Of a stretch of 64,000 bases of DNA, positions 1 to 64,000 are shown one piece after another. The stretch's first letter is position 1. The number at the start of each line of letters is the position of its first letter. The stretch is from a virus: positions 1 to 64,000 of IMG/VR virus record IMGVR_UViG_3300012005_000004, one strand, 5' to 3'. Both the position numbers and the translations under genes were made by a program. The notes beneath the pieces were generated by a model. It did no database searches, was not told the origin of the DNA, and saw only the letters and a list, made by a program, of their open reading frames with translations.

Positions 1-97
1 GATCAAGAGTGCGGACACTGCGATGTACCATGCCAAGGAAAGTGGACGCAACAATTACAAGTACTTCGATCAAAAATTTCATGAGGGACTACAATGA
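1..97 (+). CDS. C-terminal end of a GGDEF-domain protein (partial)
   Basis: Frame 2 reads from the window edge to a TGA at 95-97. The roughly 31 visible residues include ADTAMYHAKESGRNNY, the usual last helix of GGDEF diguanylate cyclase domains (A-D-x-A-x-Y-x-A-K-x-x-G-R-N). The rest lies upstream of the window, so domain order and activity cannot be judged. A second, complete GGDEF-EAL protein lies at 56747-58867. Confidence 0.75.
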   Translation, partial: IKSADTAMYHAKESGRNNYKYFDQKFHEGLQ

Positions 98-117
98 GAC
101 TCATCATCTTAAACTTG

Positions 118-146
118 TGTACTTCTTGCGATAGCTGAGATATAAT
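118..146 (+). promoter_or_regulatory. Promoter, -35 TGTACT / -10 TATAAT
   Basis: TGTACT (118-123), 17-nt spacer, TATAAT (141-146). It lies in the gap after the GGDEF gene and about 40 nt ahead of the next start codon. It matches the pattern repeated through the window. Confidence 0.75.
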
Positions 147-185
147 AACTCTATCGACTGACTACATTAAATTATGGAGTAAGAC

Positions 186-383
186 ATGGAAATGGAACTC
201 AACGGCAACAAGCAAAATCTTCACCTTTCAGTTGAAGAAGCTCTTGACTTGATACAAAAGCTCACTAAATCCGTTTCTGGATCTCTCAAACATAACTCTT
301 CATCTTTCTCCGCAGCGGCTCCGATGTCTGTAGTTCCAGGGAAATACTTCCCTGGTGTACTCAACGTTACTGTAACTGTGTGA
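186..383 (+). CDS. Hypothetical protein, 65 aa
   Basis: First gene after the promoter at 118-146, with GGAG about 8 nt before the ATG. An acidic N-terminal helix is followed by a Ser/Ala-rich stretch and a Val/Thr-rich end. No family recognised. Confidence 0.6.
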   Translation: MEMELNGNKQNLHLSVEEALDLIQKLTKSVSGSLKHNSSSFSAAAPMSVVPGKYFPGVLNVTVTV

Positions 384-386
384 CAT

Positions 387-569
387 ATGCTTCTGAACAT
401 CATCAAAAATCTCTCTTGGCTTGACGGCCACACTCTCGATGAAGTGATCGCTGAGCTCCTGAAAGCTAAAGAGCAGTTTGGTGGAGCTGTTATCTTCGAC
501 ACCTCAGTTCGCATGGCAGAGTTCGGTGATGACAATGAAGCTTATATCACGTTGAGGAGAAACAAATGA
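387..569 (+). CDS. Hypothetical protein, 60 aa
   Basis: Starts 3 nt after the preceding stop and overlaps the next gene by ATGA, so it is probably translated by coupling. The product is a small, mainly helical acidic protein ending RRNK. No family recognised. Confidence 0.6.
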   Translation: MLLNIIKNLSWLDGHTLDEVIAELLKAKEQFGGAVIFDTSVRMAEFGDDNEAYITLRRNK

Positions 570-982
570 GCACCATCAAAACTATCTTTTGGACTTACTT
601 CGGATTCTTCGCGACGGTTATCTTTCTGTCCTTTTTGCAAGGTGTAGTTTTCAAGCATGAAAAGGCTCCGACCGTCGTATCATCTCAATCATCTCCAGCT
701 GTCACGCACGCTAATCGTGACATTAAGTTAATTGGATTGGATTATGATCTTGCTCGGCAGAACCTCATCTCAGATGATTGGAAGCCAAATCCAGCAAAAG
801 ACTTGAGCATCGTAACCATCCGTGCCAAAGATATGATTCATGATGGGTATACCGAAACTCAAGACTGTGGATTAGCCGCAAACGCAGAATGCAGTTTTAG
901 CTTCAAGAAGGATAACATGACGATAGTTGTGTGGACTACTGGAAATGATCAGCTTCGAGTAACTTCGGTTGACGCAAAATGA
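566..982 (+). CDS. Membrane-anchored hypothetical protein, 138 aa
   Basis: ATGA overlap with the gene before. Residues about 7-28 form one hydrophobic segment next to short basic ends, so the protein is probably anchored in the inner membrane with a periplasmic C-terminus. The outer part has a Ser/Pro-rich linker and two cysteines near residues 101-107 that could form a disulfide. Function unknown. Confidence 0.7.
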   Translation: MSTIKTIFWTYFGFFATVIFLSFLQGVVFKHEKAPTVVSSQSSPAVTHANRDIKLIGLDYDLARQNLISDDWKPNPAKDLSIVTIRAKDMIHDGYTETQDCGLAANAECSFSFKKDNMTIVVWTTGNDQLRVTSVDAK

Positions 983-995
983 TAGGATAACGAAC

Positions 996-1463
996 ATGAA
1001 GACTTGGAATGACGTGCTCGACCGCTCTCGTTGGGGTAGCGGAGAATGGGATGGAGAGCCAGACAAGGCTCACTGGGTCTACAAGGGTCTAGATTGCCTT
1101 ATCGTACGCAATGACATGGGTAACCTATGCGGTTACGTTGGTGTGCCAGAGGGCCATCCAGATTTTGGAAAAGATACAGCTAAGGTCTGGGTTCACGGTG
1201 GTATTACGTTCGCTAGCAAGTGTTCTCCAAGCGGAGAGGCTGAAGAGTCGCGTCATGTTTGTCATCCTCAAGAAGGAGCTGCTAACGAAGTAGTGTGGTG
1301 GCTTGGGTTTGATTGTGCTCACCTCGGAGATAAGATTCCTGCAAGCAAGATGTTCGAGTTTGATGGTTGCATTTTTAATGATAGCGACAATTACAAGACA
1401 TTCTCCTTCGTTCAAAAAGAAGTTCAAAAGCTCGCTGATCAGCTAATAGAGGATAAGCCATGA
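996..1463 (+). CDS. Hypothetical protein, 155 aa
   Basis: An upstream in-frame ATG at 969 exists, but the start at 996 follows AGGATAACG at good spacing and begins MKTWNDVLD, so it is preferred. The protein is Trp/Gly-rich (GSGEWDGEPDKAHWVY), a style common in phage proteins of unknown function. It overlaps the next gene by ATGA. Confidence 0.7.
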   Translation: MKTWNDVLDRSRWGSGEWDGEPDKAHWVYKGLDCLIVRNDMGNLCGYVGVPEGHPDFGKDTAKVWVHGGITFASKCSPSGEAEESRHVCHPQEGAANEVVWWLGFDCAHLGDKIPASKMFEFDGCIFNDSDNYKTFSFVQKEVQKLADQLIEDKP

Positions 1464-1633
1464 AACTTTTATGTGTAATGTTCGGACATAAGTGTTTAGA
1501 AGATGCGACTGGCGGCTCCAAGTACATGGATATTCGACGAGGTCCTACTGATGGTATCGACCGAGTTCACTGTAAGCTTTATGCTCAGTGCCCGCGTTGT
1601 CAAGAAATGTATTTAGCGGTTTGGTACACTTGA
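1460..1633 (+). CDS. Small Cys-rich hypothetical protein, 57 aa
   Basis: Begins MKLLCVMFGHKCLE and overlaps the upstream stop (ATGA). A CPRC pair plus other cysteines and His suggest zinc binding. Short 'MKLLCxxFGHK' proteins recur in phage genomes with no known function. Confidence 0.6.
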   Translation: MKLLCVMFGHKCLEDATGGSKYMDIRRGPTDGIDRVHCKLYAQCPRCQEMYLAVWYT

Positions 1634-1670
1634 CTAAAGATGCCGCCGCAATCCAATTCAAGGATCGCAA

Positions 1671-1874
1671 ATGAAAGCCCGCATTACCATTAGGATGCCC
1701 AATCATTGTCTTGAGAAAATCACGCTCGCCGCTTCGATGCTTGGAGTAACCGTCAATGAATTCATTCTCGAAGCCGCCTTAGCTAAGGCGGAAGAGGTTT
1801 TGGCACATGAAGAAATAACCATGAAGCTATTTGGTATGTGTAAGCTTCTTGATGGAGTTCCAGATGAAATTTGA
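1671..1874 (+). CDS. Ribbon-helix-helix / DUF1778-like small protein
   Basis: A 67-aa protein with an N-terminal basic beta strand (MKARITIRMP) and two helices (LEKITLAASMLGVTVNEFIL). This layout is typical of RHH DNA-binding proteins and of DUF1778 antitoxins that pair with GNAT toxins. No acetyltransferase or other toxin lies beside it, so it may be a lone regulator or an antitoxin acting against a host toxin. The family assignment is by pattern only. Confidence 0.55.
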   Translation: MKARITIRMPNHCLEKITLAASMLGVTVNEFILEAALAKAEEVLAHEEITMKLFGMCKLLDGVPDEI

Positions 1875-1886
1875 GATAGGAAAATA

Positions 1887-2330
1887 ATGAAAGCTGATGT
1901 TAAACAACTCTGGCTAGAAGCCCTCCCTAGGTACAAGCAAGCTAAGAAAGCTCTACGAGACAACGAAGATGGTTTTTGTTGTCTAGGTGTAGCTTGCGAT
2001 ATCTATAAAGAGTTCCATCAAGGTTCTAGATGGAGTGAACCTGATAATAATTTTCGAGATAATCATGGTGGCCTAGGAGTTGGGACACCGACGATTGATG
2101 TTATCAGATGGATGTTCGATGAAGAAGATATGCCTGGATTTCACCGCGGCCAGTTGATAAATCGAGAAATTGAGCTTCCATTTCATCCGAGAAAGTTTAG
2201 CAGGCTCGATGTTAATAGGGAAGATTTTTCTAATGACAAATCATTTGAGCAGTACGTGACTCTAGCTAGCGCCAACGATCACGGTTGTACGTTTGACCAG
2301 ATCGCCGACCTGATCAAACATTTCCTTTAA
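1887..2330 (+). CDS. Hypothetical protein with FCCLGVACD motif, 147 aa
   Basis: AGGAAAAT precedes the ATG. The protein opens with a helical region (LWLEALPRYKQAKKAL) followed by GFCCLGVACD, a signature of a phage family of unknown role. The gene product at 6175-6705 has a related layout (CGTLFCAAGHLA), so the two may be distant relatives. It ends convergently against the minus-strand gene at 2327. Confidence 0.65.
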   Translation: MKADVKQLWLEALPRYKQAKKALRDNEDGFCCLGVACDIYKEFHQGSRWSEPDNNFRDNHGGLGVGTPTIDVIRWMFDEEDMPGFHRGQLINREIELPFHPRKFSRLDVNREDFSNDKSFEQYVTLASANDHGCTFDQIADLIKHFL

Positions 2331-2692
2331 GCATCATCTGCATGACGGGTGAGGAAGTTAACTCTGATCTTTCTAGGATCAAAGTACTTCTTCACCACAT
2401 CTATTACGGTTTGATTGTCATACACCTTGCATGAAAACACATCAAAGTAAGCGGTTCCGTCTAGCTCCATGAAGTGTCCACAGATGTTTGACGTGGTGAT
2501 CAGCTGCATTAAGCTGTAACCTTGCTTAGGATCTCCTGGGAGCAAGTACTCGATGATCGGCTCGCCGTGAGCTGTCATGTCGATCTCTTTCACAAGCTCT
2601 TTGATGAAATTATAAAGCGTGTCGCGGCTAGCGATTCCATCGTTGCAACCTGAGCAATCAAGCATCAGGTGGTACCCCCAGTATCCAGACAT
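2327..2692 (-). CDS. S-adenosylmethionine decarboxylase-like protein
   Basis: The 121-aa product resembles prokaryotic SpeD. It has GYHLMLDCSGC near the N-terminus, where SpeD has GxHLxxDxxGC, and a C-terminal YFDVFSCK, where SpeD has VDVFTC. Between them TTSNICGHF aligns with the SpeD cleavage region ExSHLSIHT. Ser68 would be the residue turned into the pyruvoyl cofactor, but the usual following His is Asn, so activity is uncertain. Active SpeD makes decarboxylated SAM for spermidine synthesis. Last gene of a three-gene minus-strand block. Confidence 0.55.
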   Translation of the reverse strand: MSGYWGYHLMLDCSGCNDGIASRDTLYNFIKELVKEIDMTAHGEPIIEYLLPGDPKQGYSLMQLITTSNICGHFMELDGTAYFDVFSCKVYDNQTVIDVVKKYFDPRKIRVNFLTRHADDA

Positions 2693-2715
2693 AGCGTTTC
2701 CTTAAAGGTGAATAT

Positions 2716-3777
2716 TTAATCGTCTTGGTCGCCGAGGATGTAATTTACCCAGGTTGTTCGAGTGTTGATCCCGAACATCAACAAGTTTTGACGATTCCAA
2801 GCGCAGTAATATCCACGATTTTCCCAGAGCTGATTCAACTTTGAGAGGATATCAGCGCTAGAGGTAGGATCTGCGTAGATGGGATATGTCCAATTGATCT
2901 CGCTCGAGGTGAGAACCGGACAACCCACCGCGACCGCATCTGCAGCAACGATATTAAACGTTTCAGTAAATGAAACTTGCATGCAGACATCCATGCTACG
3001 AATGATGTCTAAAAATTCGTCATGTCCTGTCCAATTATGTTCGACAAGCTCATGCTTGGTGTGGGCGAACAACGCGCGCAAATTGTTCAACATACTTTGT
3101 CCGCTCAGCTCAACCCTACCTGCATTGATGTGAAAACGTAGAATCTTATGATGTTCTTTGGCCCAAGCGATCGCGGCCATAGCTTGCACCATGTGATTCT
3201 TCATCGGTCGAATAGCTCCGAAGCAACCAACATCATAGTAGCGATCGCTATTATTGGGACGGTGAGTAGCGACCTCTGGGACCGGATAGAAATTTGGCAA
3301 CAACGGAACCATCTCTTCGATGTCTTCTTCCTCGAAATCAGCGAGAGATTCACGAGCCATCATCCTTAACTCTTCGTTGATCCTCGGAGAGTTACCTGAA
3401 ACGATCACTCCCTTCGTAAGATACTTGAAGGTCCAATCGATCGCGATTCCCTCTTGGGCTAAGAATGGCATCTCACTATGACAGCGAACGATCCACTCGA
3501 CCTTCGGGTGTAGCGGCATCAGCTCATCAAATTTCTCAGGAATTACCCAGTATCCTTCAATGAAGACGTGAGTGGGTTTATACGCCGTGACTTCTCGGTC
3601 AATGTCATTGTTATCAACAACTACCACGACGTGTGAGTGAATGCCTTTGGTCTTCAGCATGTTAGCTACAAAAGTAGCTGAGTTGAACATACCTGTAGCG
3701 ACCTGCTTGTGATCAGCGTTTGGAATATCGGACGAGTAGTCCTGACGTTGCTTCAAGATAAAAAGTGCTCGTGCCAT
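2716..3777 (-). CDS. GT-B glycosyltransferase (GT4-like)
   Basis: A longer reading frame begins at 3825, but the ATG at 3777 has AAAGGAA 6 nt before it and starts MARALFILK, so it is preferred (353 aa). The C-terminal half holds SFTETFNIVAADAVAVGCPV, the E-x7-E nucleotide-sugar site of GT4 enzymes, with a GAIRPMKNH segment before it like the donor-domain entry. It probably adds a sugar to DNA, the virion or host envelope; the acceptor cannot be read from sequence. Confidence 0.75.
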   Translation of the reverse strand: MARALFILKQRQDYSSDIPNADHKQVATGMFNSATFVANMLKTKGIHSHVVVVVDNNDIDREVTAYKPTHVFIEGYWVIPEKFDELMPLHPKVEWIVRCHSEMPFLAQEGIAIDWTFKYLTKGVIVSGNSPRINEELRMMARESLADFEEEDIEEMVPLLPNFYPVPEVATHRPNNSDRYYDVGCFGAIRPMKNHMVQAMAAIAWAKEHHKILRFHINAGRVELSGQSMLNNLRALFAHTKHELVEHNWTGHDEFLDIIRSMDVCMQVSFTETFNIVAADAVAVGCPVLTSSEINWTYPIYADPTSSADILSKLNQLWENRGYYCAWNRQNLLMFGINTRTTWVNYILGDQDD

Positions 3778-3787
3778 ATTGTTTCCT

Positions 3788-4222
3788 TTAGTTAGTGTCT
3801 TCTTTTTTCTTGAAGACGATATCATTAGTTTCTGGTGTAAAATTAACCTTCCTACGCTTGATCTTCGGCTTTGCGTTGATCGGGTAGGTGAACAGCTTTC
3901 CTATCACCCTTGATGTAGAGTTAAGGTTGAAGGTCTTCAAGATCTTACGGGCTACGTCGCTTTGTCCCAGCTTTGCGAATTCAAACGAAAGCGGATAACG
4001 ATCAGAGGCTCCGTAGAACCAGATCGTAGCAACAGAGAGGAACCAATCTTGGTTTACCCCCTCGGCGGCAAGTTGATCTAATACGTAAGCTTGGATATCA
4101 TCCTCAACTACGTTCTCGATCACCGTCAAGTATTTAACTCTTTTGTACTCGATCAGCGTAAGAAACTGGAGGTTTTGCGGTTCTTCCAAGCTTTCGAATA
4201 TCAATGGTGGTGCTTTGGCCAT
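3788..4222 (-). CDS. Hypothetical protein, 144 aa
   Basis: First gene of the minus-strand block. The ATG at 4222 is preferred over an in-frame TTG at 4234. The C-terminus is Lys/Arg-rich (KPKIKRRKVNF). The middle is helical with aromatic residues. No family recognised. Confidence 0.6.
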   Translation of the reverse strand: MAKAPPLIFESLEEPQNLQFLTLIEYKRVKYLTVIENVVEDDIQAYVLDQLAAEGVNQDWFLSVATIWFYGASDRYPLSFEFAKLGQSDVARKILKTFNLNSTSRVIGKLFTYPINAKPKIKRRKVNFTPETNDIVFKKKEDTN

Positions 4223-4273
4223 GTTTGTTCTCAATGTTATTGATTATGCTACTATTTATCTCACCTTCTTTTG

Positions 4274-4302
4274 TTTACAATTGGAGCATCTTAGTTTAGA
4301 AT
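4274..4302 (+). promoter_or_regulatory. Promoter, -35 TTTACA / -10 TAGAAT
   Basis: TTTACA (4274-4279), 17-nt spacer, TAGAAT (4297-4302). It lies between the divergent minus block and the + strand gene starting at 4343. Confidence 0.7.
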
Positions 4303-4342
4303 TACATCTTCAAATCAAACATTCTTTGAGGATTCCAACCAA

Positions 4343-4669
4343 ATGGCAACTACCGCGCAAGTCATCGACTTTCTCAAATCTAAAGGATCCCAAGGAGCCG
4401 CTTACAGCGAGATCCAACGTTTCGTGGTTGAAGCTAATGGCCGCGATTATGATGTGCGCGACAGCGAAGGACGGCGCCTGTATCGTGGTTACTGGAGTAA
4501 TAGTCTATCTGGAAGCTCTACTTATGGAAAAACAGGACTGCTCGCCGAATATTGTGTCAAGGTTGGAAAGAACTATGTCCTCAAGAATGCTCCAGCCCAA
4601 GCTCTAGCTGCGGTCGCAAGCTTGGTTTCCACACCAACCCAAAAGCTGATGACGATTAAGGTTTCATAA
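4343..4669 (+). CDS. Hypothetical protein, 108 aa, possible winged-helix N-terminus
   Basis: The N-terminus (TTAQVIDFLKSKGSQGAAYSE) looks like a small winged-helix opening. The middle has RLYRGYWSNSLSG followed by a Gly/Tyr-rich part ending KNYVLK. The function is unknown and DNA binding is a guess. First gene downstream of the promoter at 4274. Confidence 0.6.
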   Translation: MATTAQVIDFLKSKGSQGAAYSEIQRFVVEANGRDYDVRDSEGRRLYRGYWSNSLSGSSTYGKTGLLAEYCVKVGKNYVLKNAPAQALAAVASLVSTPTQKLMTIKVS

Positions 4670-4903
4670 ATGACACCAAACACTAAGCTAGAAGTTGGAA
4701 CGTTAGTCCAGCTTAATTCAGAAACTTGCCGCAACCGTATGTTTGCCGCATGCATCATGACCGTCACCGAGCCGAAGCCATTTGGCGCCCAGGGTTACGT
4801 GCAATCTCTTGGAAGCAACGGTGAACCTGGTGGCCAAGCATACTACCGCGCCGAGTGGGTAGAGATGGAAGTTGTAGGTAAGGCCGAGTGGGTGGTAGAA
4901 TGA
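4670..4903 (+). CDS. Hypothetical protein, 77 aa
   Basis: Starts directly after the preceding stop codon and overlaps the next gene by ATGA. Probably a beta-rich small domain (LEVGTLVQL ... AYYRAEWVEMEVV). No family recognised. Confidence 0.6.
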   Translation: MTPNTKLEVGTLVQLNSETCRNRMFAACIMTVTEPKPFGAQGYVQSLGSNGEPGGQAYYRAEWVEMEVVGKAEWVVE

Positions 4904-5985
4904 AGAAGCTATTCACTGGGTTGTACGGCTCGAGCTTATACGGCACCAACGGTCCGGAGTCAGACCGTGACGTTCGGCACATCGTCTTACCTGACATCGA
5001 TGACCTATTGCTAGGTCGTAAGATCGTCACCGTCGAAAAGAAGACCAACCAGCAGAAGAACACCAAGAACACCAAGGATGACGTAGATGAAAAGTTCATT
5101 CCGCTTCAGGTTTTTGCTAATGAGTTTCTCAACGGACAAACTGAAGCGCTTGAGCTTGCCTTCTCGATAGAAGGAGATCACACCGAACAAACCTTCTACG
5201 GAGCCTTTGAGCTCCAGACTAAACTGGAGACGATGAAGTACTATCGTGATCGCGGAGACGATGCTCACCGCACCGCGTGGATGTTTCATCAGTTTGTTCT
5301 TGAGCTCCGCGAGAAGTTCTTAACGTCGAACATGAGATCGCTGGTCAGCTACGTCGTCAATCAATCCAAGCTCTATTCGCTCAAGGGAACTAGGCTGAAC
5401 GCCTGCCGTTCGCTTAGAGAGGTGCTAGAAGATATCGAAGAAGTTACCCCCGAAGCGACGCTCGGATCTTGCATGGAAACTCACAGTAGGCTTCTGTTCA
5501 TGGGGATCGAAGCTACATACCCATCTTGCTTTTCAATCGGAGATTATGATGCCTCCAACGAAAACAGAGCTCCATGTTTCAGGATCTTAGGGAAAGTTTT
5601 ACCGCACACCAACACGGTCCGTCACACGCTAGGAACCGTTGATACGTTGATCACCGGATATGGGGATCGCGTTAAAGAAGCCTCAAAGACCGAGGTAGAT
5701 TGGAAGGCGACGATGCACGCCATGAGAATCGTCGATGAAGGGATCGAGCTTCTGACCTACAAAAGGCTTCAATTCCCGCTACCACAAGCTCAAGTTGAAC
5801 GGCTCCTAAAAATTCGCCGTGGTGAAGAAGATATCGTCGACATCAAGGAAGAGTTCAATCGGAAGGTGGACCTCATCGCTGAGCTTGAGAAGGTATCTGA
5901 CATACACAAGTATTCAGAAGAGCTAAAATCAGAGTTCAACGTTTGGTTGACTCAGTGGTTGCATAAATTTTATGGAGTATCATGA
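4900..5985 (+). CDS. Predicted nucleotidyltransferase
   Basis: Start chosen at the ATG overlapping the upstream TGA. The 361-aa protein begins MKKLFTGLYGSSLYGTNGPESDRDVR. This is the GS-x-x-YG-x(n)-SDxD nucleotidyltransferase signature of large phage and bacterial proteins in the COG3541 group. The long helical C-terminal region (about 90-361) fits that family. The substrate is unknown; RNA or protein nucleotidylation are both possible. It overlaps the next gene by ATGA. Confidence 0.7.
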   Translation: MKKLFTGLYGSSLYGTNGPESDRDVRHIVLPDIDDLLLGRKIVTVEKKTNQQKNTKNTKDDVDEKFIPLQVFANEFLNGQTEALELAFSIEGDHTEQTFYGAFELQTKLETMKYYRDRGDDAHRTAWMFHQFVLELREKFLTSNMRSLVSYVVNQSKLYSLKGTRLNACRSLREVLEDIEEVTPEATLGSCMETHSRLLFMGIEATYPSCFSIGDYDASNENRAPCFRILGKVLPHTNTVRHTLGTVDTLITGYGDRVKEASKTEVDWKATMHAMRIVDEGIELLTYKRLQFPLPQAQVERLLKIRRGEEDIVDIKEEFNRKVDLIAELEKVSDIHKYSEELKSEFNVWLTQWLHKFYGVS

Positions 5986-6191
5986 ACGTTGATATCAATG
6001 AGCTTAGAGAGCTAATGGCTCGCATCGATGAGATCAATAAGGTAGACATTGATCAGATAACCTGGATTGAAGATGGTAAAGTAGTCGAGATTAATCCCAT
6101 TACTAGGAAAAATTGGGAGTATTGTGGCTTATCAAACACGTGGTTTATCAAGACTGGAGCATACAAGGAACAAGATGAAAAACTTTTTTAA
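5982..6191 (+). CDS. Hypothetical protein, 69 aa
   Basis: ATGA overlap with the nucleotidyltransferase. The N-terminus is a helix (NVDINELRELMARIDEINKV) and the rest short strands. It overlaps the next gene by 17 nt in another frame. Confidence 0.6.
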   Translation: MNVDINELRELMARIDEINKVDIDQITWIEDGKVVEINPITRKNWEYCGLSNTWFIKTGAYKEQDEKLF

Positions 6192-6705
6192 ACGAGTTAA
6201 ACGTTTGTTTAGTAAAGAAATCATTCTGTTTGGCGATAAGCCGGTGAGCACCGAGAAAAATCAATTTATTCTTGGTAACCTTGATCGGGCTATCAGGTTG
6301 ATTGAATCTATCCCACAAGAGAAGATTAGCCTCTATGCTTTCAAGCAAGAAACATCTGATTGTGGAACCTTATTTTGTGCGGCTGGACACCTAGCCCAAG
6401 ATCCATATTTTATAGGTCTCGGCATGAAATTACAACTATTTGGAAAAACTTGGATAGTAATATCAACTAATGATAATTCATCTGATGATAATCTAAGTAA
6501 CTTATTTGGGCCTTGGGCTTTTGATACTTTATTTGCTCGCTACGGTGAAGGGCGTAGAGATAAGAGTTCCACCGATCTCTACCGGCTGTCGTTGGGTTCC
6601 GACTACCATCGGACATTTAAGAAACATATGTCTGACAAAGCTCTTTCATTAGCCAGGTTACGATTACAGCGCGATGAAATTGTTTCTCAACTTAATGGAG
6701 AATAA
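6175..6705 (+). CDS. Hypothetical protein, 176 aa
   Basis: Start at the ATG preceded by AAGGAAC, inside the end of the previous gene; the upstream in-frame ATG at 6124 is less likely. The strongly basic N-terminus is MKNFFKRVKRLF. The core has SDCGTLFCAAGHLA, like the FCCLG motif of 1887-2330. Function unknown. Confidence 0.65.
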   Translation: MKNFFKRVKRLFSKEIILFGDKPVSTEKNQFILGNLDRAIRLIESIPQEKISLYAFKQETSDCGTLFCAAGHLAQDPYFIGLGMKLQLFGKTWIVISTNDNSSDDNLSNLFGPWAFDTLFARYGEGRRDKSSTDLYRLSLGSDYHRTFKKHMSDKALSLARLRLQRDEIVSQLNGE

Positions 6706-6707
6706 TT

Positions 6708-6947
6708 ATGTTCAACGATGGAAAAGCTTACGTCACCGTCACCAGCGGTATGTCTGGTTTCTTTGCGGTTCACGTATGGTTAAATAAAACCGAAAAGAGC
6801 TTTGACAAAAAAGAAATACTTCCTCCATTCTGGGAGCCGTATGACACCGGTCTCGGACGATACCCTAATATAGAAGATGCTATCATCGAAGCTAAGGAGT
6901 GGGCTGCAGATCTAGGATTAAATTTTTATCTTCCTAACGATAAATGA
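6708..6947 (+). CDS. Hypothetical protein, 79 aa
   Basis: GGAG stands 7 nt before the ATG. The layout is beta-beta-alpha with a helix IEDAIIEAKEWAADLG at the C-terminus. It overlaps the next gene by ATGA. No family recognised. Confidence 0.6.
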   Translation: MFNDGKAYVTVTSGMSGFFAVHVWLNKTEKSFDKKEILPPFWEPYDTGLGRYPNIEDAIIEAKEWAADLGLNFYLPNDK

Positions 6948-7519
6948 AAATGGTTATAAGAGAGGTAGAGAGCATTCTCTACCTTTGTGGATTCTTTGGA
7001 CGTAGCGAGAGAGTAAACCTCGTTTCAGTAGCGATGATCATGCCCATGAACGAGAAAGAGATGAAAAAGATAGAATATATCTATGATAAGGTGCGAACGC
7101 TTCAGCTCCCCTGGTTTAGAGATCTAAGAGATCGAATGATCATCACTGGATCTTGGATAGATCGTTTCAATAAGAGACAATTCTACAAGATAGATGAAAA
7201 GCTTAATGATGTAATTGAATCATCTAGTTGGTTCAAGAAGATCTTCATGGACAAGCGTATTCCCAGAGATGTCCTTCGCGAAACGATGATCGATAAGACA
7301 GAGCTAGAAGCGATGATGCGCGAGGTTGAAAGGTTTATCGACTTCCTAGCCGATGTCGACCTTCGCTTCCCTATCTCTGAAGCTCAGTTTAACTTTATCT
7401 CTAGAAAGAATCCGAAGATAGAGCGTGATTTGCTTGAGATGAGGTTTAAAGATTACTTAAACCTCATTCATGAAACATCTTATCTCTGCGAACGTCGCTT
7501 AGAAGAAGTATCTTTTTAG
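6944..7519 (+). CDS. Hypothetical helical protein, 191 aa
   Basis: ATGA overlap with the upstream gene. Highly charged and mainly helical through the whole length (NEKEMKKIEYIYDKV, ELEAMMREVERFIDFL). No family recognised. Confidence 0.6.
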   Translation: MKMVIREVESILYLCGFFGRSERVNLVSVAMIMPMNEKEMKKIEYIYDKVRTLQLPWFRDLRDRMIITGSWIDRFNKRQFYKIDEKLNDVIESSSWFKKIFMDKRIPRDVLRETMIDKTELEAMMREVERFIDFLADVDLRFPISEAQFNFISRKNPKIERDLLEMRFKDYLNLIHETSYLCERRLEEVSF

Positions 7520-7582
7520 AGATAAGAGTGATATAATGAGCTCTAATAACTTATCAATGTTTTTCTATATCGGTGGGCTTGT

Positions 7583-7843
7583 ATGGATCTTGTGGATGTT
7601 TGCACCTTCTTCTCCGCGGTCTTTTATATCATCGCGCTTGTCTCTATGGTTCAATCATTTCATGAAAAAGCCTGCCAAGCCTCTATGAGGTCAGCGTGGA
7701 AGAAGATGACCGAACGAATGAGAGAAGCTAAGACTCACGAAGATCGGATGGAGGTCATCCAGTCTTGGAACATGTTCTTCACGTCGAGACCAGACGCGTT
7801 TAGAGAGCTTCACGGGGGAGATTATGCTGGCTTTTATGGTTAG
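7583..7843 (+). CDS. Small membrane protein, 86 aa
   Basis: The N-terminal hydrophobic segment (CTFFSAVFYIIALVSMV) is followed by a charged cytoplasmic helix. GGTGGG lies before the ATG. No family recognised. Confidence 0.55.
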   Translation: MDLVDVCTFFSAVFYIIALVSMVQSFHEKACQASMRSAWKKMTERMREAKTHEDRMEVIQSWNMFFTSRPDAFRELHGGDYAGFYG

Positions 7844-8078
7844 AAGCATCCTAGCTCACTTTAGAAAGCCAGGTACTTATCTCGAGAATAAGCTTGCCAA
7901 GTATTCATGGTACCGACGGTTGGTCGGCGGCGAGTGGGCTTATGTTGATGGACATTGGCTAGAGTTCCACACTGATGGATACGTTATCGATGCTTGTGGT
8001 CGCAACTACTTTGGACATAAATTTAGAAGACACCAAGGTGTCATAGAGAAATACTCATTAACTAGGAGAAAGCTATGA
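7824..8078 (+). CDS. Hypothetical protein, 84 aa
   Basis: The strong ribosome site GGGGGAG sits inside the end of the previous gene, 6 nt ahead of the ATG. Aromatic-rich (YSWYRRLVGGEWAYVDGHW). It overlaps the next gene by ATGA. Confidence 0.6.
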   Translation: MLAFMVRSILAHFRKPGTYLENKLAKYSWYRRLVGGEWAYVDGHWLEFHTDGYVIDACGRNYFGHKFRRHQGVIEKYSLTRRKL

Positions 8079-8371
8079 GTGAAGTACAATTGACAATCGC
8101 CAACTTTTCATATGAGAAGAATCCAGGTGAAATTTCTGATCGCAAGCTGCTTGTGCTCTCAAAGCCAGATGATTCGCTCTTTGGTCTTGAGATCAAGGAC
8201 AATGACCTGACGTCGATCAAGCCTATGATCGACTACCTGGTTGAGCGTACGGAGATGGACGCCAAGCTACAAGAGAAGTATGGAATCAAAAAGTCAGTCC
8301 TTCCATACAAGCGTTTCAAGCAAGAAAAGATCGGCAACTTGATCGAAAGTAACATCACCGTCAAGTCATGA
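8075..8371 (+). CDS. Hypothetical protein, 98 aa
   Basis: Preceded by AGGAGAAAG. Mixed alpha/beta with charged C-terminal half. Overlaps the next gene by ATGA. No family recognised. Confidence 0.6.
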   Translation: MSEVQLTIANFSYEKNPGEISDRKLLVLSKPDDSLFGLEIKDNDLTSIKPMIDYLVERTEMDAKLQEKYGIKKSVLPYKRFKQEKIGNLIESNITVKS

Positions 8372-8577
8372 GAGTTACAACTACGAAGCTATCACAGCTC
8401 TCGAGTACTTGCAATCAAGTTACTCGAGTAGCTTCAATCGCTGAGCATCAAGACGTGGTGGCCCTGTCTAGAGTCGTCAACGAGCTTGTCAGCATCATTA
8501 CAGCCCATGAAGTAACTATTCAAACGATGCTCAAGAAAAATCTTGACATGGCAAAGCTTATCGACGACAAGAAGTGA
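8368..8577 (+). CDS. Hypothetical protein, 69 aa
   Basis: Ser/Thr-rich N-terminus, then one long helix likely to form a coiled coil (VNELVSIITAHEVTIQTML). Last gene of this run before the promoter at 8615. Confidence 0.55.
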   Translation: MRVTTTKLSQLSSTCNQVTRVASIAEHQDVVALSRVVNELVSIITAHEVTIQTMLKKNLDMAKLIDDKK

Positions 8578-8614
8578 CTTTGTATCTCCGCTGACACATT
8601 TTCACAAGTAACTG

Positions 8615-8643
8615 TTTACACACGTTAATGACTGTGTTAGTAT
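8615..8643 (+). promoter_or_regulatory. Promoter, -35 TTTACA / -10 TAGTAT
   Basis: TTTACA (8615-8620), 17-nt spacer, TAGTAT (8638-8643). It drives the two secreted-protein genes at 8709 and 9454. Confidence 0.7.
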
Positions 8644-8708
8644 GAATGTACTGTTTGGACTACAGCAGTACATTTTTCTTATCAATCTCACTTAATAACA
8701 AGGCAACA

Positions 8709-9452
8709 ATGAAATTGAAAATAGCTTCCGCACTGATTCTCGCCGCTATCGGTACTTCAGCATATGCGACGTGTCAATATACTCCGCAAGGATGCACTGC
8801 AGCTCCATCAACCTCTTCATCAACATCTTCGGCCACGGGTGGGAATTCTTCGTCAAACGCAGCTGGTGGAAATGGAGGTTCTGTACGCAACTCAGGAAAT
8901 TCAACCAACACCAATTCGCAAGATCAAGGCCAGAGCCAATATCAGAAACAGAAACAAACAGCTAATGGTGGAACCGCAAGCTCAAACGCCATTGGCGGGC
9001 AAGGCGGCCTCGGCGGCAGCGGAACTGGTGTTGGAAGTCAAGGACAATCTGTCAACGTCGAAGCTCAAAAGAGAGCAGCCGCCTCTGCGTTTGCAGCTCC
9101 GCTAACTAGCTCCAACGATACGTGTATGGGATCATCTACCGGGGCATTGCAGATGCCAGGCGTCGGTGTTTCTATCGGCTCAACCTGGACCGACAAAAAT
9201 TGCATGATGTTGAAAAATTCTCGTGAGATGTGGAACATGGGCCTTAAGGAGGCAGCTTTAGCTCGCATGTGTATGGATGCTGATAATAAAGAAGCGATCG
9301 AGCTCTCTGGGGTCCAGTGTCCAGCTCGCAAGAAAGATACATCTTCAGGATCGTCTGGTCCGTCAATGACTAACTCGGCTTCTTCGTCTGGGAATGGATA
9401 CACAGGGAATGATCCCATCGTTCAACGGCGGCTCGGTTTGAGGACTAATTAA
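8709..9452 (+). CDS. Secreted Gly/Ser/Asn-rich protein, 247 aa
   Basis: The ATG at 8709 is preferred because it opens a clear signal peptide, MKLKIASALILAAIGTSAYA, with an AYA cleavage site; the upstream in-frame ATG at 8646 would spoil it. Residues about 30-120 are a low-complexity Ser/Gly/Asn/Gln tract. The second half has two cysteine pairs, with a helix around MWNMGLKEAALARMCMDAD. The product is exported to the periplasm or beyond. It is followed after 1 nt by another exported protein, so the two probably act together. Confidence 0.75.
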   Translation: MKLKIASALILAAIGTSAYATCQYTPQGCTAAPSTSSSTSSATGGNSSSNAAGGNGGSVRNSGNSTNTNSQDQGQSQYQKQKQTANGGTASSNAIGGQGGLGGSGTGVGSQGQSVNVEAQKRAAASAFAAPLTSSNDTCMGSSTGALQMPGVGVSIGSTWTDKNCMMLKNSREMWNMGLKEAALARMCMDADNKEAIELSGVQCPARKKDTSSGSSGPSMTNSASSSGNGYTGNDPIVQRRLGLRTN

Positions 9453-9453
9453 G

Positions 9454-9963
9454 ATGAAGTTTATCTTAGCTATCCTTGCGTTCCCATTGATTGCGTCAGC
9501 TGCTGATGTATCTCCTAAGAACGAATGGACTCCGTCTTGGCAAAATCCTAAGTATGGATTTGCGATCAAGAAGCAAGAACTTGGCTCTGGAGAACCATCC
9601 AAAGGATTTACTGAAGGGTTGGATGTTGCGGCGCCGGTTGCAGATGGGTTTTTTCACGTTCCTGGATCTATGCCTGGATTTCCAACGGCCGCTACGTTGT
9701 GGCCACGAGTACAGCCAGTTGATTGCGATCAAGTTGGAGAAAAGATCATCTGTGATGGGTACAATGTTAACCTTGCTCAAGGTCGTGGTGAGTATATCTA
9801 CATTCAACCAAACGTTCGCCAGCAACTGATCGAACGTGAGCCGCACGTAGAACATCCACCGATCATTTTGCCTCCGATGCCAACTTACACGCCGCCGAAG
9901 ATCTTCAAGAAGAAACCTCGACGTAGGCTAGTAGTAAAGAAGCCAGTTGAGATGTGTAAGTAA
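9454..9963 (+). CDS. Secreted hypothetical protein, 169 aa
   Basis: Signal peptide MKFILAILAFPLIASAADV with ASA cleavage. The mature part is Pro-rich and ends in a basic tail (KIFKKKPRRRLVVKKPVEM). Partner of the secreted gene directly upstream. No family recognised. Confidence 0.7.
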   Translation: MKFILAILAFPLIASAADVSPKNEWTPSWQNPKYGFAIKKQELGSGEPSKGFTEGLDVAAPVADGFFHVPGSMPGFPTAATLWPRVQPVDCDQVGEKIICDGYNVNLAQGRGEYIYIQPNVRQQLIEREPHVEHPPIILPPMPTYTPPKIFKKKPRRRLVVKKPVEMCK

Positions 9964-9966
9964 ATT

Positions 9967-9995
9967 AATAAGCGCCAAATTTGGCGCTTATTTCT
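9967..9995 (+). terminator. Rho-independent terminator
   Basis: AATAAGCGCC and GGCGCTTATT form a 10-bp stem with an AAATTT loop and run into T-rich sequence, 4 nt after the stop codon. Confidence 0.85.
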
Positions 9996-9997
9996 TG

Positions 9998-10026
9998 TTT
10001 ACTTCACGGTGAATAAGTGATACAAT
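9998..10026 (+). promoter_or_regulatory. Promoter, -35 TTTACT / -10 TACAAT
   Basis: TTTACT (9998-10003), 17-nt spacer, TACAAT (10021-10026), directly after the terminator and 31 nt before the ligase start. Confidence 0.75.
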
Positions 10027-10057
10027 GCTTCTATTGAATACCTAACGGAATATAAAA

Positions 10058-11464
10058 ATGACCAAATCCTTTGCCGACGCGATCTCCACAACTGAAAAGA
10101 CAGGTAAGAAGGTTGAAAAGTTTGCGGCTCTGAGCGGTTTTGGTCCAGACGAAAAACGCCTCATCGAAGAGACGTTCAATCCATTCAGGGTATTTGGAGT
10201 TAAGCAATTTGACAAGCCTGAAGTTTACGCTCCATATGATGCTCACTACGATCCATTTTTCTACTTGCTCGATCAATTAAATGATCGTAAGATTACAGGT
10301 GGAGAAGCTAAGCGTTCTGTTACAGCGGTGCTTTCACTCTACACTCAAAATACCGCTAACTATCTTGAGCGGGTTCTCAGGAAAGATTTGAAGTGTGGCG
10401 CTGATGTAGATACCTTTCGTAAGATCTACCCAGACCTCAATATCCCAAGCTTTGACTTGATGCTGTGCGGAAAGATTGAATATTCAAAGGGTCCAAAAGG
10501 CGAGCTGATCTACAATCCCAAGAAATACGTTTGGGAATTTCCTTGCCTCGGTGAGGTCAAATATGACGGGAATCGACTAGTTGCATTAGTGAAGAACGGA
10601 GTGGTTGAGTACCTCTCGCGATCTGGTCTTCCTTCTGATTACTGTACCAGTCTTTTCGATGATGAGCTTGCTCTATTAGAGAAGCACGTAGGACAACCAA
10701 TCATGGTTGACGGCGAAGCACTGGGCGAAGGTTTCCAAGCTACCGCGAAGTCTAAAGGTTCAAAGAGCGACAAGTCTGGTCTTCGATTCTTTGTATTTGA
10801 CATGCTCACTGTAGCTGAGTGGGAAGCTCAAGCTTCTAACAAAGATCAAATTGCGCGTACTGGAGCTCTCTCTGTCTCGATCAAAACGCTTGGCTTGACC
10901 AAGATCATTAAGTCAAAGCATAAGATCCTTCATAACATGGAGGAGGCTAATGAGTTCTACACAGAGGTGATCGAGCTTGGGCTTCCTGGACAAGATGAAG
11001 GTTTGATCATCAAGAAGCTAACAGGTAAGTACGAGTGGAACTCCAAGAAGCGCACCACCACATGGGCTAAGTGGAAGCCTGTTCTAGACGTTGACGTAAA
11101 GATCACCGGCGTTTTGTTTGGAAACCCTGGAACAAAGAACGAAAAGCGTTGCGGAGCCTTCATCGTAGAAGGTGAAGACGAAAATGGAAATAAGATCAAG
11201 TCGAAGTGCGGGGGTTTCAAGGTCAATGACAAGAAGTTTCGCGCTTGGTTTGCTGAATTTTGCGTTGACAATAAGATTGACCTTGAGGCAGAGCTGGTAG
11301 GTCGCTCGTATGATGAAGTTTTCCGTACCTTGGCGGTTCAACGTCCGGAGCTGTTTGTTGGATATACAGCAATGATCGAGTGCCAAAATCTTTCTCAAGC
11401 TGAGAACTCTGAAACCTTTGCGCTGCGCTTCCCGCAGTTTATCCAACTAAGGAGTGATAAATGA
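10058..11464 (+). CDS. ATP-dependent DNA ligase
   Basis: A 468-aa protein joining DNA nicks during replication, recombination and repair. The adenylation motif KYDG is seen at residues 168-171 (Lys168 takes the AMP). It is followed by GEALGEG (motif III region), DEGLIIKK (motif IV) and TWAKWKP (motif V). A C-terminal OB-fold domain from about residue 345 begins DVDVKITGVL. The length fits T4/T7-style phage ligases. The gene overlaps the next by ATGA. All key residues appear present. Confidence 0.93.
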   Translation: MTKSFADAISTTEKTGKKVEKFAALSGFGPDEKRLIEETFNPFRVFGVKQFDKPEVYAPYDAHYDPFFYLLDQLNDRKITGGEAKRSVTAVLSLYTQNTANYLERVLRKDLKCGADVDTFRKIYPDLNIPSFDLMLCGKIEYSKGPKGELIYNPKKYVWEFPCLGEVKYDGNRLVALVKNGVVEYLSRSGLPSDYCTSLFDDELALLEKHVGQPIMVDGEALGEGFQATAKSKGSKSDKSGLRFFVFDMLTVAEWEAQASNKDQIARTGALSVSIKTLGLTKIIKSKHKILHNMEEANEFYTEVIELGLPGQDEGLIIKKLTGKYEWNSKKRTTTWAKWKPVLDVDVKITGVLFGNPGTKNEKRCGAFIVEGEDENGNKIKSKCGGFKVNDKKFRAWFAEFCVDNKIDLEAELVGRSYDEVFRTLAVQRPELFVGYTAMIECQNLSQAENSETFALRFPQFIQLRSDK

Positions 11465-11883
11465 AAAAACAACGGATCACGCTCGACATGTCAATACAAG
11501 ATATCGCCATAGAGATCTCCAGGGAAGAAGATGGAGGTTATAACCCTGGAGCTCTCCGAGTTTCGGTGGACCTCTTGCACCAAGCTGGCGCCATAGATCC
11601 AGACAACGCGCTTGGTGGGCTTGGAGTTATCTTGAGCCTGGATACATTTCAAATCTATGGTCACAAGATCTGGATACTCTACAAGGACATTTGCGGAGAG
11701 AGCATTCCATTGATGGTTTCGGTTCTTCGAGCCGTACAACAAGGAATGTTTCCAGTTATAAGCCTCAAGAATGCAATTGATGAGCATGAGCTTGGACGCC
11801 CAAAAAATCCGATCTTAACTAGTGAAAAGGTTGAAGCCCTTCGTGCTGAATTACGAAAACAGCTTCCGAACTTCAAGGGATGA
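11461..11883 (+). CDS. Hypothetical protein, 140 aa
   Basis: ATGA overlap with the ligase. Mixed alpha/beta, with SIQDIAIEISREEDGGYNPG near the N-terminus and a basic C-terminal helix. No family recognised. The tight linkage suggests the same transcript as the ligase. Confidence 0.6.
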   Translation: MKKQRITLDMSIQDIAIEISREEDGGYNPGALRVSVDLLHQAGAIDPDNALGGLGVILSLDTFQIYGHKIWILYKDICGESIPLMVSVLRAVQQGMFPVISLKNAIDEHELGRPKNPILTSEKVEALRAELRKQLPNFKG

Positions 11884-11884
11884 A

Positions 11885-12205
11885 ATGAATCCACTACTTG
11901 ATATTCGATGGATAACTCGACACGGTGAACCCATCAAGATCCGAGACATGACAGAAGCTCACGCTAAGAATTCACTTGCGTTCATCATGGACAAGATCGC
12001 GGCCGGACATCCGGTGTGGTGCGATCCTATCACCGGTCAATTTAAGTATGATCCAACTAAAACTAATGCGCCATTTGTCGCCAGGTCTCTTGAGCGCGGC
12101 TTGATCATCTCGCAGATGAATGATCTTCTTGATAAGATCAAAGATCCGATGAATGACATGTTAGCGGAAAAGATCAAGGATCCGAGAAACTCAAACAATA
12201 TCTAA
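11885..12205 (+). CDS. Hypothetical protein, 106 aa
   Basis: The ATG at 11885 is preceded by AAGGGATG; the frame is open further upstream, but within the preceding gene. A charged helical C-terminus carries two near-copies of KIKDP. Unknown function. Confidence 0.6.
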   Translation: MNPLLDIRWITRHGEPIKIRDMTEAHAKNSLAFIMDKIAAGHPVWCDPITGQFKYDPTKTNAPFVARSLERGLIISQMNDLLDKIKDPMNDMLAEKIKDPRNSNNI

Positions 12206-13234
12206 ATGGACATCTACTCTCTAACGGCGAAGAAGCTTCTGGCGATCTCAGTTCCTGAGAAGCTGTTTACCCGTGATGGGTTAAAGAAGGAATGGCAAAA
12301 GCTATCCTCTAAGTGGCACCCAGACAAGAATGAAGCGGTTGATCATGGTGTGTTATCTCACATTAACATGCTTTATAATCAAGCCTTAGATAAGGTGGCG
12401 AAGGACCTTTGGGTAATTCCTGGACAGCTAGACCTTAGCTCTAAAGATGGAAGAAAGTTTCAGATTCACTATAAGAAGCACCGTGAGCTCGAGCTCGGTG
12501 ATATGTACATAAGCGACACGGTCGTCGCTTACATCATTAAACCTGGTAACTCAGACCTGGTAGCTTCAGCCAAGAAGATCACGTCTTCATTTTCATACGA
12601 TGGTGACGACATGAAGAAGGAGTACGCTAAGTATCTCCCGGAAACTATAGTCTCAACCCAGCTTATAGACGGTTCAGAGCTGATCGTTTACAAGAAAACG
12701 GCAGATGTGTTTTGTCTTCGAGATGTTCTTGAGCATTATGGAACGATCGACCCGAAGCACGTTGCTTGGATCATGAGCCGGTTGTATAACCTAAGCTGCT
12801 ACCTCAAGTGGGCGGGCGTAGCTCACAATCACATCTCTCCAGACACGATCTTTATCTCCGCTAAGTTTCACTCAGCGTTGTTGCTCGGTGGGTGGTGGTA
12901 CTCAACGATAATTGGAGAGAAGATGGTAGCCTTACCAAAGAGAACGATCGAGAACATAAGCCCTGCCTTGATCAAGGCTAAGGTAGGAACCGTTAAGGTT
13001 GACTCTGAGCTGATCAAAGCAACAGGACGAGAGCTGCTTGGAGACATTCATGGAATGAAGCTCTTGACAGATAAGAGCATCCCTAAAGCTTTCTTGATGT
13101 GGTTGCGTACTCCAGCTAACGGAAAACCGGTCGCTGATTACAAATTGTGGTACAATAAGATCTTACCAGACAGCTTTGGTCCTCGAAAATTTGTGAAGAT
13201 GGAGCTGTCGTCGAAAGAGGTATATGATGCTTAA
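12206..13234 (+). CDS. J-domain protein fused to a degenerate protein-kinase-like domain
   Basis: Residues 1-70 form a DnaJ-like domain with the HPD signature at 38-40 (SKWHPDKNE), the contact site for DnaK. From about residue 90 to the end the protein resembles a kinase fold. The spot of the HRDxKPxN catalytic loop reads HNHISPDTIFIS (207 onward), so the catalytic Asp is His209. LLLGGWW stands where DFG would be. It is therefore probably a pseudokinase. It starts directly after the upstream stop. The VWA protein at 13436 follows closely, and kinase plus VWA pairs are known in Ter-type stress clusters. Confidence 0.65.
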   Translation: MDIYSLTAKKLLAISVPEKLFTRDGLKKEWQKLSSKWHPDKNEAVDHGVLSHINMLYNQALDKVAKDLWVIPGQLDLSSKDGRKFQIHYKKHRELELGDMYISDTVVAYIIKPGNSDLVASAKKITSSFSYDGDDMKKEYAKYLPETIVSTQLIDGSELIVYKKTADVFCLRDVLEHYGTIDPKHVAWIMSRLYNLSCYLKWAGVAHNHISPDTIFISAKFHSALLLGGWWYSTIIGEKMVALPKRTIENISPALIKAKVGTVKVDSELIKATGRELLGDIHGMKLLTDKSIPKAFLMWLRTPANGKPVADYKLWYNKILPDSFGPRKFVKMELSSKEVYDA

Positions 13235-13403
13235 AGAGCTAACGTATGGATTGCTGCTGATTATAATGTTAGTTGGTGGATTTTTCTTGGGGGTTCAAGC
13301 AGTAACGTTGAGCGTAGATAATGCTTGTTCTCAGTCAGGAACGTGGCAACATGCAGGTCATTTTGGTGCACTGGGCGGAAAGATTACATGCAAGGTAGTT
13401 TAA
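13227..13403 (+). CDS. Small membrane or exported protein, 58 aa
   Basis: The ATG lies inside the end of the J-domain gene. Hydrophobic segment YGLLLIIMLVGGFFLGVQA, then a short outer part with two cysteines (ACSQSG ... KITCKVV). No family recognised. Confidence 0.55.
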   Translation: MLKELTYGLLLIIMLVGGFFLGVQAVTLSVDNACSQSGTWQHAGHFGALGGKITCKVV

Positions 13404-13435
13404 CGAGTCAATCGACTCACATTTAGGAGAATGAC

Positions 13436-14377
13436 ATGGGTGGTGGTACATGGGATCCAGGTAAGTGGGATGACACTTCGCGAGCAACAAAAGCGAAAAC
13501 TATTGACAAGGTTTTTACAACTTCAGCCGCATCGGTTGCGGCGAACGGGATCGACAAAGACCTCGACCCGATGAACGTCGCATTTCGAGAATCATGCGAC
13601 TCTGTTGATCATCCAAATTCGACAGCGCTGATCGCAGCACTTGATGTTACTGGTTCAATGGGGCACATTGCGCATCAGATGGCATCTGAAAGTCTCGGCG
13701 TTCTGTTCAAGGAGATCCTTGATCGTAAACCGATCTCTGATCCTCACCTGATGTTCATGGCCGTTGGTGATGCAGCAGCTGGTGATCGTGCTCCGTTGCA
13801 AGTGTCTCAGTTCGAGTCAGACAACCGCATCATTGATCAACTGACCAAGATCTACCTTGAAGGGAATGGCGGTGGTAACAGCTCCGAGTCGTACACTTTG
13901 CCTTGGTACTTCGCCGCCATGCACACGTCAATCGATTGCTTTAAGAAGCGCGGCAAGAAGGGTTACCTCTTCACGATGGGCGATGAGATGTGTCCGCGGA
14001 CTCTAACTGCTGGAGAGATCAAATCTGTTCTCGGAGATGATGTTCAAACCAACTACACCACCGAGCAGCTTCTTGAGATGGTCTCTAAGTCATACCACGT
14101 TTTCCACATCGTGATCGAACAAGGAAGCCACTTTAGGCATTCTCCAGGAGAAGTTACAGCTTCGTGGAAAGGAGTTCTCGGTCAGCACGCTCTGTTCTTG
14201 TCCGATCACACCAAGCTGTCCGAGGTCATCGTTTCGACGATCCAGGTCATCGAAGGCGAAGACAAGGACAAGGTCGCCGCATCGTGGGGTGGAGATACCT
14301 CGATCGTGGTCGGTAAAGCTATCGGTGGTCTCAGCACTGACGTTGATAGCATTACGTCGAGTGTGGTTAGGCTTTAA
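13436..14377 (+). CDS. VWA-domain protein
   Basis: A 313-aa protein with a von Willebrand A domain. The metal site is DVTGSMG at residues 70-76 (D-x-T-G-S, a variant of DxSGS), and later GDEMCPRTL may supply a further ligand. AGGAGAATGAC precedes the ATG. It probably works with the J-domain/pseudokinase protein upstream; VWA domains usually scaffold metal-dependent protein contacts. A strong terminator follows. Confidence 0.8.
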   Translation: MGGGTWDPGKWDDTSRATKAKTIDKVFTTSAASVAANGIDKDLDPMNVAFRESCDSVDHPNSTALIAALDVTGSMGHIAHQMASESLGVLFKEILDRKPISDPHLMFMAVGDAAAGDRAPLQVSQFESDNRIIDQLTKIYLEGNGGGNSSESYTLPWYFAAMHTSIDCFKKRGKKGYLFTMGDEMCPRTLTAGEIKSVLGDDVQTNYTTEQLLEMVSKSYHVFHIVIEQGSHFRHSPGEVTASWKGVLGQHALFLSDHTKLSEVIVSTIQVIEGEDKDKVAASWGGDTSIVVGKAIGGLSTDVDSITSSVVRL

Positions 14378-14400
14378 CATTTTTTGAAGTTGTTTGATTA

Positions 14401-14427
14401 AAAGCCCGGAAATTTTCCGGGCTTTTT
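14401..14427 (+). terminator. Rho-independent terminator, copy A
   Basis: AAAGCCCGGAA pairs with TTCCGGGCTTT over an ATT loop, followed by Ts. The stem-loop is base-for-base identical to the terminator at 56554-56581. Confidence 0.9.
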
Positions 14428-14436
14428 CTTATTTCA

Positions 14437-14465
14437 TATACAAGAGCTTGAAGCTATGTTATAAT
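14437..14465 (+). promoter_or_regulatory. Promoter, -35 TATACA / -10 TATAAT, probable leaderless transcript
   Basis: TATACA (14437-14442), 17-nt spacer, TATAAT (14460-14465). The next ATG is at 14472, just where transcription should start. Confidence 0.7.
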
Positions 14466-14471
14466 TATTTG

Positions 14472-14654
14472 ATGGAAATTCTAAACAAATTAATCAAGTT
14501 GATAACTCCTAAGCCAAGAGTTATTGTCCCAGAATCTGGAATGGTAGCTTACGAGGATGGATTTAGGCTAGCTCAAAATCCATTTCGCGAGCATACACCA
14601 GACCATTCGATCTGGCGCGATGATTGGCTTTTTTCTGCAGGGAGATTTCGTTGA
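14472..14654 (+). CDS. Hypothetical protein, 60 aa
   Basis: Start at ATG 14472, because the longer frame upstream runs through the terminator and promoter. There is no room for a ribosome site after the predicted transcript start, so translation is probably leaderless. The N-terminus is a basic helix MEILNKLIKLITPKPR. It overlaps the next gene by TTGA. Confidence 0.55.
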   Translation: MEILNKLIKLITPKPRVIVPESGMVAYEDGFRLAQNPFREHTPDHSIWRDDWLFSAGRFR

Positions 14655-14806
14655 GCACACTGAGAGACCCAAGCCCACGGTTGAAAGCGGTACTACGCCA
14701 AATGGAGCTGATGAGCCAATTTCCTGCACAACCTTATAAAGTCAAAGTAGAAGGCGGAAAGATGACGGTCACGAAGCCGAAAAGGATCATAAATGAAAAC
14801 ACCTAA
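14651..14806 (+). CDS. Hypothetical protein, 51 aa, TTG start
   Basis: A TTG at 14651 overlapping the previous stop has AGGGAGA 6 nt before it and is preferred over the ATG at 14624. Basic protein with no recognised family. Its end overlaps the start of the PurA-like gene. Confidence 0.5.
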   Translation: MSTLRDPSPRLKAVLRQMELMSQFPAQPYKVKVEGGKMTVTKPKRIINENT

Positions 14807-16046
14807 GGTTGTTATCGGAGCTGGGTACGGTGATGAAGGCAAAGGTTTAATCACAGATTACTTGTGTGCGAAGCACGGAGCTGATGTCGTAATTAGATTC
14901 AATGGTGGAGCTCAAGCAGGCCACACCGTTCAAACCCCAGCTGGTGAGCGTCACGTCTTTAGCCATTTCGGCTCTGGGATGTACGCCGGCGCAGCTACGT
15001 TCCTCAGTAAGTTCTTCATCGTTAACCCGATCGCCTTCTTCAAGGAGGTAGAGCTTCTCTATTCTCCGTTGAGGGCCACCGTTCCAGATTTGTTCATCGA
15101 TCCCTACGCGATGGTTAGCACTCCGTATGACATGATCATCAATCAAATGCTTGAGCAAGAGCGCGGCAACGGACGAGTCGGCGCCAAGAAGCATGGAAGT
15201 TGTGGATTGGGTATCGGTGAAACTGTTGAGCGTTGCGAGAACTTAGCTCATGATGCTGGGATATTGTGGCATGAAGTCGAAGACTTCCCTATGTTTGAAG
15301 CAAAAATGAAGTACGTTCGAGATGTGTGGTATCCAACCCGTTGTGCTCAGCTAGGACTGGACCCAGATCTCGGTGCGCACGTCGCCAAGAATGATAACAT
15401 CTTCAACAACTTCATCGAAGATACCAAGCTGATGGCCACTTACGTCAAGGTAATGGATTCAGATTACCTTGACGGCGCTAATCAGATAGTGTTTGAAGGT
15501 GCTCAAGGATTGATGCTTGACCAGGATTATGGGATCGCTCCACACATTACTCGGTCAAACACCGGCATCTTAAACGTGTTGGACATTTGCGGTGATGTTG
15601 GAATTCAAGAGTTAGATGTTACTTATGTGACGAGGTGTTACACCACGAGACACGGAGCTGGTCCGTTAGACCATGAGCTGATTGTTCCACCATATCGATC
15701 AATCGTTGACCAGACAAACGTTCCTAATTCATTTCAGGGTTCGCTGAGGTTCGCTAACTTAGATCTCAATGTAATTAAAAATGCGATCGACAATGACCTT
15801 TATCGTGGTAGCATATACTTGCCACCGCCATACATGAAGGTGAACGCTGGACTAGCCGTAACGTGCTTAGATCAACTCAACGGAGAAGACGCTAAGTTTT
15901 ATTCTGGTGGATCTCTCGTTAAGGTAAAATCAGATGCATATGGAGATGCGGCCGACTATATCAATAACTTTGTAGGGTTGAAATCTCCAGTTATCAAGAG
16001 CTACGGACCAACTAGAGCAGATGTTATCCAAAAGGAAATTGTATGA
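14793..16046 (+). CDS. Adenylosuccinate synthetase family protein (PurA/PurZ)
   Basis: A 417-aa protein. PurA joins IMP and aspartate using GTP; the related phage enzyme PurZ uses dGMP to make a 2-aminoadenine precursor. Motifs present: YGDEGKG (residues 12-18, catalytic Asp14), GGAQAGHTV (with the catalytic-type His), VFEGAQGLMLD, RSNTG, TTRHGAGPLD and YGPTR near the C-terminus. The usual TTGRGIG loop reads GSCGLGIG, so the nucleotide pocket is altered. Asp14 is kept, which argues for PurA-like chemistry, but the divergence leaves substrate choice open. AAGGATC lies before the ATG, and the end overlaps the next gene by ATGA. Confidence 0.85.
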   Translation: MKTPKVVIGAGYGDEGKGLITDYLCAKHGADVVIRFNGGAQAGHTVQTPAGERHVFSHFGSGMYAGAATFLSKFFIVNPIAFFKEVELLYSPLRATVPDLFIDPYAMVSTPYDMIINQMLEQERGNGRVGAKKHGSCGLGIGETVERCENLAHDAGILWHEVEDFPMFEAKMKYVRDVWYPTRCAQLGLDPDLGAHVAKNDNIFNNFIEDTKLMATYVKVMDSDYLDGANQIVFEGAQGLMLDQDYGIAPHITRSNTGILNVLDICGDVGIQELDVTYVTRCYTTRHGAGPLDHELIVPPYRSIVDQTNVPNSFQGSLRFANLDLNVIKNAIDNDLYRGSIYLPPPYMKVNAGLAVTCLDQLNGEDAKFYSGGSLVKVKSDAYGDAADYINNFVGLKSPVIKSYGPTRADVIQKEIV

Positions 16047-16525
16047 AACCTTATGACCTGGGCTCAGCTGAACTTCGCACAATGCAAGCTGAAATGAATG
16101 GAGCTAGCAAAGCTCCTTCTATTGATAGGTGCGTTGAAGACCGACGATCAATGTCATTATCTGATCTTGATCTTGCTCTTTCGGTCGCTCGTAAACAATT
16201 CGAAGACGTAAAAGCTGAAGTCCAAGAAGCAAATCGAATCCAAGCTGAGCGAGAACAAAAAGCTTATCAATCCGTCGAGAAAATTCAACGACAAATCATC
16301 GACACCAAGAAAGCTGAAGTCGAACCGGTAGTCTCCGAGCATGCGCTGCTCAGATGGTTAGAGCGGGTGATGCGTATCGACATGAATGAAGTTACAAAGC
16401 GAATCCTTGATGAAAGTACCAAGTCAAAGATCATGTTCGCCGGTAGCGGTAAGATATACAAAGATGGAGTTTGCATCGTCTTTAAGAATAAGACGGTGGT
16501 AACAGTATCAGTTAAGGACAAATGA
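16043..16525 (+). CDS. Hypothetical coiled-coil protein, 160 aa
   Basis: ATGA overlaps at both ends. Residues about 35-90 form a charged coiled coil. The C-terminal third, with SEHALLRWLERV and IYKDGVCIVFKNKTVVTV, has the look of a small toxin-like or RNA-binding domain. No firm family. Confidence 0.6.
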   Translation: MKPYDLGSAELRTMQAEMNGASKAPSIDRCVEDRRSMSLSDLDLALSVARKQFEDVKAEVQEANRIQAEREQKAYQSVEKIQRQIIDTKKAEVEPVVSEHALLRWLERVMRIDMNEVTKRILDESTKSKIMFAGSGKIYKDGVCIVFKNKTVVTVSVKDK

Positions 16526-17379
16526 AACATATTCGATTCGCCAGTGACATTCACCTGGACTTTGACATCGCAGCCTGGCACAAGGGGTTGCGAAGAAGTC
16601 ACGGAGTGATGTGTGACATGGACATGCTCTGGTATCCAGAGCCGATGGAAGGCGATGACGAAACGACGCTAGTGATTCCTGGAGACCTCTGGGTAGAGCG
16701 CAGGTTCTTGAGCCAAAAGCATCCCGCCACAAAGAAAAGCTGGATGCAAGAGCTGTCAGGACGCTTTAAGTACGTTGTGTTTGTGCTTGGTAATCATGAT
16801 TATTGGGGTCAAAACCTAAGCAAAGAACCAGGACGAATCAAATCGGTCATCAATGATGACAAGCTGACGAATGTGTTCTTTCTAGAAAATCTGTCGATCG
16901 TTCTCGACCAGGTTAAGTTTCTCGGTGGAACGCTCTGGACAGACTTTGCTAGGCAAGATCCTCTATTGATGTTCAATGCACCAAACGTAATGAATGACTA
17001 CAAGTACATTCGAAATGGCGCAAGCTTTGGGAGGTTGCACCCAAGAGACTTGCTTGCCGCTCACCTGAAGACACGATCATTCATCAGTAACAATTGCGTC
17101 AAGGATGATCCAGCACAGCGTATCATGGTGGTAACTCACATGGCTCCATCATACATGTCTTATGCTAAAGCTCCATTTAGCTCTAAGTACCAACCGTACT
17201 ACGCTTCGGACCTATCGGACATGATCTTAGATGATTGCCAAGACGCCGAGTGGTGGCTTCATGGTCATATTCATGATCCTGCCGATTACATGATCGGAAA
17301 CACCAGAGTAATGTGTAATCCACGAGGTTACTCCAGACAACAAATTAAGTGGGACCCTTTGATGAGGATAGATCTATGA
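16522..17379 (+). CDS. Calcineurin-type metallophosphoesterase
   Basis: A 285-aa protein with the two-metal motifs in order: SDIHLDFD (residues 8-15), GDLW, GNHDYWG, VTHMAPS and HGHIHDPAD. All usual metal-binding Asp, His and Asn positions are present. The substrate cannot be read; phage members include phosphatases and nucleases. ATGA overlaps link it to both neighbours. Confidence 0.88.
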   Translation: MKHIRFASDIHLDFDIAAWHKGLRRSHGVMCDMDMLWYPEPMEGDDETTLVIPGDLWVERRFLSQKHPATKKSWMQELSGRFKYVVFVLGNHDYWGQNLSKEPGRIKSVINDDKLTNVFFLENLSIVLDQVKFLGGTLWTDFARQDPLLMFNAPNVMNDYKYIRNGASFGRLHPRDLLAAHLKTRSFISNNCVKDDPAQRIMVVTHMAPSYMSYAKAPFSSKYQPYYASDLSDMILDDCQDAEWWLHGHIHDPADYMIGNTRVMCNPRGYSRQQIKWDPLMRIDL

Positions 17380-17759
17380 GCACTACATTCGATAAGTTTA
17401 TGGTTAAAGACCAATATGGTTCACCGCAGTATCGCTTGAATGAAAGACTGGCAACGGCTCAAGGAGTCACCGATGAACAGCTGACGAAGCTTCGTGACTT
17501 GCACCAGCAAAAGCTTATGCTGTTTGAGCAGATGGAGCTTCTTGATCCAACTACTGAACCTGGACGGCTTAAGTCACTAGCTTTCGCGGTGGAACAGATT
17601 GAATTCGACCTGCAAGCAAATTGGAACTTTCCTCAAGATCCAAACTTTCACGAATGGTATCTGGTTCCTCATTGTAAGTGTCCGACTCTAGACAACCGCG
17701 ATCGAAAGGGGACACAGTTCAAGGTCATTTCAACATTCTGTCCGATTCACGGAAAATAA
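17376..17759 (+). CDS. Hypothetical protein with C-terminal Cys/His motif, 127 aa
   Basis: Start chosen at the ATG overlapping the phosphoesterase stop, with GAGGAT before it. A helical middle part is followed by HCKCPT and TFCPIHGK, which together could bind one zinc ion. No family recognised. Confidence 0.65.
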   Translation: MSTTFDKFMVKDQYGSPQYRLNERLATAQGVTDEQLTKLRDLHQQKLMLFEQMELLDPTTEPGRLKSLAFAVEQIEFDLQANWNFPQDPNFHEWYLVPHCKCPTLDNRDRKGTQFKVISTFCPIHGK

Positions 17760-17760
17760 G

Positions 17761-18021
17761 ATGAAAATAAGATTTAGCACAATTGTGGTGTTTGTGCTTG
17801 CTGGTGTTGTTATTTTCTTAGCATGTTCTCTCTTAGCGATTTCAATCTCTATGGCATTCCATACGATCTTCACGAAGAGATCATCACCTGAGTGTAGGAA
17901 TGAAATTGTTGTGTCGATCGTCAAGGCTGAGTATCGAACAGTGACGGTCAAAACGGAGTCAGGTAAGTTATTGCGGTTAGACCAACCAACCGTTAAACCA
18001 GGAGATAAGATCTGCGTATGA
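17761..18021 (+). CDS. Small membrane protein, 86 aa
   Basis: One N-terminal membrane helix (IVVFVLAGVVIFLACSLLAI), then a soluble beta-rich domain with two cysteines (PECRNE, KICV). It overlaps the next gene by ATGA. Confidence 0.65.
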   Translation: MKIRFSTIVVFVLAGVVIFLACSLLAISISMAFHTIFTKRSSPECRNEIVVSIVKAEYRTVTVKTESGKLLRLDQPTVKPGDKICV

Positions 18022-18248
18022 TAGTTTATGGTTTCTTCTACAATAGCTGCATCTTTGAGAGCGCCCCAGGGCTCCAGTCCTTGCACTTAACGAAGGCTGG
18101 AGCGTATAAGGCTATGAGAGCTGATATGATCAAGGTGGCGATGGAAGACCGTGAAAATTCTCCGTATAAGTCTAAAGGTTGGACTAAAGAAAAACCAATC
18201 GATTGGCGTTCTTGGTCCATAAAGAAACTAGAGGTTCAAGATGAGTGA
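18018..18248 (+). CDS. Hypothetical protein, 76 aa
   Basis: ATGA overlap upstream. Begins MIVYGFFYNSC; the middle helix HLTKAGAYKAMRADMIKVAM and the basic Trp-rich end are clear. Common type of small phage protein of unknown role. Confidence 0.6.
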   Translation: MIVYGFFYNSCIFESAPGLQSLHLTKAGAYKAMRADMIKVAMEDRENSPYKSKGWTKEKPIDWRSWSIKKLEVQDE

Positions 18249-18492
18249 TATTCATAGACGTTCAGATGAGACTATAAGAAAAGATTCATTTTGGAACATA
18301 GCTGAACAAAACAATCGGTGTGAATATGCAGTTTGTGTCAACATCCCAGGTTTTCCAGATGCAGAAATTTTAGATGCTTATGAAGCTTGGCTAAATGAAC
18401 AAAGCATAAAATACTATTTCTATTACTTCTTTATCTTTTTTAAGAATGAAGAAGACGCTATAGCATTTAATTTACGTTGGGTATTAAGATGA
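18241..18492 (+). CDS. Hypothetical protein, 83 aa
   Basis: Overlaps both neighbours. The layout looks ferredoxin-like (strand, helix DAYEAWLNEQ, strands of Tyr/Phe). No family recognised. Confidence 0.55.
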   Translation: MSDIHRRSDETIRKDSFWNIAEQNNRCEYAVCVNIPGFPDAEILDAYEAWLNEQSIKYYFYYFFIFFKNEEDAIAFNLRWVLR

Positions 18493-18797
18493 AAATGAAA
18501 AGATCTAATTTTGATGTAGTTATGCGTGCGCTATCAGAATATGTTCCAGTCACACTAGGTGGTAGAGTTTATCGGCTTATCAAGGCAGGTGACCCAATAG
18601 TCGCAGTGTCTGGTGTTTTTGAATCAGATCACGACGTACTCTGCCACGTTCTTCAAATGTTCAAAAATGAAAGCAAGGCTTATGCAGAAATAACTCTTCC
18701 GGCAGATCTCACCGTTAATAACTTGATCGAGCTCGCAGATTCTTTAACCGAAGAAGATATAATTAATTGTATCTTCAGCCATGCTGGTCGAATCTAA
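18489..18797 (+). CDS. Hypothetical protein, 102 aa
   Basis: Start at the ATG overlapping the upstream TGA. An acidic C-terminal helix (NNLIELADSLTEEDIINCIF) is the main feature. TAATG overlap to the next gene. Confidence 0.55.
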   Translation: MKMKRSNFDVVMRALSEYVPVTLGGRVYRLIKAGDPIVAVSGVFESDHDVLCHVLQMFKNESKAYAEITLPADLTVNNLIELADSLTEEDIINCIFSHAGRI

Positions 18798-19066
18798 TGA
18801 CAGCGTACCAAGACAACTGGGAAAAGATCTTTGGAAAGAAGAAGGTAAAGCCGAAGATCATTCAACCGTTGCGATCTACCGTCGCATACTGGGATCCTGA
18901 TAAGCCAGACATTGTCTCGGCTCTAAGCTCAAATGTTGACTCTTTAGATAAAGAATCTTTGATCTCCTTAGTTCGAGAGCTTGATCGACGATTCATCCAG
19001 CTTTGGGATAAGGTCTCATTTGAGCAAGAACATGGTCTTCTTGACTATGAAAAGCTGGTGAAATAA
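18797..19066 (+). CDS. Hypothetical protein, 89 aa
   Basis: Start at the TAATG overlap. A basic N-terminus (FGKKKVKPKI) leads to a helix ESLISLVRELDRRFIQLWDKV. Last gene before the promoter at 19070. Confidence 0.55.
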   Translation: MTAYQDNWEKIFGKKKVKPKIIQPLRSTVAYWDPDKPDIVSALSSNVDSLDKESLISLVRELDRRFIQLWDKVSFEQEHGLLDYEKLVK

Positions 19067-19069
19067 TTG

Positions 19070-19098
19070 TGTACTTGTTGAGTTCATTGAGTTATAAT
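19070..19098 (+). promoter_or_regulatory. Promoter, -35 TGTACT / -10 TATAAT
   Basis: TGTACT (19070-19075), 17-nt spacer, TATAAT (19093-19098). It stands 37 nt before the DUF475 gene and opens the Ter-type region. Confidence 0.75.
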
Positions 19099-19134
19099 GC
19101 TTTGTGTTAGTCCATCTAAACGGAGCGTAATAAA

Positions 19135-20163
19135 ATGAAATCAACAATGTCGTACTTTTCGACCAGCTTCATCTTCACATTGGTCGCCCTAGTATTTTGT
19201 TACTTTGTCGCGGGCATCGAAGGAGCCTTCTTGGCTGGAGTTCTAGGGATCTTAGAGACCAGCCTATCGATGGACAACGCCGTCGTAAATTCCACGGTCC
19301 TTCGCGACATGGACCAAGTATGGAGGAAGCGTTTCCTGACTTGGGGTATGGTTATCGCCGTGTTTGGAATGCGACTCGTGTTCCCAGTCTTGATCGTCTG
19401 GGCTACCAGCACGCTAGGCCTTGTAGAATCTGCTGTACTTCCCTTTAAAAACCCACACCTCTATGAAACTACGCTGACGGCCGCTCATGTAAGCATCGCG
19501 GGCTTCGGTGGAACGTTCTTGCTGATGGTCTTCCTGAAGTTCTTCATCGATGATTCAAAGGAGGAACACTGGGTACCATTCGTAGAAAGCGTCATGGTCA
19601 AGGCTGGACGTATCGAAGCAGTACAGATCATCTTGGCTCTTGCGGTGGCTGCTGTAGTTACGCTGCTGCTGCCTGCCATCGATAAGATGCAGTTTATTCA
19701 ATCGGCCGTGTGGGGCATCATCGCTTACCTAGTAGTTGACGGCATCGGCGCGATCTTTGAGTCCGATGAAACTGAAGGATCAGTCGCCGCATCTGTCGCT
19801 AAGGCTGGGATCGCCTCATTCCTTTACCTCGAGATGGTTGACGCATCCTTCAGCTTTGACGGCGTAATCGGAGCGTTTGCGGTTACCAACAATGTTATCT
19901 TGATCGCGCTTGGCCTCGGGATCGGCGCCATGTTTGTCCGGTCGTTGACCTTGTTGATGGTAGACAAGAATACTCTCGGAACCTTCCGTTACCTGGAACA
20001 TGGAGCCTTCTGGTCGATCGGAGTTCTTGCCATCTGTATGTTCCTCGGCATCGTCGTTGACATCCCAGAGGTTGTCACGGGATTGTCGGCCGCGGTTATC
20101 TTGGGACTTGCTCTCGGACACTCCGTATATGCAAACCGTAAAGAGCTGGCGTTGGCCTCTTAG
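19135..20163 (+). CDS. DUF475 / TerC-superfamily integral membrane protein
   Basis: A 342-aa polytopic membrane protein with about eight hydrophobic segments. The TerC-type signature is LETSLSMDNAVVNSTVL (about residues 41-57), with acidic residues inside membrane helices thought to handle metal ions. A second copy of the pattern, LEMVDASFSFDGVIGAF, lies near residue 236. TelA, TerD and VWA genes follow, the usual partners in tellurite-resistance and stress clusters. GC-rich wobble bases suggest host-like codon adaptation. Confidence 0.88.
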   Translation: MKSTMSYFSTSFIFTLVALVFCYFVAGIEGAFLAGVLGILETSLSMDNAVVNSTVLRDMDQVWRKRFLTWGMVIAVFGMRLVFPVLIVWATSTLGLVESAVLPFKNPHLYETTLTAAHVSIAGFGGTFLLMVFLKFFIDDSKEEHWVPFVESVMVKAGRIEAVQIILALAVAAVVTLLLPAIDKMQFIQSAVWGIIAYLVVDGIGAIFESDETEGSVAASVAKAGIASFLYLEMVDASFSFDGVIGAFAVTNNVILIALGLGIGAMFVRSLTLLMVDKNTLGTFRYLEHGAFWSIGVLAICMFLGIVVDIPEVVTGLSAAVILGLALGHSVYANRKELALAS

Positions 20164-20171
20164 AGATAAAA

Positions 20172-20432
20172 ATGATACTACCTAAAGATCTTCTTGATCA
20201 AATATCGTATTATGAGTATAACACTCAACGGGTGAATCGATTCGCGACGAACACACTCACACAATCAAAATTTATATTACATTTTAAGCAATGGTGGAAA
20301 CCAAGTAAAACTATCTTCATCAATTGGTTACAGCGAACAACTCAAGACGGTGATTTATTGATTTTCGAAGAACCAGATGAAAGTAGAGAACTTAGAGATC
20401 AACTACACTTATACATTCAAGATAGAAACTAG
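20172..20432 (+). CDS. Hypothetical protein, 86 aa
   Basis: Follows DUF475 by 8 nt. Aromatic and Gln-rich with KQWWKPSKTIFINWLQ in the middle. AT-rich compared with its neighbours, so it may be an insertion into the Ter set. No family recognised. Confidence 0.55.
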   Translation: MILPKDLLDQISYYEYNTQRVNRFATNTLTQSKFILHFKQWWKPSKTIFINWLQRTTQDGDLLIFEEPDESRELRDQLHLYIQDRN

Positions 20433-20457
20433 TTTCATAACTGTTAAGGAATAGATC

Positions 20458-21723
20458 ATGCAACCAACCCGTCTAGGTGGAGCTCCAAACCTTCAAGCTC
20501 AACCAGCATCACCGCCTGCTGCTGTAGTTGAATCGATGATGCCAGACTTTTTGACGCCAAAGACAGAACAATCGGTTATGGTAGCACCAACGATGAGCAC
20601 ATCGATCACATTACCACCAAACTTCCCGGTCACCTTCCCTGAGCAAAAGATGCGGCAGATAGAAGGAGATGTCAAGAAGTTTGACTTTGACAAGATCTCG
20701 ATGCGAGACATTGCCATGATCGGAACCGAGGTCGAGCAGGAGCTTCACAAGACACTTGGTGTCTTCCTAGCGAAGATCAACCAGGGTGACCAACCAAAGC
20801 TGTTCAAGCTTGTTGAAAAGCTCAAGGATGAGGTCGACAAGGAGAACCTTGGTGAGCTTGCTGATAAGATTCTCAACGCCCAGCCTGGCATGATCGATAA
20901 GCTCAAGGGGATGTTCAGCGCAAAGTCGCTATCAAAGGCGTCCAACAATGCGTTCGAGAACGTTCGGCTGCTGGCCGCAGGCAAGACCAAGACGCTGACC
21001 GAGGTTATCGCCAAGATGGAGCAGGAACTCGCGGTTGAGATGAACCGGCTCGAAGGAGAGGTTAAGAACATGGAGGCGCTTAAGAACGCGTACGTCGATC
21101 GCTTCATGGACTATGCCTACTTGACGGTTTACATGATCGGCATCCATGAAAAAGCTCAACAGTACGTTGCTGCAGTTGAAGCGCAAGGCCAAGTCGATCC
21201 TACTTTCCTCAATGACCTTCGGGCTAAGTTTCAAGCTCTGGAAAGCCGTGCATTGACCGTTGAAGGCATGATGACGAAGCTGCCTAGTGACCAGCTCGCG
21301 ATACGTCAGATCCAGAACGCCGGTGTCCAAACGCTCATGGAAACTGCGACGACATCATCGACCAGGTTTGCTTCGATCAAGATGACGCTGATTAAGATCA
21401 ACGGTGCGTTGATCGTTCAAGGTGTTCAACGGTTGAGCGCTCAAGGAAAAGCTCTTGATGAAACGCTGCAAACCGTCGATCGCAAGCTGATGAATGAAGT
21501 TGTCACCGTCGCCGCAAACGCTCCTGGAGATAATCGATTGGCTCAAGCCCAACAGCTCCAACAGGTCATCGCTGACACCAAAGCGCTCCAGGTGATCGTC
21601 GAGCAAGCACGGGTGAAGAACTCCGCACAGTTCCAGCAGGCCCGCGAGATCTTCTCTCAAGCCCGAGCTGATATGCAGCAGCTTGGAACTACCATCCGCC
21701 CAGACCAACCGCTTGGATATTAA
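20458..21723 (+). CDS. telA: TelA/KlaA-family toxic anion resistance protein
   Basis: A 421-aa soluble protein. A Pro-rich N-terminus (1-60) leads to a long helical, coiled-coil body. Segments typical of TelA include FLAKINQGDQPKLFKLVEKLKDE and YLTVYMIGIHEKAQQYVAA. TelA proteins accompany TerC and TerD and are linked to tellurite and antibiotic stress, though their biochemistry is not settled. AAGGAATAGATC lies before the ATG. Confidence 0.82.
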   Translation: MQPTRLGGAPNLQAQPASPPAAVVESMMPDFLTPKTEQSVMVAPTMSTSITLPPNFPVTFPEQKMRQIEGDVKKFDFDKISMRDIAMIGTEVEQELHKTLGVFLAKINQGDQPKLFKLVEKLKDEVDKENLGELADKILNAQPGMIDKLKGMFSAKSLSKASNNAFENVRLLAAGKTKTLTEVIAKMEQELAVEMNRLEGEVKNMEALKNAYVDRFMDYAYLTVYMIGIHEKAQQYVAAVEAQGQVDPTFLNDLRAKFQALESRALTVEGMMTKLPSDQLAIRQIQNAGVQTLMETATTSSTRFASIKMTLIKINGALIVQGVQRLSAQGKALDETLQTVDRKLMNEVVTVAANAPGDNRLAQAQQLQQVIADTKALQVIVEQARVKNSAQFQQAREIFSQARADMQQLGTTIRPDQPLGY

Positions 21724-21725
21724 AG

Positions 21726-21911
21726 ATGACGAAGGAAGAAGTTAAAAAACATCTTGAGAATAATGAAACATTGGGTGGCGGTTCATGGGTATTTTCTAAA
21801 AACTGTATGAACTGCGGAGATGGCTGCTGTTATCAAGAATTTAGCGGCGTAGAAGAAGCTCTTGAAAACATAGGATGGTACGTTGATCTTGATGAATTAG
21901 AAGTTGTTTGA
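21726..21911 (+). CDS. Small Cys-rich protein, 61 aa
   Basis: Starts 2 nt after TelA. NCMNCGDGCCYQEF holds four closely spaced cysteines, probably a metal site. The rest is acidic. No family recognised. Confidence 0.6.
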   Translation: MTKEEVKKHLENNETLGGGSWVFSKNCMNCGDGCCYQEFSGVEEALENIGWYVDLDELEVV

Positions 21912-21932
21912 TCACATAATTTAGGAAAAACT

Positions 21933-22202
21933 ATGACTTCAGAAGATATCTATCGAGCAGCTCTTATCGAGCTCGCAGATGAAGGAAATGAGAAAGCGAA
22001 ATTTGCTCTCGGTATGGGATCTAGAGTTAGCGAAAACTCTAGAGAGATTCGTCCAAATGTTTCTACTGCTCTACAAAAAGCATCTGGTGAATTGACCAGA
22101 GCGCTAAGGTTGAATGGAGATGAGTGGACTAAAGAAACCGACAGAGCTGTTTCTGCTGCCCACGCCTACTTAATGGAAGCGATGTCTCAATTAGCTAGAT
22201 AG
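21933..22202 (+). CDS. Hypothetical helical protein, 89 aa
   Basis: TTAGGAAAAACT precedes the ATG. Helical throughout, with IYRAALIELADEGNEKAKFALG at the N-terminus. No family recognised. Confidence 0.55.
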   Translation: MTSEDIYRAALIELADEGNEKAKFALGMGSRVSENSREIRPNVSTALQKASGELTRALRLNGDEWTKETDRAVSAAHAYLMEAMSQLAR

Positions 22203-22208
22203 AGAAAC

Positions 22209-23162
22209 ATGAACGAACTCGCGGTCATCACGACTTACTACAACCCAGTTCGCTATCAAACGCGTCGCAAGAACTATGACGTTTTTATGGCGGGTATGAA
22301 GAAAGCTGGAGTGACTTGCATCACAGTCGAATGTGCGTTCGGAGATGAACCGTTTGAGCTAGAAGAATCTCCAGCTGTTATCCAGCTTCGATCTAAAACC
22401 TTGGTTTGGCAAAAAGAGAGGTTGATTAACATCGCCGCGTCCTACGTTCCAGATCATTTTAAGTATATCGCTTGGATCGATTGTGACGTCGTATTCATGA
22501 ATAACAGCTGGGTAAAAGATACAATAAAGGTTCTCAAGAAGCACCAGGTGGCCCAGCTCTTCAAAACTTGTATGAGGTTGGATAAGCATGGCGACCGCAC
22601 AAATGACATCTCTGAGTCCTTCGCCTCGGTGATGAGCGATCATCCAGAATATCTCAACTATGAACGGTATGACAAGCATGGTCACACCGGTTACGCTTGG
22701 GCGATGCGCCGGGAGATCTTTGATAAGGTTGGATTATATGAAGCTGCGATCTCAGGCAGCGCAGATCACTTCATGGCTCATGCCATCTATGATGATTACA
22801 ACTTTTGCATTCAAAATGCTCTCAAGCATGATGAATTTCAGATCTCACATTTAAAGGAGTGGGGAAAGAGATTCTATGAGATAGTTAAAGGATCGCTAGG
22901 ATGTGTACAAGGAGAGATCGAGCACCTTTGGCATGGAGATGCGGTTGATCGGCGGTACTTCCTCCGTATGCATGAGATTACAGAGCTTGGATTTAATCCG
23001 TGGACAGACATAGTTTCACTTCCAGGAAAGCCTCTTGATTGGAGTCCTGGAATGAATAAACTGGGGCTAGTAAAGTACTTCGATAATTACTTTAGGGGCC
23101 GTCGAGAAGATGGAGCTAAAGAACCAGTGAGTCACCATTGTGGAGAAACTTGTGTCGTATAA
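22209..23162 (+). CDS. GT-A-fold glycosyltransferase
   Basis: A 317-aa protein that begins like a GT2-type enzyme (NELAVITTYYNPVRY). It has the metal/nucleotide-sugar DxD site in YIAWIDCDVVFMN near residue 95. The acceptor part includes HTGYAWAMRREIFDKVGLYE, and HLWHGD lies further on. It is probably a cytosolic sugar transferase; the acceptor is unknown. Its end overlaps the next gene by 23 nt. Confidence 0.8.
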   Translation: MNELAVITTYYNPVRYQTRRKNYDVFMAGMKKAGVTCITVECAFGDEPFELEESPAVIQLRSKTLVWQKERLINIAASYVPDHFKYIAWIDCDVVFMNNSWVKDTIKVLKKHQVAQLFKTCMRLDKHGDRTNDISESFASVMSDHPEYLNYERYDKHGHTGYAWAMRREIFDKVGLYEAAISGSADHFMAHAIYDDYNFCIQNALKHDEFQISHLKEWGKRFYEIVKGSLGCVQGEIEHLWHGDAVDRRYFLRMHEITELGFNPWTDIVSLPGKPLDWSPGMNKLGLVKYFDNYFRGRREDGAKEPVSHHCGETCVV

Positions 23163-23964
23163 TATTCCAGAAGCACGGGCTAGCCTAGATAAGAAGTTAG
23201 ATGATGTTAACGCTAACTTATCAACATTAAACTATAAGCAACGAGATAATTTCAACTCTCGCATAGCTTACATCAGCGAAGAAGCTAAAAGGATGCTTCC
23301 TGACTTTTCGAAGAACACAGAGAGCTATCTTGCTGAAGTAGCTCCAGATTTTGTGACTGAGAAAGTACATAAAATCTTCAAGTCGAATAGAAAGTTGCTT
23401 GGTGTTTTCAAGCGACGAAATTCTGATAACGCTCTATGGGGGCTTCACATCTCATTGAAGAGTTACCTTAATAGCTGTAAGTGGAGAGAGTTGCGTCACA
23501 TGGATGACTCTATAGAGATTGTCCAGAATGAAATCAATTCTCTCAACCAGGAGCGTGTAACTCTGATCAAGACTATCAATTCACTCAGAGATTTATCAGC
23601 GTCTGGTAAAAAACCCAGCCCACGTTTGAGGCTTGCTTTAACTAAATCCTCACAAAATAATATTACTCCATCATCAAAAGCTAGGTTGAAGAGAATCCAA
23701 GAAGAACCATCTTACCAACCTGATTATCAAGAGAATGATGATTTAGATCTGTTAAAGCTGCTCATCATTGAACAACAGATGTTCGGCCAGACAGGCACCA
23801 TCGATTCGGTACACGGCGGTGGCGGAACGTTTGATGGAGGTGGAGCGTCTGGCAACTGGGACAGCGGACCGATGACCAATCCAGGATGTAACATTGACCT
23901 CATCAGCGCGGTGGTTGGAGCTGGTGTGATCGCAACAGATGATTCATTGGGGACGTTCTCTTAG
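23140..23964 (+). CDS. Coiled-coil protein with Gly-rich C-terminus, 274 aa
   Basis: Residues about 10-165 are charged and helical. A basic linker follows, then VHGGGGTFDGGGASGNWDSG and a short hydrophobic C-terminal stretch (LISAVVGAGVIATDD). It lies between the Ter genes and may be part of that set, but no family is recognised. Confidence 0.6.
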   Translation: MEKLVSYNIPEARASLDKKLDDVNANLSTLNYKQRDNFNSRIAYISEEAKRMLPDFSKNTESYLAEVAPDFVTEKVHKIFKSNRKLLGVFKRRNSDNALWGLHISLKSYLNSCKWRELRHMDDSIEIVQNEINSLNQERVTLIKTINSLRDLSASGKKPSPRLRLALTKSSQNNITPSSKARLKRIQEEPSYQPDYQENDDLDLLKLLIIEQQMFGQTGTIDSVHGGGGTFDGGGASGNWDSGPMTNPGCNIDLISAVVGAGVIATDDSLGTFS

Positions 23965-23967
23965 TTG

Positions 23968-23996
23968 TTTACACAAGGTGTGAAATGGTATAAGAT
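23968..23996 (+). promoter_or_regulatory. Promoter, -35 TTTACA / -10 TAAGAT
   Basis: TTTACA (23968-23973), 17-nt spacer, TAAGAT (23991-23996). It lies 27 nt ahead of the gene at 24023. Confidence 0.6.
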
Positions 23997-24022
23997 GCAT
24001 CTACTCACTAAGGAGAACTTGC

Positions 24023-24379
24023 ATGGATCCATTTGAAGCCACTTTGAACGAGCTACGTAATTACTTGAAATCGCTTATGATCTCAAGTGAGCCGGTAACT
24101 AAGTTTGAGTACGGTGGTGACACCCCAGGATTTGAATTGATAACTCACTTCAAAGCGCTCTTACTTGGTGAAGATTCAGATTCTGCAGAAGTAATCTTTA
24201 AGATTCAAAAATTCTTTTCGGCACCAGATGTCTCTGTGAAATCAAATCCATCAGGTGAATTCATGATCGATTTGCGGTGGTCAACTCAGCCACCAAACAT
24301 GGATGCATTGTTAAACTTCGGCGTGGTAAATGATGGGCCATTTGCTGGTAATTTGTATTTCTCAATGTCACGTGGTTAA
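24023..24379 (+). CDS. Hypothetical protein, 118 aa
   Basis: AAGGAGAACTTGC precedes the ATG. Acidic, alpha/beta. First gene of the transcript that carries TerD. No family recognised. Confidence 0.6.
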   Translation: MDPFEATLNELRNYLKSLMISSEPVTKFEYGGDTPGFELITHFKALLLGEDSDSAEVIFKIQKFFSAPDVSVKSNPSGEFMIDLRWSTQPPNMDALLNFGVVNDGPFAGNLYFSMSRG

Positions 24380-24403
24380 CGTAGTTCAACTTAGGAGTTA
24401 ATT

Positions 24404-25042
24404 ATGAGTGCTCTCACTCTCAATCTGTCAAAACCTGGCGACGTCGCCCAAAAGCTGCAACTGAACCTCAAGAAGTCTGAAGCCTTCAAGGTCAAGCTTG
24501 CTTGGGAAGGCAACACCGACCTGGACCTGCACGCCCTGTTCTGCATCAATGACGGCTCCGGCGGAAAGATCAGCCAGCTCGAAGATATCCTTTCCACATA
24601 CAACGTCAAGCGGCGCCTCGGCGGCCAAGAAGCCGGCACACTGACCAAAAATCCCGATGGCACCTTCGCAATTCACGGTGGAGCCCTCATTCACAGCGCC
24701 GACGTAGACAATGGCGACTCATCCGAAGATGAAGATGAATGGATCCGTGTCGATCCTTCCAAGATGACGATCCCGCCCGGATCAGCCATCGAGATTCCAA
24801 TCATCGCGATGATTCATCCTCAGTCTTCCGGCCGGAACTTCAGCGGCGTTCAGAATGCCAAGGTGTCCGTGGAAGATGCCAACGGGACCGTCCTCATGTC
24901 GGCGAACCTCTCAGCCCAGTTCGGTCAGTTCGTCGGTGTGCAGATGGGTTCGATCATGATTGAAGACACCGGAACGAGCTTCGCTCAGGTTGGCGTCGGC
25001 TTCAACGAGGACTTCAACGGCGTCCTGGGCCACTTCTCCTGA
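24404..25042 (+). CDS. terD: TerD-family protein
   Basis: A 212-aa protein of the TerD/TerX group (calcium-binding beta sandwich). The N-terminus LTLNLSKPGDVAQKLQLNL is typical. FKVKLAWEGNTDLDLHALF carries the acidic DLDL metal motif, and VDNGDSSEDEDEWIRVD, IPIIAMIHPQ and FAQVGVGFNEDFNG follow as in the family. GC-rich codon use contrasts with the small genes around it, suggesting high expression or recent transfer. AGGAGTTAATT precedes the ATG. Confidence 0.88.
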   Translation: MSALTLNLSKPGDVAQKLQLNLKKSEAFKVKLAWEGNTDLDLHALFCINDGSGGKISQLEDILSTYNVKRRLGGQEAGTLTKNPDGTFAIHGGALIHSADVDNGDSSEDEDEWIRVDPSKMTIPPGSAIEIPIIAMIHPQSSGRNFSGVQNAKVSVEDANGTVLMSANLSAQFGQFVGVQMGSIMIEDTGTSFAQVGVGFNEDFNGVLGHFS

Positions 25043-25043
25043 G

Positions 25044-26066
25044 ATGAAACCGACCATCATCGGCGAGAAGAAAGTAGAGGTCACCAAGGTGTTTAAGCCA
25101 ACTGTGATCTCTACTCAAAGCTCGCCGGTGGAGACTCCTCCCATGAAACCGACATCATTTAAGCCGACTACCATTCCTCAATCGGAGACAAAGCCGAATG
25201 ATCCAGAGGAACCAAAGGCTTCATTTAAGCCGACCTCGTGGGAATCAAAGGTTCCTCCTCCAGAGGTAAAGCCAGTTCATCAGCCGATCGGACCTTCAAA
25301 GCTTCCTGGACAAGAGCGCCACACGTTGGATGTTTCATTTGATGAGGTCAAGAAGAAATTCATAGCCTACGATGATGATATCATCCAAGCAACACGAGAT
25401 ACGCTTTGTGGTGTTATCATCGAGTCAATGGATACACAAGCCACCATGATGTTCGGCGTCAAGGTTCAACAAAGCTACAGCATCATCGTTGACAAGTGGC
25501 TCAAGGTCCTTGAAGGCGATCAGGTTAGAACCACAGGTCGGCACGTTCAGCGATTGAAGGAAGTTCTTCAAACCGTCGCTGATTCTTTGACCGCAGGACA
25601 ACCATGGTTTCGTCGTGAAACTATCCAGGGACGCTTTGATAAGGTAAAACCAGAGATAGAACAGCTTAGACAGCTCCTTCGTACTGGTGAACAACAGCTC
25701 TCAGTGGCAAATCGAGAGCTGACCGAGTTGAAGCTGTCTACTCAGCGCTTGATTAAGGAAGCGACAGGTTACATGCTCGCGTGCGAGTACATCATACCTA
25801 AGCTTCCAGAAGACAAGGGACGTCTCTTGAATGATCGTGGTATGTCTTTGACTAAGACGATCAGCTTGCTTCAAACTCAAGCGATGAAGCTAGATCAAGA
25901 TGAACAGAACATAACAGCGCTATTAACTAATATCCAGGATGGTGTGCTTATTGCCCTTCCTGCACTTTTATCAACCGTAGCAACGGCCGTTCAAGATGAG
26001 AAGAATGACACACAGCGGTTCGTCGTTCGTGATCAATTGATGGACGTCATCCGTAAGTTAACTTAA
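25044..26066 (+). CDS. Ter-associated helical protein with KPT-rich N-terminus
   Basis: ATG at 25044 follows the TerD stop by 1 nt; the longer frame upstream lies inside terD and is ignored. Residues 1-95 are a disordered Pro/Lys/Thr tract with repeated FKPT units. Residues 100-340 are long helices that recall TelA (QRLKEVLQTVADSLTAGQPW, SLLQTQAMKLDQDEQNI). It is probably a partner of TerD and TelA; the exact family is uncertain. Confidence 0.65.
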   Translation: MKPTIIGEKKVEVTKVFKPTVISTQSSPVETPPMKPTSFKPTTIPQSETKPNDPEEPKASFKPTSWESKVPPPEVKPVHQPIGPSKLPGQERHTLDVSFDEVKKKFIAYDDDIIQATRDTLCGVIIESMDTQATMMFGVKVQQSYSIIVDKWLKVLEGDQVRTTGRHVQRLKEVLQTVADSLTAGQPWFRRETIQGRFDKVKPEIEQLRQLLRTGEQQLSVANRELTELKLSTQRLIKEATGYMLACEYIIPKLPEDKGRLLNDRGMSLTKTISLLQTQAMKLDQDEQNITALLTNIQDGVLIALPALLSTVATAVQDEKNDTQRFVVRDQLMDVIRKLT

Positions 26067-26075
26067 GGAAATCAA

Positions 26076-26843
26076 ATGGCAATTACACTGAATCTTCAGA
26101 AATCCCAAGCAGCTCTGCAATTGAACTTGCAAAAGGCCGGTATCATCACACCTCCTTCCGTTGAGATGATGTTCATCCTTGACGTCAGTGGTTCTTTTGA
26201 AACTGAGCATATCAATGGCACCACGAATGACCTGATCACACGGCTCGTTCCGTGGGGTATGACCTTTGACCCGGACAAGAAGCTTGACTTGCTGACCTTC
26301 TCCAATGGTCCAAACTCTGTACAAAATGTAGGTCCTGTAACCGACGCCAACTATAAGGACTTTGTCAAGAAGAACATCATCAACAAGGTTGAAGGTTGGA
26401 ACGGCGGAACTGACTATAGCTACGCTCTCGAAGAATCGCTGAAGGAATTTGGTTGGATCGGTGAAGGTATCGGTGGAGCGGCGCCAGCCGAAAAACCTGG
26501 GTTCTTCGGTAAGCTCTTCAGTAAGAAGGAAACTCCAGCCATCACCGCTCCAACTTCACAGAAACGAAAGTCTCTTGTCATCTTCGTTACTGACGGTGAA
26601 AACAGCGATCGTGACCGGACCACGAAGATCCTCCAGGAATCTGAAAACCGCCATGACGGCTGCTACTTCCTCTTCATCGGCGTTGGCCATGGCAACTTCT
26701 CCTACCTCAAGCAAGCTGGAGATAAGTTTGCCAACACTGCCTTCTACGAGATCAAGGACCTGAAGAAGTTCATCAGCATGTCCGACGAGGACCTGTACGG
26801 TGAGCTGATGCAGGAAGAGCTGATGTCCTGGATGAAATCCTAA
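26076..26843 (+). CDS. VWA-domain protein of the Ter set (TerF/TerY-like)
   Basis: A 255-aa protein. The first 24 residues (MAITLNLQKSQAALQLNLQK) copy the TerD-type N-terminus. A VWA domain follows with the metal site DVSGS at 36-40 (MMFILDVSGSFETE). An inserted linker (PAEKPGFFGKLFSKKET) and VIFVTDGENSD are also seen. VWA proteins of this type occur with TerD, TerC and TelA. A ribosome site AAGGAAAT precedes the ATG. Confidence 0.85.
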   Translation: MAITLNLQKSQAALQLNLQKAGIITPPSVEMMFILDVSGSFETEHINGTTNDLITRLVPWGMTFDPDKKLDLLTFSNGPNSVQNVGPVTDANYKDFVKKNIINKVEGWNGGTDYSYALEESLKEFGWIGEGIGGAAPAEKPGFFGKLFSKKETPAITAPTSQKRKSLVIFVTDGENSDRDRTTKILQESENRHDGCYFLFIGVGHGNFSYLKQAGDKFANTAFYEIKDLKKFISMSDEDLYGELMQEELMSWMKS

Positions 26844-26845
26844 GT

Positions 26846-27007
26846 ATGCCAGTCTCACTGATTATCCTTCACATCGTTGATGATTTTGGAAATCAGATAC
26901 CGCCGTGCGATCTACCTTTTGATGTATATTGCCGGCGGTATGCTTATTTTATGGATGAGTGGTACTGGCACGGGATGGTATTTAGATGCACACCTACTCC
27001 GTTCTAG
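26846..27007 (+). CDS. Possible small protein, 53 aa
   Basis: Open frame from ATG 26846 to TAG 27005-27007, filling the gap after the VWA gene. Aromatic and Cys-rich (FDVYCRRYAYFMDEWYWHGM). The ribosome site is weak (CTAAGT), so the call is tentative. Confidence 0.4.
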   Translation: MPVSLIILHIVDDFGNQIPPCDLPFDVYCRRYAYFMDEWYWHGMVFRCTPTPF

Positions 27008-27043
27008 ATAGTTTCGTGGAGGATAAACATAAATAGTCCTATT

Positions 27044-27553
27044 ATGGAACTATTAAAAGAACTCATCAAAATCCGCGAAGCGAATGACGAGGTGCTGTGT
27101 GAATCAGTCACTGAGTATCTCGCCACGGTTATCGCCTACCTCAAGTCTAAGAAGCATGAGGACCTATTCAACACCGAGAAGCCGCTGATCAAGGTTGACC
27201 ATCTTGCTTCGATCGTGGCCGGTCTAAGAGTTTTGTCTGACATAGAGCACCGCTCGATCCTGACCAAGGATGACATCCACATCAACCCGAACAACTCCCA
27301 CAACCTTTATGACTTCATGGACTCCTTCCCGAAGAACGGTAAGGGAACCCCAGCTTTGACTCTCAAGGTCCTCAAGGCCCTCAAGGAAGTTTCTCCTAAG
27401 ACCTTCGCGTCAGAGCTTCAAAAGTTTAAGGGATTGAAGACTAAGAATGATGCCGAGCGCGGAAAGCTGACGACCGAGCTAGAAAAGTTTGCAGCCAACG
27501 TAGGAACTATGTTCAACAAGGTTCGCTCTATCCATAATGGAGATGAGGACTAA
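27044..27553 (+). CDS. Hypothetical helical protein, 169 aa
   Basis: Mainly helical and charged. DILHINPNN-like turn in the middle (DDIHINPNNSHNLYDFMD), C-terminal coiled coil. It follows the Ter genes on the same strand but has no recognised family. Confidence 0.6.
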   Translation: MELLKELIKIREANDEVLCESVTEYLATVIAYLKSKKHEDLFNTEKPLIKVDHLASIVAGLRVLSDIEHRSILTKDDIHINPNNSHNLYDFMDSFPKNGKGTPALTLKVLKALKEVSPKTFASELQKFKGLKTKNDAERGKLTTELEKFAANVGTMFNKVRSIHNGDED

Positions 27554-27592
27554 GGCTGATAACTAGAACTATAATATATTTTGGAGGTCCTG

Positions 27593-27928
27593 ATGGACAT
27601 TAATATAGTAGGCTTTAACGGTGAACCACTCACCGTTGCTGTAGATTACATTTCACGCCCATCTTATGGTAACTTAACACGAGTTTATAATAAAGATGGT
27701 AATAAAATGTTAGTGGGTGATTTGACCGCACATCCTCTAACGATTCGCGCCAGTGAAGAAGTATTTTCAAAATTACGATCGATGTCGCCATTTAATATTG
27801 TTTTTATCAAGGATAACCTGACGTTCCAAGTTAATAATGTATGGGAACTTGTTCAACACGAAGATGTTAAAGGATCTCGCGACTACTATTTTGAAACCTC
27901 ACACGTGACAGAAGTGTTCAAAGGATGA
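27593..27928 (+). CDS. Hypothetical protein, 111 aa
   Basis: The ATG at 27593 has GGAGG 8 nt before it and is chosen over the ATG at 27581. A TATAAT at 27570-27575 could be a -10 without a clear -35. Beta-rich protein, no family recognised. Confidence 0.6.
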   Translation: MDINIVGFNGEPLTVAVDYISRPSYGNLTRVYNKDGNKMLVGDLTAHPLTIRASEEVFSKLRSMSPFNIVFIKDNLTFQVNNVWELVQHEDVKGSRDYYFETSHVTEVFKG

Positions 27929-28010
27929 CTTAAGCAAAATCTGCAATGTCACGAGCTAGCTGCTCTTGTAACAACGACTAATTTTCACCTCACCCCTTAA
28001 AGAGAATCAC

Positions 28011-28187
28011 ATGAATAGCTACGTCAAAAATTGTCATATTATTACACGCGCTGGTGCGGTCGGGCCTTTGTTCCGACAAGAAGGCGATAAAGTTATAGCT
28101 GCTTTAGATGGCTACGCAATTATGCCAGTGGAGCAACTCCGTGAGCTGCAAGCTAAAGCTGGTGTGCCTTTAGCAGATGCAGACTAA
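28011..28187 (+). CDS. Small protein, 58 aa
   Basis: Open frame ATG 28011 to TAA 28185-28187 with AAAGAGAATC before the start. The sequence MNSYVKNCHIITRAGAVGPL ... VEQLRELQAKAG suggests a short beta part plus helix. No family recognised. Confidence 0.55.
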   Translation: MNSYVKNCHIITRAGAVGPLFRQEGDKVIAALDGYAIMPVEQLRELQAKAGVPLADAD

Positions 28188-28265
28188 TGAGCAAAAACAA
28201 TATGACCCGAATCACACTAAACGGTAGGAGAGATTCTCGGTAGTATATGTTTATGTTTTCAGAGT

Positions 28266-28300
28266 GATAAAGGAGCTATTTTAGCTCCTTTTATCATTTT
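28266..28300 (+). terminator. Rho-independent terminator
   Basis: GATAAAGGAGCT pairs with AGCTCCTTTTATC around an ATTTT loop and is followed by a T-rich tail. It closes the transcript before the promoter at 28324. The stretch 28188-28265 shows no gene. Confidence 0.8.
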
Positions 28301-28323
28301 TACTCAATATTTTCATAGCTGAA

Positions 28324-28352
28324 TGTACTTTATGCTAGTGATGTGATACTAT
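28324..28352 (+). promoter_or_regulatory. Promoter, -35 TGTACT / -10 TACTAT
   Basis: TGTACT (28324-28329), 17-nt spacer, TACTAT (28347-28352), 33 nt before the gene at 28386. Confidence 0.65.
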
Positions 28353-28385
28353 ATCCTTCTAGAACCTTTCACCGGAATTCATAAA

Positions 28386-28802
28386 ATGAATACACAGATC
28401 GAAGACGTAGAAGCTATTACTCCTGAATCAACAACCACGGAATCAACAACCACCAATTTTTATCAAACGGTTGATGCTCCTCCACAATCCGCCGATGGCT
28501 CTTTGGATTTGATCATGACACACCTTGGATCAAAGTTTGATGATATCGGTCGCCGCGTTACAATGATTCAATACTTGCTGGAGAACGACACATTTAAGCT
28601 GGCGTCGAAGCAAACACGCAATAACCTTCTTCATGGCTTGCTCGAAGATATTGGCGTCTTTGAGGAGATCTCAAAGGTAGCGGTTCGCTCGTTGAAAAAG
28701 ATCAAGCGTGAGCGGGCCTCTGAAGATCGTTTGGATCAGCTTTTATTAATCGATCCAGATTACATCACTAGCGCCAAAGAAGATATCTCCAATGATGCTT
28801 AA
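28386..28802 (+). CDS. Hypothetical protein, 138 aa
   Basis: The Thr/Ser-rich N-terminal tail has repeated ESTTT units. A helical domain from about residue 45 ends with KKIKRERASEDRLDQLLLID. It overlaps the 2H phosphoesterase gene by 11 nt. No family recognised. Confidence 0.6.
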   Translation: MNTQIEDVEAITPESTTTESTTTNFYQTVDAPPQSADGSLDLIMTHLGSKFDDIGRRVTMIQYLLENDTFKLASKQTRNNLLHGLLEDIGVFEEISKVAVRSLKKIKRERASEDRLDQLLLIDPDYITSAKEDISNDA

Positions 28803-29223
28803 AGATCTAACATACGTTAATTCACGATACCTTGCGTTCGTCTTAGATGACGCATGCAAGGCTCACCTCTTGAAAGTTTGTCCGCCGAACTTCGAGAAGG
28901 TTTATTGTGACCACGTGACGATCGCATTGAGCCCATCAGAAGAGACCTTTGAGAAAATCAAGCGCCGGTGGAATACAGAGCCTGATGTTGAAGCTTTGTT
29001 AATCGTCATCGGCGATGATATCGAAGCGTTGGTATGTACCGTTGATAAGGATAGTCAAAGATTATTCGCTCATGATAAGGGAACTTACCACGTGACGATG
29101 TCTCTGAATCCACCGCGAAAACCAGCTAACTCCAAAGAGCTAATCTCCAAGTCTGTTGGTGTCAAGCGTATTCCATTCAAAGATCCAATAAAGTTGACCG
29201 GAAAGTTCAAATTCGTGGTATAA
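28792..29223 (+). CDS. 2H phosphoesterase, similar in layout to anti-CBASS Acb1
   Basis: A 143-aa protein with two H-x-T motifs: DHVTIAL (His41, Thr43) and YHVTMSL (His100, Thr102). They are about 59 residues apart and followed by PRKPANSKELI, a pattern of the fungal tRNA-ligase phosphodiesterase-like 2H group. Phage T4 gp57B (Acb1), which cuts the cyclic nucleotides used by CBASS defence, belongs here and has a similar length and motif placing. Other 2H enzymes act on RNA 2',3'-cyclic ends, so the substrate is an inference. The HAD gene follows after 7 nt. Confidence 0.65.
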   Translation: MMLKDLTYVNSRYLAFVLDDACKAHLLKVCPPNFEKVYCDHVTIALSPSEETFEKIKRRWNTEPDVEALLIVIGDDIEALVCTVDKDSQRLFAHDKGTYHVTMSLNPPRKPANSKELISKSVGVKRIPFKDPIKLTGKFKFVV

Positions 29224-29230
29224 TAGTAGA

Positions 29231-29734
29231 ATGATAATCATACCAACATTTACGCAATACGTGCCGATCGAGCTCTTCTTAGACCTCGATGGAGTATTTG
29301 CACACTTCGACCTCGGTCACTATGAGCTGTCTGGGAAGTGGCCTCACGAGGTTACCGACAGAGAGATGTGGAAGACCATTCACAAGGCTAAAGATTTTTT
29401 CCTTTCGCTTAAGTTCATGCCTGACGCTGAGATCCTTTGGGAATACACAAAGCAATACAACCCTAAGTTCCTGACAGGTGCTCCATCTTCAGAGCTTTCT
29501 AGGCTTCACAAGAAGCAGTGGGTAGCTGAGAAATTTGGACCTCAGTGGGAAACGATCGTGCTGCCGTCTAAGGACAAGCAAAAGTATGCAGGTCCTCACA
29601 AGGTCATCGTAGATGATCATAAGGATAACATCCAGCGTTGGACTGATGCTGGAGGCATAGGCATCTTGCACACCGACGTTCACGTAACAATTCAACAGCT
29701 TGAAGCTCTTCGATTAACTTATCACCCGGAGTAA
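29231..29734 (+). CDS. HAD-family 5'(3')-nucleotidase-like protein
   Basis: A 167-aa protein with the HAD nucleophile motif FLDLDGVFAHFD (residues 16-27; Asp18 nucleophile, Asp20 acid/base), motif II around KFLTGAP and motif IV in VIVDDHKDNIQRW. Size and layout fit phage deoxyribonucleotidase-like proteins. A TATAAT 6 nt before the ATG may be fortuitous. It probably recycles nucleotides beside the CoA and DHFR genes. Confidence 0.78.
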   Translation: MIIIPTFTQYVPIELFLDLDGVFAHFDLGHYELSGKWPHEVTDREMWKTIHKAKDFFLSLKFMPDAEILWEYTKQYNPKFLTGAPSSELSRLHKKQWVAEKFGPQWETIVLPSKDKQKYAGPHKVIVDDHKDNIQRWTDAGGIGILHTDVHVTIQQLEALRLTYHPE

Positions 29735-29736
29735 AG

Positions 29737-30894
29737 ATGAAGATTGTAGTCGTTGGAGGGATCGGTGCTGGTAAGTCGACCGTTATAGAGAAGCTTCAAA
29801 CAGAGATGCTAAAGATGAATACTAGCATCGAGCCTATAAAGCCATCGGTGACTTTTTGCAGCGTTGATAAATTCGTTAGTTGGCTTTATGAAAACAGCAT
29901 AGAGGTTAAGGAGTTCTTGAAGTCCTTAGGAATAAAAGATAAAGCTCAGATGTCGGACGTTGTGTTTGAAAATCCGTTTATCAAGGAAAAGCTTGAGAGC
30001 ATCTGCGCCCCTTTGATCTCAAAGGAAATTAACTATTGGGTCGATCGAGAAGATTGGAAAAAGAACCACTTGATCGTCGAATTTCCATTGCTATTTCAAT
30101 ATCCGGAGTACCTCGATAAGTTTGATGTGATCGTTTCAGTTACCGCTCCAATTGACGTAAGGATCGGTCGTATTAAAAATCGCAATGGGTTCTCTACTGA
30201 CAAGATACTTTCAATCATAAACTCTCAACCTTTACAGCAAGACGTAGATGAGAGGGCTGACGTTGTGATTTACAACGGATCAGATAAGCTCGATAGTGAT
30301 GACATTAATATCTTGTTGAATGACATCGGAGAAGCTTATTTTAAGAAACAAGCTAGTTTAGAACATACTGATAAAGATGAATCAGATCTAAAGATCGGTA
30401 TCGTTTCTGGTTCATTTGATCCCATCACCAAGGGTCACATGTGGCTGATTGATCGTGCTCTGGACATGGTGGACAAGGTCTATATCGTGATCGGAACCAA
30501 CCCAGGAAAGAATAGCCTCTTCACGCAAGATGAAAAGAAGAATATGATCTGCGATTCTCTAGATAGTTTACCTAAACATAAGCTAGAAAGAGTTCACATT
30601 AAGGTCCTTCCAGAGTCTGAGCTATTGGTGTATTACGCAAAAGAGCTTGGTGCGGCCTTCATCTTCCGTGGTCTCAGGTCTGGCATTGACTTTGAGTATG
30701 AATCTCAAATCAACATGACACAGCGAAAGCTTAATCCAGACATCGAGATAGTTTACTTGATGCCTCCACGTGACAAGATCGAGATCAGCTCATCCTTTGT
30801 AAAAGGGCTATACAAGCTTAACGGTACCGATGAGCTGATTCAATCTTACGTTCCATATCCAGTTTATGAAGCTCTCAAGAAAAAGTTAAAATGA
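29737..30894 (+). CDS. Fused dephospho-CoA kinase (CoaE) and phosphopantetheine adenylyltransferase (CoaD)
   Basis: One 385-aa protein carries both last steps of CoA synthesis. Residues 1-210 match CoaE: P-loop GGIGAGKST (7-15), ICAPLISKEI, EFPLLFQ, RIGRIKNRNG and ERADVVIYNGS. Residues 218-385 match CoaD: SGSFDPITKGHMWLI with T/HxGH at 231-234, FRGLRSGIDFEYE and EISSSFVKGL. The order CoaE-CoaD is opposite to the animal CoA synthase fusion (PPAT then DPCK). In bacteria the two are normally separate genes. All signature residues look intact. It follows the HAD gene by 2 nt and overlaps the next by ATGA. Confidence 0.9.
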   Translation: MKIVVVGGIGAGKSTVIEKLQTEMLKMNTSIEPIKPSVTFCSVDKFVSWLYENSIEVKEFLKSLGIKDKAQMSDVVFENPFIKEKLESICAPLISKEINYWVDREDWKKNHLIVEFPLLFQYPEYLDKFDVIVSVTAPIDVRIGRIKNRNGFSTDKILSIINSQPLQQDVDERADVVIYNGSDKLDSDDINILLNDIGEAYFKKQASLEHTDKDESDLKIGIVSGSFDPITKGHMWLIDRALDMVDKVYIVIGTNPGKNSLFTQDEKKNMICDSLDSLPKHKLERVHIKVLPESELLVYYAKELGAAFIFRGLRSGIDFEYESQINMTQRKLNPDIEIVYLMPPRDKIEISSSFVKGLYKLNGTDELIQSYVPYPVYEALKKKLK

Positions 30895-31361
30895 TCAAAT
30901 ATCACATCGGATTATTGTTTGACATCGCCCAGCTTGCTGACCACTTTTATCCCATCGTTAAGGGTCTCACCGGTAGAGATGCGATCTACCAGAACCCAGG
31001 TGCTTCATTACGTAGCTTTGCTGTCTTCAACTGTCGTAACAGGATCGTTGAGCTACCAGAGGAAATAACGTTAGCCTATGAAGAGTGTGTGTCTTTCATC
31101 AACGATGAGACGGTTTGGGAAACTATCGAAAAATACGCTCGCACATATCCTTATGAGCTGGTAGACAAGCTGTTCGCCATCACCGGGCCGTCTGAAGATA
31201 TTAACCAAGCGATGCGAGATTTTAATGATCTTAATTGTATTCTCGACCAAGGTAGGCTTGGCAATGATGATCAGTTCGTGCAAGCGTTGATTGACATCAA
31301 GACAAAGGCAGAAGAGTTCGCTTCTGATATTGAATCAACCTCTTCCGACTCGGTGGCTTAA
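30891..31361 (+). CDS. Hypothetical helical protein, 156 aa
   Basis: Lies between the CoA enzyme and DHFR with overlaps at both ends (ATGA and TAATG). Helical and acidic, beginning MIKYHIGLLFDIAQLADHFY. No family recognised. Confidence 0.6.
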   Translation: MIKYHIGLLFDIAQLADHFYPIVKGLTGRDAIYQNPGASLRSFAVFNCRNRIVELPEEITLAYEECVSFINDETVWETIEKYARTYPYELVDKLFAITGPSEDINQAMRDFNDLNCILDQGRLGNDDQFVQALIDIKTKAEEFASDIESTSSDSVA

Positions 31362-32008
31362 TGAACGTAGAAGCGATACTAGCGCACAGCAAGAACTTCG
31401 TCATCGGTAAAGGCAATGGTATGCCGTGGCATCACAGCGCCGACTTCAAGAGGTTTGCAGCAATCACGAAGGGTCATGCGCTGCTGATGGGAGCTAAGAC
31501 CTTCCTCGGCATCGTTGATTACTTTAAGTCAACAAAAACACAGATCTTACCAGAGAGAAAGATCTTCATCTTAGCCGATCACAAGGGTGATCACATTCCT
31601 TTGGGACATCATGTTCACCGCCGAGGATATGGTCCAGAGTGGACACAGCTCAATAACCAGCTAATAGGATATTGCAAGGACCTCGCACTAGACACGTCTA
31701 ACCTTAACGTGGTGCTAAATGATGACGGTCCCACAAACATCATCCGTAGAATTAGCCCGATGATATGCAAGGATCAAACGCTCTTCATTGCTGGTGGGGC
31801 TAAGGTTTACCGAGAGTACCTTCCTCTAGCTTCGACGATACACGTTACCGTAATCGACACCGAAGTTCCAGAAGGTGAAGACATCGTATCGCTTCATGAA
31901 GATTCGATCGCTCTATTGAAAGATCGATCAACGTATCGAACAGAGCTAGAGAGTTATGCAGATCACAAGGGGTTGACTGCTTTCTTTCACCGATTGGAGA
32001 AAAAGTGA
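31361..32008 (+). CDS. folA: Dihydrofolate reductase
   Basis: A 215-aa protein. It reduces dihydrofolate with NADPH and supports thymidylate synthesis. The N-terminus VEAILAHSKNFVIGKGNGMPWHHSADFKRF is the classic DHFR opening with PW and the catalytic acidic residue (Asp in SADFKRF). LLMGAKTF binds cofactor, and later QTLFIAGGAKVYREYL is the second cofactor loop. Longer than the usual 160 aa because of an insertion around residues 50-115. Overlaps the next gene by ATGA. Confidence 0.9.
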   Translation: MNVEAILAHSKNFVIGKGNGMPWHHSADFKRFAAITKGHALLMGAKTFLGIVDYFKSTKTQILPERKIFILADHKGDHIPLGHHVHRRGYGPEWTQLNNQLIGYCKDLALDTSNLNVVLNDDGPTNIIRRISPMICKDQTLFIAGGAKVYREYLPLASTIHVTVIDTEVPEGEDIVSLHEDSIALLKDRSTYRTELESYADHKGLTAFFHRLEKK

Positions 32009-32421
32009 TGCCACCAGAAGAATTGATTGCCATATGGATCGTTAACTTAGCTAAAGAGCTAGAAGCTTCTAAAGATGAACAAGAGAGCACATTAATTAAA
32101 AATTATTATGCTCCTCATATTACTCGGCTTCTTCAAGAAGGAAGTAAAGATTCCAAAGAATTAATATTGACTTTAATAAAAGCGCTAGATATATGCGTTA
32201 AAAGTAATGGTATTCGAGACGGTGATTTTCTAACTCATTGCACCATAAACAGGTTGGCGTATCCTAGATCTATTAAAACCATAGACATGACGTTGAAGCT
32301 TAATAATAATCTTAAGTATTTAAGATTATTTAACGCAGGATGTACAACGGAGAAAATGAAGTTAAATTTTGTACCATCTTTAAGCCTAGAAGAGATTGCT
32401 CGATCGATCTTGATGAATTAG
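32005..32421 (+). CDS. Paralogue 1 of a four-gene tandem family
   Basis: 138 aa, mainly helical. It opens with a 'LAKELEAS' helix, has YYAPHITRLLQ in the first third, and ends LEEIARSILMN. The next three genes share the same plan (YxPxIxxL early, RSILLG at the end). Function unknown. Starts on the DHFR stop (ATGA). Confidence 0.65.
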   Translation: MMPPEELIAIWIVNLAKELEASKDEQESTLIKNYYAPHITRLLQEGSKDSKELILTLIKALDICVKSNGIRDGDFLTHCTINRLAYPRSIKTIDMTLKLNNNLKYLRLFNAGCTTEKMKLNFVPSLSLEEIARSILMN

Positions 32422-32429
32422 GAGATGAA

Positions 32430-32840
32430 ATGTCACTTGAAATCAAGCTCACTAATGTATTAACTGATTTTATCATAGATTTACAAAAATCATACAATGA
32501 TGCTGAAAGCTCTCTTTGGAAAGCATATTACGTTCCAATTCTTACAAGAATGCTTCTACAAAATCTTTCAGTTTATTCGTCTGAAGATGCATGCGAGGAA
32601 GTGAGATTTAGGCTGAGAACGATCTTGCATAATTGTAGGAAAAATGGTGCTATCTCATTCTATGTCATTGGAGACGTTAATTTCTCCCAAGATGCATTTT
32701 TAATTGAATTAGAACTTTCGAAATCAAAATATAATCGAAATGGAATTACTACTGGATCTTGGGAAATATTTAAGATCACGGTTGTAGCTCATTCATTGAG
32801 TCAAGAAGAGAAGGCTCGTTCAATATTGTTAGGAGATTGA
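32430..32840 (+). CDS. Paralogue 2 of the tandem family
   Basis: The ATG at 32430 has AGGAG 5 nt before it; an upstream ATG at 32340 overlaps the previous gene and is less likely. 136 aa. AYYVPILTRMLLQ and C-terminal EEKARSILLGD match the family plan. Function unknown. Confidence 0.65.
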   Translation: MSLEIKLTNVLTDFIIDLQKSYNDAESSLWKAYYVPILTRMLLQNLSVYSSEDACEEVRFRLRTILHNCRKNGAISFYVIGDVNFSQDAFLIELELSKSKYNRNGITTGSWEIFKITVVAHSLSQEEKARSILLGD

Positions 32841-32841
32841 A

Positions 32842-33267
32842 ATGATTATATCAGAACAAATATCAAAATTGATCGGTCCGTTATCTTACTTTTTAGGATA
32901 TTCCATCAATGATTTAGAGCGTGATTCGTATAAGACATTCTACGTCCCTAAGATATCTAAGCTAATTCACAGCCTGGTGGCAGTCAAAAATTCCATGCCG
33001 AATATATTATTTTTTGAAGATTTAGCCTTAACAACTATTAAAAAAGCTCTTTTTGAGACATTAAATAAAAGAAATATTCGTAGTTATAAGGTAGAACATC
33101 AACGTGGAAATGGGTACAGCTTTATCGAAGTAACTTTTGAAATGATGAATTTTCAATATTCGAGAGGTGTTCCGGGAAGAGACAGCTTTGAATCATTTTG
33201 TATCGACCTTCTCTATGAACCAACAAGCATCGATGATACGACTCGATCAATCTTGCTAGGAGACTAA
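32842..33267 (+). CDS. Paralogue 3 of the tandem family
   Basis: 141 aa with FYVPKISKLIHSL and C-terminal DDTTRSILLGD. The AGGAG site is inside the end of paralogue 2, so translation is coupled. Function unknown. Confidence 0.65.
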   Translation: MIISEQISKLIGPLSYFLGYSINDLERDSYKTFYVPKISKLIHSLVAVKNSMPNILFFEDLALTTIKKALFETLNKRNIRSYKVEHQRGNGYSFIEVTFEMMNFQYSRGVPGRDSFESFCIDLLYEPTSIDDTTRSILLGD

Positions 33268-33268
33268 A

Positions 33269-33667
33269 TTGAATTTACTGCATTTATTTTACTTTTTTGT
33301 CAATGACTTGAGGGCAACTGCAGGACCAGTTATAGGACATGCTACAGATATAGCTGCAAGAGATAAGGTTTGTGAAGCTTACTTACCTGGGATCTCCACC
33401 GCGCTTTTTAAGAACCTTGAAGGTTTTGAGCGTCGGAATCAGTTACAATTTATCTATGATAGGTTAAAAGATGTAATCGTTGACTTGATAAAAGTTGGTG
33501 ACATTATAAGTGGTACCGTAATCTATAAAATGATACCGGATGAATTTGTTGTCATGTTGGAGCTAATTGCTCAGAATAACAACATTTTTGACCAGAACTT
33601 GACAATTTCAATGAAGAATGGAAACTTCGACTTCAATGAAACGGTAAAGTCGATCTTGCTAGGATAA
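33269..33667 (+). CDS. Paralogue 4 of the tandem family, TTG start
   Basis: A TTG at 33269 preceded by AGGAGAC is the start; no suitable ATG exists. 132 aa with AYLPGISTALFKN and C-terminal NETVKSILLG. The most divergent member. Ends convergently against the minus-strand gene at 33668. Confidence 0.6.
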   Translation: MNLLHLFYFFVNDLRATAGPVIGHATDIAARDKVCEAYLPGISTALFKNLEGFERRNQLQFIYDRLKDVIVDLIKVGDIISGTVIYKMIPDEFVVMLELIAQNNNIFDQNLTISMKNGNFDFNETVKSILLG

Positions 33668-34318
33668 TCAAAGTTTAGCGAACCGTTCAAGGTCCATCCC
33701 ATCTTTGTCATAGGCGAGCATCTCAGCTTGAGCAGCTACAACTCCAGCTTTTCCATGACCAAGATGTTTGTTAACGATATTGACAGCGGCCTGTAGCTCG
33801 GCTAGATTTTTGCCTAGGTGATTGACCTTAACTTCTTTGAGATGTTTAACTAAGATTAACGATAGAATTCCATCATCAACGTTCCTGATGACTAAGTATG
33901 TGCCAATATAATCTACGTGCTTTTCAATCCCTTTCAACGATGTGAATTCATTACACACGTACTTCCCATTAACTTTTCTAGGAGAGTACTCAAATGTTAT
34001 ATCTCCGCTGATGTAGAAATCTCCTTTGACGGTTTTAGGGCACCCTCTCATGGTGGTAGGAGCAACCCCAGATTTGCTCTTATTAAGAGCAAAGGTAGCG
34101 TTAGCTTCTGAAAAAGTAAAAGGAAGAGCTCCATCTTCAGAAGATACCGCTATGGTCGCAAGGCACCGAATCTCACCATCGGTAGTAAGTAAAATATCGG
34201 CAGGATTAAACTTACTTATGTCGTTATAGCTCCAGTTGGCCGACATCCACTCGACGACCTTGCGATACTTGTCCATCCAGGCCTTATCTTCTTTATCGGT
34301 GATCTCGTGTAGCTTCAT
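33668..34318 (-). CDS. Hypothetical protein, repeat-rich paralogue A
   Basis: 216 aa, beginning MKLHEITDKEDKAW. It shares with the neighbouring gene and with 59642-60433 a core of KGIEKHVDYIGTYLVIRN, TSLKGI and a C-terminal NIVNKHLGHGKAGVVAAQ. The repeated short strands resemble leucine-rich-repeat-like solenoids of phage proteins. Overlaps the upstream gene by ATGA (GTGA-style four-base overlap). Confidence 0.65.
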   Translation of the reverse strand: MKLHEITDKEDKAWMDKYRKVVEWMSANWSYNDISKFNPADILLTTDGEIRCLATIAVSSEDGALPFTFSEANATFALNKSKSGVAPTTMRGCPKTVKGDFYISGDITFEYSPRKVNGKYVCNEFTSLKGIEKHVDYIGTYLVIRNVDDGILSLILVKHLKEVKVNHLGKNLAELQAAVNIVNKHLGHGKAGVVAAQAEMLAYDKDGMDLERFAKL

Positions 34319-34959
34319 AGTTTAGCGAACTTCGATAGGTCAAGGTCTTCATAATCTTCTAGCTCTTTCTGAGCATCTAGAACTCCAGCCCTACCTTTAC
34401 CTAAATACTTGTTGACGATCTTGCACGCGGTGTCAAGCTCTTCATCTTCAGGATCATCAGCTTCGATAGATCCTAGGCTCTTAACTAAGATAACGCTGAG
34501 AAGCCCTCCCTTAACTCGCCTGATAACTAAGGCTTCTCCGATCTTATCTACGTGCTTTTCGATACCTTTAAGCGAGGTAAATTCTAGACAGTAATAGCTT
34601 CCACCTACGCTCTTAGGAGAACCTTCAAACGAAGGTAGGTCTCCCTCGATGGTAAAGTTATCGGTGACTATATTTGGACATCCCTTCATCGTCTTGGGTG
34701 CCATCTTAGACGTATTGACTAGCAATGAAAAATTACCACCAGCTCTCGTGAACTTGAACGGAATCTCTCCGTCATCGGTATCTATACCCAGTGACCCTTC
34801 TACGAATACCCCTGTCGGGAAGACTTTAATCTTCTGCCATATATTATCATTTGTTACTTGACCATCAGATTCACTATCATAGGCGTGGTCAATTACCCAC
34901 TTGTAGATCTCACTTCCGTTAGTGAGCTTCTTGTCTTCGGTAAGTTCTAAGAGTTTCAT
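34315..34959 (-). CDS. Hypothetical protein, repeat-rich paralogue B
   Basis: 214 aa, beginning MKLLELTEDKKLT, with SFEGSPKSVGGSYYCLEF, TSLKGIEKHVDKIGEALVIR and KIVNKYLGKGRAGVLDAQ. It is clearly a duplicate of the gene at 33668. GAGGATAAATACC lies before the ATG. Function unknown. Confidence 0.65.
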   Translation of the reverse strand: MKLLELTEDKKLTNGSEIYKWVIDHAYDSESDGQVTNDNIWQKIKVFPTGVFVEGSLGIDTDDGEIPFKFTRAGGNFSLLVNTSKMAPKTMKGCPNIVTDNFTIEGDLPSFEGSPKSVGGSYYCLEFTSLKGIEKHVDKIGEALVIRRVKGGLLSVILVKSLGSIEADDPEDEELDTACKIVNKYLGKGRAGVLDAQKELEDYEDLDLSKFAKL

Positions 34960-35026
34960 GATGGTATTTATCCTCTAAAGTTTTCCGGAGGAAACATGTG
35001 ATATAATCTTCTCTCATGGAGACTAT

Positions 35027-36724
35027 ATGCAACAGCATCCTATCACATTTTTCCACAATCATTCTATAGTTCCTAGGGAACAACAAACCAGAGTGCTAGA
35101 TGCGGTCCACGCGAACTGGGACAAGTACAAATATTTTGCCCTGTCTTGTCCGACCGGCGTAGGTAAAACTTATATCGCCACAGCGATCGCTGATTCTCTC
35201 AAGAACGCTTACATCCTTACCTCGACGTTACAGCTCCAAGAGCAATATGAATCATCTTGGAAACAGCTAGTCAACCTCAAAGGACGCAGCAACTATCAAT
35301 GTAACGTCAACACGAACTTTACCGTGGATGCAGCGCCGTGCGCGGCTAACATGGACCTCTATTCTGATTGCATGCAAGCTAGCCGGTGCGCTTACTATAA
35401 TCAAAAGAACCTCGCCCTTAAGTCAAAAGCGATGATCACAAACCCGGTGTACATGCTATATTCTACACATTGTGGCTTCGCTAAGGATGAGGAGTCGCCG
35501 TGGGTGAAGCGATCTGTTCTGATCATCGATGAAGCGCACAATACCGAGAATCACCTAGTCAGCTTTGCCGAATCAGACGTAGATCCACAAGCGTATCACG
35601 ATGAGTTTGGTTGTGAAACAGATCACTTTAAGTTTACCGGAGATCAACTTACTGACTATATGATGGTAGTCGAGATCAAGGAGATCTTGCTCGAAAAGCA
35701 AGAGGAGATGAAGGCCGAGATCGACAACCAATTTCCTGCAGCCAAGATGCTTGGTATTGACGTTAAGACGTGGGCTAGGGGGTTTTCGGTTAAGGCTGCG
35801 GAGAAGGTACAAAAGCTTCAGGCTAGAGCAAATAAGCTTGACAAGGCCATCCAACCTCTCAAGATCTTCTTCAACACTCATTCTACTCCGGAGGAGCTGT
35901 CGCGCCGGTGGTTAGTTGAGAAGGTTGCTGACAAGAACGTATTGAAGCTCGCTCCTGTTTATGGGGACTTTCTCTTCCAAGAGTACTACGGTACCTTGGC
36001 AGACAAGTTTGTGTTCCTCTCAGCTACTCTTGGAACTAAGAAAGAATTTGCTAAGGAGATTGGGATCAAGGAATCTGAGCTCTTCTTCATCGAGACGGAT
36101 TCTCCATTCCCTCCTCAAAATAGTCCGATCATCATCTCTCCGATGATAAAGCTCTCGAAGGAAGTTTATGAGTCTAACGTTAAGAAGGTTGGACCGTTGA
36201 TCGATGAGATCTTGAATTTCCATAACGGAGAACGAGGGATCATCCACTCCGTCACATATGATCTTCAAAAACACATCTTTAATGGTGTCACACCTCTAAA
36301 TAGAAAGAGGCTCTTATGCCGCGACATGGATACATTAAATGGAGTGGTTAGTAAGAGTGTGTATCCGAAGAAATACTCTAACCAAGAGCTTCTTAGCTTA
36401 CACGAGGCAAAACCAGATAATGTGCTGCTGTCTCCGTCGATGATGGAAGGTGTTGACTTACATGATGATCTTTCGGCTTTTCAGGTTATCATCAAGCTAC
36501 CCTGGGCTAACCTGGGAGACATAAGGATCCGCACCAAGTCTAACCTCGACGGAGACTGGTACGCAAATAAGATGTGGCTGAGCATCCTTCAAGCTTCAGG
36601 GCGAAGCACGCGTCATGAGACTGATCGGTCGATGACGTATATCTTGGACGCTAATTTTAAGTACTTCTATAACCAGTGGAAATCGAAGCTACCAGATTGG
36701 TTCAAGCAAAGGATAGTATTTTAA
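35027..36724 (+). CDS. DinG/XPD-type superfamily 2 helicase
   Basis: A 565-aa protein. Walker A is CPTGVGKTYIA (about residues 44-54) and motif II is LIIDEAHN. Between them lie four cysteines (YQCN, APCA, DCMQASRC), as needed for the 4Fe-4S cluster of XPD/DinG helicases. The C-terminal motor has SPSMMEGVDLHDD and LQASGRSTRHETD (motif VI). It unwinds DNA 5'-3' in this family, with ATP. TATAAT at 35002-35007 may be its -10, but no good -35 is seen. Confidence 0.88.
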   Translation: MQQHPITFFHNHSIVPREQQTRVLDAVHANWDKYKYFALSCPTGVGKTYIATAIADSLKNAYILTSTLQLQEQYESSWKQLVNLKGRSNYQCNVNTNFTVDAAPCAANMDLYSDCMQASRCAYYNQKNLALKSKAMITNPVYMLYSTHCGFAKDEESPWVKRSVLIIDEAHNTENHLVSFAESDVDPQAYHDEFGCETDHFKFTGDQLTDYMMVVEIKEILLEKQEEMKAEIDNQFPAAKMLGIDVKTWARGFSVKAAEKVQKLQARANKLDKAIQPLKIFFNTHSTPEELSRRWLVEKVADKNVLKLAPVYGDFLFQEYYGTLADKFVFLSATLGTKKEFAKEIGIKESELFFIETDSPFPPQNSPIIISPMIKLSKEVYESNVKKVGPLIDEILNFHNGERGIIHSVTYDLQKHIFNGVTPLNRKRLLCRDMDTLNGVVSKSVYPKKYSNQELLSLHEAKPDNVLLSPSMMEGVDLHDDLSAFQVIIKLPWANLGDIRIRTKSNLDGDWYANKMWLSILQASGRSTRHETDRSMTYILDANFKYFYNQWKSKLPDWFKQRIVF

Positions 36725-36733
36725 GGTAACATC

Positions 36734-37216
36734 ATGGATAGCATGCAGTTCGTCGACAGCCTGAGGAAGATCCCGGAGGTTGTGACCGTCGCTAACGTGA
36801 TGAACATCCCGATCTCCACCAAGCTGTTTGTTTTTATTAACACCCAGAAGAACCTAATCTTAGTCGAAGGAACGGTTATTGCGTTAAATCACCATACGGC
36901 AGATGGTCTTCCAGACATCTTGATCACGATGGAGTTTACGATCAATGGGTTACCACACGCATCAACCTTGGTTCTTGGTCAAACATATAACGGTTGGACC
37001 GACAAGATCGGAGATGAGGGAGACAACCTTAATAGAGTATTCTTAACTAAGGCGGCTGCGTTGAGATACTTTGAGGACATCTCCTTCGTAAATGATATAA
37101 AAACACTAGAACGATCTAGAAGCATTCATGGATTGATAAGCCGATTGCTCCACCAAGCCAATCATCCAAGAGGTGCTGGGGGATCTCCTAGTGATAGGGA
37201 TCAAAAGAAAGATTGA
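36734..37216 (+). CDS. Hypothetical protein, 160 aa
   Basis: Follows the helicase by 9 nt. Beta-rich N-terminal two thirds (KLFVFINTQKNLILVEG) and a charged, Gly-rich tail. No family recognised. Confidence 0.6.
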   Translation: MDSMQFVDSLRKIPEVVTVANVMNIPISTKLFVFINTQKNLILVEGTVIALNHHTADGLPDILITMEFTINGLPHASTLVLGQTYNGWTDKIGDEGDNLNRVFLTKAAALRYFEDISFVNDIKTLERSRSIHGLISRLLHQANHPRGAGGSPSDRDQKKD

Positions 37217-37252
37217 TAATTTGAAATATCAAATTGTTACTAAAAATAATTG

Positions 37253-37281
37253 TTTACATGAGGTACTGGAATGATTATAAT
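37253..37281 (+). promoter_or_regulatory. Promoter, -35 TTTACA / -10 TATAAT
   Basis: TTTACA (37253-37258), 17-nt spacer, TATAAT (37276-37281). The 130-nt leader before the gene at 37415 holds an inverted repeat AGTTCCTT ... AAGGAACT (37283-37340 region) that could fold. Confidence 0.75.
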
Positions 37282-37414
37282 GAGTTCCTTGGTAAAGCAC
37301 TTCCGATACACAAGTTACACTTCCAATAAGGAACTTCTCATAATCAAAGATCTTGCTAAAGATCTAGGATGCTCAGTCCCAAAAATAAAGAAACACAATG
37401 AGACCTAGTACAAA

Positions 37415-37861
37415 ATGAGATTTTATTCGACCGAGTATGTACTGACAAGTAATAATAAAGAGCAAAAGTTCAACGGAAATATTTGGGCTCCAAGCTTTGA
37501 GGCGGCCACCGAGTTGGCAATCCTTCGTAACATCAATGAACGGGTCCTTGGAGTAGTATCTGGTTATCCAGGCTTCGATCCTTGTCCACTCCCTTCTACT
37601 TTTTACAAAAACCGTGATTTGATCGAATGCACCCACGTCCTCGTGTTTTACGGTTGGCTAGCATCAAAAGCCAAGGCAGCAGACTGCGATTCACTTCTAA
37701 ATGATCACGGTGCTATCCACGAGATCCTCCACGAAATGCACCATCCTAATTTCTACTCTTTTAGACAAGAAGTTATGGACATGCTGATCAAGCTTGAAGA
37801 GTCTATTCCTGGGTTAAAAACATACATAGGTGTTAAAAATCACAATAAAGTTACTGAGTAG
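37415..37861 (+). CDS. Hypothetical protein, 148 aa
   Basis: Begins MRFYSTEYVLTSNNKEQKF. The mid part holds YGWLASKAKAADCDSL and a His-rich helix HEILHEMHHPNFYS. No family recognised. Confidence 0.6.
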   Translation: MRFYSTEYVLTSNNKEQKFNGNIWAPSFEAATELAILRNINERVLGVVSGYPGFDPCPLPSTFYKNRDLIECTHVLVFYGWLASKAKAADCDSLLNDHGAIHEILHEMHHPNFYSFRQEVMDMLIKLEESIPGLKTYIGVKNHNKVTE

Positions 37862-37873
37862 TAATTTAAGATA

Positions 37874-37910
37874 GCAAGAATGTGTTTATTTTACACATTC
37901 TTGCATTTTT
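37874..37910 (+). terminator. Rho-independent terminator
   Basis: GCAAGAATGTG pairs with CACATTCTTGC over a 9-nt loop and is followed by ATTTTTA. Confidence 0.85.
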
Positions 37911-37923
37911 ATGTGATAGTCGG

Positions 37924-37952
37924 TTTACTTTTGATACCGTGTGATATACTAT
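37924..37952 (+). promoter_or_regulatory. Promoter, -35 TTTACT / -10 TACTAT
   Basis: TTTACT (37924-37929), 17-nt spacer, TACTAT (37947-37952). The 5' leader to 38038 is about 80 nt. Confidence 0.65.
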
Positions 37953-38037
37953 TACTCCATAGAAGTTGAACACGAGAGAGGAGAGCTCACAAGGTGATCC
38001 TAATTTTATAACCAATGAATAATCAGGAGTAACATTC

Positions 38038-38571
38038 ATGGACAAGCAACATCAAGATGGTCGCAATGATTTCAAGTTTGGAACATCAAAACCAAATAAG
38101 CGTGATTTCTACAATGTGGTCGTGATCGCTCCAAATGGAACCGTGATCGATGAACATCAATGGAAAAAGGTCGCCGGTAACAAAGAAGGCGGAGATCTCC
38201 GCAAAGCGCTGAAGGTTGAAGGTTGGACCCCAGTTCGGGTCTTTGACGAAACCGCGTATGAAGCGTCGCGTTCAGAATTCCGCGATCAAAACAAGAGGTC
38301 TACCCAGGAATCTCGTCAATCGGTTATTCAGCAAGCTTTCATTGACGCTGAAGTTGAATATCATCCGCGGATTGAAAGCGCCCTCCGCATCGTTCTTCAG
38401 CTGATGGATCCATCACAAGAAAAGCGGACAGTTACTACTCTTCGTAATGTAGTTCGTTCCATCGATGCCGGTATGTCTGAAGATGCTCGGGCCAAGGGTA
38501 AGACTAAGGTCTCCAAGGGAACCACCAAGACGGTTGAAAGCGCCGCGCAGGTCGAAACTACGCAATCGTAA
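38038..38571 (+). CDS. Hypothetical basic protein, 177 aa
   Basis: AGGAGTAACATTC precedes the ATG. Hydrophilic, with KRDFYNVVVIAPNGTVID near the start and a helical basic middle. The C-terminal tail is Lys/Thr-rich (KGKTKVSKGTTKT). It stands alone between its own promoter and a terminator, so it is probably well expressed. Nucleic-acid binding is possible but not shown. Confidence 0.65.
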   Translation: MDKQHQDGRNDFKFGTSKPNKRDFYNVVVIAPNGTVIDEHQWKKVAGNKEGGDLRKALKVEGWTPVRVFDETAYEASRSEFRDQNKRSTQESRQSVIQQAFIDAEVEYHPRIESALRIVLQLMDPSQEKRTVTTLRNVVRSIDAGMSEDARAKGKTKVSKGTTKTVESAAQVETTQS

Positions 38572-38586
38572 ATACCAGCAGGCTGT

Positions 38587-38620
38587 AAAATGGCGTACCA
38601 AAAATTGGTACGCCATTTTT
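38587..38620. terminator. Bidirectional terminator between converging genes
   Basis: AAAATGGCGTACCAA pairs with TTGGTACGCCATTTT (15 bp, AAA loop). A-runs before and T-runs after let it work on both strands, between the + gene ending at 38571 and the minus gene ending at 38634. Confidence 0.9.
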
Positions 38621-38633
38621 ATATGCGAAATTA

Positions 38634-41003
38634 TTACAAGAGAGTCCAGACTCTAACCCAGTCTAGCTCAAATGAATTTCCCTGGCCCTGCGGGGTGTTG
38701 TTGGTGTCTGGTATACCAGACGTGCTTAACGGACCATTCCCAAACCACAGCTGGAACAAAAGGTACATCGGGTTATTATAGTTGCAAGAAGTCCGATGAT
38801 ACTCTCTTCCATCCATGTAGAAGATCAGCGTGTTAGAATCCCAGTGCATACCCCAGATGTGGAACGCATCTCCCCAGCGCTGCAACCCAAGGTTGGTGTC
38901 CTTACCCTTAACGTAATCCAGCCGATTTGTGGGTCCACCGCCACCTGGTTGCCAGACGGTAGTCGTGAAGTCGGTGACGTTGTAGCTAGAGTCCGTGTAC
39001 AACCCATCTCCGTTACCGTAGGCCTCCATCATGTCAATCTCGTCATTCGGGTAATTCGGTCCGTCATTAAACAGCCAGAATGCTGGGAAGATTCCTTTTC
39101 CCTTCAATAGCTTACCATTCCACTCTACATAACCATGGAGCATGTTAAATGATCCTGGAGTGCTCATCTCACGACGGAAGAATTGATTCGGGGTGATGTT
39201 TGTATTTGGAAGTGATGAATCAACCAGCGGCCACAGTCGCGCAACGGTCCGCACTACAGGAGGGCTAACTGATGTATCGGTGTATGAGGTTGTGTCATAG
39301 TTAACCATCGTGTAGTTATTCATGTGATTGAGGTCCCACACGCTAGTGTTCAACACCGAATCAAATTCATCTCTAAACGCAATGTTTCCATATAGCGAAG
39401 TAGTGTTAACTAAATTACCACCAGAGTCGAGCAAGAACGGCCGCGCTGCTCCAGATGGAGCTGGGGCTGGTGTAGGTGCTGTTGGAGTCGGGACTGGAGA
39501 TGTTGTAGGAGATGGCACCGGTGAAGACGAAGCTATTCCCCATACCCTGACGTACATGATCTCAAAAGAATTACCTTTGCCAGTTAAAACCGGAGCCGCT
39601 GTTGGATCCCCAGACGCCGAACCAAGCCAAACATCAAGCAAGACATACATAGGCTTCGAGAAGTATCCATCATTCAGGTAGGTCGGTCCGATTTGCGCAC
39701 CGTCAAAGTAGAACCTAATTTCATTAGCATCCCAGTGTACCGCGTACTTGTGGAACCCAGCCGAGAGGTCAACCGCTGGTAAGAAATCTGTAAGCTTGTA
39801 CGCGTAGGGAACCTCATGGTAGCTGTAATCAGCGTTGGCCTTGTGAAGCGTGATTCCATAATTATTAGGATGGAGGCTTCCATCTGACCAACCGCTCGAC
39901 GGCCCTCCTCCAGAATAAGCTTCCATGATGTCAATCTCTGGGCGATCATTTGTCGGATGAGCATAAAGCCAGAAAGCTGGCCAAACGGCGTTACCGATAT
40001 TTAACTTCGCTTCACACTCAAAGTAACCATAAAGCTGTTCAAACTTTCCATCGGTGTTGATCGTCCGATTTTCCTTTTCGTAAGGTTGCTCAGCCCAGAT
40101 CTTCAAAGATCCACCTTCAACGGTGTAGTTATTCTTTGTATTGACAGGCATGTACCAGTCTTGCAAGATCCACTTAGCAGGATCGACGATTCCAGCTTCA
40201 AATTCATCCTGGAAAGTCATCGCTGTATACCTAGACGCTGACTGACCGTAAGGACCAATTCCTACAGGCGAAGGTGTAGGTGCTGGGGTTGGTGTCGGTC
40301 CTGGGCTCGGTGTCGGAGTAGGTGACGGAGTAGGTGCTGGGGTTGGTGTCGTCGGAGTAGGCGCTGGCGTCGGTCCTGGTCCTGGGGTTGGTGTCGTCGG
40401 AGTAGGCGCTGGCGTCGGTCCTGGTCCTGGGGTTGGTGACGGAGTAGGCGCTGGCGTTGGTGTCGCCGACACGGGTGGAACAGACGGAGAAAAGATAGGG
40501 CTGGGAACAGGGACGGAGACAGGAGCTACGATCGGCGGTGGCAGCGCCAACGCGTTAAATTTTAACGGCGACGGTTTTTCAACGTTATTCTTCTGAGTAT
40601 ACATGACCGTGATCATTGAGTACCCGACCGTGTTTGCACCTCCAACTTGAGTATAGATCGTTCCGCTAAGGCCACCAGGCGCATCAGGTGGAACCGAAGA
40701 CATATTATACAGGTTGGTTGGAGTGAACGGTATGTCAACCCGTCCGATGAATGAGCTCGGGATCGGTTGCGTGTATTCATTTCCTCCTGGTGTGACTCCA
40801 ATAGAGATGAAACCACCTCCATCAAACGGAATGGGAACGTCACAAAGGAGATGAAGGATTTGGGATCCTACAGGAACCATAATGTTTACTGCTGGCGCTT
40901 GCGGCGTCAGAGATGCCACTTGAGATAAAACAACTAACCCAGTATTATCTTGGGGTAAATTGTCAGCGCGAATTGTTCCTACCCGTACCGGATCTTGTTT
41001 CAT
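38634..41003 (-). CDS. Twin GH16 polysaccharide hydrolase (putative depolymerase)
   Basis: A 789-aa protein. Residues 1-160 form a beta-rich domain; 165-275 are a Pro/Thr linker of [13 protein letters not shown] repeats. A first GH16 domain spans about 285-510 with catalytic EIDIMEA (Glu356, Asp358, Glu361). A second Pro linker follows, then another GH16 domain at about 550-789 with EIDMMEA (Glu655, Asp657, Glu660). GH16 enzymes cut beta-1,3/1,4 glucans, galactans and similar polymers. Both catalytic sets are intact. No signal peptide is seen, which fits a virion-attached depolymerase released on lysis. Target polymer unknown. Confidence 0.85.
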
Positions 41004-41018
41004 ATCTTATATAATTTG

Positions 41019-41678
41019 TTAGTTAACTACACTAAACAGAAAGATGTAGTTTACATCGATTAGATCATCTGGATCATTGTCTAAAACCGATAGAGTTACC
41101 TTCAGCTTAATTTGACGACCCTGATAAATTATCTCAACGGCCATAGGATGTTCTATCCCACCGTCGAAGCAGAATGGAAGTTCATCCTTCAGACATTCAT
41201 TGCAAACTAGATACTTTTCTGTTGAATCCTTGACTCTATCGAGTAGACGTTGGCTAAGATCGCTGAAGAAATTTTCCCGTAAGATAGGCTTCGCCACGAT
41301 GTTACCGTTCGCATCATGTAGGTTATTTCCGCACTCGATTACCTCAACCAAAGTTTTTCCGATAACGTCTTTTTCTTGGAGACCAAAAATTTTAAGTCCC
41401 GTTCTATTTAAGTGAGTGATTTTTCCAGAAGAGTCCATGATGATTAGACCTTCCCTCAACTTAGCTGAGATCGATGTCAGACTTTTACGAGCTGTCTTAC
41501 ATTCCTTAGAGATCTTTTCACTTAGCTTACTAGACATCTCTTGAGTTTGACGCACAGCTTCTTCTAAATCTCTACCGATCTTCTCAACTTCAGCTAATTT
41601 ATCTTTGATTTCATTGCGGTGAGCCTCTAGCTTCTCGGCCGGCAAAGCCGCCGCAGGTGACTTTGAGTTAAAGAACAT
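41019..41678 (-). CDS. PAS-domain protein with N-terminal coiled coil
   Basis: 219 aa. Residues 15-70 form a coiled coil; a PAS domain follows (LREGLIIMDSSGKITHLNRTGLKIFG ... IGKTLVEVI, about 75-125). The C-terminal part has CNEC and other cysteines. No output domain is attached, so it may sense a ligand or dimerise with another protein. Follows the holin-like gene on the same strand. Confidence 0.75.
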   Translation of the reverse strand: MFFNSKSPAAALPAEKLEAHRNEIKDKLAEVEKIGRDLEEAVRQTQEMSSKLSEKISKECKTARKSLTSISAKLREGLIIMDSSGKITHLNRTGLKIFGLQEKDVIGKTLVEVIECGNNLHDANGNIVAKPILRENFFSDLSQRLLDRVKDSTEKYLVCNECLKDELPFCFDGGIEHPMAVEIIYQGRQIKLKVTLSVLDNDPDDLIDVNYIFLFSVVN

Positions 41679-41698
41679 AGGAGTTTCCTCTTTTGATA

Positions 41699-41989
41699 TT
41701 ACAGTTTGGCGCCGATTGTTGCGATCAATACTCGTAGCTCTGTTAGAGCTTGAACTACGCTAATTTGACCTTCCTGATACTTGTCTATGACAGTTAGTAG
41801 GTCTTTACGATCTTCTTCGATCTGCTTCTGAAACATCTCAACAAGTTGCTTTTGTTCTTTCTTGAGCTCTATTTCCCTACGAATATATACGTATACACTA
41901 CCACCAGCGAGAAATAGCAAGATGGCCATGATGGCTGGATTGCCAGCAGCCAAGATCGGCGCGAGCAGCTCGTGGATGAAGCTTTCCAT
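41699..41989 (-). CDS. Small membrane protein with coiled-coil tail, holin-like
   Basis: 96 aa. One membrane helix (NPAIMAILLFLAGGSVYVYI, about 17-36) is followed by a charged coiled coil (LKKEQKQLVEMFQKQIEED). It stands upstream of the PAS and GH16 genes on the minus strand. A holin or spanin-like role in lysis is possible, but a signalling membrane anchor fits equally well. Confidence 0.55.
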   Translation of the reverse strand: MESFIHELLAPILAAGNPAIMAILLFLAGGSVYVYIRREIELKKEQKQLVEMFQKQIEEDRKDLLTVIDKYQEGQISVVQALTELRVLIATIGAKL

Positions 41990-42108
41990 TTGTTATCCTT
42001 CGTTTATTGGTACAGATAAGCTATTTACAAAAAATTTCATAACTCTTTTGAATTTTTCATTTCTTTTATAGGAAAGATAGATTACAATAGACTCGTACAC
42101 TCGAATTT

Positions 42109-42184
42109 GGTGAAGTAGTTCACCCACACACCTCGGCTCTAACGAGCTTGCCAATGGCACGGTGGTAGTTACACTGCTGCTCGT
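42109..42184 (+). promoter_or_regulatory. Structured 5' leader of the PrkA gene
   Basis: The non-coding stretch before 42220 folds into a hairpin GGTGAA-GTAG-TTCACC (42109-42124). A larger one is closed by ACGAGC/GCTCGT (42142-42184) and contains TGCC-AAT-GGCA. A possible -10 TACAAT (42093-42098) has no matching -35. The leader could be a regulatory element, but it matches no riboswitch that I recognise. Confidence 0.4.
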
Positions 42185-42219
42185 AGTAAAGTTCTACAAA
42201 CAAACCTAAAGGAAATTAG

Positions 42220-44208
42220 ATGGGCAAACTTCTTGAACGTTTCATGACGGACCTAGGCGGACGATCAACAGATGATCTAATCCCACTCGAAGATTATCTC
42301 GAGCTCTGTAAGACAACCCCAGCAGTTTACGCATCTCCAGCTCAGCGTATGCTTAAGGCTATCGGTGATCCAATCACGATCGACACGCGCAACGACACCC
42401 GGCTGGCCAAGGTGTTCGGCAACAAGATCATCCGTCAGTATCCAGCATTCAAGGATTTCTACGGCATGGAAGACGCGATCGAAAACATCGTGTCGTACTT
42501 CAAACACTCCGCTCAGGGTCTTGAAGAATCTAAGCAGATCCTGTACTTGCTTGGACCGGTCGGCGGCGGTAAATCGTCTTTGGCTGAAAAGCTAAAAGCT
42601 TTGATGGAAGATGTTCCGGTCTACATTCTCTGCACCCATGAAAAGGAAAAGAAGAACGAACACAGCACCGTCGAGAAATTTACCACTGAAGTATCTCCGG
42701 TCTTTGAAAATCCGCTCGGGTTGTTCCACGGAAAAGAATCGTACGTTACGATGCTCGCCGAAGAATATGACATCCCAAAAACCGCGATTCGTACCATCCC
42801 ATCGCCGTGGGCTGTTAAGAAGCTCGAAAGCTACGGCTATGATTTCTCAAAGTTCTATGTCAAGAAGATCTATCCAAGCCGTCTTCGTCAAGAATGTATC
42901 GCTCGGGTTGAACCAGGCGATGAAAACAACCAGGATGTTTCTTCAATGGTCGGCGAGCTTAACATCCGCATGCTCGAAAAGTTTGACCAGGATCACCCCT
43001 ACGCTTACACCTTCTCGGGTGGATTGAACAAGGGTAATAATGGCTTGGTCGAAATGGTTGAAATGTTCAAGACCCCGATCAAGATGTTGAATCCTCTGCT
43101 GACGGCCACGCAAGATCGTAACTACACCGGTACGAAGCCGATTGGTTCGATTCCGTTTGACGGCATCATCATGGCTCACTCGAACGAATCTGAATGGTCG
43201 CAGTTTAAGAATAACAAGACAAACGAAGCGTTCCTCGATCGCGTCTACGTTGTTCACGTTCCATATTGCACACGGGTCAATGAAGAAATTTCGATTTACA
43301 AAAAGCTATTAGCTCACTCTGAACTGTTCAAGGCGCCTTGTGCTCCTGGAACTCTCGAGTTCCTCGCGCAATTCTGCGTTATGTCTCGTCTTGAAGAGCC
43401 TGGCAACTCAACTCTGTACTCAAAGATGCGAGTCTACAACGGCGAAAACGTCAAGAACGATGATCCGAAGGCTAAGCCTATCCAAGAATACAAGGATGCG
43501 GCCGGAGTCAACGAAGGCATGAAGGGTTTGTCAACTCGTTTTGCCTTCAAGATCCTCTCGAAGACGTTCAACTTTGACACCGAAGAAGTTGCGGCAAATC
43601 CGATCCACCTGATGTATGTCCTCAAGACGTCCATCGCCCACGAGCAATTTGACAGCGAAAAGAATGATGCGCTGTTGGAAAATCTCGACGGTGTGCTGTC
43701 GGACAAGTACATGGAGTTCCTCGAGAAGGATATCCGCGCATCGTTCCTGGATTCATTCCAGGACCTCTGCCAAAATGTCTTCGAGAACTACTTTTACTAC
43801 GCCGATGCGTGGGTTCAGGACCAGGAGTTCCGCGATGCAGATACAGGCGTCATGCTTGATCGGCCGGCCATCAACGCCGAGCTGGAGAAGATCGAGAAGC
43901 CTGCCGGCATCTCTAACCCGAAGGACTTCCGTAATGACATCACGAACTTTGTGATCCGTTATAAGTCTGATCATGGTGGTCAGCTGCCGAAGTGGGATTC
44001 TTTCGCTAAGATGCGGGACGTGATCGAGAAGAAAGTTTTGGCTTCGACGGATGAGATCCTTCCGGTCATCTCATTTGCACCGAAGCGCTCGGAGCAAGAC
44101 CAGAAGAAACATGAGCAGTTTGTTGGAAAGATGGCGGCGCGCGGTTACACCGAACGCCAAACTCGATTCCTTTGCGAATGGTTCATGCGTTCCAGGAAAG
44201 CGTCGTAA
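42220..44208 (+). CDS. prkA: PrkA/YeaG-family AAA+ serine protein kinase
   Basis: A 662-aa protein, close to the 644 aa of E. coli YeaG. The N-terminal AAA part opens with LGGRSTDDLIPLEDYLELCK. Walker A is LLGPVGGGKSSLAEKL near residue 110. The middle has HGKESYVTMLAEEYD. SIPFDGIIMAHSNESEW and NNKTNEAFLDRVYVVHVPYC are hallmark PrkA segments, and the C-terminal kinase-like domain is present. YeaG acts with YeaH in starvation and stress responses; YeaH and SpoVR homologues follow here. Codon use is host-like. Confidence 0.92.
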   Translation: MGKLLERFMTDLGGRSTDDLIPLEDYLELCKTTPAVYASPAQRMLKAIGDPITIDTRNDTRLAKVFGNKIIRQYPAFKDFYGMEDAIENIVSYFKHSAQGLEESKQILYLLGPVGGGKSSLAEKLKALMEDVPVYILCTHEKEKKNEHSTVEKFTTEVSPVFENPLGLFHGKESYVTMLAEEYDIPKTAIRTIPSPWAVKKLESYGYDFSKFYVKKIYPSRLRQECIARVEPGDENNQDVSSMVGELNIRMLEKFDQDHPYAYTFSGGLNKGNNGLVEMVEMFKTPIKMLNPLLTATQDRNYTGTKPIGSIPFDGIIMAHSNESEWSQFKNNKTNEAFLDRVYVVHVPYCTRVNEEISIYKKLLAHSELFKAPCAPGTLEFLAQFCVMSRLEEPGNSTLYSKMRVYNGENVKNDDPKAKPIQEYKDAAGVNEGMKGLSTRFAFKILSKTFNFDTEEVAANPIHLMYVLKTSIAHEQFDSEKNDALLENLDGVLSDKYMEFLEKDIRASFLDSFQDLCQNVFENYFYYADAWVQDQEFRDADTGVMLDRPAINAELEKIEKPAGISNPKDFRNDITNFVIRYKSDHGGQLPKWDSFAKMRDVIEKKVLASTDEILPVISFAPKRSEQDQKKHEQFVGKMAARGYTERQTRFLCEWFMRSRKAS

Positions 44209-44375
44209 TGAATAGCCGAGAGATGTTTGAGCAGTCATTCAAGCGTCCCTCGGACTATTTTAGGTTGACAGCCGAGCATCAATGGGAAATTGATGCTCGG
44301 CTTGGAATCCTAGATTGGGACGGGAAGAACTTGACAGAAGAAGATCATCTTAGATTTAGAAAACATTATGAATGA
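44208..44375 (+). CDS. Hypothetical protein, 55 aa
   Basis: Start at the TAATG overlap with PrkA. Charged and aromatic: SFKRPSDYFRLTAEHQWEID ... LRFRKHYE. Followed at once by a terminator hairpin. No family recognised. Confidence 0.6.
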   Translation: MNSREMFEQSFKRPSDYFRLTAEHQWEIDARLGILDWDGKNLTEEDHLRFRKHYE

Positions 44376-44378
44376 GCA

Positions 44379-44410
44379 AATGGAGAGTATTTTACTCTCC
44401 ATTATTTTTA
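44379..44410 (+). terminator. Hairpin terminator between PrkA and the next genes
   Basis: AATGGAGAGTA pairs with TACTCTCCATT (11 bp, 3-nt loop), followed by ATTTTTA. It may lower expression of the genes after PrkA. Confidence 0.75.
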
Positions 44411-44416
44411 GAGAAC

Positions 44417-45016
44417 ATGAAAAATATAAAGATCATATCAGGGGGTCAAACAGGGGCCGACCTAGCTGGGTTGTGGGTAGCAAAGTTATTTGGATTACAG
44501 ACAGGAGGGATGGCTCCTAAGGGATGGAAGACGCTGATAGGTTCAATGCCTCAGCTTGAAACCCTATTTCAAATGGGAGAGTCCGCAAGCGGATATCATG
44601 GCAGAACATTAGAAAATTGCGAGATGTCTGACATAACGCTGATCTTTGCATCTAATATTAAGTCGCCAGGTACCAAGCTAACTCTTCACCATTGTGTCAA
44701 GAACAAGATTCACTATCAAATCTTTGCGTTCGGAGACGATGCGGTTACTGCATCAGATCAAGCACTAGGAAGATTAGTAACAGTTTTGCAAAATCAACTT
44801 GCGGTGAATGAAGATTCGATCATTAACATCGCGGGTAATTCAACCTCGACATCCTCACAGACCTTCAAGTTTACATTTCTCTTGTTGTGTAAAGCTTTTG
44901 AGCAAGTTCTCAGATTTAAACCAGAGCAGCTGAAGAATCATGGTATAGATAAGGTAGAGGCGATGGCACGAGACCGCTATGATCAATCAACTTTTGATTT
45001 TCTTACAAAAGTGTGA
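44417..45016 (+). CDS. YpsA/LOG-like (SLOG) putative molybdenum-carrier-type protein
   Basis: Start at ATG 44417, because the longer frame upstream crosses the terminator. 199 aa, beginning MKNIKIISGGQTGADLAGL. The GGQTGAD glycine motif, GGMAPKGWKT and GYHGRTLENCEMSD match the 'putative molybdenum carrier' (pfam12694-like) branch of Rossmann SLOG proteins. Members of the wider group bind nucleotides or related ligands. It sits inside the PrkA-YeaH-SpoVR stretch. Confidence 0.75.
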   Translation: MKNIKIISGGQTGADLAGLWVAKLFGLQTGGMAPKGWKTLIGSMPQLETLFQMGESASGYHGRTLENCEMSDITLIFASNIKSPGTKLTLHHCVKNKIHYQIFAFGDDAVTASDQALGRLVTVLQNQLAVNEDSIINIAGNSTSTSSQTFKFTFLLLCKAFEQVLRFKPEQLKNHGIDKVEAMARDRYDQSTFDFLTKV

Positions 45017-45097
45017 GCGGTGAGATCAAAATTTCTTTTAGTATCTTTTTGAGAAGATCTATATTAGAATAGATCTAATCATGGAGAATTCAAGGAA

Positions 45098-45859
45098 ATG
45101 AAGGATAATAACTCAAAGCTTCTCGGATTCAATGTTGCACAAGCTGCCTCTCAGTTTCGCTTGATGCAGCATCACGAATTGGTTAGCTACATCTTTCGCT
45201 CGAATGGTGTTGAGGATTACCTTGATTATTTCAATGCCCACAATCCATCTAGCGATATCCCATATCACAATAAGTACCACACTTATTGTATGGCATTGAA
45301 TGTCTATGAGGCTTCTCTCTATTACAATCTTTCTATAGAAGCTCGACGAGCTCTTCTAGTTGCCGCATTATTTCACGATTATGATCATTCTGGTGGACGC
45401 AAAACTGACGACATAAACGTCGCCATAGCCGCAAATAACCTGGTTGATGCTCATAAACAGCTTGTAGAAATATACCGAACTCAACCGGTCTCCGACGTCG
45501 GAGACCACTTCGCTCACTTAACTCCAAAAGAGCTCATTGATGCGATTGAGACGTTGCTTATTACTAAATACCCCTATGATGGACCTCCAGTCACGATGCT
45601 TCAAAAGATCATTCGTGATGCGGACTTGATGCAAGTATACGAAGAAGATGCTGATCGTCTGCGACAGCAATTTCTCGGTCTAAAGGCTGAGATGGAGCTT
45701 ACGCGCGGACCCTTTACACCAGAACAATGGGGCGATGGATGTCGTGATTTTAACGATGCTACCGTCTGGCATACCCAGTGGGCCCAGGACAAGGCGGTCG
45801 CCTTGGACCAAAAGGCTTGCACGGAACATCTTAGAAATTTATTGATAGGAAACAAATGA
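45098..45859 (+). CDS. HD-domain phosphohydrolase
   Basis: 253 aa. The HD metal motif reads HNKYHTYCMA ... ALFHDYDHSGG, with a later D (IIRDADLMQVYEED), so the H...HD...D set is complete. The layout recalls the catalytic domain of cyclic nucleotide phosphodiesterases. Substrates could be cyclic or other nucleotides. CAAGGAA precedes the ATG; the end overlaps YeaH by ATGA. Confidence 0.8.
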   Translation: MKDNNSKLLGFNVAQAASQFRLMQHHELVSYIFRSNGVEDYLDYFNAHNPSSDIPYHNKYHTYCMALNVYEASLYYNLSIEARRALLVAALFHDYDHSGGRKTDDINVAIAANNLVDAHKQLVEIYRTQPVSDVGDHFAHLTPKELIDAIETLLITKYPYDGPPVTMLQKIIRDADLMQVYEEDADRLRQQFLGLKAEMELTRGPFTPEQWGDGCRDFNDATVWHTQWAQDKAVALDQKACTEHLRNLLIGNK

Positions 45860-47241
45860 GCATCGTCATCAATGATAAGCGTAAAGTAACAAGGGATCGC
45901 ACGTCTGAAAATCGGGCTCGTTTCCTTCGACGCATCAAGGGAACCATCAAGGAACAGATGAATGATATCATCGGTGGAAAATCTCTCAAGGAGATGGACA
46001 AGACCGGTGGTAACATAAAGGTTAATCGAAAAACGATAACCGAGCCTCAGATCTGGCACACCGACGGAGGTAACGTCGATCGCGTCTTGCCTGGAAATGA
46101 TCAATATGTTCCAGGAGATACCATCCAGAAACCACGCCAAGGCGGAGGTCAAGGACGCGGCAAGAATGCAAGCGATGGTCCAAACTCTGAAGATGATTTT
46201 GTGATTGAGCTGTCTCCTAAGGAATTCATGGATTATTTCTTTGAAGACCTAGAGCTGCCAGACATGATGAAAACCCAGCTGACGAAGATCAAGGAATATA
46301 AGCGTGAAAATGCTGGATTCCAAACAGATGGATCTCCGAATCGGCTGTCGGTCATTCGATCTTACAAACAATCTTTCGCGCGCCGAATGATGATGAATGG
46401 AGTCTTCAAAGATCGCATCGCTATTCTCAACGAGCTACTTTACGTATTGACAAACTCGGAGATGCTAGCGGTGAAAATGATATCACTTCCACTTACGATT
46501 GATATCAAAGAAGCTGTGATCGAGACCGATAAGCTGCCTGAACGTGGAACATTTGAGCATGATCTTTTAGTCGCTACTGTCCAAGCTGAGATAGATCATT
46601 TGCACTTCAAGTGCGAGAACATGGCGATGTTCGAAGAGATGGACATGCGCTATAGAACTGTTATTAAGCGTGAGATTCCGATCGCACACGCTACCATGAT
46701 GATGATCATGGATAACTCAGGATCGATGGGTGAGAAGGAAAAGACGATCGCTAGGAAGTTCTTCTGGTTGCTATACTCCTTCCTGGTCCGCGCATACGAG
46801 AAAGTTGACATGGTATTCATCTCACACACCACCGAAGCATCTGAGATGACCGAAGAAGAATTCTTTAACACTCGCGAGAACGGTGGAACTATCGTATCTT
46901 CAGCTTTGGATCTCACTAACGAGATCATCCAGAAGCGTCTGTTAAATAAGACTAACATCTATGTTGCTCAAGTTTCTGATGGTGACAATGTAGATTCTGA
47001 CAATGACACTTGCATTGACATTCTTACCGATCAAATCCTCCCAAACATTCGCTACATGGCTTATGTTCAGGTAGATGATTATCATGGAGATGAAAATGCA
47101 AATGTCTATGGGAAAGGTTTATGGAGAGCTTATAAGTCGATCTCAGATACTAACTCGCGGTTGCAGATAAAACGCGTGCAAGATGAAAATAACATCTACC
47201 CTGTCTTCAGGGATTTGTTCAAAAAGAAAGAAACATCATAA
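45856..47241 (+). CDS. yeaH: YeaH/YhbH-family protein (DUF444, VWA-like)
   Basis: 461 aa. The N-terminus (DRTSENRARFLRRIKGTIKEQ) and GGGQGRGKNASDG linker are typical of DUF444. The VWA metal site is MDNSGSMGEKEKTIARKFFW, followed by FISHTTEASEMTEEEFF and GGTIVSSAL, the family core. YeaH is encoded next to YeaG/PrkA in bacteria and is thought to be its partner. ATGA overlap upstream, TAATG-type overlap downstream. Confidence 0.92.
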   Translation: MSIVINDKRKVTRDRTSENRARFLRRIKGTIKEQMNDIIGGKSLKEMDKTGGNIKVNRKTITEPQIWHTDGGNVDRVLPGNDQYVPGDTIQKPRQGGGQGRGKNASDGPNSEDDFVIELSPKEFMDYFFEDLELPDMMKTQLTKIKEYKRENAGFQTDGSPNRLSVIRSYKQSFARRMMMNGVFKDRIAILNELLYVLTNSEMLAVKMISLPLTIDIKEAVIETDKLPERGTFEHDLLVATVQAEIDHLHFKCENMAMFEEMDMRYRTVIKREIPIAHATMMMIMDNSGSMGEKEKTIARKFFWLLYSFLVRAYEKVDMVFISHTTEASEMTEEEFFNTRENGGTIVSSALDLTNEIIQKRLLNKTNIYVAQVSDGDNVDSDNDTCIDILTDQILPNIRYMAYVQVDDYHGDENANVYGKGLWRAYKSISDTNSRLQIKRVQDENNIYPVFRDLFKKKETS

Positions 47242-47450
47242 TGAAAGTCAAAGTAGAGATTAAGTACCCACGGTTCGCGGTTCAGTTTGGAAGACAGATC
47301 GCCTTTGGACAGATCTACAAAGATGGTGCATTGTTCTTTGACGGATCAATCGCTCAAATTTTAGAGGTTGTTAAAGTGCAAGACTTTGAGATCGAGAACG
47401 CGCAGGAGATTCTTGACCTTATAGTTCGACTCCACGGGTTTGCTTGCTAA
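47241..47450 (+). CDS. Hypothetical protein, 69 aa
   Basis: Starts on the YeaH stop. Beta strands KVKVEIKYPRFAVQFGRQI and a C-terminal helix ENAQEILDLIVRLHG. No family recognised. Confidence 0.55.
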   Translation: MKVKVEIKYPRFAVQFGRQIAFGQIYKDGALFFDGSIAQILEVVKVQDFEIENAQEILDLIVRLHGFAC

Positions 47451-47459
47451 AAGGCAGAG

Positions 47460-47975
47460 ATGAAACTCTCAACGATTTGGCATCTTCTCGCCTTAGCGAC
47501 GGCTGCTGGTTTAGTAGCAATTTGCTATCCAGAACCTACTAAGAAACCAGAGCTTAAGCAAGTGGTTTCTACCACCTTAACTAAGGTCCCTGGAGTCTCT
47601 GAAGGTATAGAGCTGTACATAGACACCAAGACCATCGAAGATTTTGTTGATTCAAAGTCCTCAGTTCGACACGCTGTAGTGGTGTACTATTTTACAACAC
47701 CACTTGTCATTAGAGGTAAGGATGTTTATTACATGCAAAAAGATGCTTTTTATGCATGTGATGATAATCTCTTCTTAAACGGTGATATAATCTTCTATGA
47801 CAAGGCCGCCAGCCAGCTTTTCAAAGGACCAACTGGTGTCGGTGTTGAAAAACCAGAGAAGGATACAAACTCAGAGGTTGAGATGAAATTTATCTGTGGC
47901 TCCAATGTTACAAAGAAGTCAGCTCCAAAGAGCTCAATCGGCCCAATAAAGCCACTTAATCACATTTACATTTAA
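47460..47975 (+). CDS. Exported or membrane-anchored hypothetical protein, 171 aa
   Basis: The hydrophobic N-terminus (IWHLLALATAAGLVAICYP) looks like a signal anchor. The rest is beta-rich with two cysteines (AFYACDD, FICGSN). No family recognised. Confidence 0.6.
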   Translation: MKLSTIWHLLALATAAGLVAICYPEPTKKPELKQVVSTTLTKVPGVSEGIELYIDTKTIEDFVDSKSSVRHAVVVYYFTTPLVIRGKDVYYMQKDAFYACDDNLFLNGDIIFYDKAASQLFKGPTGVGVEKPEKDTNSEVEMKFICGSNVTKKSAPKSSIGPIKPLNHIYI

Positions 47976-47986
47976 GGAGCATTAAC

Positions 47987-49531
47987 TTGTCCGAAGATAA
48001 ACTATTATTCAAGGCCGGTGATGATTGGACGTTTGAGATGCTCGATAAGATCTGGACCGAGATCGAGATCATCGCTAAGGAAGAGCTGCGAATTCCTTAT
48101 TACAAACCACAGATTGAAGTTATCACAGCACGACAGATGCTTGATGCTTATACCTCTGTCGGTATGCCAACATACTACAAACACTGGTCATACGGTAAGG
48201 AATTTGTCCAAAGCGAGAAGCAGTATCTCAATGGACAGATGGGTCTCGCTTACGAGATTGTCATTAACTCTGACCCATGCATCGCTTACCTGATGGAAGA
48301 AAACAATGCCCTGATGCAAACCTTGGTCATGGCTCACGCTTCAGTCGGCCACGCGGCGGTTTTCACGAACAACTACCTATTCCGCCAGAACACAGACGCG
48401 TCGGCGATCGTAGATTATCTCAACTTTGCTAGGGATTACCTGAAAAAGTGCGAGGAAAAGTATGGCTTTGATGAGGTAGAAGGTGTACTAGATGCATGCC
48501 ATGCGTTATCGAACTACGGTGTCGATAAGTACAAGCGTCCACCAAAGATTTCGGCTGACAAAGAAGCTAAGAAAGCGATGGAGCGCTTTGAGCGCGAATT
48601 TGCTGACTACGATCCGATCTGGGCTAAGATCGGAAAACGGAAGGCTGATGCTAAGGATGTAAATCCTGTCACTGATACTAAGCTTGCTGAATCACAGGAA
48701 AACATCCTCTATTTTATCGAGAAAAATGCTCCACACCTTCCAGGTTGGAAACGTGAGGTCATCCGCATCGTACGGAAGATCAGTCATTATTTCTCACCGC
48801 AGCGTGCCACCAAGGTTCTGAATGAAGGGTACGCATCATTCACCCACTTCTACATTATGAATCGACTTCATGAGAAGGGTTTCATCGACGGTGGTTCGAT
48901 GATTGAATTCTTCGCTAGCCACAGCGGAGTTCTAACTCAACATAAATTTTCACAGTTCAACCCGTACAAGCTTGGTTTTTCGATCTTCATGGACATCAAG
49001 AGGATGGGTGAGGATCCAACCGATGAAGATCGATTATACTTTCCTGACCTTGCTGGAAAAGACTGGGTCACCGAGATTAACTATGCGATGAAGAACTTCA
49101 AGGATGAAACATTTATCCTTCAGTACCTATCTCCAAAGGTCGCTCGAGACATGCAGTTGTTCGTAATTAACTCAGAGTCGACAGGAGCTACACAATACGG
49201 CGTAACCGAGATCAGTAACCTTGAGGGTTTTGAAACTTTGCGTAAGAAATTGGCCGCACAGTTCGCGATGGAAAATATCATCCCCGACATCCAAATTTCA
49301 AACGTTGATTACAAGCGCTCACGAAAGCTTACTCTTGAGCACCTGGTTAAGAACGGGAAGCCAATCAATATTGATGATACTCGTCGCGTTGTCCAACACG
49401 TCGCCGATCTGTGGGAATACTCAGTCACGCTAGATACCTTCGAATATGACAAGGAAGATGATGCAACCAAGCTTCACATCACAGCCCTTGGAAAATACTC
49501 AATGAAATCATATGAAGAAACCCACAGTTAA
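47987..49531 (+). CDS. SpoVR/YcgB-family protein, TTG start
   Basis: 514 aa, matching E. coli YcgB (about 510). The start is TTG at 47987 with a strong AAGGAG 8 nt before it. Family segments: IPYYKPQIEVITARQMLDAY, MPTYYKHWSYGKEF, YEIVINSDPCIAYLMEEN, HAAVFTNNYLF and GYASFTHFYIM. SpoVR-type proteins are co-encoded with PrkA and DUF444, and affect the Bacillus spore cortex and stress survival. The molecular activity is not established. Confidence 0.92.
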   Translation: MSEDKLLFKAGDDWTFEMLDKIWTEIEIIAKEELRIPYYKPQIEVITARQMLDAYTSVGMPTYYKHWSYGKEFVQSEKQYLNGQMGLAYEIVINSDPCIAYLMEENNALMQTLVMAHASVGHAAVFTNNYLFRQNTDASAIVDYLNFARDYLKKCEEKYGFDEVEGVLDACHALSNYGVDKYKRPPKISADKEAKKAMERFEREFADYDPIWAKIGKRKADAKDVNPVTDTKLAESQENILYFIEKNAPHLPGWKREVIRIVRKISHYFSPQRATKVLNEGYASFTHFYIMNRLHEKGFIDGGSMIEFFASHSGVLTQHKFSQFNPYKLGFSIFMDIKRMGEDPTDEDRLYFPDLAGKDWVTEINYAMKNFKDETFILQYLSPKVARDMQLFVINSESTGATQYGVTEISNLEGFETLRKKLAAQFAMENIIPDIQISNVDYKRSRKLTLEHLVKNGKPINIDDTRRVVQHVADLWEYSVTLDTFEYDKEDDATKLHITALGKYSMKSYEETHS

Positions 49532-50003
49532 CTTTCTACGTCAATTACTGTGCGGACTTTTACATAATGAGTGGAAGTTCATTCGCAATATCTACGGTGA
49601 TGAAATTATAGCTGCTGGATGGCGGCGCAGCATTTGGCGGTGCCAACGCTGCGGGAAGCATAAGTATGAGAAGGAGCTTCATACCACCGGAGAGATCTCT
49701 GGATATATAAGGTACCGATATCCAGAAGATAATGAGTTTGAAGTCTTGTTTCCAGAGCAAGCACACGAAGGAGTTGATGAAGATGTCTTCGCCACATTTA
49801 AGGTAGATGATCTTCCAAAAGAAGATCTTGAAGAATGGTATAGGGAAGGAGCTTATGTCATCTTTAACGTCGACGATGGAACGCTTAGCTTCTTGAAAAG
49901 ATATTGGACACAAGAAGAGATCGATGAGATAAATCGTCGAGGTGATGAGCTTTATAAAAAGATGCAAACTGTATTCAAAACCCACCCAGAGTGCGAGGAT
50001 TGA
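49512..50003 (+). CDS. Hypothetical protein with CxxC motif, 163 aa
   Basis: Overlaps the end of the SpoVR gene by 20 nt. A basic N-terminus with WRCQRCGKHKYEKELH (half zinc ribbon) leads into a long acidic region. No family recognised. Confidence 0.65.
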   Translation: MKKPTVNFLRQLLCGLLHNEWKFIRNIYGDEIIAAGWRRSIWRCQRCGKHKYEKELHTTGEISGYIRYRYPEDNEFEVLFPEQAHEGVDEDVFATFKVDDLPKEDLEEWYREGAYVIFNVDDGTLSFLKRYWTQEEIDEINRRGDELYKKMQTVFKTHPECED

Positions 50004-50020
50004 AAATACTCGTGACTGCT

Positions 50021-50146
50021 ATGATTGAGAAAATACTCATTAAGATGTTAACAATAACATTCTTTACGTTAGTAACATGTCTCATCATCGGGGATTCGTT
50101 CCTAATATATTCAATGATACTGTACGGAGTAAAAAATGGCATGTAA
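50021..50146 (+). CDS. Possible small membrane peptide, 41 aa
   Basis: ATG 50021 to TAA 50144-50146, nearly all hydrophobic (LTITFFTLVTCLIIGDSFLI). Its end overlaps the next gene by 11 nt. The ribosome site is weak, so this is tentative. Confidence 0.4.
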   Translation: MIEKILIKMLTITFFTLVTCLIIGDSFLIYSMILYGVKNGM

Positions 50147-50351
50147 ACGTTGCACGGACCTTGCTGTGCAAACCAACGGAGATGCTGGAGATTTTTGCTC
50201 TTGTGTGAAATCTATCTCCAGGCTGGTTGAAATACCGAAGTCTAAGATCTACCTTCAATTGGTCCAATCATTCATCGAAAACGCCGTCACGCTAGATGAA
50301 AACGACATTAAATCGCTGAAACAGCTTTGTAAGGACGGACTCAGTGACTGA
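50136..50351 (+). CDS. Small Cys-rich protein, 71 aa
   Basis: CGGAG precedes the ATG. The N-terminus MACKRCTDLAVQ ... DFCSCV offers four cysteines for a zinc site, followed by two helices. Overlaps the next gene by 8 nt. Confidence 0.6.
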   Translation: MACKRCTDLAVQTNGDAGDFCSCVKSISRLVEIPKSKIYLQLVQSFIENAVTLDENDIKSLKQLCKDGLSD

Positions 50352-51159
50352 ACGTTTCTTAATGTGTAAGCCCAAGTGGTTTTCAGTAAACTACGTCATC
50401 AACCCGTGGATGGATGGTAACATTTCTAGCGTGGTCTCTGCTGATGCCATGTCTCAATGGACCACGCTGCAAAAAGCTATAGCTAAGCTGGCTGAAGTGG
50501 TAGGCATCAACCAAGCTAAGAGTTTGCCTGACATGGTCTTCACTGCCAACGCAGCTTTAGTTCGAGATGGCAAGGCTATATTATCTCGATTCAAACACCC
50601 AGAACGTCAAGGAGAAGAAAAGCTATTCAGTGACCTGCTTCTCAACCAGGGATTTCAAGTTCTATGGTTACCTAATGGCGTTCCATTTGAGGGGGCCGGT
50701 GACGCGCTATTTTGCACTCGACACCCAAGCTTGTTGTGGATGGGGTATGGACACCGAACTGATGCGATGGCCTCATTTTACATCGGTGATTATTTAAAGT
50801 GCGCGGTCGTACCGCTTAAGCTGATAGACGATCGCTTCTATCACCTTGACACATGCTTCTGTCCTCTCAAAAATGGAGAGCTGCTCTATTATCCACCAGC
50901 CTTTGACGAAGAGTCACTCCAGAAGATCAGGGCAATGATCCCAATGGATCAGCGGATCATCGTGTCTGAAGAAGATGCGCTAAACTTCGCTTGTAATGCA
51001 GTTAACATAGATACAAATATTTTTCTCAACAAAGCGTCAGATGAACTAGTTGAGAACTTGACTAGTCGAGGTTATGTTGTCAAACAACTTCCGCTGACAG
51101 AGTTCATCAAGGCTGGTGGATCTGCTAAGTGCTTAACGCTTCGTCTCACAGAAAACTAA
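50344..51159 (+). CDS. Amidinotransferase-superfamily enzyme (DDAH / arginine deiminase-like)
   Basis: 271 aa of the guanidine-modifying fold. Visible motifs: LPDMVFTANAAL (substrate-binding Asp), PFEGAGDAL, FYHLDTCFCPL (His167) and GGSAKCLTL near the end with the nucleophile Cys263. All catalytic residues look present. Relatives hydrolyse arginine, methylarginines or related guanidines. In a phage it could drain arginine or alter polyamine precursors; the SpeD-like gene at 2327 is a possible pathway link. Confidence 0.85.
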   Translation: MTERFLMCKPKWFSVNYVINPWMDGNISSVVSADAMSQWTTLQKAIAKLAEVVGINQAKSLPDMVFTANAALVRDGKAILSRFKHPERQGEEKLFSDLLLNQGFQVLWLPNGVPFEGAGDALFCTRHPSLLWMGYGHRTDAMASFYIGDYLKCAVVPLKLIDDRFYHLDTCFCPLKNGELLYYPPAFDEESLQKIRAMIPMDQRIIVSEEDALNFACNAVNIDTNIFLNKASDELVENLTSRGYVVKQLPLTEFIKAGGSAKCLTLRLTEN

Positions 51160-51176
51160 AACTGCATTCTTTCTCT

Positions 51177-51208
51177 TTTTCACAGCTCTAATGAAAGAGC
51201 AGTGAAAA
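51177..51208 (+). other. Imperfect hairpin between amidinotransferase and RIIA
   Basis: TTTTCAC-A-GCTC pairs with GAGC-A-GTGAAAA around an 8-nt loop with one A-A mismatch. No U-tract follows, so it is a poor terminator. It ends just before the RIIA promoter. Confidence 0.5.
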
Positions 51209-51212
51209 CTTG

Positions 51213-51241
51213 TTCACAATCTAGGAGAACAATGATATAAT
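51213..51241 (+). promoter_or_regulatory. Promoter of RIIA, -35 TTCACA / -10 TATAAT
   Basis: TTCACA (51213-51218), 17-nt spacer, TATAAT (51236-51241), 36 nt before the RIIA start. Confidence 0.7.
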
Positions 51242-51277
51242 TTCTCCATCGATAGAGAAACTTTGGAGAATTCCGCA

Positions 51278-53896
51278 ATGAGGCTACATCAGAATGATCA
51301 CGGTTTTGAATCTCAGCTGCCGACCGATGAATATGAAGCTGGCATTGAATTTTCACAAAAGATGGTCACGATCTTGTCCGACCATATCTACAAGGACAAG
51401 ATCCTCGCGGTGATCCGTGAGCTCAGCTGCAACGCCTATGACTCCATGGTTGAAGCTGGCAAGAAGGATTGCCCATTTAAGATGCACCTTCCGACTCGCA
51501 TGGATCCAACCTTCTATGTAGAAGATAATGGTGTTGGGCTGGACCCATTGGTCCTCCCACGCGTCTACTTGACGTACGGGCACTCAACCAAAACCGATAA
51601 TGATGAAGCGATCGGAGCTCTCGGCCTCGGGTCTAAGTCTCCATTTGCTTACACAAAATCTTCCTTCATCGTCCGTAATCGCTGGAACGGCGTAGAGTAT
51701 TCCTACTTGGTTTACTACAACGCGCAAGGTAAGCCTGCGATGTCAAAGGTCGGAGAAGAAGTTACCGATCGAGGCAACGGACTGCGCGCCGAGTTTGCGG
51801 TCAAGCCTCAAGACATCTCCGCATTCTTTGATCGTACCGATCGTTTTTTCAAGTATTGGAAGAACACTCTTCCAGATTTCGTTGGTCAGGACACTAAGCG
51901 AGTCTTACATTCTAAGATCGATAAGGTCATCGACGGTGGTAGCTGGTACTTAGAAAACCGCGGAGCTGATAGCGATTTCAAGGGGGCAATCGCTATCATG
52001 GGAAACATCCAATATCCCATCGAAGCTGATTCGATCCCAAATTTACCCGAAGAGCTGAAAGTAGTCGCTCAAAACTCCTTCGTGATTGAATTTCCGCTTG
52101 GATCTCTAGCTTTCCAGCCCTCGCGCGAAGCCTTATCATTTGATGATTTTACAAACAAGAGCTTGATCGCTCGCCTCGAAGAGGTTCGCCTATCAATGGG
52201 AGATACATTCAAGGCACAGATCTTTAAGAAGGGTCAAACGCAGCTGCAATTCCGTAAGAATTTCACTTTCAAGCTCAATGAGTTTGCTCGGATTATCAGG
52301 AGGGAAACTATTTCTTCTGCTCGATATGACAACCAAATTTATTGGGCCGTAAAGTTTCTGCTTAACCGTACCCACGTCGATTCGGTAACCTATGATAAGT
52401 ATGAATACAGCATCGACGGATTGCTGAATAATGTTCACTACGTAGTACGAGATGGTCACCAACAGTTCGCGATTATCTCTGAAACCACACGAGGTAAGAA
52501 TGCTAGGATCTGGCTATCTAATGCTACATCATTGACGTTCTCTGCAAAACAAGATGTTCCATATGATGAGATTTATCCTGGTCCAAATATTGCTAGCCGA
52601 AAGATCAAACAAAACGAAAAGGTAACATTTGATTGGATCCCATCGTTAGTTCCAAACCGCAAGAACGCAGCTGAGTATAGCAATGTCCAACGGGTAGTTA
52701 TGTCCGGTAAGTTTGACGTGGTAACTAACAATCGACTGATGCTTGACTCTCCAGAAGCAACCTTTGTCATCAATGATGAAGGTGGCCCTGGTGAGAGCAA
52801 GTATAAAGCTTATATCAAGTCCCATCATCGTGGTCCACAACAGTATTTCTTCGTTAAGCACATCACGAAGGACATCTCTATCGTTGAGCTTACTCAGAAA
52901 GTTGCTTCGTTCATCGAAGACAATGGGATGAAAGGCGCATCTATCGAGTTTACTAGCAACCTTGAAGATTATCGTCCGGTGCTTGATAAGGTTAAGAAGA
53001 ATCGCGGCACCATCAAGCTTTACGTGCGAGAGTTCAAATTTTACCCAACTATCAAGAAGCCATTTCAGCTTAGCGTTGGCCGTAAGACGGAGGTTGGCCG
53101 CGGGGATATGCCTCGGCATCAAGATGAACACACTCAAACCATCTTTGAGTGGGATGTTCTGAAGAATGCAAAGTTGCCATGGCTTTACTTGCGTAAAACT
53201 CGGTCTAAGGTTGAAGCTAATGAAGACACCAAGGCTAATCAACGTTCATTTATAACGCACAATAAAGATGCGGTAATTCTTGCCTTGACCAAAGGTTTAT
53301 TGGAAGATGTCGAGCATGAGGTGTTGCAAGATCCTCATCATAAGACGGTAGATAACCTTCCAGTTACATTCAACAAATATACCGTTCTAGTTCTCACCGA
53401 CGGTCACATCAAAGAGCTGCAGAAGAAGGGTATCAAGATGGTAGGACTTTATGACCATGTTAATGCTAAGGTCGCTGAGATGTTTAAAGCTCATGATTTT
53501 CGTAAGGACCTAGAGCATGACGCGATGATGGATAATCAAACGGTTATCAATGGCTTATATAACAGGATGGCGCCAGCTACTCGGCGGGGACTGTTAACTC
53601 GAGTTGAACCTGAAGTCCCTAGCGCTGAATCACTGATGTTGTCAATGCTCAAGAACTACGATGACTACTTAAACGCTCCTAAGAATAATACTGAGAGCTA
53701 CGAGATGGTTGCCCTGTATCAATATTTCGTTGATATGTACAGTGCTGGAGTTAGCAACAGCAAGTCAGCACGAACCATTGATGAAAAAGTTAAAGACAGG
53801 TATCCGATCTTAAAGTATATGTCTATCAACAATTTAGATAAAAATGGAGTAGATATCCTTCTAGATTACGCATCTATGGTTGAAAATAACTGTTGA
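51278..53896 (+). CDS. rIIA: RIIA-like protein (GHKL ATPase fold)
   Basis: 872 aa from the ATG at 51278, which has GGAG 8 nt before it (an in-frame TTG lies 15 nt further up). The N-terminal GHKL ATPase motifs are clear: N-box VIRELSCNAYDSMVEAG, G1 VEDNGVGLD and G2 GALGLGSKSPFAY. This matches phage RIIA proteins, which in T4 act with RIIB in lysis timing and exclusion of superinfecting or prophage-protected growth. The C-terminal 500 residues are divergent. A receiver domain and RIIB follow. Confidence 0.88.
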   Translation: MRLHQNDHGFESQLPTDEYEAGIEFSQKMVTILSDHIYKDKILAVIRELSCNAYDSMVEAGKKDCPFKMHLPTRMDPTFYVEDNGVGLDPLVLPRVYLTYGHSTKTDNDEAIGALGLGSKSPFAYTKSSFIVRNRWNGVEYSYLVYYNAQGKPAMSKVGEEVTDRGNGLRAEFAVKPQDISAFFDRTDRFFKYWKNTLPDFVGQDTKRVLHSKIDKVIDGGSWYLENRGADSDFKGAIAIMGNIQYPIEADSIPNLPEELKVVAQNSFVIEFPLGSLAFQPSREALSFDDFTNKSLIARLEEVRLSMGDTFKAQIFKKGQTQLQFRKNFTFKLNEFARIIRRETISSARYDNQIYWAVKFLLNRTHVDSVTYDKYEYSIDGLLNNVHYVVRDGHQQFAIISETTRGKNARIWLSNATSLTFSAKQDVPYDEIYPGPNIASRKIKQNEKVTFDWIPSLVPNRKNAAEYSNVQRVVMSGKFDVVTNNRLMLDSPEATFVINDEGGPGESKYKAYIKSHHRGPQQYFFVKHITKDISIVELTQKVASFIEDNGMKGASIEFTSNLEDYRPVLDKVKKNRGTIKLYVREFKFYPTIKKPFQLSVGRKTEVGRGDMPRHQDEHTQTIFEWDVLKNAKLPWLYLRKTRSKVEANEDTKANQRSFITHNKDAVILALTKGLLEDVEHEVLQDPHHKTVDNLPVTFNKYTVLVLTDGHIKELQKKGIKMVGLYDHVNAKVAEMFKAHDFRKDLEHDAMMDNQTVINGLYNRMAPATRRGLLTRVEPEVPSAESLMLSMLKNYDDYLNAPKNNTESYEMVALYQYFVDMYSAGVSNSKSARTIDEKVKDRYPILKYMSINNLDKNGVDILLDYASMVENNC

Positions 53897-53901
53897 TATC
53901 A

Positions 53902-53930
53902 TATACATTTCTCCTAGATCTGGTTATAAT
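53902..53930 (+). promoter_or_regulatory. Promoter, -35 TATACA / -10 TATAAT
   Basis: TATACA (53902-53907), 17-nt spacer, TATAAT (53925-53930), 27 nt before the receiver-domain gene. Confidence 0.75.
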
Positions 53931-53956
53931 AAGAATCATACCACATAGGAGGTTCA

Positions 53957-54325
53957 ATGATTGCTTATCAACCTAAAACCATATTGGTAGTAGATGATAA
54001 TATAGATTTAATTGCTTCAGCTGTTAATTTACTTAAAAATCATGGTTACGAGACCATCACAGCAGAGAACGCCGCTGAAGCATTGAATATCATAGAATCT
54101 GGTAAACACGTTGATCTCATCTTCACTGATGTGGTAATGCCAGGGAATGTCTGTAGCGTCGAGATGGCTGCTCGGGCCAGATACATCTATCCGCATATCA
54201 AGGTTATCTTTACGAGCGGGTATAGAGATACTTTAAAGATGCTGCTTGAAGATGAGGTGTTTCTGTTGAAACCCTATGAGTTTAACTCAATGCTCAAAAC
54301 TATAGAAGATGTTCTCAACAGCTAA
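53957..54325 (+). CDS. Stand-alone response-regulator receiver domain
   Basis: 122 aa, a single CheY-like domain. LVVDDNIDL gives the acidic pocket, LIFTDVVMPG carries the phospho-acceptor Asp, IFTSGY the switch Ser and LLKPYEF the Lys, so it should be phosphorylatable. No output domain and no kinase gene are beside it, and it sits between rIIA and rIIB under its own promoter. AGGAGG precedes the ATG. Confidence 0.88.
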   Translation: MIAYQPKTILVVDDNIDLIASAVNLLKNHGYETITAENAAEALNIIESGKHVDLIFTDVVMPGNVCSVEMAARARYIYPHIKVIFTSGYRDTLKMLLEDEVFLLKPYEFNSMLKTIEDVLNS

Positions 54326-54338
54326 CTTCACTTTTTTG

Positions 54339-54367
54339 TTTACACTTCGTGGATGTTGAGATATAAT
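54339..54367 (+). promoter_or_regulatory. Promoter of RIIB, -35 TTTACA / -10 TATAAT
   Basis: TTTACA (54339-54344), 17-nt spacer, TATAAT (54362-54367), 41 nt before the rIIB start. Confidence 0.8.
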
Positions 54368-54408
54368 GTCTATATTAAATTTTTCAACAACCTCGGAGGC
54401 GAACCGAA

Positions 54409-55794
54409 ATGAGTAACGAGATCTACTACACCAGCCATGATGGTGGTGCTACGCTCTTTATGGACGGAAAGCTGAAGTCAATCTCCAGCGATCACCCAAA
54501 TTTCATGAAGATCATGAGCGCTCTCAAGGCAAAGTCATATGACTTGGCCATCAAGCTCATGGACATGGTAGGAACCATCAATGATATTGGATCAAATGTT
54601 TCCAAGAAGTTTGTTGGTCGTAGAGTTTTTGTCGAAGGTGAAACGGTTTACTTCACGGATGAAAATGGCAAACATCATGTCTTGCACGGTACTCTTGTTG
54701 ATCGCATCATCGATGATATCGGTAAGCCATCTGGACAAAAATATGCAGATGCTCTCTTGGCTCTTCAAGATAACATCATGCGCAACACTCGCAAGGATAT
54801 TCGCGAAGAGCTGTATGAGTTCTTAATGTCTGGAAAGACGCCGATCACGATGGATGGTTGCTTCCTGGCTTACAAGAAGGTAAAGGCTGCAAACAAGCAA
54901 GGTCAATACCTTGACATCTACTCTGGAACTATGGATAACGCGCCTGGTAAGATTCCGCGTATGGATCCAAAAGATGTCGACGCAGATCGGTACCGAGAAT
55001 GCTCTCGAGGACTGCATTTCTGTTCTCGTGGTTATTTGAGTCACTATGGAAATGGAGATGGAGATGATTCATCTGTAGTTATGGTGGTGAAGGTCAATCC
55101 AAAGGATGTGTTTGCAATTCCTACGGATTATTCATTCCAAAAAGGTCGGGCATCTGAATATTATGTGGTAGGTATGGTTAATAAGGGACACGATCTTTCC
55201 AAAAGTGACGTGTTCAAGGATTCTTTTATCGATGAAGATAGCAAGGAAGCTTCGGCACCGAATGTTACATTCAAGGCGCCTCTCAAGGCTGGCTTGCAAA
55301 CTGTTGGCGAAAGCTATGGTTTGATCAACGATGGAAAATGCTTGGTCATCGAACAGAACGGAAAATATGTTCCAGTTAGATCAGCTTCATTCACCGGTAA
55401 GGTAGATGCTCCTGGTGCCGATCAAGTGAAGCATCGGTTGGGTAAGGTTATCATGGAGATGTTTGAATTGGCTTCATTTGAAGTTACGAGTGACCTTACT
55501 CTTGAACAAGTTGGTGGCGATTCGCTAGATGCGGTAGAGCTAGTTATGGCGATCGAAGATGAGTTTGAGATTGAGATCTCCGATGATGATGCTGAAAAAT
55601 TCCACACGTCAATGGATATTCTTAACTATCTGCTCAAGGTGAATAAGATCTTTCCACCGAATAAGTATTCTTATGTTGATGTTCTTGGAACTCCAGTTAC
55701 CGGAGAACCGAAACTCATGTCATTTGAAACGAAGTCGGTTCGTCAGTCAGTAAAAGAAGCAGTACAAAAAGCTCAAGGATCTGTTAAGAGTTAA
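54409..55794 (+). CDS. rIIB: RIIB-like protein fused to an acyl carrier protein domain
   Basis: 461 aa. Residues 1-285 match phage RIIB proteins (GTLVDRIIDDIG, MDGCFLAYKKVK, CSRGLHFCSRGYLSHYG). Residues about 340-412 read as an acyl carrier protein: GGDSLDAVELVMAIEDEFEI, with DSL at 371-373 and Ser372 as the expected 4'-phosphopantetheine site. ISDDDAEKF and the closing helix MDILNYLLKV follow. A 49-residue tail ends the protein. T4 RIIB (about 312 aa) has no such domain. GGAGGCGAACC precedes the ATG. The fusion is in one frame with no stop or shift. Confidence 0.85.
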   Translation: MSNEIYYTSHDGGATLFMDGKLKSISSDHPNFMKIMSALKAKSYDLAIKLMDMVGTINDIGSNVSKKFVGRRVFVEGETVYFTDENGKHHVLHGTLVDRIIDDIGKPSGQKYADALLALQDNIMRNTRKDIREELYEFLMSGKTPITMDGCFLAYKKVKAANKQGQYLDIYSGTMDNAPGKIPRMDPKDVDADRYRECSRGLHFCSRGYLSHYGNGDGDDSSVVMVVKVNPKDVFAIPTDYSFQKGRASEYYVVGMVNKGHDLSKSDVFKDSFIDEDSKEASAPNVTFKAPLKAGLQTVGESYGLINDGKCLVIEQNGKYVPVRSASFTGKVDAPGADQVKHRLGKVIMEMFELASFEVTSDLTLEQVGGDSLDAVELVMAIEDEFEIEISDDDAEKFHTSMDILNYLLKVNKIFPPNKYSYVDVLGTPVTGEPKLMSFETKSVRQSVKEAVQKAQGSVKS

Positions 55795-55824
55795 GTCGAA
55801 GAATGCCTCCCTTCGGTTTTACTC

Positions 55825-55858
55825 AGAGAGATCGAAGAAATTCGATCTCTCTTCTTTT
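55825..55858 (+). terminator. Rho-independent terminator after RIIB
   Basis: AGAGAGATCGAA pairs with TTCGATCTCTCT over a GAAA tetraloop, followed by TCTTTT. Confidence 0.9.
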
Positions 55859-55900
55859 GAGCTAAGGTAAATAAATAGATAAACCAGAAAGGCGGACAAT

Positions 55901-56581
<681 letters not shown>

Positions 56582-56602
56582 GTAACTTGGTGGATATATG
56601 TG

Positions 56603-56631
56603 TATACATGTTCATAGATGTTTGTTATAAT
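56603..56631 (+). promoter_or_regulatory. Promoter, -35 TATACA / -10 TATAAT
   Basis: TATACA (56603-56608), 17-nt spacer, TATAAT (56626-56631). The leader to 56747 is about 110 nt and holds a 7-codon open frame (56668-56691) with an AGAGG site. Confidence 0.75.
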
Positions 56632-56746
56632 GATCTTAGTACTTAAGTAATTAAAAAGAGGTTTAAAATGTATTCTTTACAATTTTCTTAGTGTAAATCC
56701 AACGTGTATTTAGCGTTAAAAACTTTCAAATGAAAGGTTACACCTC

Positions 56747-58867
56747 ATGCAACGGATTTATAAGGATAATGCCGTGTTGCGAGGCATTATCGAAAACACC
56801 ATGGATGCGATCATCGTCATTAACGATGATAATAAAGTAGTAGAATGGAACAAGTATGCCACTGATTTATTTGGATATACCCAAGATGAAGCTATCGGTA
56901 GATCATTATCTTCTCTGATTATACCAGATACGTTCATTCCTCACCATGAGGCATGCGTTAATCGAGCTGTCCAAAATCAAAAAGATCATTGTTATCTTAG
57001 AACTGAGATGGATGCACGCAGAAAAGATGGTTGTAAGCTCAAAATTGAGCTTACAGTTTCTCAGATAACTCTAAAAGATCAAAGCGGAATAAAGAATAGT
57101 TTGTTTAGCGTAGCAATACGTGATATCACAGTTCAAAAGAATAGTCAAGACCGTGTGATTCGCCAAGCTTCTCTTTTAGATCTTTCGCGTGATGGTATCT
57201 ATGTTATTGATAAAGATCAGAGGTTGACTTGGTGGAATAAGGGGGCTGAGCTGCTCTACGGATATTCCACTGATGAAGCTATCGGTCATATAGCTTATGA
57301 ATTGTTACAAACAGATTACCCACTAAGTGGTAGGAATGCCTTTGAAGAGATCTTTCAAACACTTCTACATTCTGGTTCTTGGGAAGGGGAGTTGACGCAA
57401 CTCACAAAAGACGGTAATCGCGTTACAGTTCTCAGCCGTTGGGTACTTGATATCGAATATGATGAAGTGTTAATAACTAATACCAATATCACAGAGCTAA
57501 AACGAAATCAAGAAAAAATCGAATATCTCGCTACGCATGATGATCTCACTGGTTTGCCAAACCGTCGGTTGCTAGAAGATAGAATAAACCATGCGATAAT
57601 CCAATGTGAACGAAATGGTGGTCACGTTGGTGTTCTATTCTTAGACCTTGATCGTTTCAAGATCATAAATGATTCGCTTGGTCATGACATGGGAGATAAA
57701 CTACTCAATGAGGTTAGTCAAAGATTAGTCAAATCAGTGAGACGTGAAGATACCGTAGCTCGTCTAGGTGGAGATGAATTTGTAGTAGTTCTTGAGAATG
57801 TATCAAATATTGAAGATATAGCTGAGATCTCTTCCAAGATACTGAATTCTATTCAACAACCTATTTCATTGGGAGAAGGTGCTGGGAAGAGCATCTCAAT
57901 CAACACTAGCATTGGTGGTTCCGTCTACCCAAAAGATGGCCTAGACGTTATCACATTGATGAGGAACGCTGATTTAGCTATGTATAAGTCTAAAGAATAT
58001 GAAATGGGGGCATTTCGTTTCTACAGCCCAGAGATGAATGAGTTAGTTCTTCAACGACTGACAAATGAAAATAATTTAAGAAAAGCATTGAATAATGAAG
58101 AATTCATTCTCCATTTTCAACCGAAGATCTGTAGCGCAGAAGGGCGTACCACCGGTGTTGAAGCATTGATTCGATGGAACCACCCAGAAAAGGGTTTAAT
58201 CATGCCATCTGAATTTATTGGATTAGCTGAAGAGATCGGGTTAATCAATAAAATTGGTGAGTGGGCTCTATACGCAGCGTGCGAGCAAAATAAAGCATGG
58301 CAAAATATGGGATTGCCTCTCATACAGATGTCAGTAAACTTGTCAGTGCACCAGCTCACGCCAAATTTAGTTAACATCGTATCAAAAGCGTTGAAAATGT
58401 CTGGCTTAGATCCAAAGTGGTTAGACCTAGAAGTTACCGAATCTGCTGCGATGAAAGATGTAGACATGACGATTGAAACCTTAGGTAAACTTCGAAAGCT
58501 TGGTGTGTCAATCTCTATCGATGATTTTGGAACTGGATATTCATCTCTAGAATATCTTAAAAAGATGCCGTTAGATAACTTGAAGATTGATCAATCATTT
58601 GTTAGTGGCATTCCAACAGATTCTAATGACCTTTGTATCGTGGCTGCAATCATTGGTCTGGCTCATAACATGAAGCTACGAGTGATCGCTGAAGGAGTGA
58701 CATCTAAAGAACAAGTTGCGTTCTTAGACACACACAAATGTGATGAGATGCAGGGTTACCTATTCAGCCGTCCAGTGACAGCTGAGGACGTAGAGCAAAG
58801 GTTGATCGGTCAAGTTTGGAGCTACCCATACCAAGGAAATCATGAACTACGAACGTGCGATGATTGA
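56747..58867 (+). CDS. PAS-PAS-GGDEF-EAL cyclic-di-GMP protein
   Basis: 706 aa. Two PAS domains (about 10-130 and 140-255: VVEWNKYATDLFGYTQDEAIG, LTWWNKGAELLYGYSTDEAIG) are followed by a GGDEF domain with intact GGDEF at 341-345. An EAL domain carries EALIRW (Glu472), SVNLSVHQL, EVTESA, IDDFGTGYSSL, LKIDQSF and AEGV. Both catalytic sets appear complete, so it could make or break c-di-GMP. No membrane segment is seen, so sensing is cytosolic. AAAGG precedes the ATG. Such large signalling proteins are rare in phages. Confidence 0.93.
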   Translation: MQRIYKDNAVLRGIIENTMDAIIVINDDNKVVEWNKYATDLFGYTQDEAIGRSLSSLIIPDTFIPHHEACVNRAVQNQKDHCYLRTEMDARRKDGCKLKIELTVSQITLKDQSGIKNSLFSVAIRDITVQKNSQDRVIRQASLLDLSRDGIYVIDKDQRLTWWNKGAELLYGYSTDEAIGHIAYELLQTDYPLSGRNAFEEIFQTLLHSGSWEGELTQLTKDGNRVTVLSRWVLDIEYDEVLITNTNITELKRNQEKIEYLATHDDLTGLPNRRLLEDRINHAIIQCERNGGHVGVLFLDLDRFKIINDSLGHDMGDKLLNEVSQRLVKSVRREDTVARLGGDEFVVVLENVSNIEDIAEISSKILNSIQQPISLGEGAGKSISINTSIGGSVYPKDGLDVITLMRNADLAMYKSKEYEMGAFRFYSPEMNELVLQRLTNENNLRKALNNEEFILHFQPKICSAEGRTTGVEALIRWNHPEKGLIMPSEFIGLAEEIGLINKIGEWALYAACEQNKAWQNMGLPLIQMSVNLSVHQLTPNLVNIVSKALKMSGLDPKWLDLEVTESAAMKDVDMTIETLGKLRKLGVSISIDDFGTGYSSLEYLKKMPLDNLKIDQSFVSGIPTDSNDLCIVAAIIGLAHNMKLRVIAEGVTSKEQVAFLDTHKCDEMQGYLFSRPVTAEDVEQRLIGQVWSYPYQGNHELRTCDD

Positions 58868-59009
58868 TAATCTTTTAACATTACTTCGAGATAGTCAACG
58901 AAGGGCTGGAGATGTAGAGTGGGCTCGGCGACGAGATAAGTTAATCGCCGAGCTGCTTGAAACTAAACGATCTATTTCTTGCTCTTCAACGAAGCTTGAG
59001 GAGAAGTAA
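58842..59009 (+). CDS. Small helical protein, 55 aa
   Basis: ATG 58842 has AAGGAA 5 nt before it, inside the end of the GGDEF-EAL gene. Helical and basic: IDNLLTLLRDSQRRAG ... RRRDKLIAELLETK. It overlaps the minus-strand gene ending at 58972 by 38 nt. No family recognised. Confidence 0.55.
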   Translation: MNYERAMIDNLLTLLRDSQRRAGDVEWARRRDKLIAELLETKRSISCSSTKLEEK

Positions 59010-59640
59010 GTTTCTTTGGCTTCAGTGAAGCAGCTCCTTTAGGCGGGTGTTGCTTCGCTAATGCGTCTTCCTCCTTCTGATGCTGTGGCTTTGGTGGAAT
59101 GAATCTTCCTTCTGCATCAATGTGAGGTGATGAATATTTAAAACGTTCGCCACCTAATGCAGTTGCAACAACCAAATTTACCTTAGCGTATTTTCTACCT
59201 GCCATCTTATAAACGGTCAATCTGTGGTGACCATCTAGTATGCAAAGGTCTCCACCGTTTCCACCCTTAGGTAGGTCTATCGAATAAACAACTTCGGGTA
59301 AATCTTCATCTTTAACGTTCTTATTCTTGTCAACCAAGCTAAGAAGACGATTTTTTTGGACTGATGATTGGGCTCGCCCTAGCTCCTTGAGAGGAACAAG
59401 AACAACTCTTCTCTTGGTATGTCCTCCTGAGATGATTGACTTAGGGCGCTTAAAGAATGCGCTAAGGTCGATCTCTTCACCATCTACGCCATCAAACCAT
59501 TGACGGTGCTCATCAGCTGCAGGGTGGCTCTTGATGGCGATCTTAACTTGCTCGATCTCATCTGATGTCAGCTTAACGGCGTGCTGTTTGATCGCTTCCT
59601 CGGCTCTCCAGCCCTCTGATAGATAGTTCTTGAATGACAT
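58972..59640 (-). CDS. ParB/sulfiredoxin-fold-like protein
   Basis: 222 aa. LCILDGHHRLTVYKMAGRKYA matches the DGxHR motif of ParB-N/Srx-like domains, preceded by a VVLVPLKEL strand. The C-terminal 45 residues are Pro/Lys-rich and disordered. Members bind DNA, hydrolyse nucleotides or act as nucleases; which applies here is unknown. Confidence 0.72.
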   Translation of the reverse strand: MSFKNYLSEGWRAEEAIKQHAVKLTSDEIEQVKIAIKSHPAADEHRQWFDGVDGEEIDLSAFFKRPKSIISGGHTKRRVVLVPLKELGRAQSSVQKNRLLSLVDKNKNVKDEDLPEVVYSIDLPKGGNGGDLCILDGHHRLTVYKMAGRKYAKVNLVVATALGGERFKYSSPHIDAEGRFIPPKPQHQKEEDALAKQHPPKGAASLKPKKLTSPQASLKSKK

Positions 59641-59641
59641 G

Positions 59642-60433
59642 TTATGGCTCCGCGAAGTCTTCTAGTCCAGCTTCGATCAGCTCATTTTGAGCTTCTAAAA
59701 CTGAGATCTTACCCTTGTTATTTTTAGGACCGACATATTTGTTAATGATCGCCACCGCATCAATTAAATCTTGAGAGTTATGATACTTAACCTCATCTTT
59801 TTTTAGCAAGGGTGTGTTATAGCGGCCTTTGACCCATGAATCATCTATAGCGACGCTAGTTAATCCTTCGATCAATAATAGACCTAAGATGTTTGACTTA
59901 ATCGGATTTCCACCGATCCAAATAGAGCTGTTAATTCGATGGATGTGCTTGTGAATATCCTTGAGAGAAGTAAACTTATTACCAGAGATCCTGAGCTCTT
60001 TACCAAATTCTTTGGGGGCTCCTACAAAATCTGTTAGTAGATTGTTTGAGATGTTCATGCCACCATTTGGTAGCTTATCTGGAGCACCCTTCCAAGAGCT
60101 GATCTTATTGTTTCGAACGTTATAATAGTTTCCTGTAAATTTTGCAGGACCACCCGTCAGATCTTTGAGCTCTTGATCCATACAGATCAGGTAGCTGTTG
60201 AAGCTAAACATCCTCGGAAAATTCTTAAGACTAGTCACATTACCTTCTGCTGAAAATACTCCGTGACACAGCGCAAATGGAACCTCGACATGTCCGTCTA
60301 CTGATAAAGTTACATTAGCGTTTGCGATGATCTCTCCGTCTTGCACCATGCACTTGATCAAGTGATTATCGCTGATAAATTTGGTGGCGCCGCGGTCCGC
60401 GGCTGATTCGACTAAGATTTGAGAGATTTTCAT
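59642..60433 (-). CDS. LRR-like phage protein, repeat-rich paralogue C
   Basis: Start at the ATG giving MKISQILVESAADRG, like the MKLHEI and MKLLEL starts of the paralogues at 33668 and 34315; the frame extends to 60466. 263 aa. Repeats such as GGPAKFTGNYYNVRNNKISS and GAPKEFGKELRISGNKF look like leucine-rich-repeat turns. The C-terminal IINKYVGPKNNKGKISVLEAQ is shared with the other two. Function unknown. Confidence 0.65.
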   Translation of the reverse strand: MKISQILVESAADRGATKFISDNHLIKCMVQDGEIIANANVTLSVDGHVEVPFALCHGVFSAEGNVTSLKNFPRMFSFNSYLICMDQELKDLTGGPAKFTGNYYNVRNNKISSWKGAPDKLPNGGMNISNNLLTDFVGAPKEFGKELRISGNKFTSLKDIHKHIHRINSSIWIGGNPIKSNILGLLLIEGLTSVAIDDSWVKGRYNTPLLKKDEVKYHNSQDLIDAVAIINKYVGPKNNKGKISVLEAQNELIEAGLEDFAEP

Positions 60434-60473
60434 AGCTGTATTTATTTTATCATTAGTTGTCACCAACTAATGA

Positions 60474-60502
60474 TGTACTTTTCTAGAGATTTAAGTTATA
60501 AT
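60474..60502 (+). promoter_or_regulatory. Promoter, -35 TGTACT / -10 TATAAT
   Basis: TGTACT (60474-60479), 17-nt spacer, TATAAT (60497-60502), 27 nt before the gene at 60529. Confidence 0.75.
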
Positions 60503-60528
60503 TAAATTATGTTTAATTGGAGGACTAG

Positions 60529-60756
60529 ATGCTGAGAGTTATAGGAGACAAGGCTGAGGCTGTTAGCGAGGCCAGATTGTTGTCAAAAACCATCCCGGGG
60601 ATCCGCTTGTACGTAACGTCGAGCGGAAGTCTTCTCCTCACAGAGGAAGATCGACCTGAGCTCCGTGAAATACCATTTAATGATGTTAGCATTCGTGCGA
60701 TCCGAGAATATGATGTTGAATACATGGAAGAAGTCCCAGAATCAGAAAGAGTTTAA
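60529..60756 (+). CDS. Hypothetical protein, 75 aa
   Basis: GGAGG lies 6 nt before the ATG. Alpha/beta with an acidic C-terminus (EYDVEYMEEVPESERV). No family recognised. Confidence 0.6.
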   Translation: MLRVIGDKAEAVSEARLLSKTIPGIRLYVTSSGSLLLTEEDRPELREIPFNDVSIRAIREYDVEYMEEVPESERV

Positions 60757-60759
60757 ATT

Positions 60760-60951
60760 ATGAATATTATAAAGTATCCGTACCCACGTGAAAAGATGAT
60801 AGCTCCATTGATCATCGAGCAACCCAAGACGATCGATGAGATGATCACCGATGCTAAAAAGCTAGTTGCAGCTCACGGCATGCCTGTTTCCTTTGAGTAC
60901 CGAGGAGCTACCATTATGGTAAGTAAAGGTCAAGCTTCTCAAAATGAATAA
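60760..60951 (+). CDS. Hypothetical protein, 63 aa
   Basis: Follows the previous gene by 3 nt. The sequence KTIDEMITDAKKLVAAHGMP then VSFEYRGATIMVSKG suggests one helix and a beta hairpin. No family recognised. Confidence 0.55.
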   Translation: MNIIKYPYPREKMIAPLIIEQPKTIDEMITDAKKLVAAHGMPVSFEYRGATIMVSKGQASQNE

Positions 60952-60965
60952 ATTTTTGAATTTAA

Positions 60966-60994
60966 TTTACAAACTCAAAAAGTTAGTTTATAAT
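60966..60994 (+). promoter_or_regulatory. Promoter of the Ro60 gene, -35 TTTACA / -10 TATAAT
   Basis: TTTACA (60966-60971), 17-nt spacer, TATAAT (60989-60994). The roughly 80-nt leader holds a small hairpin GATCC-ATTGAA-GGATC before an AAAGG ribosome site. Confidence 0.85.
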
Positions 60995-61080
60995 TCTCCT
61001 TCACGCTTAAGCTAGTGTGTTGAATAGTGGCGCTGATCCATTGAAGGATCACAATTCCCTAACTGAAAGGTAATAAAAAC

Positions 61081-62517
61081 ATGAAGACCAACGCAAAGGC
61101 AGTAAACAACCGTCGCACCGAAGGTGGTGCACGTGCATCGGCGATCACGCCGGAACAAGAGCTGCGCCGTCAAGTAATGGCACTGATGCTGTGGGAAAAT
61201 GGCGGACAGACAGAAAAGAATGTCGCATCGCTGATCCCGAAGTGTCGGCCAGAGTTCGTGGCCGCGTGCGCGTTCGAAGCTCGCACGAAGATGAAGCTGC
61301 GCCACGTTCCGCTGTTCATCGCGCGCGAGATGGCTCGGCACCCAGAGCACAAGTCCCTGGTGGGTAAGTTGCTGCCTGACCTGATCAACCGTGCCGATGA
61401 GATCAATGAGTTCATGGCGATCTACTGGAAGAACGGTAAGACCCCGATCTCGGCGCAAGTCAAGAAGGGTTTGGCCGCAGCTTTCAAGAAGTTCGGTCCG
61501 TATGCGCTGGCGAAGTACAATAAGACCGACATGGCCATCAAGATGCGTGATGTGATGTTCTTGACTCACGCTAAGCCTGCCGATGCTCCTGGTGACAAGT
61601 ACACCAAGGAAGTTCGTAAGGCTGAACGTGCTGGACAAAAGGCTCGTCAGCTGACCAAGGGCGAAAAGCTGTTCTCGGACTTGATCAATGACAAGCTGGA
61701 AACTCCTGACACATGGGAAACCAACCTGTCGGCTGGTGCAGACAAGAAGGAAACGTTTGAACGATTGATGTCTGAAAACAAGCTGGGTGCATTGGCATTC
61801 ATTCGTAACCTGCGGAACATGGTTCAGGCTGGTGTGAGCCGGCAGGCTATGAAGGAGTACGGAGCCAAGGTAAACTTGGAATACGTGCTGCCGTTCCGGT
61901 TCTTGTCAGCAGCTCGTCAAGTTCCAGGAATGGAAGACCTGTTGGAGCCGATGATGTTGCGTTGCCTGGAAGGTCAACCGAAGCTGCCGGGTAAGACCGT
62001 GCTGATTCTCGACACTTCTGGTTCGATGCACGCCGGAATCTCGGGCAAGTCTGACCTGACTCGTTTGGACACGGCCGCAGCGCTGGCGATCTTGGTTCGT
62101 GAAATTTGCGAAGATGTCGTCATCTACTGTACCGCAGGTTCGGATGGAGCACGTCGTCACGCTACCATGCAGATCCCAGCACGTCGTGGATTTGCGCTGG
62201 CGGATTACATCCGTAGCAATGAAGTTCAAGGCAAGATCGGTGGTGGCGGTATCTTCTTGAAGCAGTGCCTGGACTTCGTGGAAATGAACGAAAAGACGGC
62301 AGACCGCGTGATCACGTTGACCGACGAGATCGACTGCGATGACAAGGCGTCTCCGGAGGGAGCTTCGACTTTCGGTGAGAACAACTACATCATCAACGTC
62401 GCTACGCAGGCTAACGGTATCGCGTACTCGAAGTTCACGCACATCAACGGTTGGAGCGAAGCTGTAATCGACTTCATCCGCGTGCTTGAAGAAGACCAAG
62501 CGGCTGAATTGCAGTAA
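61081..62517 (+). CDS. rsr: Ro60/TROVE-domain RNA-binding protein
   Basis: 478 aa. The N-terminal TROVE HEAT-repeat ring (about 20-300) shows TPEQELRRQVMALMLWE, FEARTKMKLRHVPLFIAREM and FIRNLRNMVQAGVSRQAM. The C-terminal VWA domain has an intact metal site LDTSGSMHAG (from Asp311) and GGGGIFLKQCLDF. Bacterial Ro60 (Rsr) binds Y RNAs and misfolded RNAs and in some species works with the exonuclease PNPase. Codons are CTG-rich and host-like, unlike the adjoining genes, which suggests late acquisition or high expression. Tandem tRNA-like RNAs follow directly. Confidence 0.92.
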   Translation: MKTNAKAVNNRRTEGGARASAITPEQELRRQVMALMLWENGGQTEKNVASLIPKCRPEFVAACAFEARTKMKLRHVPLFIAREMARHPEHKSLVGKLLPDLINRADEINEFMAIYWKNGKTPISAQVKKGLAAAFKKFGPYALAKYNKTDMAIKMRDVMFLTHAKPADAPGDKYTKEVRKAERAGQKARQLTKGEKLFSDLINDKLETPDTWETNLSAGADKKETFERLMSENKLGALAFIRNLRNMVQAGVSRQAMKEYGAKVNLEYVLPFRFLSAARQVPGMEDLLEPMMLRCLEGQPKLPGKTVLILDTSGSMHAGISGKSDLTRLDTAAALAILVREICEDVVIYCTAGSDGARRHATMQIPARRGFALADYIRSNEVQGKIGGGGIFLKQCLDFVEMNEKTADRVITLTDEIDCDDKASPEGASTFGENNYIINVATQANGIAYSKFTHINGWSEAVIDFIRVLEEDQAAELQ

Positions 62518-62523
62518 TGTTTT

Positions 62524-62600
62524 ACGCATGGCACATGCGTACAAGTCCCCTGGATAAGAGATGGAATGTGCTAACAGAGGTCGGTTTACCATTCACCTCT
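62524..62600 (+). other. Two hairpins between Ro60 and the tRNA-like RNA
   Basis: ACGCATG-GCA-CATGCGT (62524-62540) is a perfect 7-bp hairpin right after the stop codon. AGAGGT...ACCTCT (62576-62600) closes a second one that ends 1 nt before the acceptor stem of the RNA at 62602. Neither has a U-tract, so transcription likely continues from Ro60 into the RNA. Confidence 0.5.
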
Positions 62601-62601
62601 T

Positions 62602-62735
62602 GGATGTGTAGCTCAGGTTGGTAGAGCGTCTAGTAGGAAAGCCCGGACGTTGATCCCATGTGGAAGCGCATGGAGTAGTCGCGGTGTAGCAAGTACAAAT
62701 GAAGGTCGCAGGTTCGACGCCTGCCACATCCGCCA
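62602..62735 (+). ncRNA. Y-RNA-like RNA with a tRNA body (YrlA-type candidate)
   Basis: 134 nt. A perfect 7-bp acceptor (GGATGTG/CACATCC), a standard D arm (GCTC-AGGTTGGTA-GAGC), a standard T arm (GCAGG-TTCGACG-CCTGC) and an encoded CCA (62733-62735) are all present. The anticodon arm is missing. In its place about 75 nt fold into an extended hairpin, CCATGTG-GAAG-CGCATGG (62656-62673), on a lower stem CCGGAC/GTC-G-CGG separated by an internal loop. Bacterial YrlA Y RNAs combine a tRNA-like module with a Ro-binding stem and are encoded beside rsr, as here. An inserted intron in a real tRNA is the alternative, but no anticodon stem can be rebuilt. Confidence 0.7.
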
Positions 62736-62737
62736 AA

Positions 62738-62977
62738 ATGAAACGAATTAGCACTTTATTGTTGAATCGAGTAATTGATAGCGTTCACCATCGAGCTTTT
62801 CGAGGGTATCCTACCTATTATGAAGAAATAAAGATCTTAGAGCTCCTAAAGGATGCACGTGAACTTATGAACAAGCATGATAAAGATAGAAGTAAAGTTG
62901 ATTTAATCGCTCACGTTGTTCTAATCGGTGTTCTAGCTTTATCCGGTGTTATTGTAACCTACTCACTATTTCGCTAA
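62738..62977 (+). CDS. Small membrane protein, 79 aa
   Basis: Start at ATG 62738, 2 nt after the tRNA-like RNA; the longer frame lies inside that RNA. Basic N-terminus, then one C-terminal membrane helix (LIAHVVLIGVLALSGVIVTY). No family recognised. Confidence 0.6.
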   Translation: MKRISTLLLNRVIDSVHHRAFRGYPTYYEEIKILELLKDARELMNKHDKDRSKVDLIAHVVLIGVLALSGVIVTYSLFR

Positions 62978-63213
62978 TGATGACCGATAAAGATATTCAA
63001 TTCTTGAAAGAGCAGGTAAAGAATGGTGAGAACGTGTGTTATATCGATGATGACGGTAAGCGTCTTTTAGTATCCTCTGTGAATCTAAACTGGGTAGAAT
63101 TCCCAGATGAACCAGATCTAAAAGAACCAGCCGCCATGCTAGTTGGTAGCGTTCCTGTAGCTTTATTGAACGTTGAGCTGAGTTCTTTCATGAAATTGGT
63201 ACCTCTAAAATAA
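62977..63213 (+). CDS. Hypothetical protein, 78 aa
   Basis: Overlaps the previous stop by one base (TAATG). Acidic, beta-rich: NGENVCYIDDDGKRLLVSSV. No family recognised. Confidence 0.6.
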   Translation: MMTDKDIQFLKEQVKNGENVCYIDDDGKRLLVSSVNLNWVEFPDEPDLKEPAAMLVGSVPVALLNVELSSFMKLVPLK

Positions 63214-63226
63214 TTTCATAAAGTAG

Positions 63227-63255
63227 TTTACTTTTCTAGAAAGACAAGATATAAT
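63227..63255 (+). promoter_or_regulatory. Promoter of the structured-RNA cluster, -35 TTTACT / -10 TATAAT
   Basis: TTTACT (63227-63232), 17-nt spacer, TATAAT (63250-63255). Transcription would start near 63262, a few bases before the long hairpin at 63270. No coding start with a ribosome site follows for over 300 nt. Confidence 0.85.
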
Positions 63256-63269
63256 ACTTCCATAGCATA

Positions 63270-63344
63270 AATTCTTAAGTAAGAGCGATCTTAGTAGAGA
63301 TACACTGTTAACATTAGCAGTACTAAGGCTCTTACTTAAGAATT
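63270..63344 (+). ncRNA. Long hairpin RNA at the start of the cluster transcript
   Basis: Arms 63270-63286 and 63328-63344 form a perfect 17-bp stem (AATTCTTAAGTAAGAGC and its complement). A 3-nt bulge GAT follows, then a 7-bp stem CTTAGTA/TACTAAG and an apical hairpin CTGTTA...TAGCAG. Paired ends plus a bulged upper stem recall Y-RNA architecture. An RNase III processing stem for the downstream RNAs is the other option. No coding potential is seen. Confidence 0.6.
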
Positions 63345-63409
63345 CAGGTGGCGTAGATAACGGTTACTTCACTTCCAAAGAAACCAACCGTTCTCGCTTA
63401 GTTCCCCTG
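63345..63409 (+). ncRNA. Second imperfect hairpin RNA segment
   Basis: CAGG...CCTG closes the ends. Inside, AACGGTT pairs with AACCGTT over a 20-nt loop holding CTTCCAA, which resembles a tRNA-Gly(UCC) anticodon loop. AACGGTTA resembles a D loop, but no T arm can be found. It may be a decayed tRNA or a third Ro-related RNA. Confidence 0.35.
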
Positions 63410-63415
63410 TAATAT

Positions 63416-63495
63416 GGTTCCGTAGCTCAATGTTAGAGCGCCTGGTCCCTTTGCGGACAGGAGATAGTGGAGTTCAAATCTCTCTCGGATCCACC
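63416..63495 (+). tRNA. tRNA-like RNA with abnormal anticodon arm
   Basis: Acceptor GGTTCCG/CGGATCC has a T-T mismatch at pair 3. The D arm GCTC-AATGTTA-GAGC is regular, but the D loop lacks the GG pair. The T arm GGAG-TTCAAAT-CTCT has 4 pairs. The anticodon arm is 21 nt rather than 17: CCTG-G-TCC / GGACAGG with a bulged G and a 6-nt loop CTTTGC, so no proper anticodon can be assigned. The 3' end is ACCT, without a full CCA. Possibly a decayed tRNA or a mimic. Confidence 0.5.
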
Positions 63496-63603
63496 TAAAT
63501 TTGTAATTTTTGTGAAGTCTTATAAATAAACCTGTTATGAAAAACTTTGTTTCCTTACTGTCGCTTAGTTATTGGTCATTGTCCTACCTTGGACAAGGCC
63601 TTG

Positions 63604-63786
63604 ATGTACCGACTGAAGGATGGGATTTGTAGGAACCCACAAAGATTCAGCAGGTTTATCAAGGCTCCGCAAGGGGCCTTAATTGTTTCTGGAGATAGAA
63701 AATGGATTGTGATCATGGATATCTTCTGGGCAATGGTTTGGGTGTTGTGGATAGCGATGATAGCTTCGCTGATCAGCACTGATTAA
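63604..63786 (+). CDS. Possible small membrane protein, 60 aa
   Basis: The ATG at 63604 has CAAGG about 8 nt before it. The frame opens earlier with a TTG (63547), but without a ribosome site. Basic N-terminus, C-terminal hydrophobic helix (MDIFWAMVWVLWIAMIASLI). It lies between two tRNA-like RNAs. Tentative. Confidence 0.45.
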   Translation: MYRLKDGICRNPQRFSRFIKAPQGALIVSGDRKWIVIMDIFWAMVWVLWIAMIASLISTD

Positions 63787-63791
63787 AATAT

Positions 63792-63874
63792 CTTCGACTG
63801 GCTAATACAAACTGGCACAGTTAGCGTCCTCAAAAGTCGCGCCTCTATCGGTTCGAATCCGATGTCGAAGACCA
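63792..63874 (+). tRNA. tRNA-like RNA with anticodon CAA (Leu-type), atypical D arm
   Basis: Acceptor CTTCGAC/GTCGAAG is perfect, the T arm ATCGG-TTCGAAT-CCGAT is perfect, and ACCA is encoded. The anticodon arm GCGTC-CTCAAAA-GTCGC contains one T-T mismatch; the anticodon would be CAA. The D region is enlarged: a 15-nt D loop, or alternatively a competing GCTA/TAGC plus ACTG/CAGT fold. The variable loop is only 6 nt, although real tRNA-Leu is a long-variable-arm type. Confidence 0.6.
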
Positions 63875-63885
63875 AAGTAGTATAT

Positions 63886-63976
63886 GGATCTCGCAAGTAA
63901 GGATGGGTGGTCCCGTCAGCCGGCTGTAACCCGGTTCCTATTAGGCAAGGCGTTCAACTCGACCCGAGATCCACCA
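63886..63976 (+). tRNA. tRNA-Tyr(GTA)-like RNA with atypical D and T arms
   Basis: Acceptor GGATCTC/GAGATCC is perfect and CCA is encoded. The anticodon arm GCCGG-CTGTAAC-CCGGT gives GTA, and a long-type variable arm (CCT-ATT-AGG) fits tRNA-Tyr. The D arm is replaced by a 6-bp hairpin with a TGGT tetraloop (63902-63917), and nine bases lie between it and the acceptor. The T stem GGCG/CG-A-CC has a bulged A. Function in translation is doubtful. Confidence 0.6.
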
Positions 63977-64000
63977 AAATGTATCAGTAGACCCTTAAGG

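What the first reader, a model, noticed from the sequence alone, without database searches (positions are those of the whole stretch)
12206..14377. J-domain fused to a degenerate kinase next to a VWA protein
HPD is intact, so the protein should engage host DnaK. The kinase-like half has His209 for the catalytic Asp and no DFG, so it probably binds but does not phosphorylate. Kinase plus VWA pairs belong to Ter-type networks; the J domain adds a chaperone link. I do not know this architecture from described systems.
Basis: partly seen in the sequence, partly recalled or inferred. Interest (0 to 1): 0.62.

Follow-up and report, generated by a model that had tools for sequence, protein, structure and literature searches.

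The report
J-domain pseudokinase in purine-enzyme gene cassette
Large phages, and some soil bacteria and their plasmids, carry a three-gene set in which a protein built from a chaperone-recruiting J domain joined to a dead kinase sits next to a metal-dependent binding protein and an adenine-making enzyme; in bacteria an ADP-ribose-sensing repressor usually lies beside the set, and I found no description of it.

Summary
ORF 12206-13234 is a J domain (HPD at residues 38-40) fused to a protein-kinase fold: AlphaFold mean pLDDT 91.5, and the four best PDB matches are the human DNAJB1-PKA 'J-PKAc' chimera. It is a pseudokinase: His209 replaces the HRD Asp, Gly228 the DFG Asp, Ala108 the beta-3 Lys. 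None of 24 homologues has the full catalytic set, while HPD is intact in 22. ORF 13436-14377 is a true VWA fold with a MIDAS motif. The pair is part of a conserved module: VWA follows the J-pseudokinase and an adenylosuccinate-synthetase-like gene follows VWA, in large phages, about 190 mycobacteriophages (annotated 'serine/threonine kinase'), plasmids and bacterial chromosomes. In most bacterial loci an NrtR-type (ADP-ribose-responsive) or Nudix gene is adjacent. Best explanation: a PurA-like purine enzyme with its own chaperone pair (VWA adaptor plus a J-pseudokinase that recruits host DnaK), tied to NAD/ADP-ribose stress. Architecture and linkage are shown by computation; mechanism is inferred. 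I found no paper on the module in the open-access library searched.

The parts
12206..13234 (+). J-domain/pseudokinase fusion protein, 342 aa
   Evidence: ORF; PF00226, phrog_3043, AlphaFold model and Foldseek, homologue alignments
12227..12400 (+). J domain, residues 8-65 (helices 8-12, 23-37, 47-65)
   Evidence: secondary structure of the model; J-domain hits in the PDB
12317..12325 (+). HPD motif, residues 38-40
   Evidence: intact in 19 of 21 and in 3 of 3 further homologues
12425..13177 (+). kinase-like domain, residues 74-324
   Evidence: model and Foldseek
12749..12769 (+). DPKHVAW, most conserved stretch of the pseudokinase, residues 182-188
   Evidence: alignments
12830..12832 (+). 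His209 at the HRD catalytic Asp position
   Evidence: alignments with mycobacteriophage homologues
12887..12889 (+). Gly228 at the DFG Asp position (LLGGWW)
13436..14377 (+). VWA protein, 313 aa, phrog_2971 family
13643..13657 (+). MIDAS-type motif DVTGS, VWA residues 70-74
   Evidence: alignment of 18
14400..14426 (+). terminator-like hairpin (12-pair stem, then T-rich tail) after the VWA gene
   Evidence: consensus scan, not proof of function
14437..14465 (+). promoter-like site before the PurA-like gene (10 of 12 matches)
   Evidence: consensus scan; the region as a whole holds no excess of such sites
14793..16046 (+). adenylosuccinate-synthetase-like (PurA-like) protein, 417 aa; third gene of the module
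   Evidence: PF00709 E 2e-45; alignment A4; E. coli PurA E about 1e-51 with the A4 profile
14829..14846 (+). GDEGKG loop with catalytic Asp14 (PurA type, not the Ser of PurZ)
   Evidence: invariant Asp in 18 sequences

Best explanation
The J-pseudokinase and the VWA protein are a dedicated chaperone pair for a purine-nucleotide enzyme in a transferable three-gene module. The VWA protein would hold a client through its MIDAS metal site, the pseudokinase would be the docking platform that binds VWA and/or the PurA-like enzyme, and the J domain would bring host DnaK to fold, activate or remodel the complex. DnaK would thus take the place that a MoxR ATPase has in NorQD- or CbbQO-type systems. In bacteria the module would be under an ADP-ribose-responsive NrtR-type repressor and be switched on when NAD+ is being consumed; phages would carry the same module to keep adenine nucleotide pools going during infection. 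Shown here by computation: the domains, the loss of kinase residues, the conserved J motif, the gene order, the neighbouring NrtR-type genes and the palindromes beside them. Inferred: DnaK recruitment, VWA-pseudokinase-PurA contact, NrtR control, and the physiological role.
For: Domain and fold evidence. HPD kept in 22 of 24 homologues while no homologue keeps Lys, HRD Asp and DFG Asp together: selection on the J motif, not on catalysis. Gene linkage: VWA in 28 loci; PurA-like follows in 26 of 28, the other two being stretches that end there (a longer read of one, L054, shows PurA-like next); VWA directly downstream of the J-pseudokinase in all loci long enough to tell. All 18 plasmid records with a PurA-like hit also have the VWA hit. 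J-pseudokinase to VWA gap is -1 to 35 bases in 15 of 20 loci. NrtR-family gene (NF050029, E 1e-38 to 8e-49) adjacent and divergent in 8 bacterial loci, with weaker or broken Nudix/NrtR genes in Acetobacter, Rhodococcus and Tsukamurella; NAD-salvage genes in Thalassospira; palindromes between NrtR and the operon in several. The PurA-like protein keeps the catalytic Asp. VWA MIDAS contact with an acidic client site is supported for NorD (PMC9976466), and a phage J protein that binds host DnaK is known, Rki (PMC3486835).
Against: No interaction or activity was tested. In the window a terminator-like hairpin and 415 bases separate VWA from the PurA-like gene. The J-pseudokinase is dispensable: VWA plus PurA-like occur without it in Vibrio, Rhizobium and gut phages and in some bacteria. 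NAD genes are not general in the phages: NAPRTase in 3 of 16 records, and NrtR was found only in bacterial loci. NrtR-family scores lie far below the equivalog cut-off of 400 bits, so ADP-ribose as ligand is not assured. Micavibrio (L029) shows no NrtR.
Confidence: 0.4

Rival explanations
1. Counter-defence or defence module: the PurA-like enzyme removes deaminated purines (IMP/dIMP) that arise when RADAR- or Kongming-type defences make (d)ITP, or serves in restoring NAD+ after NADase defences; VWA and J-pseudokinase protect or sense client proteins.
For: NrtR-type regulator beside the bacterial operon; NAD genes beside some copies; repeated exchange between phages, plasmids and chromosomes; Kongming makes dITP, which turns on an NADase (PMC12774641); NrtR-type or WYL regulators and VWA chaperones recur in predicted ADP-ribose conflict systems (PMC9503650).
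Against: No match in PADLOC for the window proteins; only generic kinase hits for the mycobacteriophage homologue; no link to known defence genes in the neighbourhoods read; direct tests are lacking.
Confidence: 0.2
2. Host-takeover J protein of the Rki kind: the J domain diverts host DnaK; the pseudokinase is the targeting part and VWA a partner, while the PurA-like neighbour is incidental.
For: Rki needs an intact J domain, binds DnaK and aids phage RB43 (PMC3486835); no HSP70 found in 22 phage records.
Against: The PurA-like gene is too regularly linked to be incidental, and the module also sits in bacterial chromosomes and plasmids with no phage genes seen beside it.
Confidence: 0.15
3. 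Virion-assembly chaperone pair, as proposed for jumbo-phage DnaJ and MoxR-vWA proteins.
For: Published proposal for other J and vWA proteins of jumbo phages (PMC7824862).
Against: Gene neighbours are ligase, RNR, exonuclease, PurA-like and phosphoesterase genes rather than virion genes; bacterial copies exist without virion genes; no MoxR neighbour.
Confidence: 0.07
4. Part of a Ter-type stress network.
For: A small Ter cluster lies 5-12 kb downstream in this window.
Against: TerD in only 3 of 16 phage records with the module, and not beside it in the three bacterial genomes tested; VWA is not the TerF type; neighbours elsewhere are PurA-like and NrtR.
Confidence: 0.04
5. The kinase half is an active kinase or other transferase with unusual catalytic residues.
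For: Actinobacterial members keep the beta-3 Lys, and their phages the DFG Asp; 4 of 21 members have Asp at the HRD position; pseudokinases with unusual chemistry exist (general knowledge).
Against: No member has all three; the window member has none.
Confidence: 0.06

Closest known systems
DNAJB1-PRKACA (J-PKAc) chimera of fibrolamellar carcinoma
   Same: N-terminal J domain joined to a protein-kinase fold; best structural hits to the model and an end-to-end profile hit
   Different: a human cancer rearrangement with an active kinase; no common origin of the fusion implied
GAK (cyclin-G-associated kinase; from general knowledge)
   Same: natural protein with both a kinase and a J domain that recruits Hsc70
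   Different: kinase N-terminal and J domain C-terminal, other domains between, eukaryotic, active kinase
Rki of phage RB43 (PMC3486835)
   Same: phage J-domain protein that engages host DnaK through its J motif
   Different: C-terminal domain uncharacterised, no VWA/PurA-like neighbours reported; stabilises sigma-32
MoxR AAA+/VWA pairs (NorQD, CbbQO, RavA-ViaA; PMC9976466)
   Same: VWA protein with MIDAS, thought to hold a client for an ATP-driven chaperone
   Different: no MoxR gene beside the module; AAA_5 absent in the two mycobacteriophage records; a J protein stands where the ATPase would be
ADP-ribosylglycohydrolase-centred conflict systems with NrtR/WYL regulators and vWA chaperones (PMC9503650)
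   Same: Nudix-type ADP-ribose-sensing regulator together with a VWA chaperone
   Different: no ADP-ribosylglycohydrolase noticed; PurA-like enzyme and J-pseudokinase instead
PurZ/PurZ0 of Z-genome phages (PMC12884076)
   Same: phage-borne adenylosuccinate-synthetase relative
   Different: catalytic Asp retained here (PurZ has Ser); much closer to E. coli PurA (E about 1e-51) than to PurZ (about 1e-12)

Membership tests
J-domain (DnaJ/Hsp40) proteins | HPD motif in the loop between helices II and III | tested here: met
   residues 38-40; model helices 23-37 and 47-65; kept in 22 of 24 homologues
J-domain (DnaJ/Hsp40) proteins | significant sequence match to the J-domain family | tested here: met
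   single sequence below Pfam cut-off (19.7 of 27.8 bits); profile of homologues E 2e-6 to J domains in the PDB
J-domain (DnaJ/Hsp40) proteins | binds DnaK and stimulates its ATPase through HPD | not testable with these tools
   needs purified proteins
Protein kinase-like fold | bilobal kinase fold | tested here: met
   Foldseek to many kinases, E about 1e-7
Active protein kinases | beta-3 Lys, HRD Asp and DFG Asp | tested here: not met
   Ala108, His209, Gly228; no homologue of 24 has all three
VWA proteins | VWA alpha/beta fold | tested here: met
   Foldseek to integrin I domains and NorD VWA
VWA proteins | MIDAS DxSxS/DxTxS | tested here: met
   DVTGS at 70-74; D70, T72, G73, S74 invariant in 18
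MoxR-VWA chaperone pairs | MoxR-type AAA+ gene next to VWA | tested here: not met
   none seen in the neighbourhoods read; AAA_5 hits scattered, none in the two mycobacteriophage records
Ter network | linkage of this pair with Ter genes | tested here: not met
   Ter cluster 5-12 kb away in this window; TerD in only 3 of 16 phage records
Adenylosuccinate synthetase (PurA) | GDEGKG loop with catalytic Asp | tested here: met
   Asp invariant in 18; E. coli PurA E about 1e-51
Adenylosuccinate synthetase (PurA) | IMP + Asp + GTP activity | not testable with these tools
   the C-terminal part differs from E. coli PurA, so substrate may differ
PurZ (2-aminoadenine pathway) | Ser in place of the catalytic Asp | tested here: not met
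   Asp14; criterion from PMC12884076
NrtR regulon (bacterial copies) | NrtR-type gene (Nudix plus winged helix) adjacent | tested here: met
   8 loci with NF050029 E 1e-38 to 8e-49, below the equivalog cut-off; NrtR_WHD above cut-off in the two alphaproteobacterial ones tested
NrtR regulon (bacterial copies) | shared operator between regulator and operon | tested here: inconclusive
   clear palindromes in L032, L050, L051, L052 and a weaker one in L043; L050 and L051 are near-identical

The most novel reading that the evidence does not exclude
A previously undescribed, transferable J-pseudokinase/VWA/PurA-like system shared by phages and bacteria, in which host DnaK, not a MoxR ATPase, powers a VWA-held purine enzyme that answers NAD+/ADP-ribose stress, possibly as defence or counter-defence.
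Probability: 0.3. Interest if true: 0.82.

Novelty: new variant of a known kind. Interest (0 to 1): 0.66.

Why it matters
About 190 sequenced mycobacteriophages carry this gene, mostly under the name 'serine/threonine kinase', although no member examined has a complete kinase active site and its J domain is unannotated. If the chaperone reading is right, it is a natural case of a J domain welded to a pseudokinase and of DnaK standing in for MoxR in a VWA system. The constant PurA-like partner and the NrtR-type neighbour make the role testable at once in M. smegmatis phages and alphaproteobacteria.

Tried and rejected
Single-sequence Pfam/NCBIfam/PADLOC searches gave little for the window proteins. 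VWA profile against PDB sequences: no hit; only the fold search worked. HSP70 in the phages: none found. MoxR/AAA_5 linkage: not found. NAPRTase as a general companion in phages: only 3 of 16. PurZ/Z-DNA: rejected on the catalytic Asp. Ter membership: rejected for this pair, although Ter genes are nearby. Met-rich protein upstream of VWA in Vibrio/Rhizobium phages: no family match, not alignable by eye with the J-pseudokinase. The J protein two genes upstream of VWA in L008 has a C-terminal J domain and is a different protein. I first took the beta-3 Lys to be at column 111; the actinobacterial members place it at 108. A first VWA tree had two out-of-frame rows and was rebuilt. Paper searches for the module found nothing; most subscription papers are outside that library.

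Full report
What is there. The window is 64 kb of an 80.4 kb virus record. ORF 12206-13234 starts right after the stop of the preceding ORF. Pfam sees a weak DnaJ match and PHROGs a weak 'kinase' match. With homologues the case becomes strong: J-domain structures at E 2e-6, VRK3 kinase at 1.6e-4, and the human J-PKA fusion end to end. The AlphaFold model is confident, and the first four Foldseek hits are J-PKAc chimeras.

The kinase half is dead. In 21 aligned homologues and three more, the beta-3 Lys is present only in the actinobacterial/actinophage branch, Asp at the HRD position in four scattered members, and the DFG Asp only in four actinophage members; no protein has all three. HPD is intact in 22 of 24 (exceptions HPR in L017, HPN in L034). 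DPKHVAW, GGWW and the C-terminal FGxRKF stretch are what the main branch conserves instead, which suggests a binding surface (inference).

The VWA protein has no Pfam VWA match, but the model is a VWA fold with a conserved MIDAS-type motif.

The module. Homologues were found in IMG/VR phages, in 190 mycobacteriophage records at full length, in bacterial genomes and on plasmids of Agrobacterium, Allorhizobium, Acetobacter, Rhizobium, Methylorubrum and Rhodovulum; VWA and PurA-like also in Rhodococcus and Tsukamurella, where the upstream gene is a divergent J-pseudokinase. Among 28 non-redundant VWA loci the PurA-like gene follows in 26, and the J-pseudokinase cluster has 21 loci. Gene distances co-vary (Pearson 0.66-0.80), as expected for joint inheritance, though this does not exclude plain phage phylogeny. 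In the VWA tree phage and bacterial rows interleave; the Rhodococcus/Tsukamurella copies fall with mycobacteriophages (100/100). In Alphaproteobacteria it is rare: 3 of 385 sampled genomes, two of them the seeds.

Regulatory context. Eight bacterial loci have an NrtR-type gene divergent from the operon; Thalassospira has NadM-Nudix, NadE, NAPRTase and PncA-like genes upstream; some NrtR-bearing loci have VWA and PurA-like without the J-pseudokinase. Palindromes such as ACTTGCAAAATGCAATTTGCAAGT lie between the two. In the window a terminator-like hairpin follows VWA and a promoter-like site precedes the PurA-like gene.

Enzyme. The PurA-like protein keeps the catalytic Asp, so it is not PurZ (criterion in PMC12884076). 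Its C-terminal part departs from E. coli PurA, so its substrate is open.

Interpretation. A J domain without a phage HSP70 points to host DnaK, as shown for Rki (PMC3486835). VWA proteins bind acidic client sites for an ATP-driven partner (PMC9976466), and no MoxR partner is linked here. I therefore propose a DnaK-powered VWA/J-pseudokinase pair serving the PurA-like enzyme. NrtR relatives sense ADP-ribose (as reviewed in PMC9503650), which suggests induction on NAD+ turnover. These last steps are inference. The Ter reading is not supported for this pair although Ter genes are present in the window.

Novelty. No paper found in the open-access library describes the architecture or module. J proteins and MoxR-vWA pairs of jumbo phages are known (PMC7824862). 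I rate it a new variant of a known kind: known domains in an undescribed fusion and cassette. The absence of a paper is limited to what was searched.

Noticed in passing
window 42220-49531: PrkA/YeaG kinase (PF08298/PF06798), DUF444 (YeaH-like) and SpoVR proteins in one stretch: genes of a bacterial stress operon carried by a phage; close PrkA relatives in three uncultured phages over 600 kb.
   Followed up: partly
window 19135-26843: Small Ter cluster: TerC/DUF475 (19135-20163), TerD (24404-25042), weak TelA (24960-26066), TerF-type vWA (26076-26843).
   Followed up: partly
window 54409-55794: rIIB-like protein with a C-terminal acyl-carrier (phosphopantetheine attachment) domain, PF00550 E 4e-9.
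   Followed up: no
window 29737-30894: Dephospho-CoA kinase (CoaE) domain fused to a nucleotidyltransferase domain, like a bifunctional CoA-synthesis enzyme.
   Followed up: no
window 56747-58867: PAS-GGDEF-EAL protein (cyclic-di-GMP turnover) in a phage.
   Followed up: no
window 61081-62517: TROVE/Ro-like RNA-binding protein; a TROVE protein also lies near VWA-PurA in Vibrio phage phiKT1024.
   Followed up: no
L004 2892-3965 and about 190 mycobacteriophage records: Annotated 'serine/threonine kinase' but has an unannotated N-terminal J domain and lacks the HRD Asp.
   Followed up: yes
L002 4217-4930, L003 3774-4568: In Vibrio and Rhizobium phages a Met-rich protein of unknown family stands at or near the J-pseudokinase position upstream of VWA.
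   Followed up: partly
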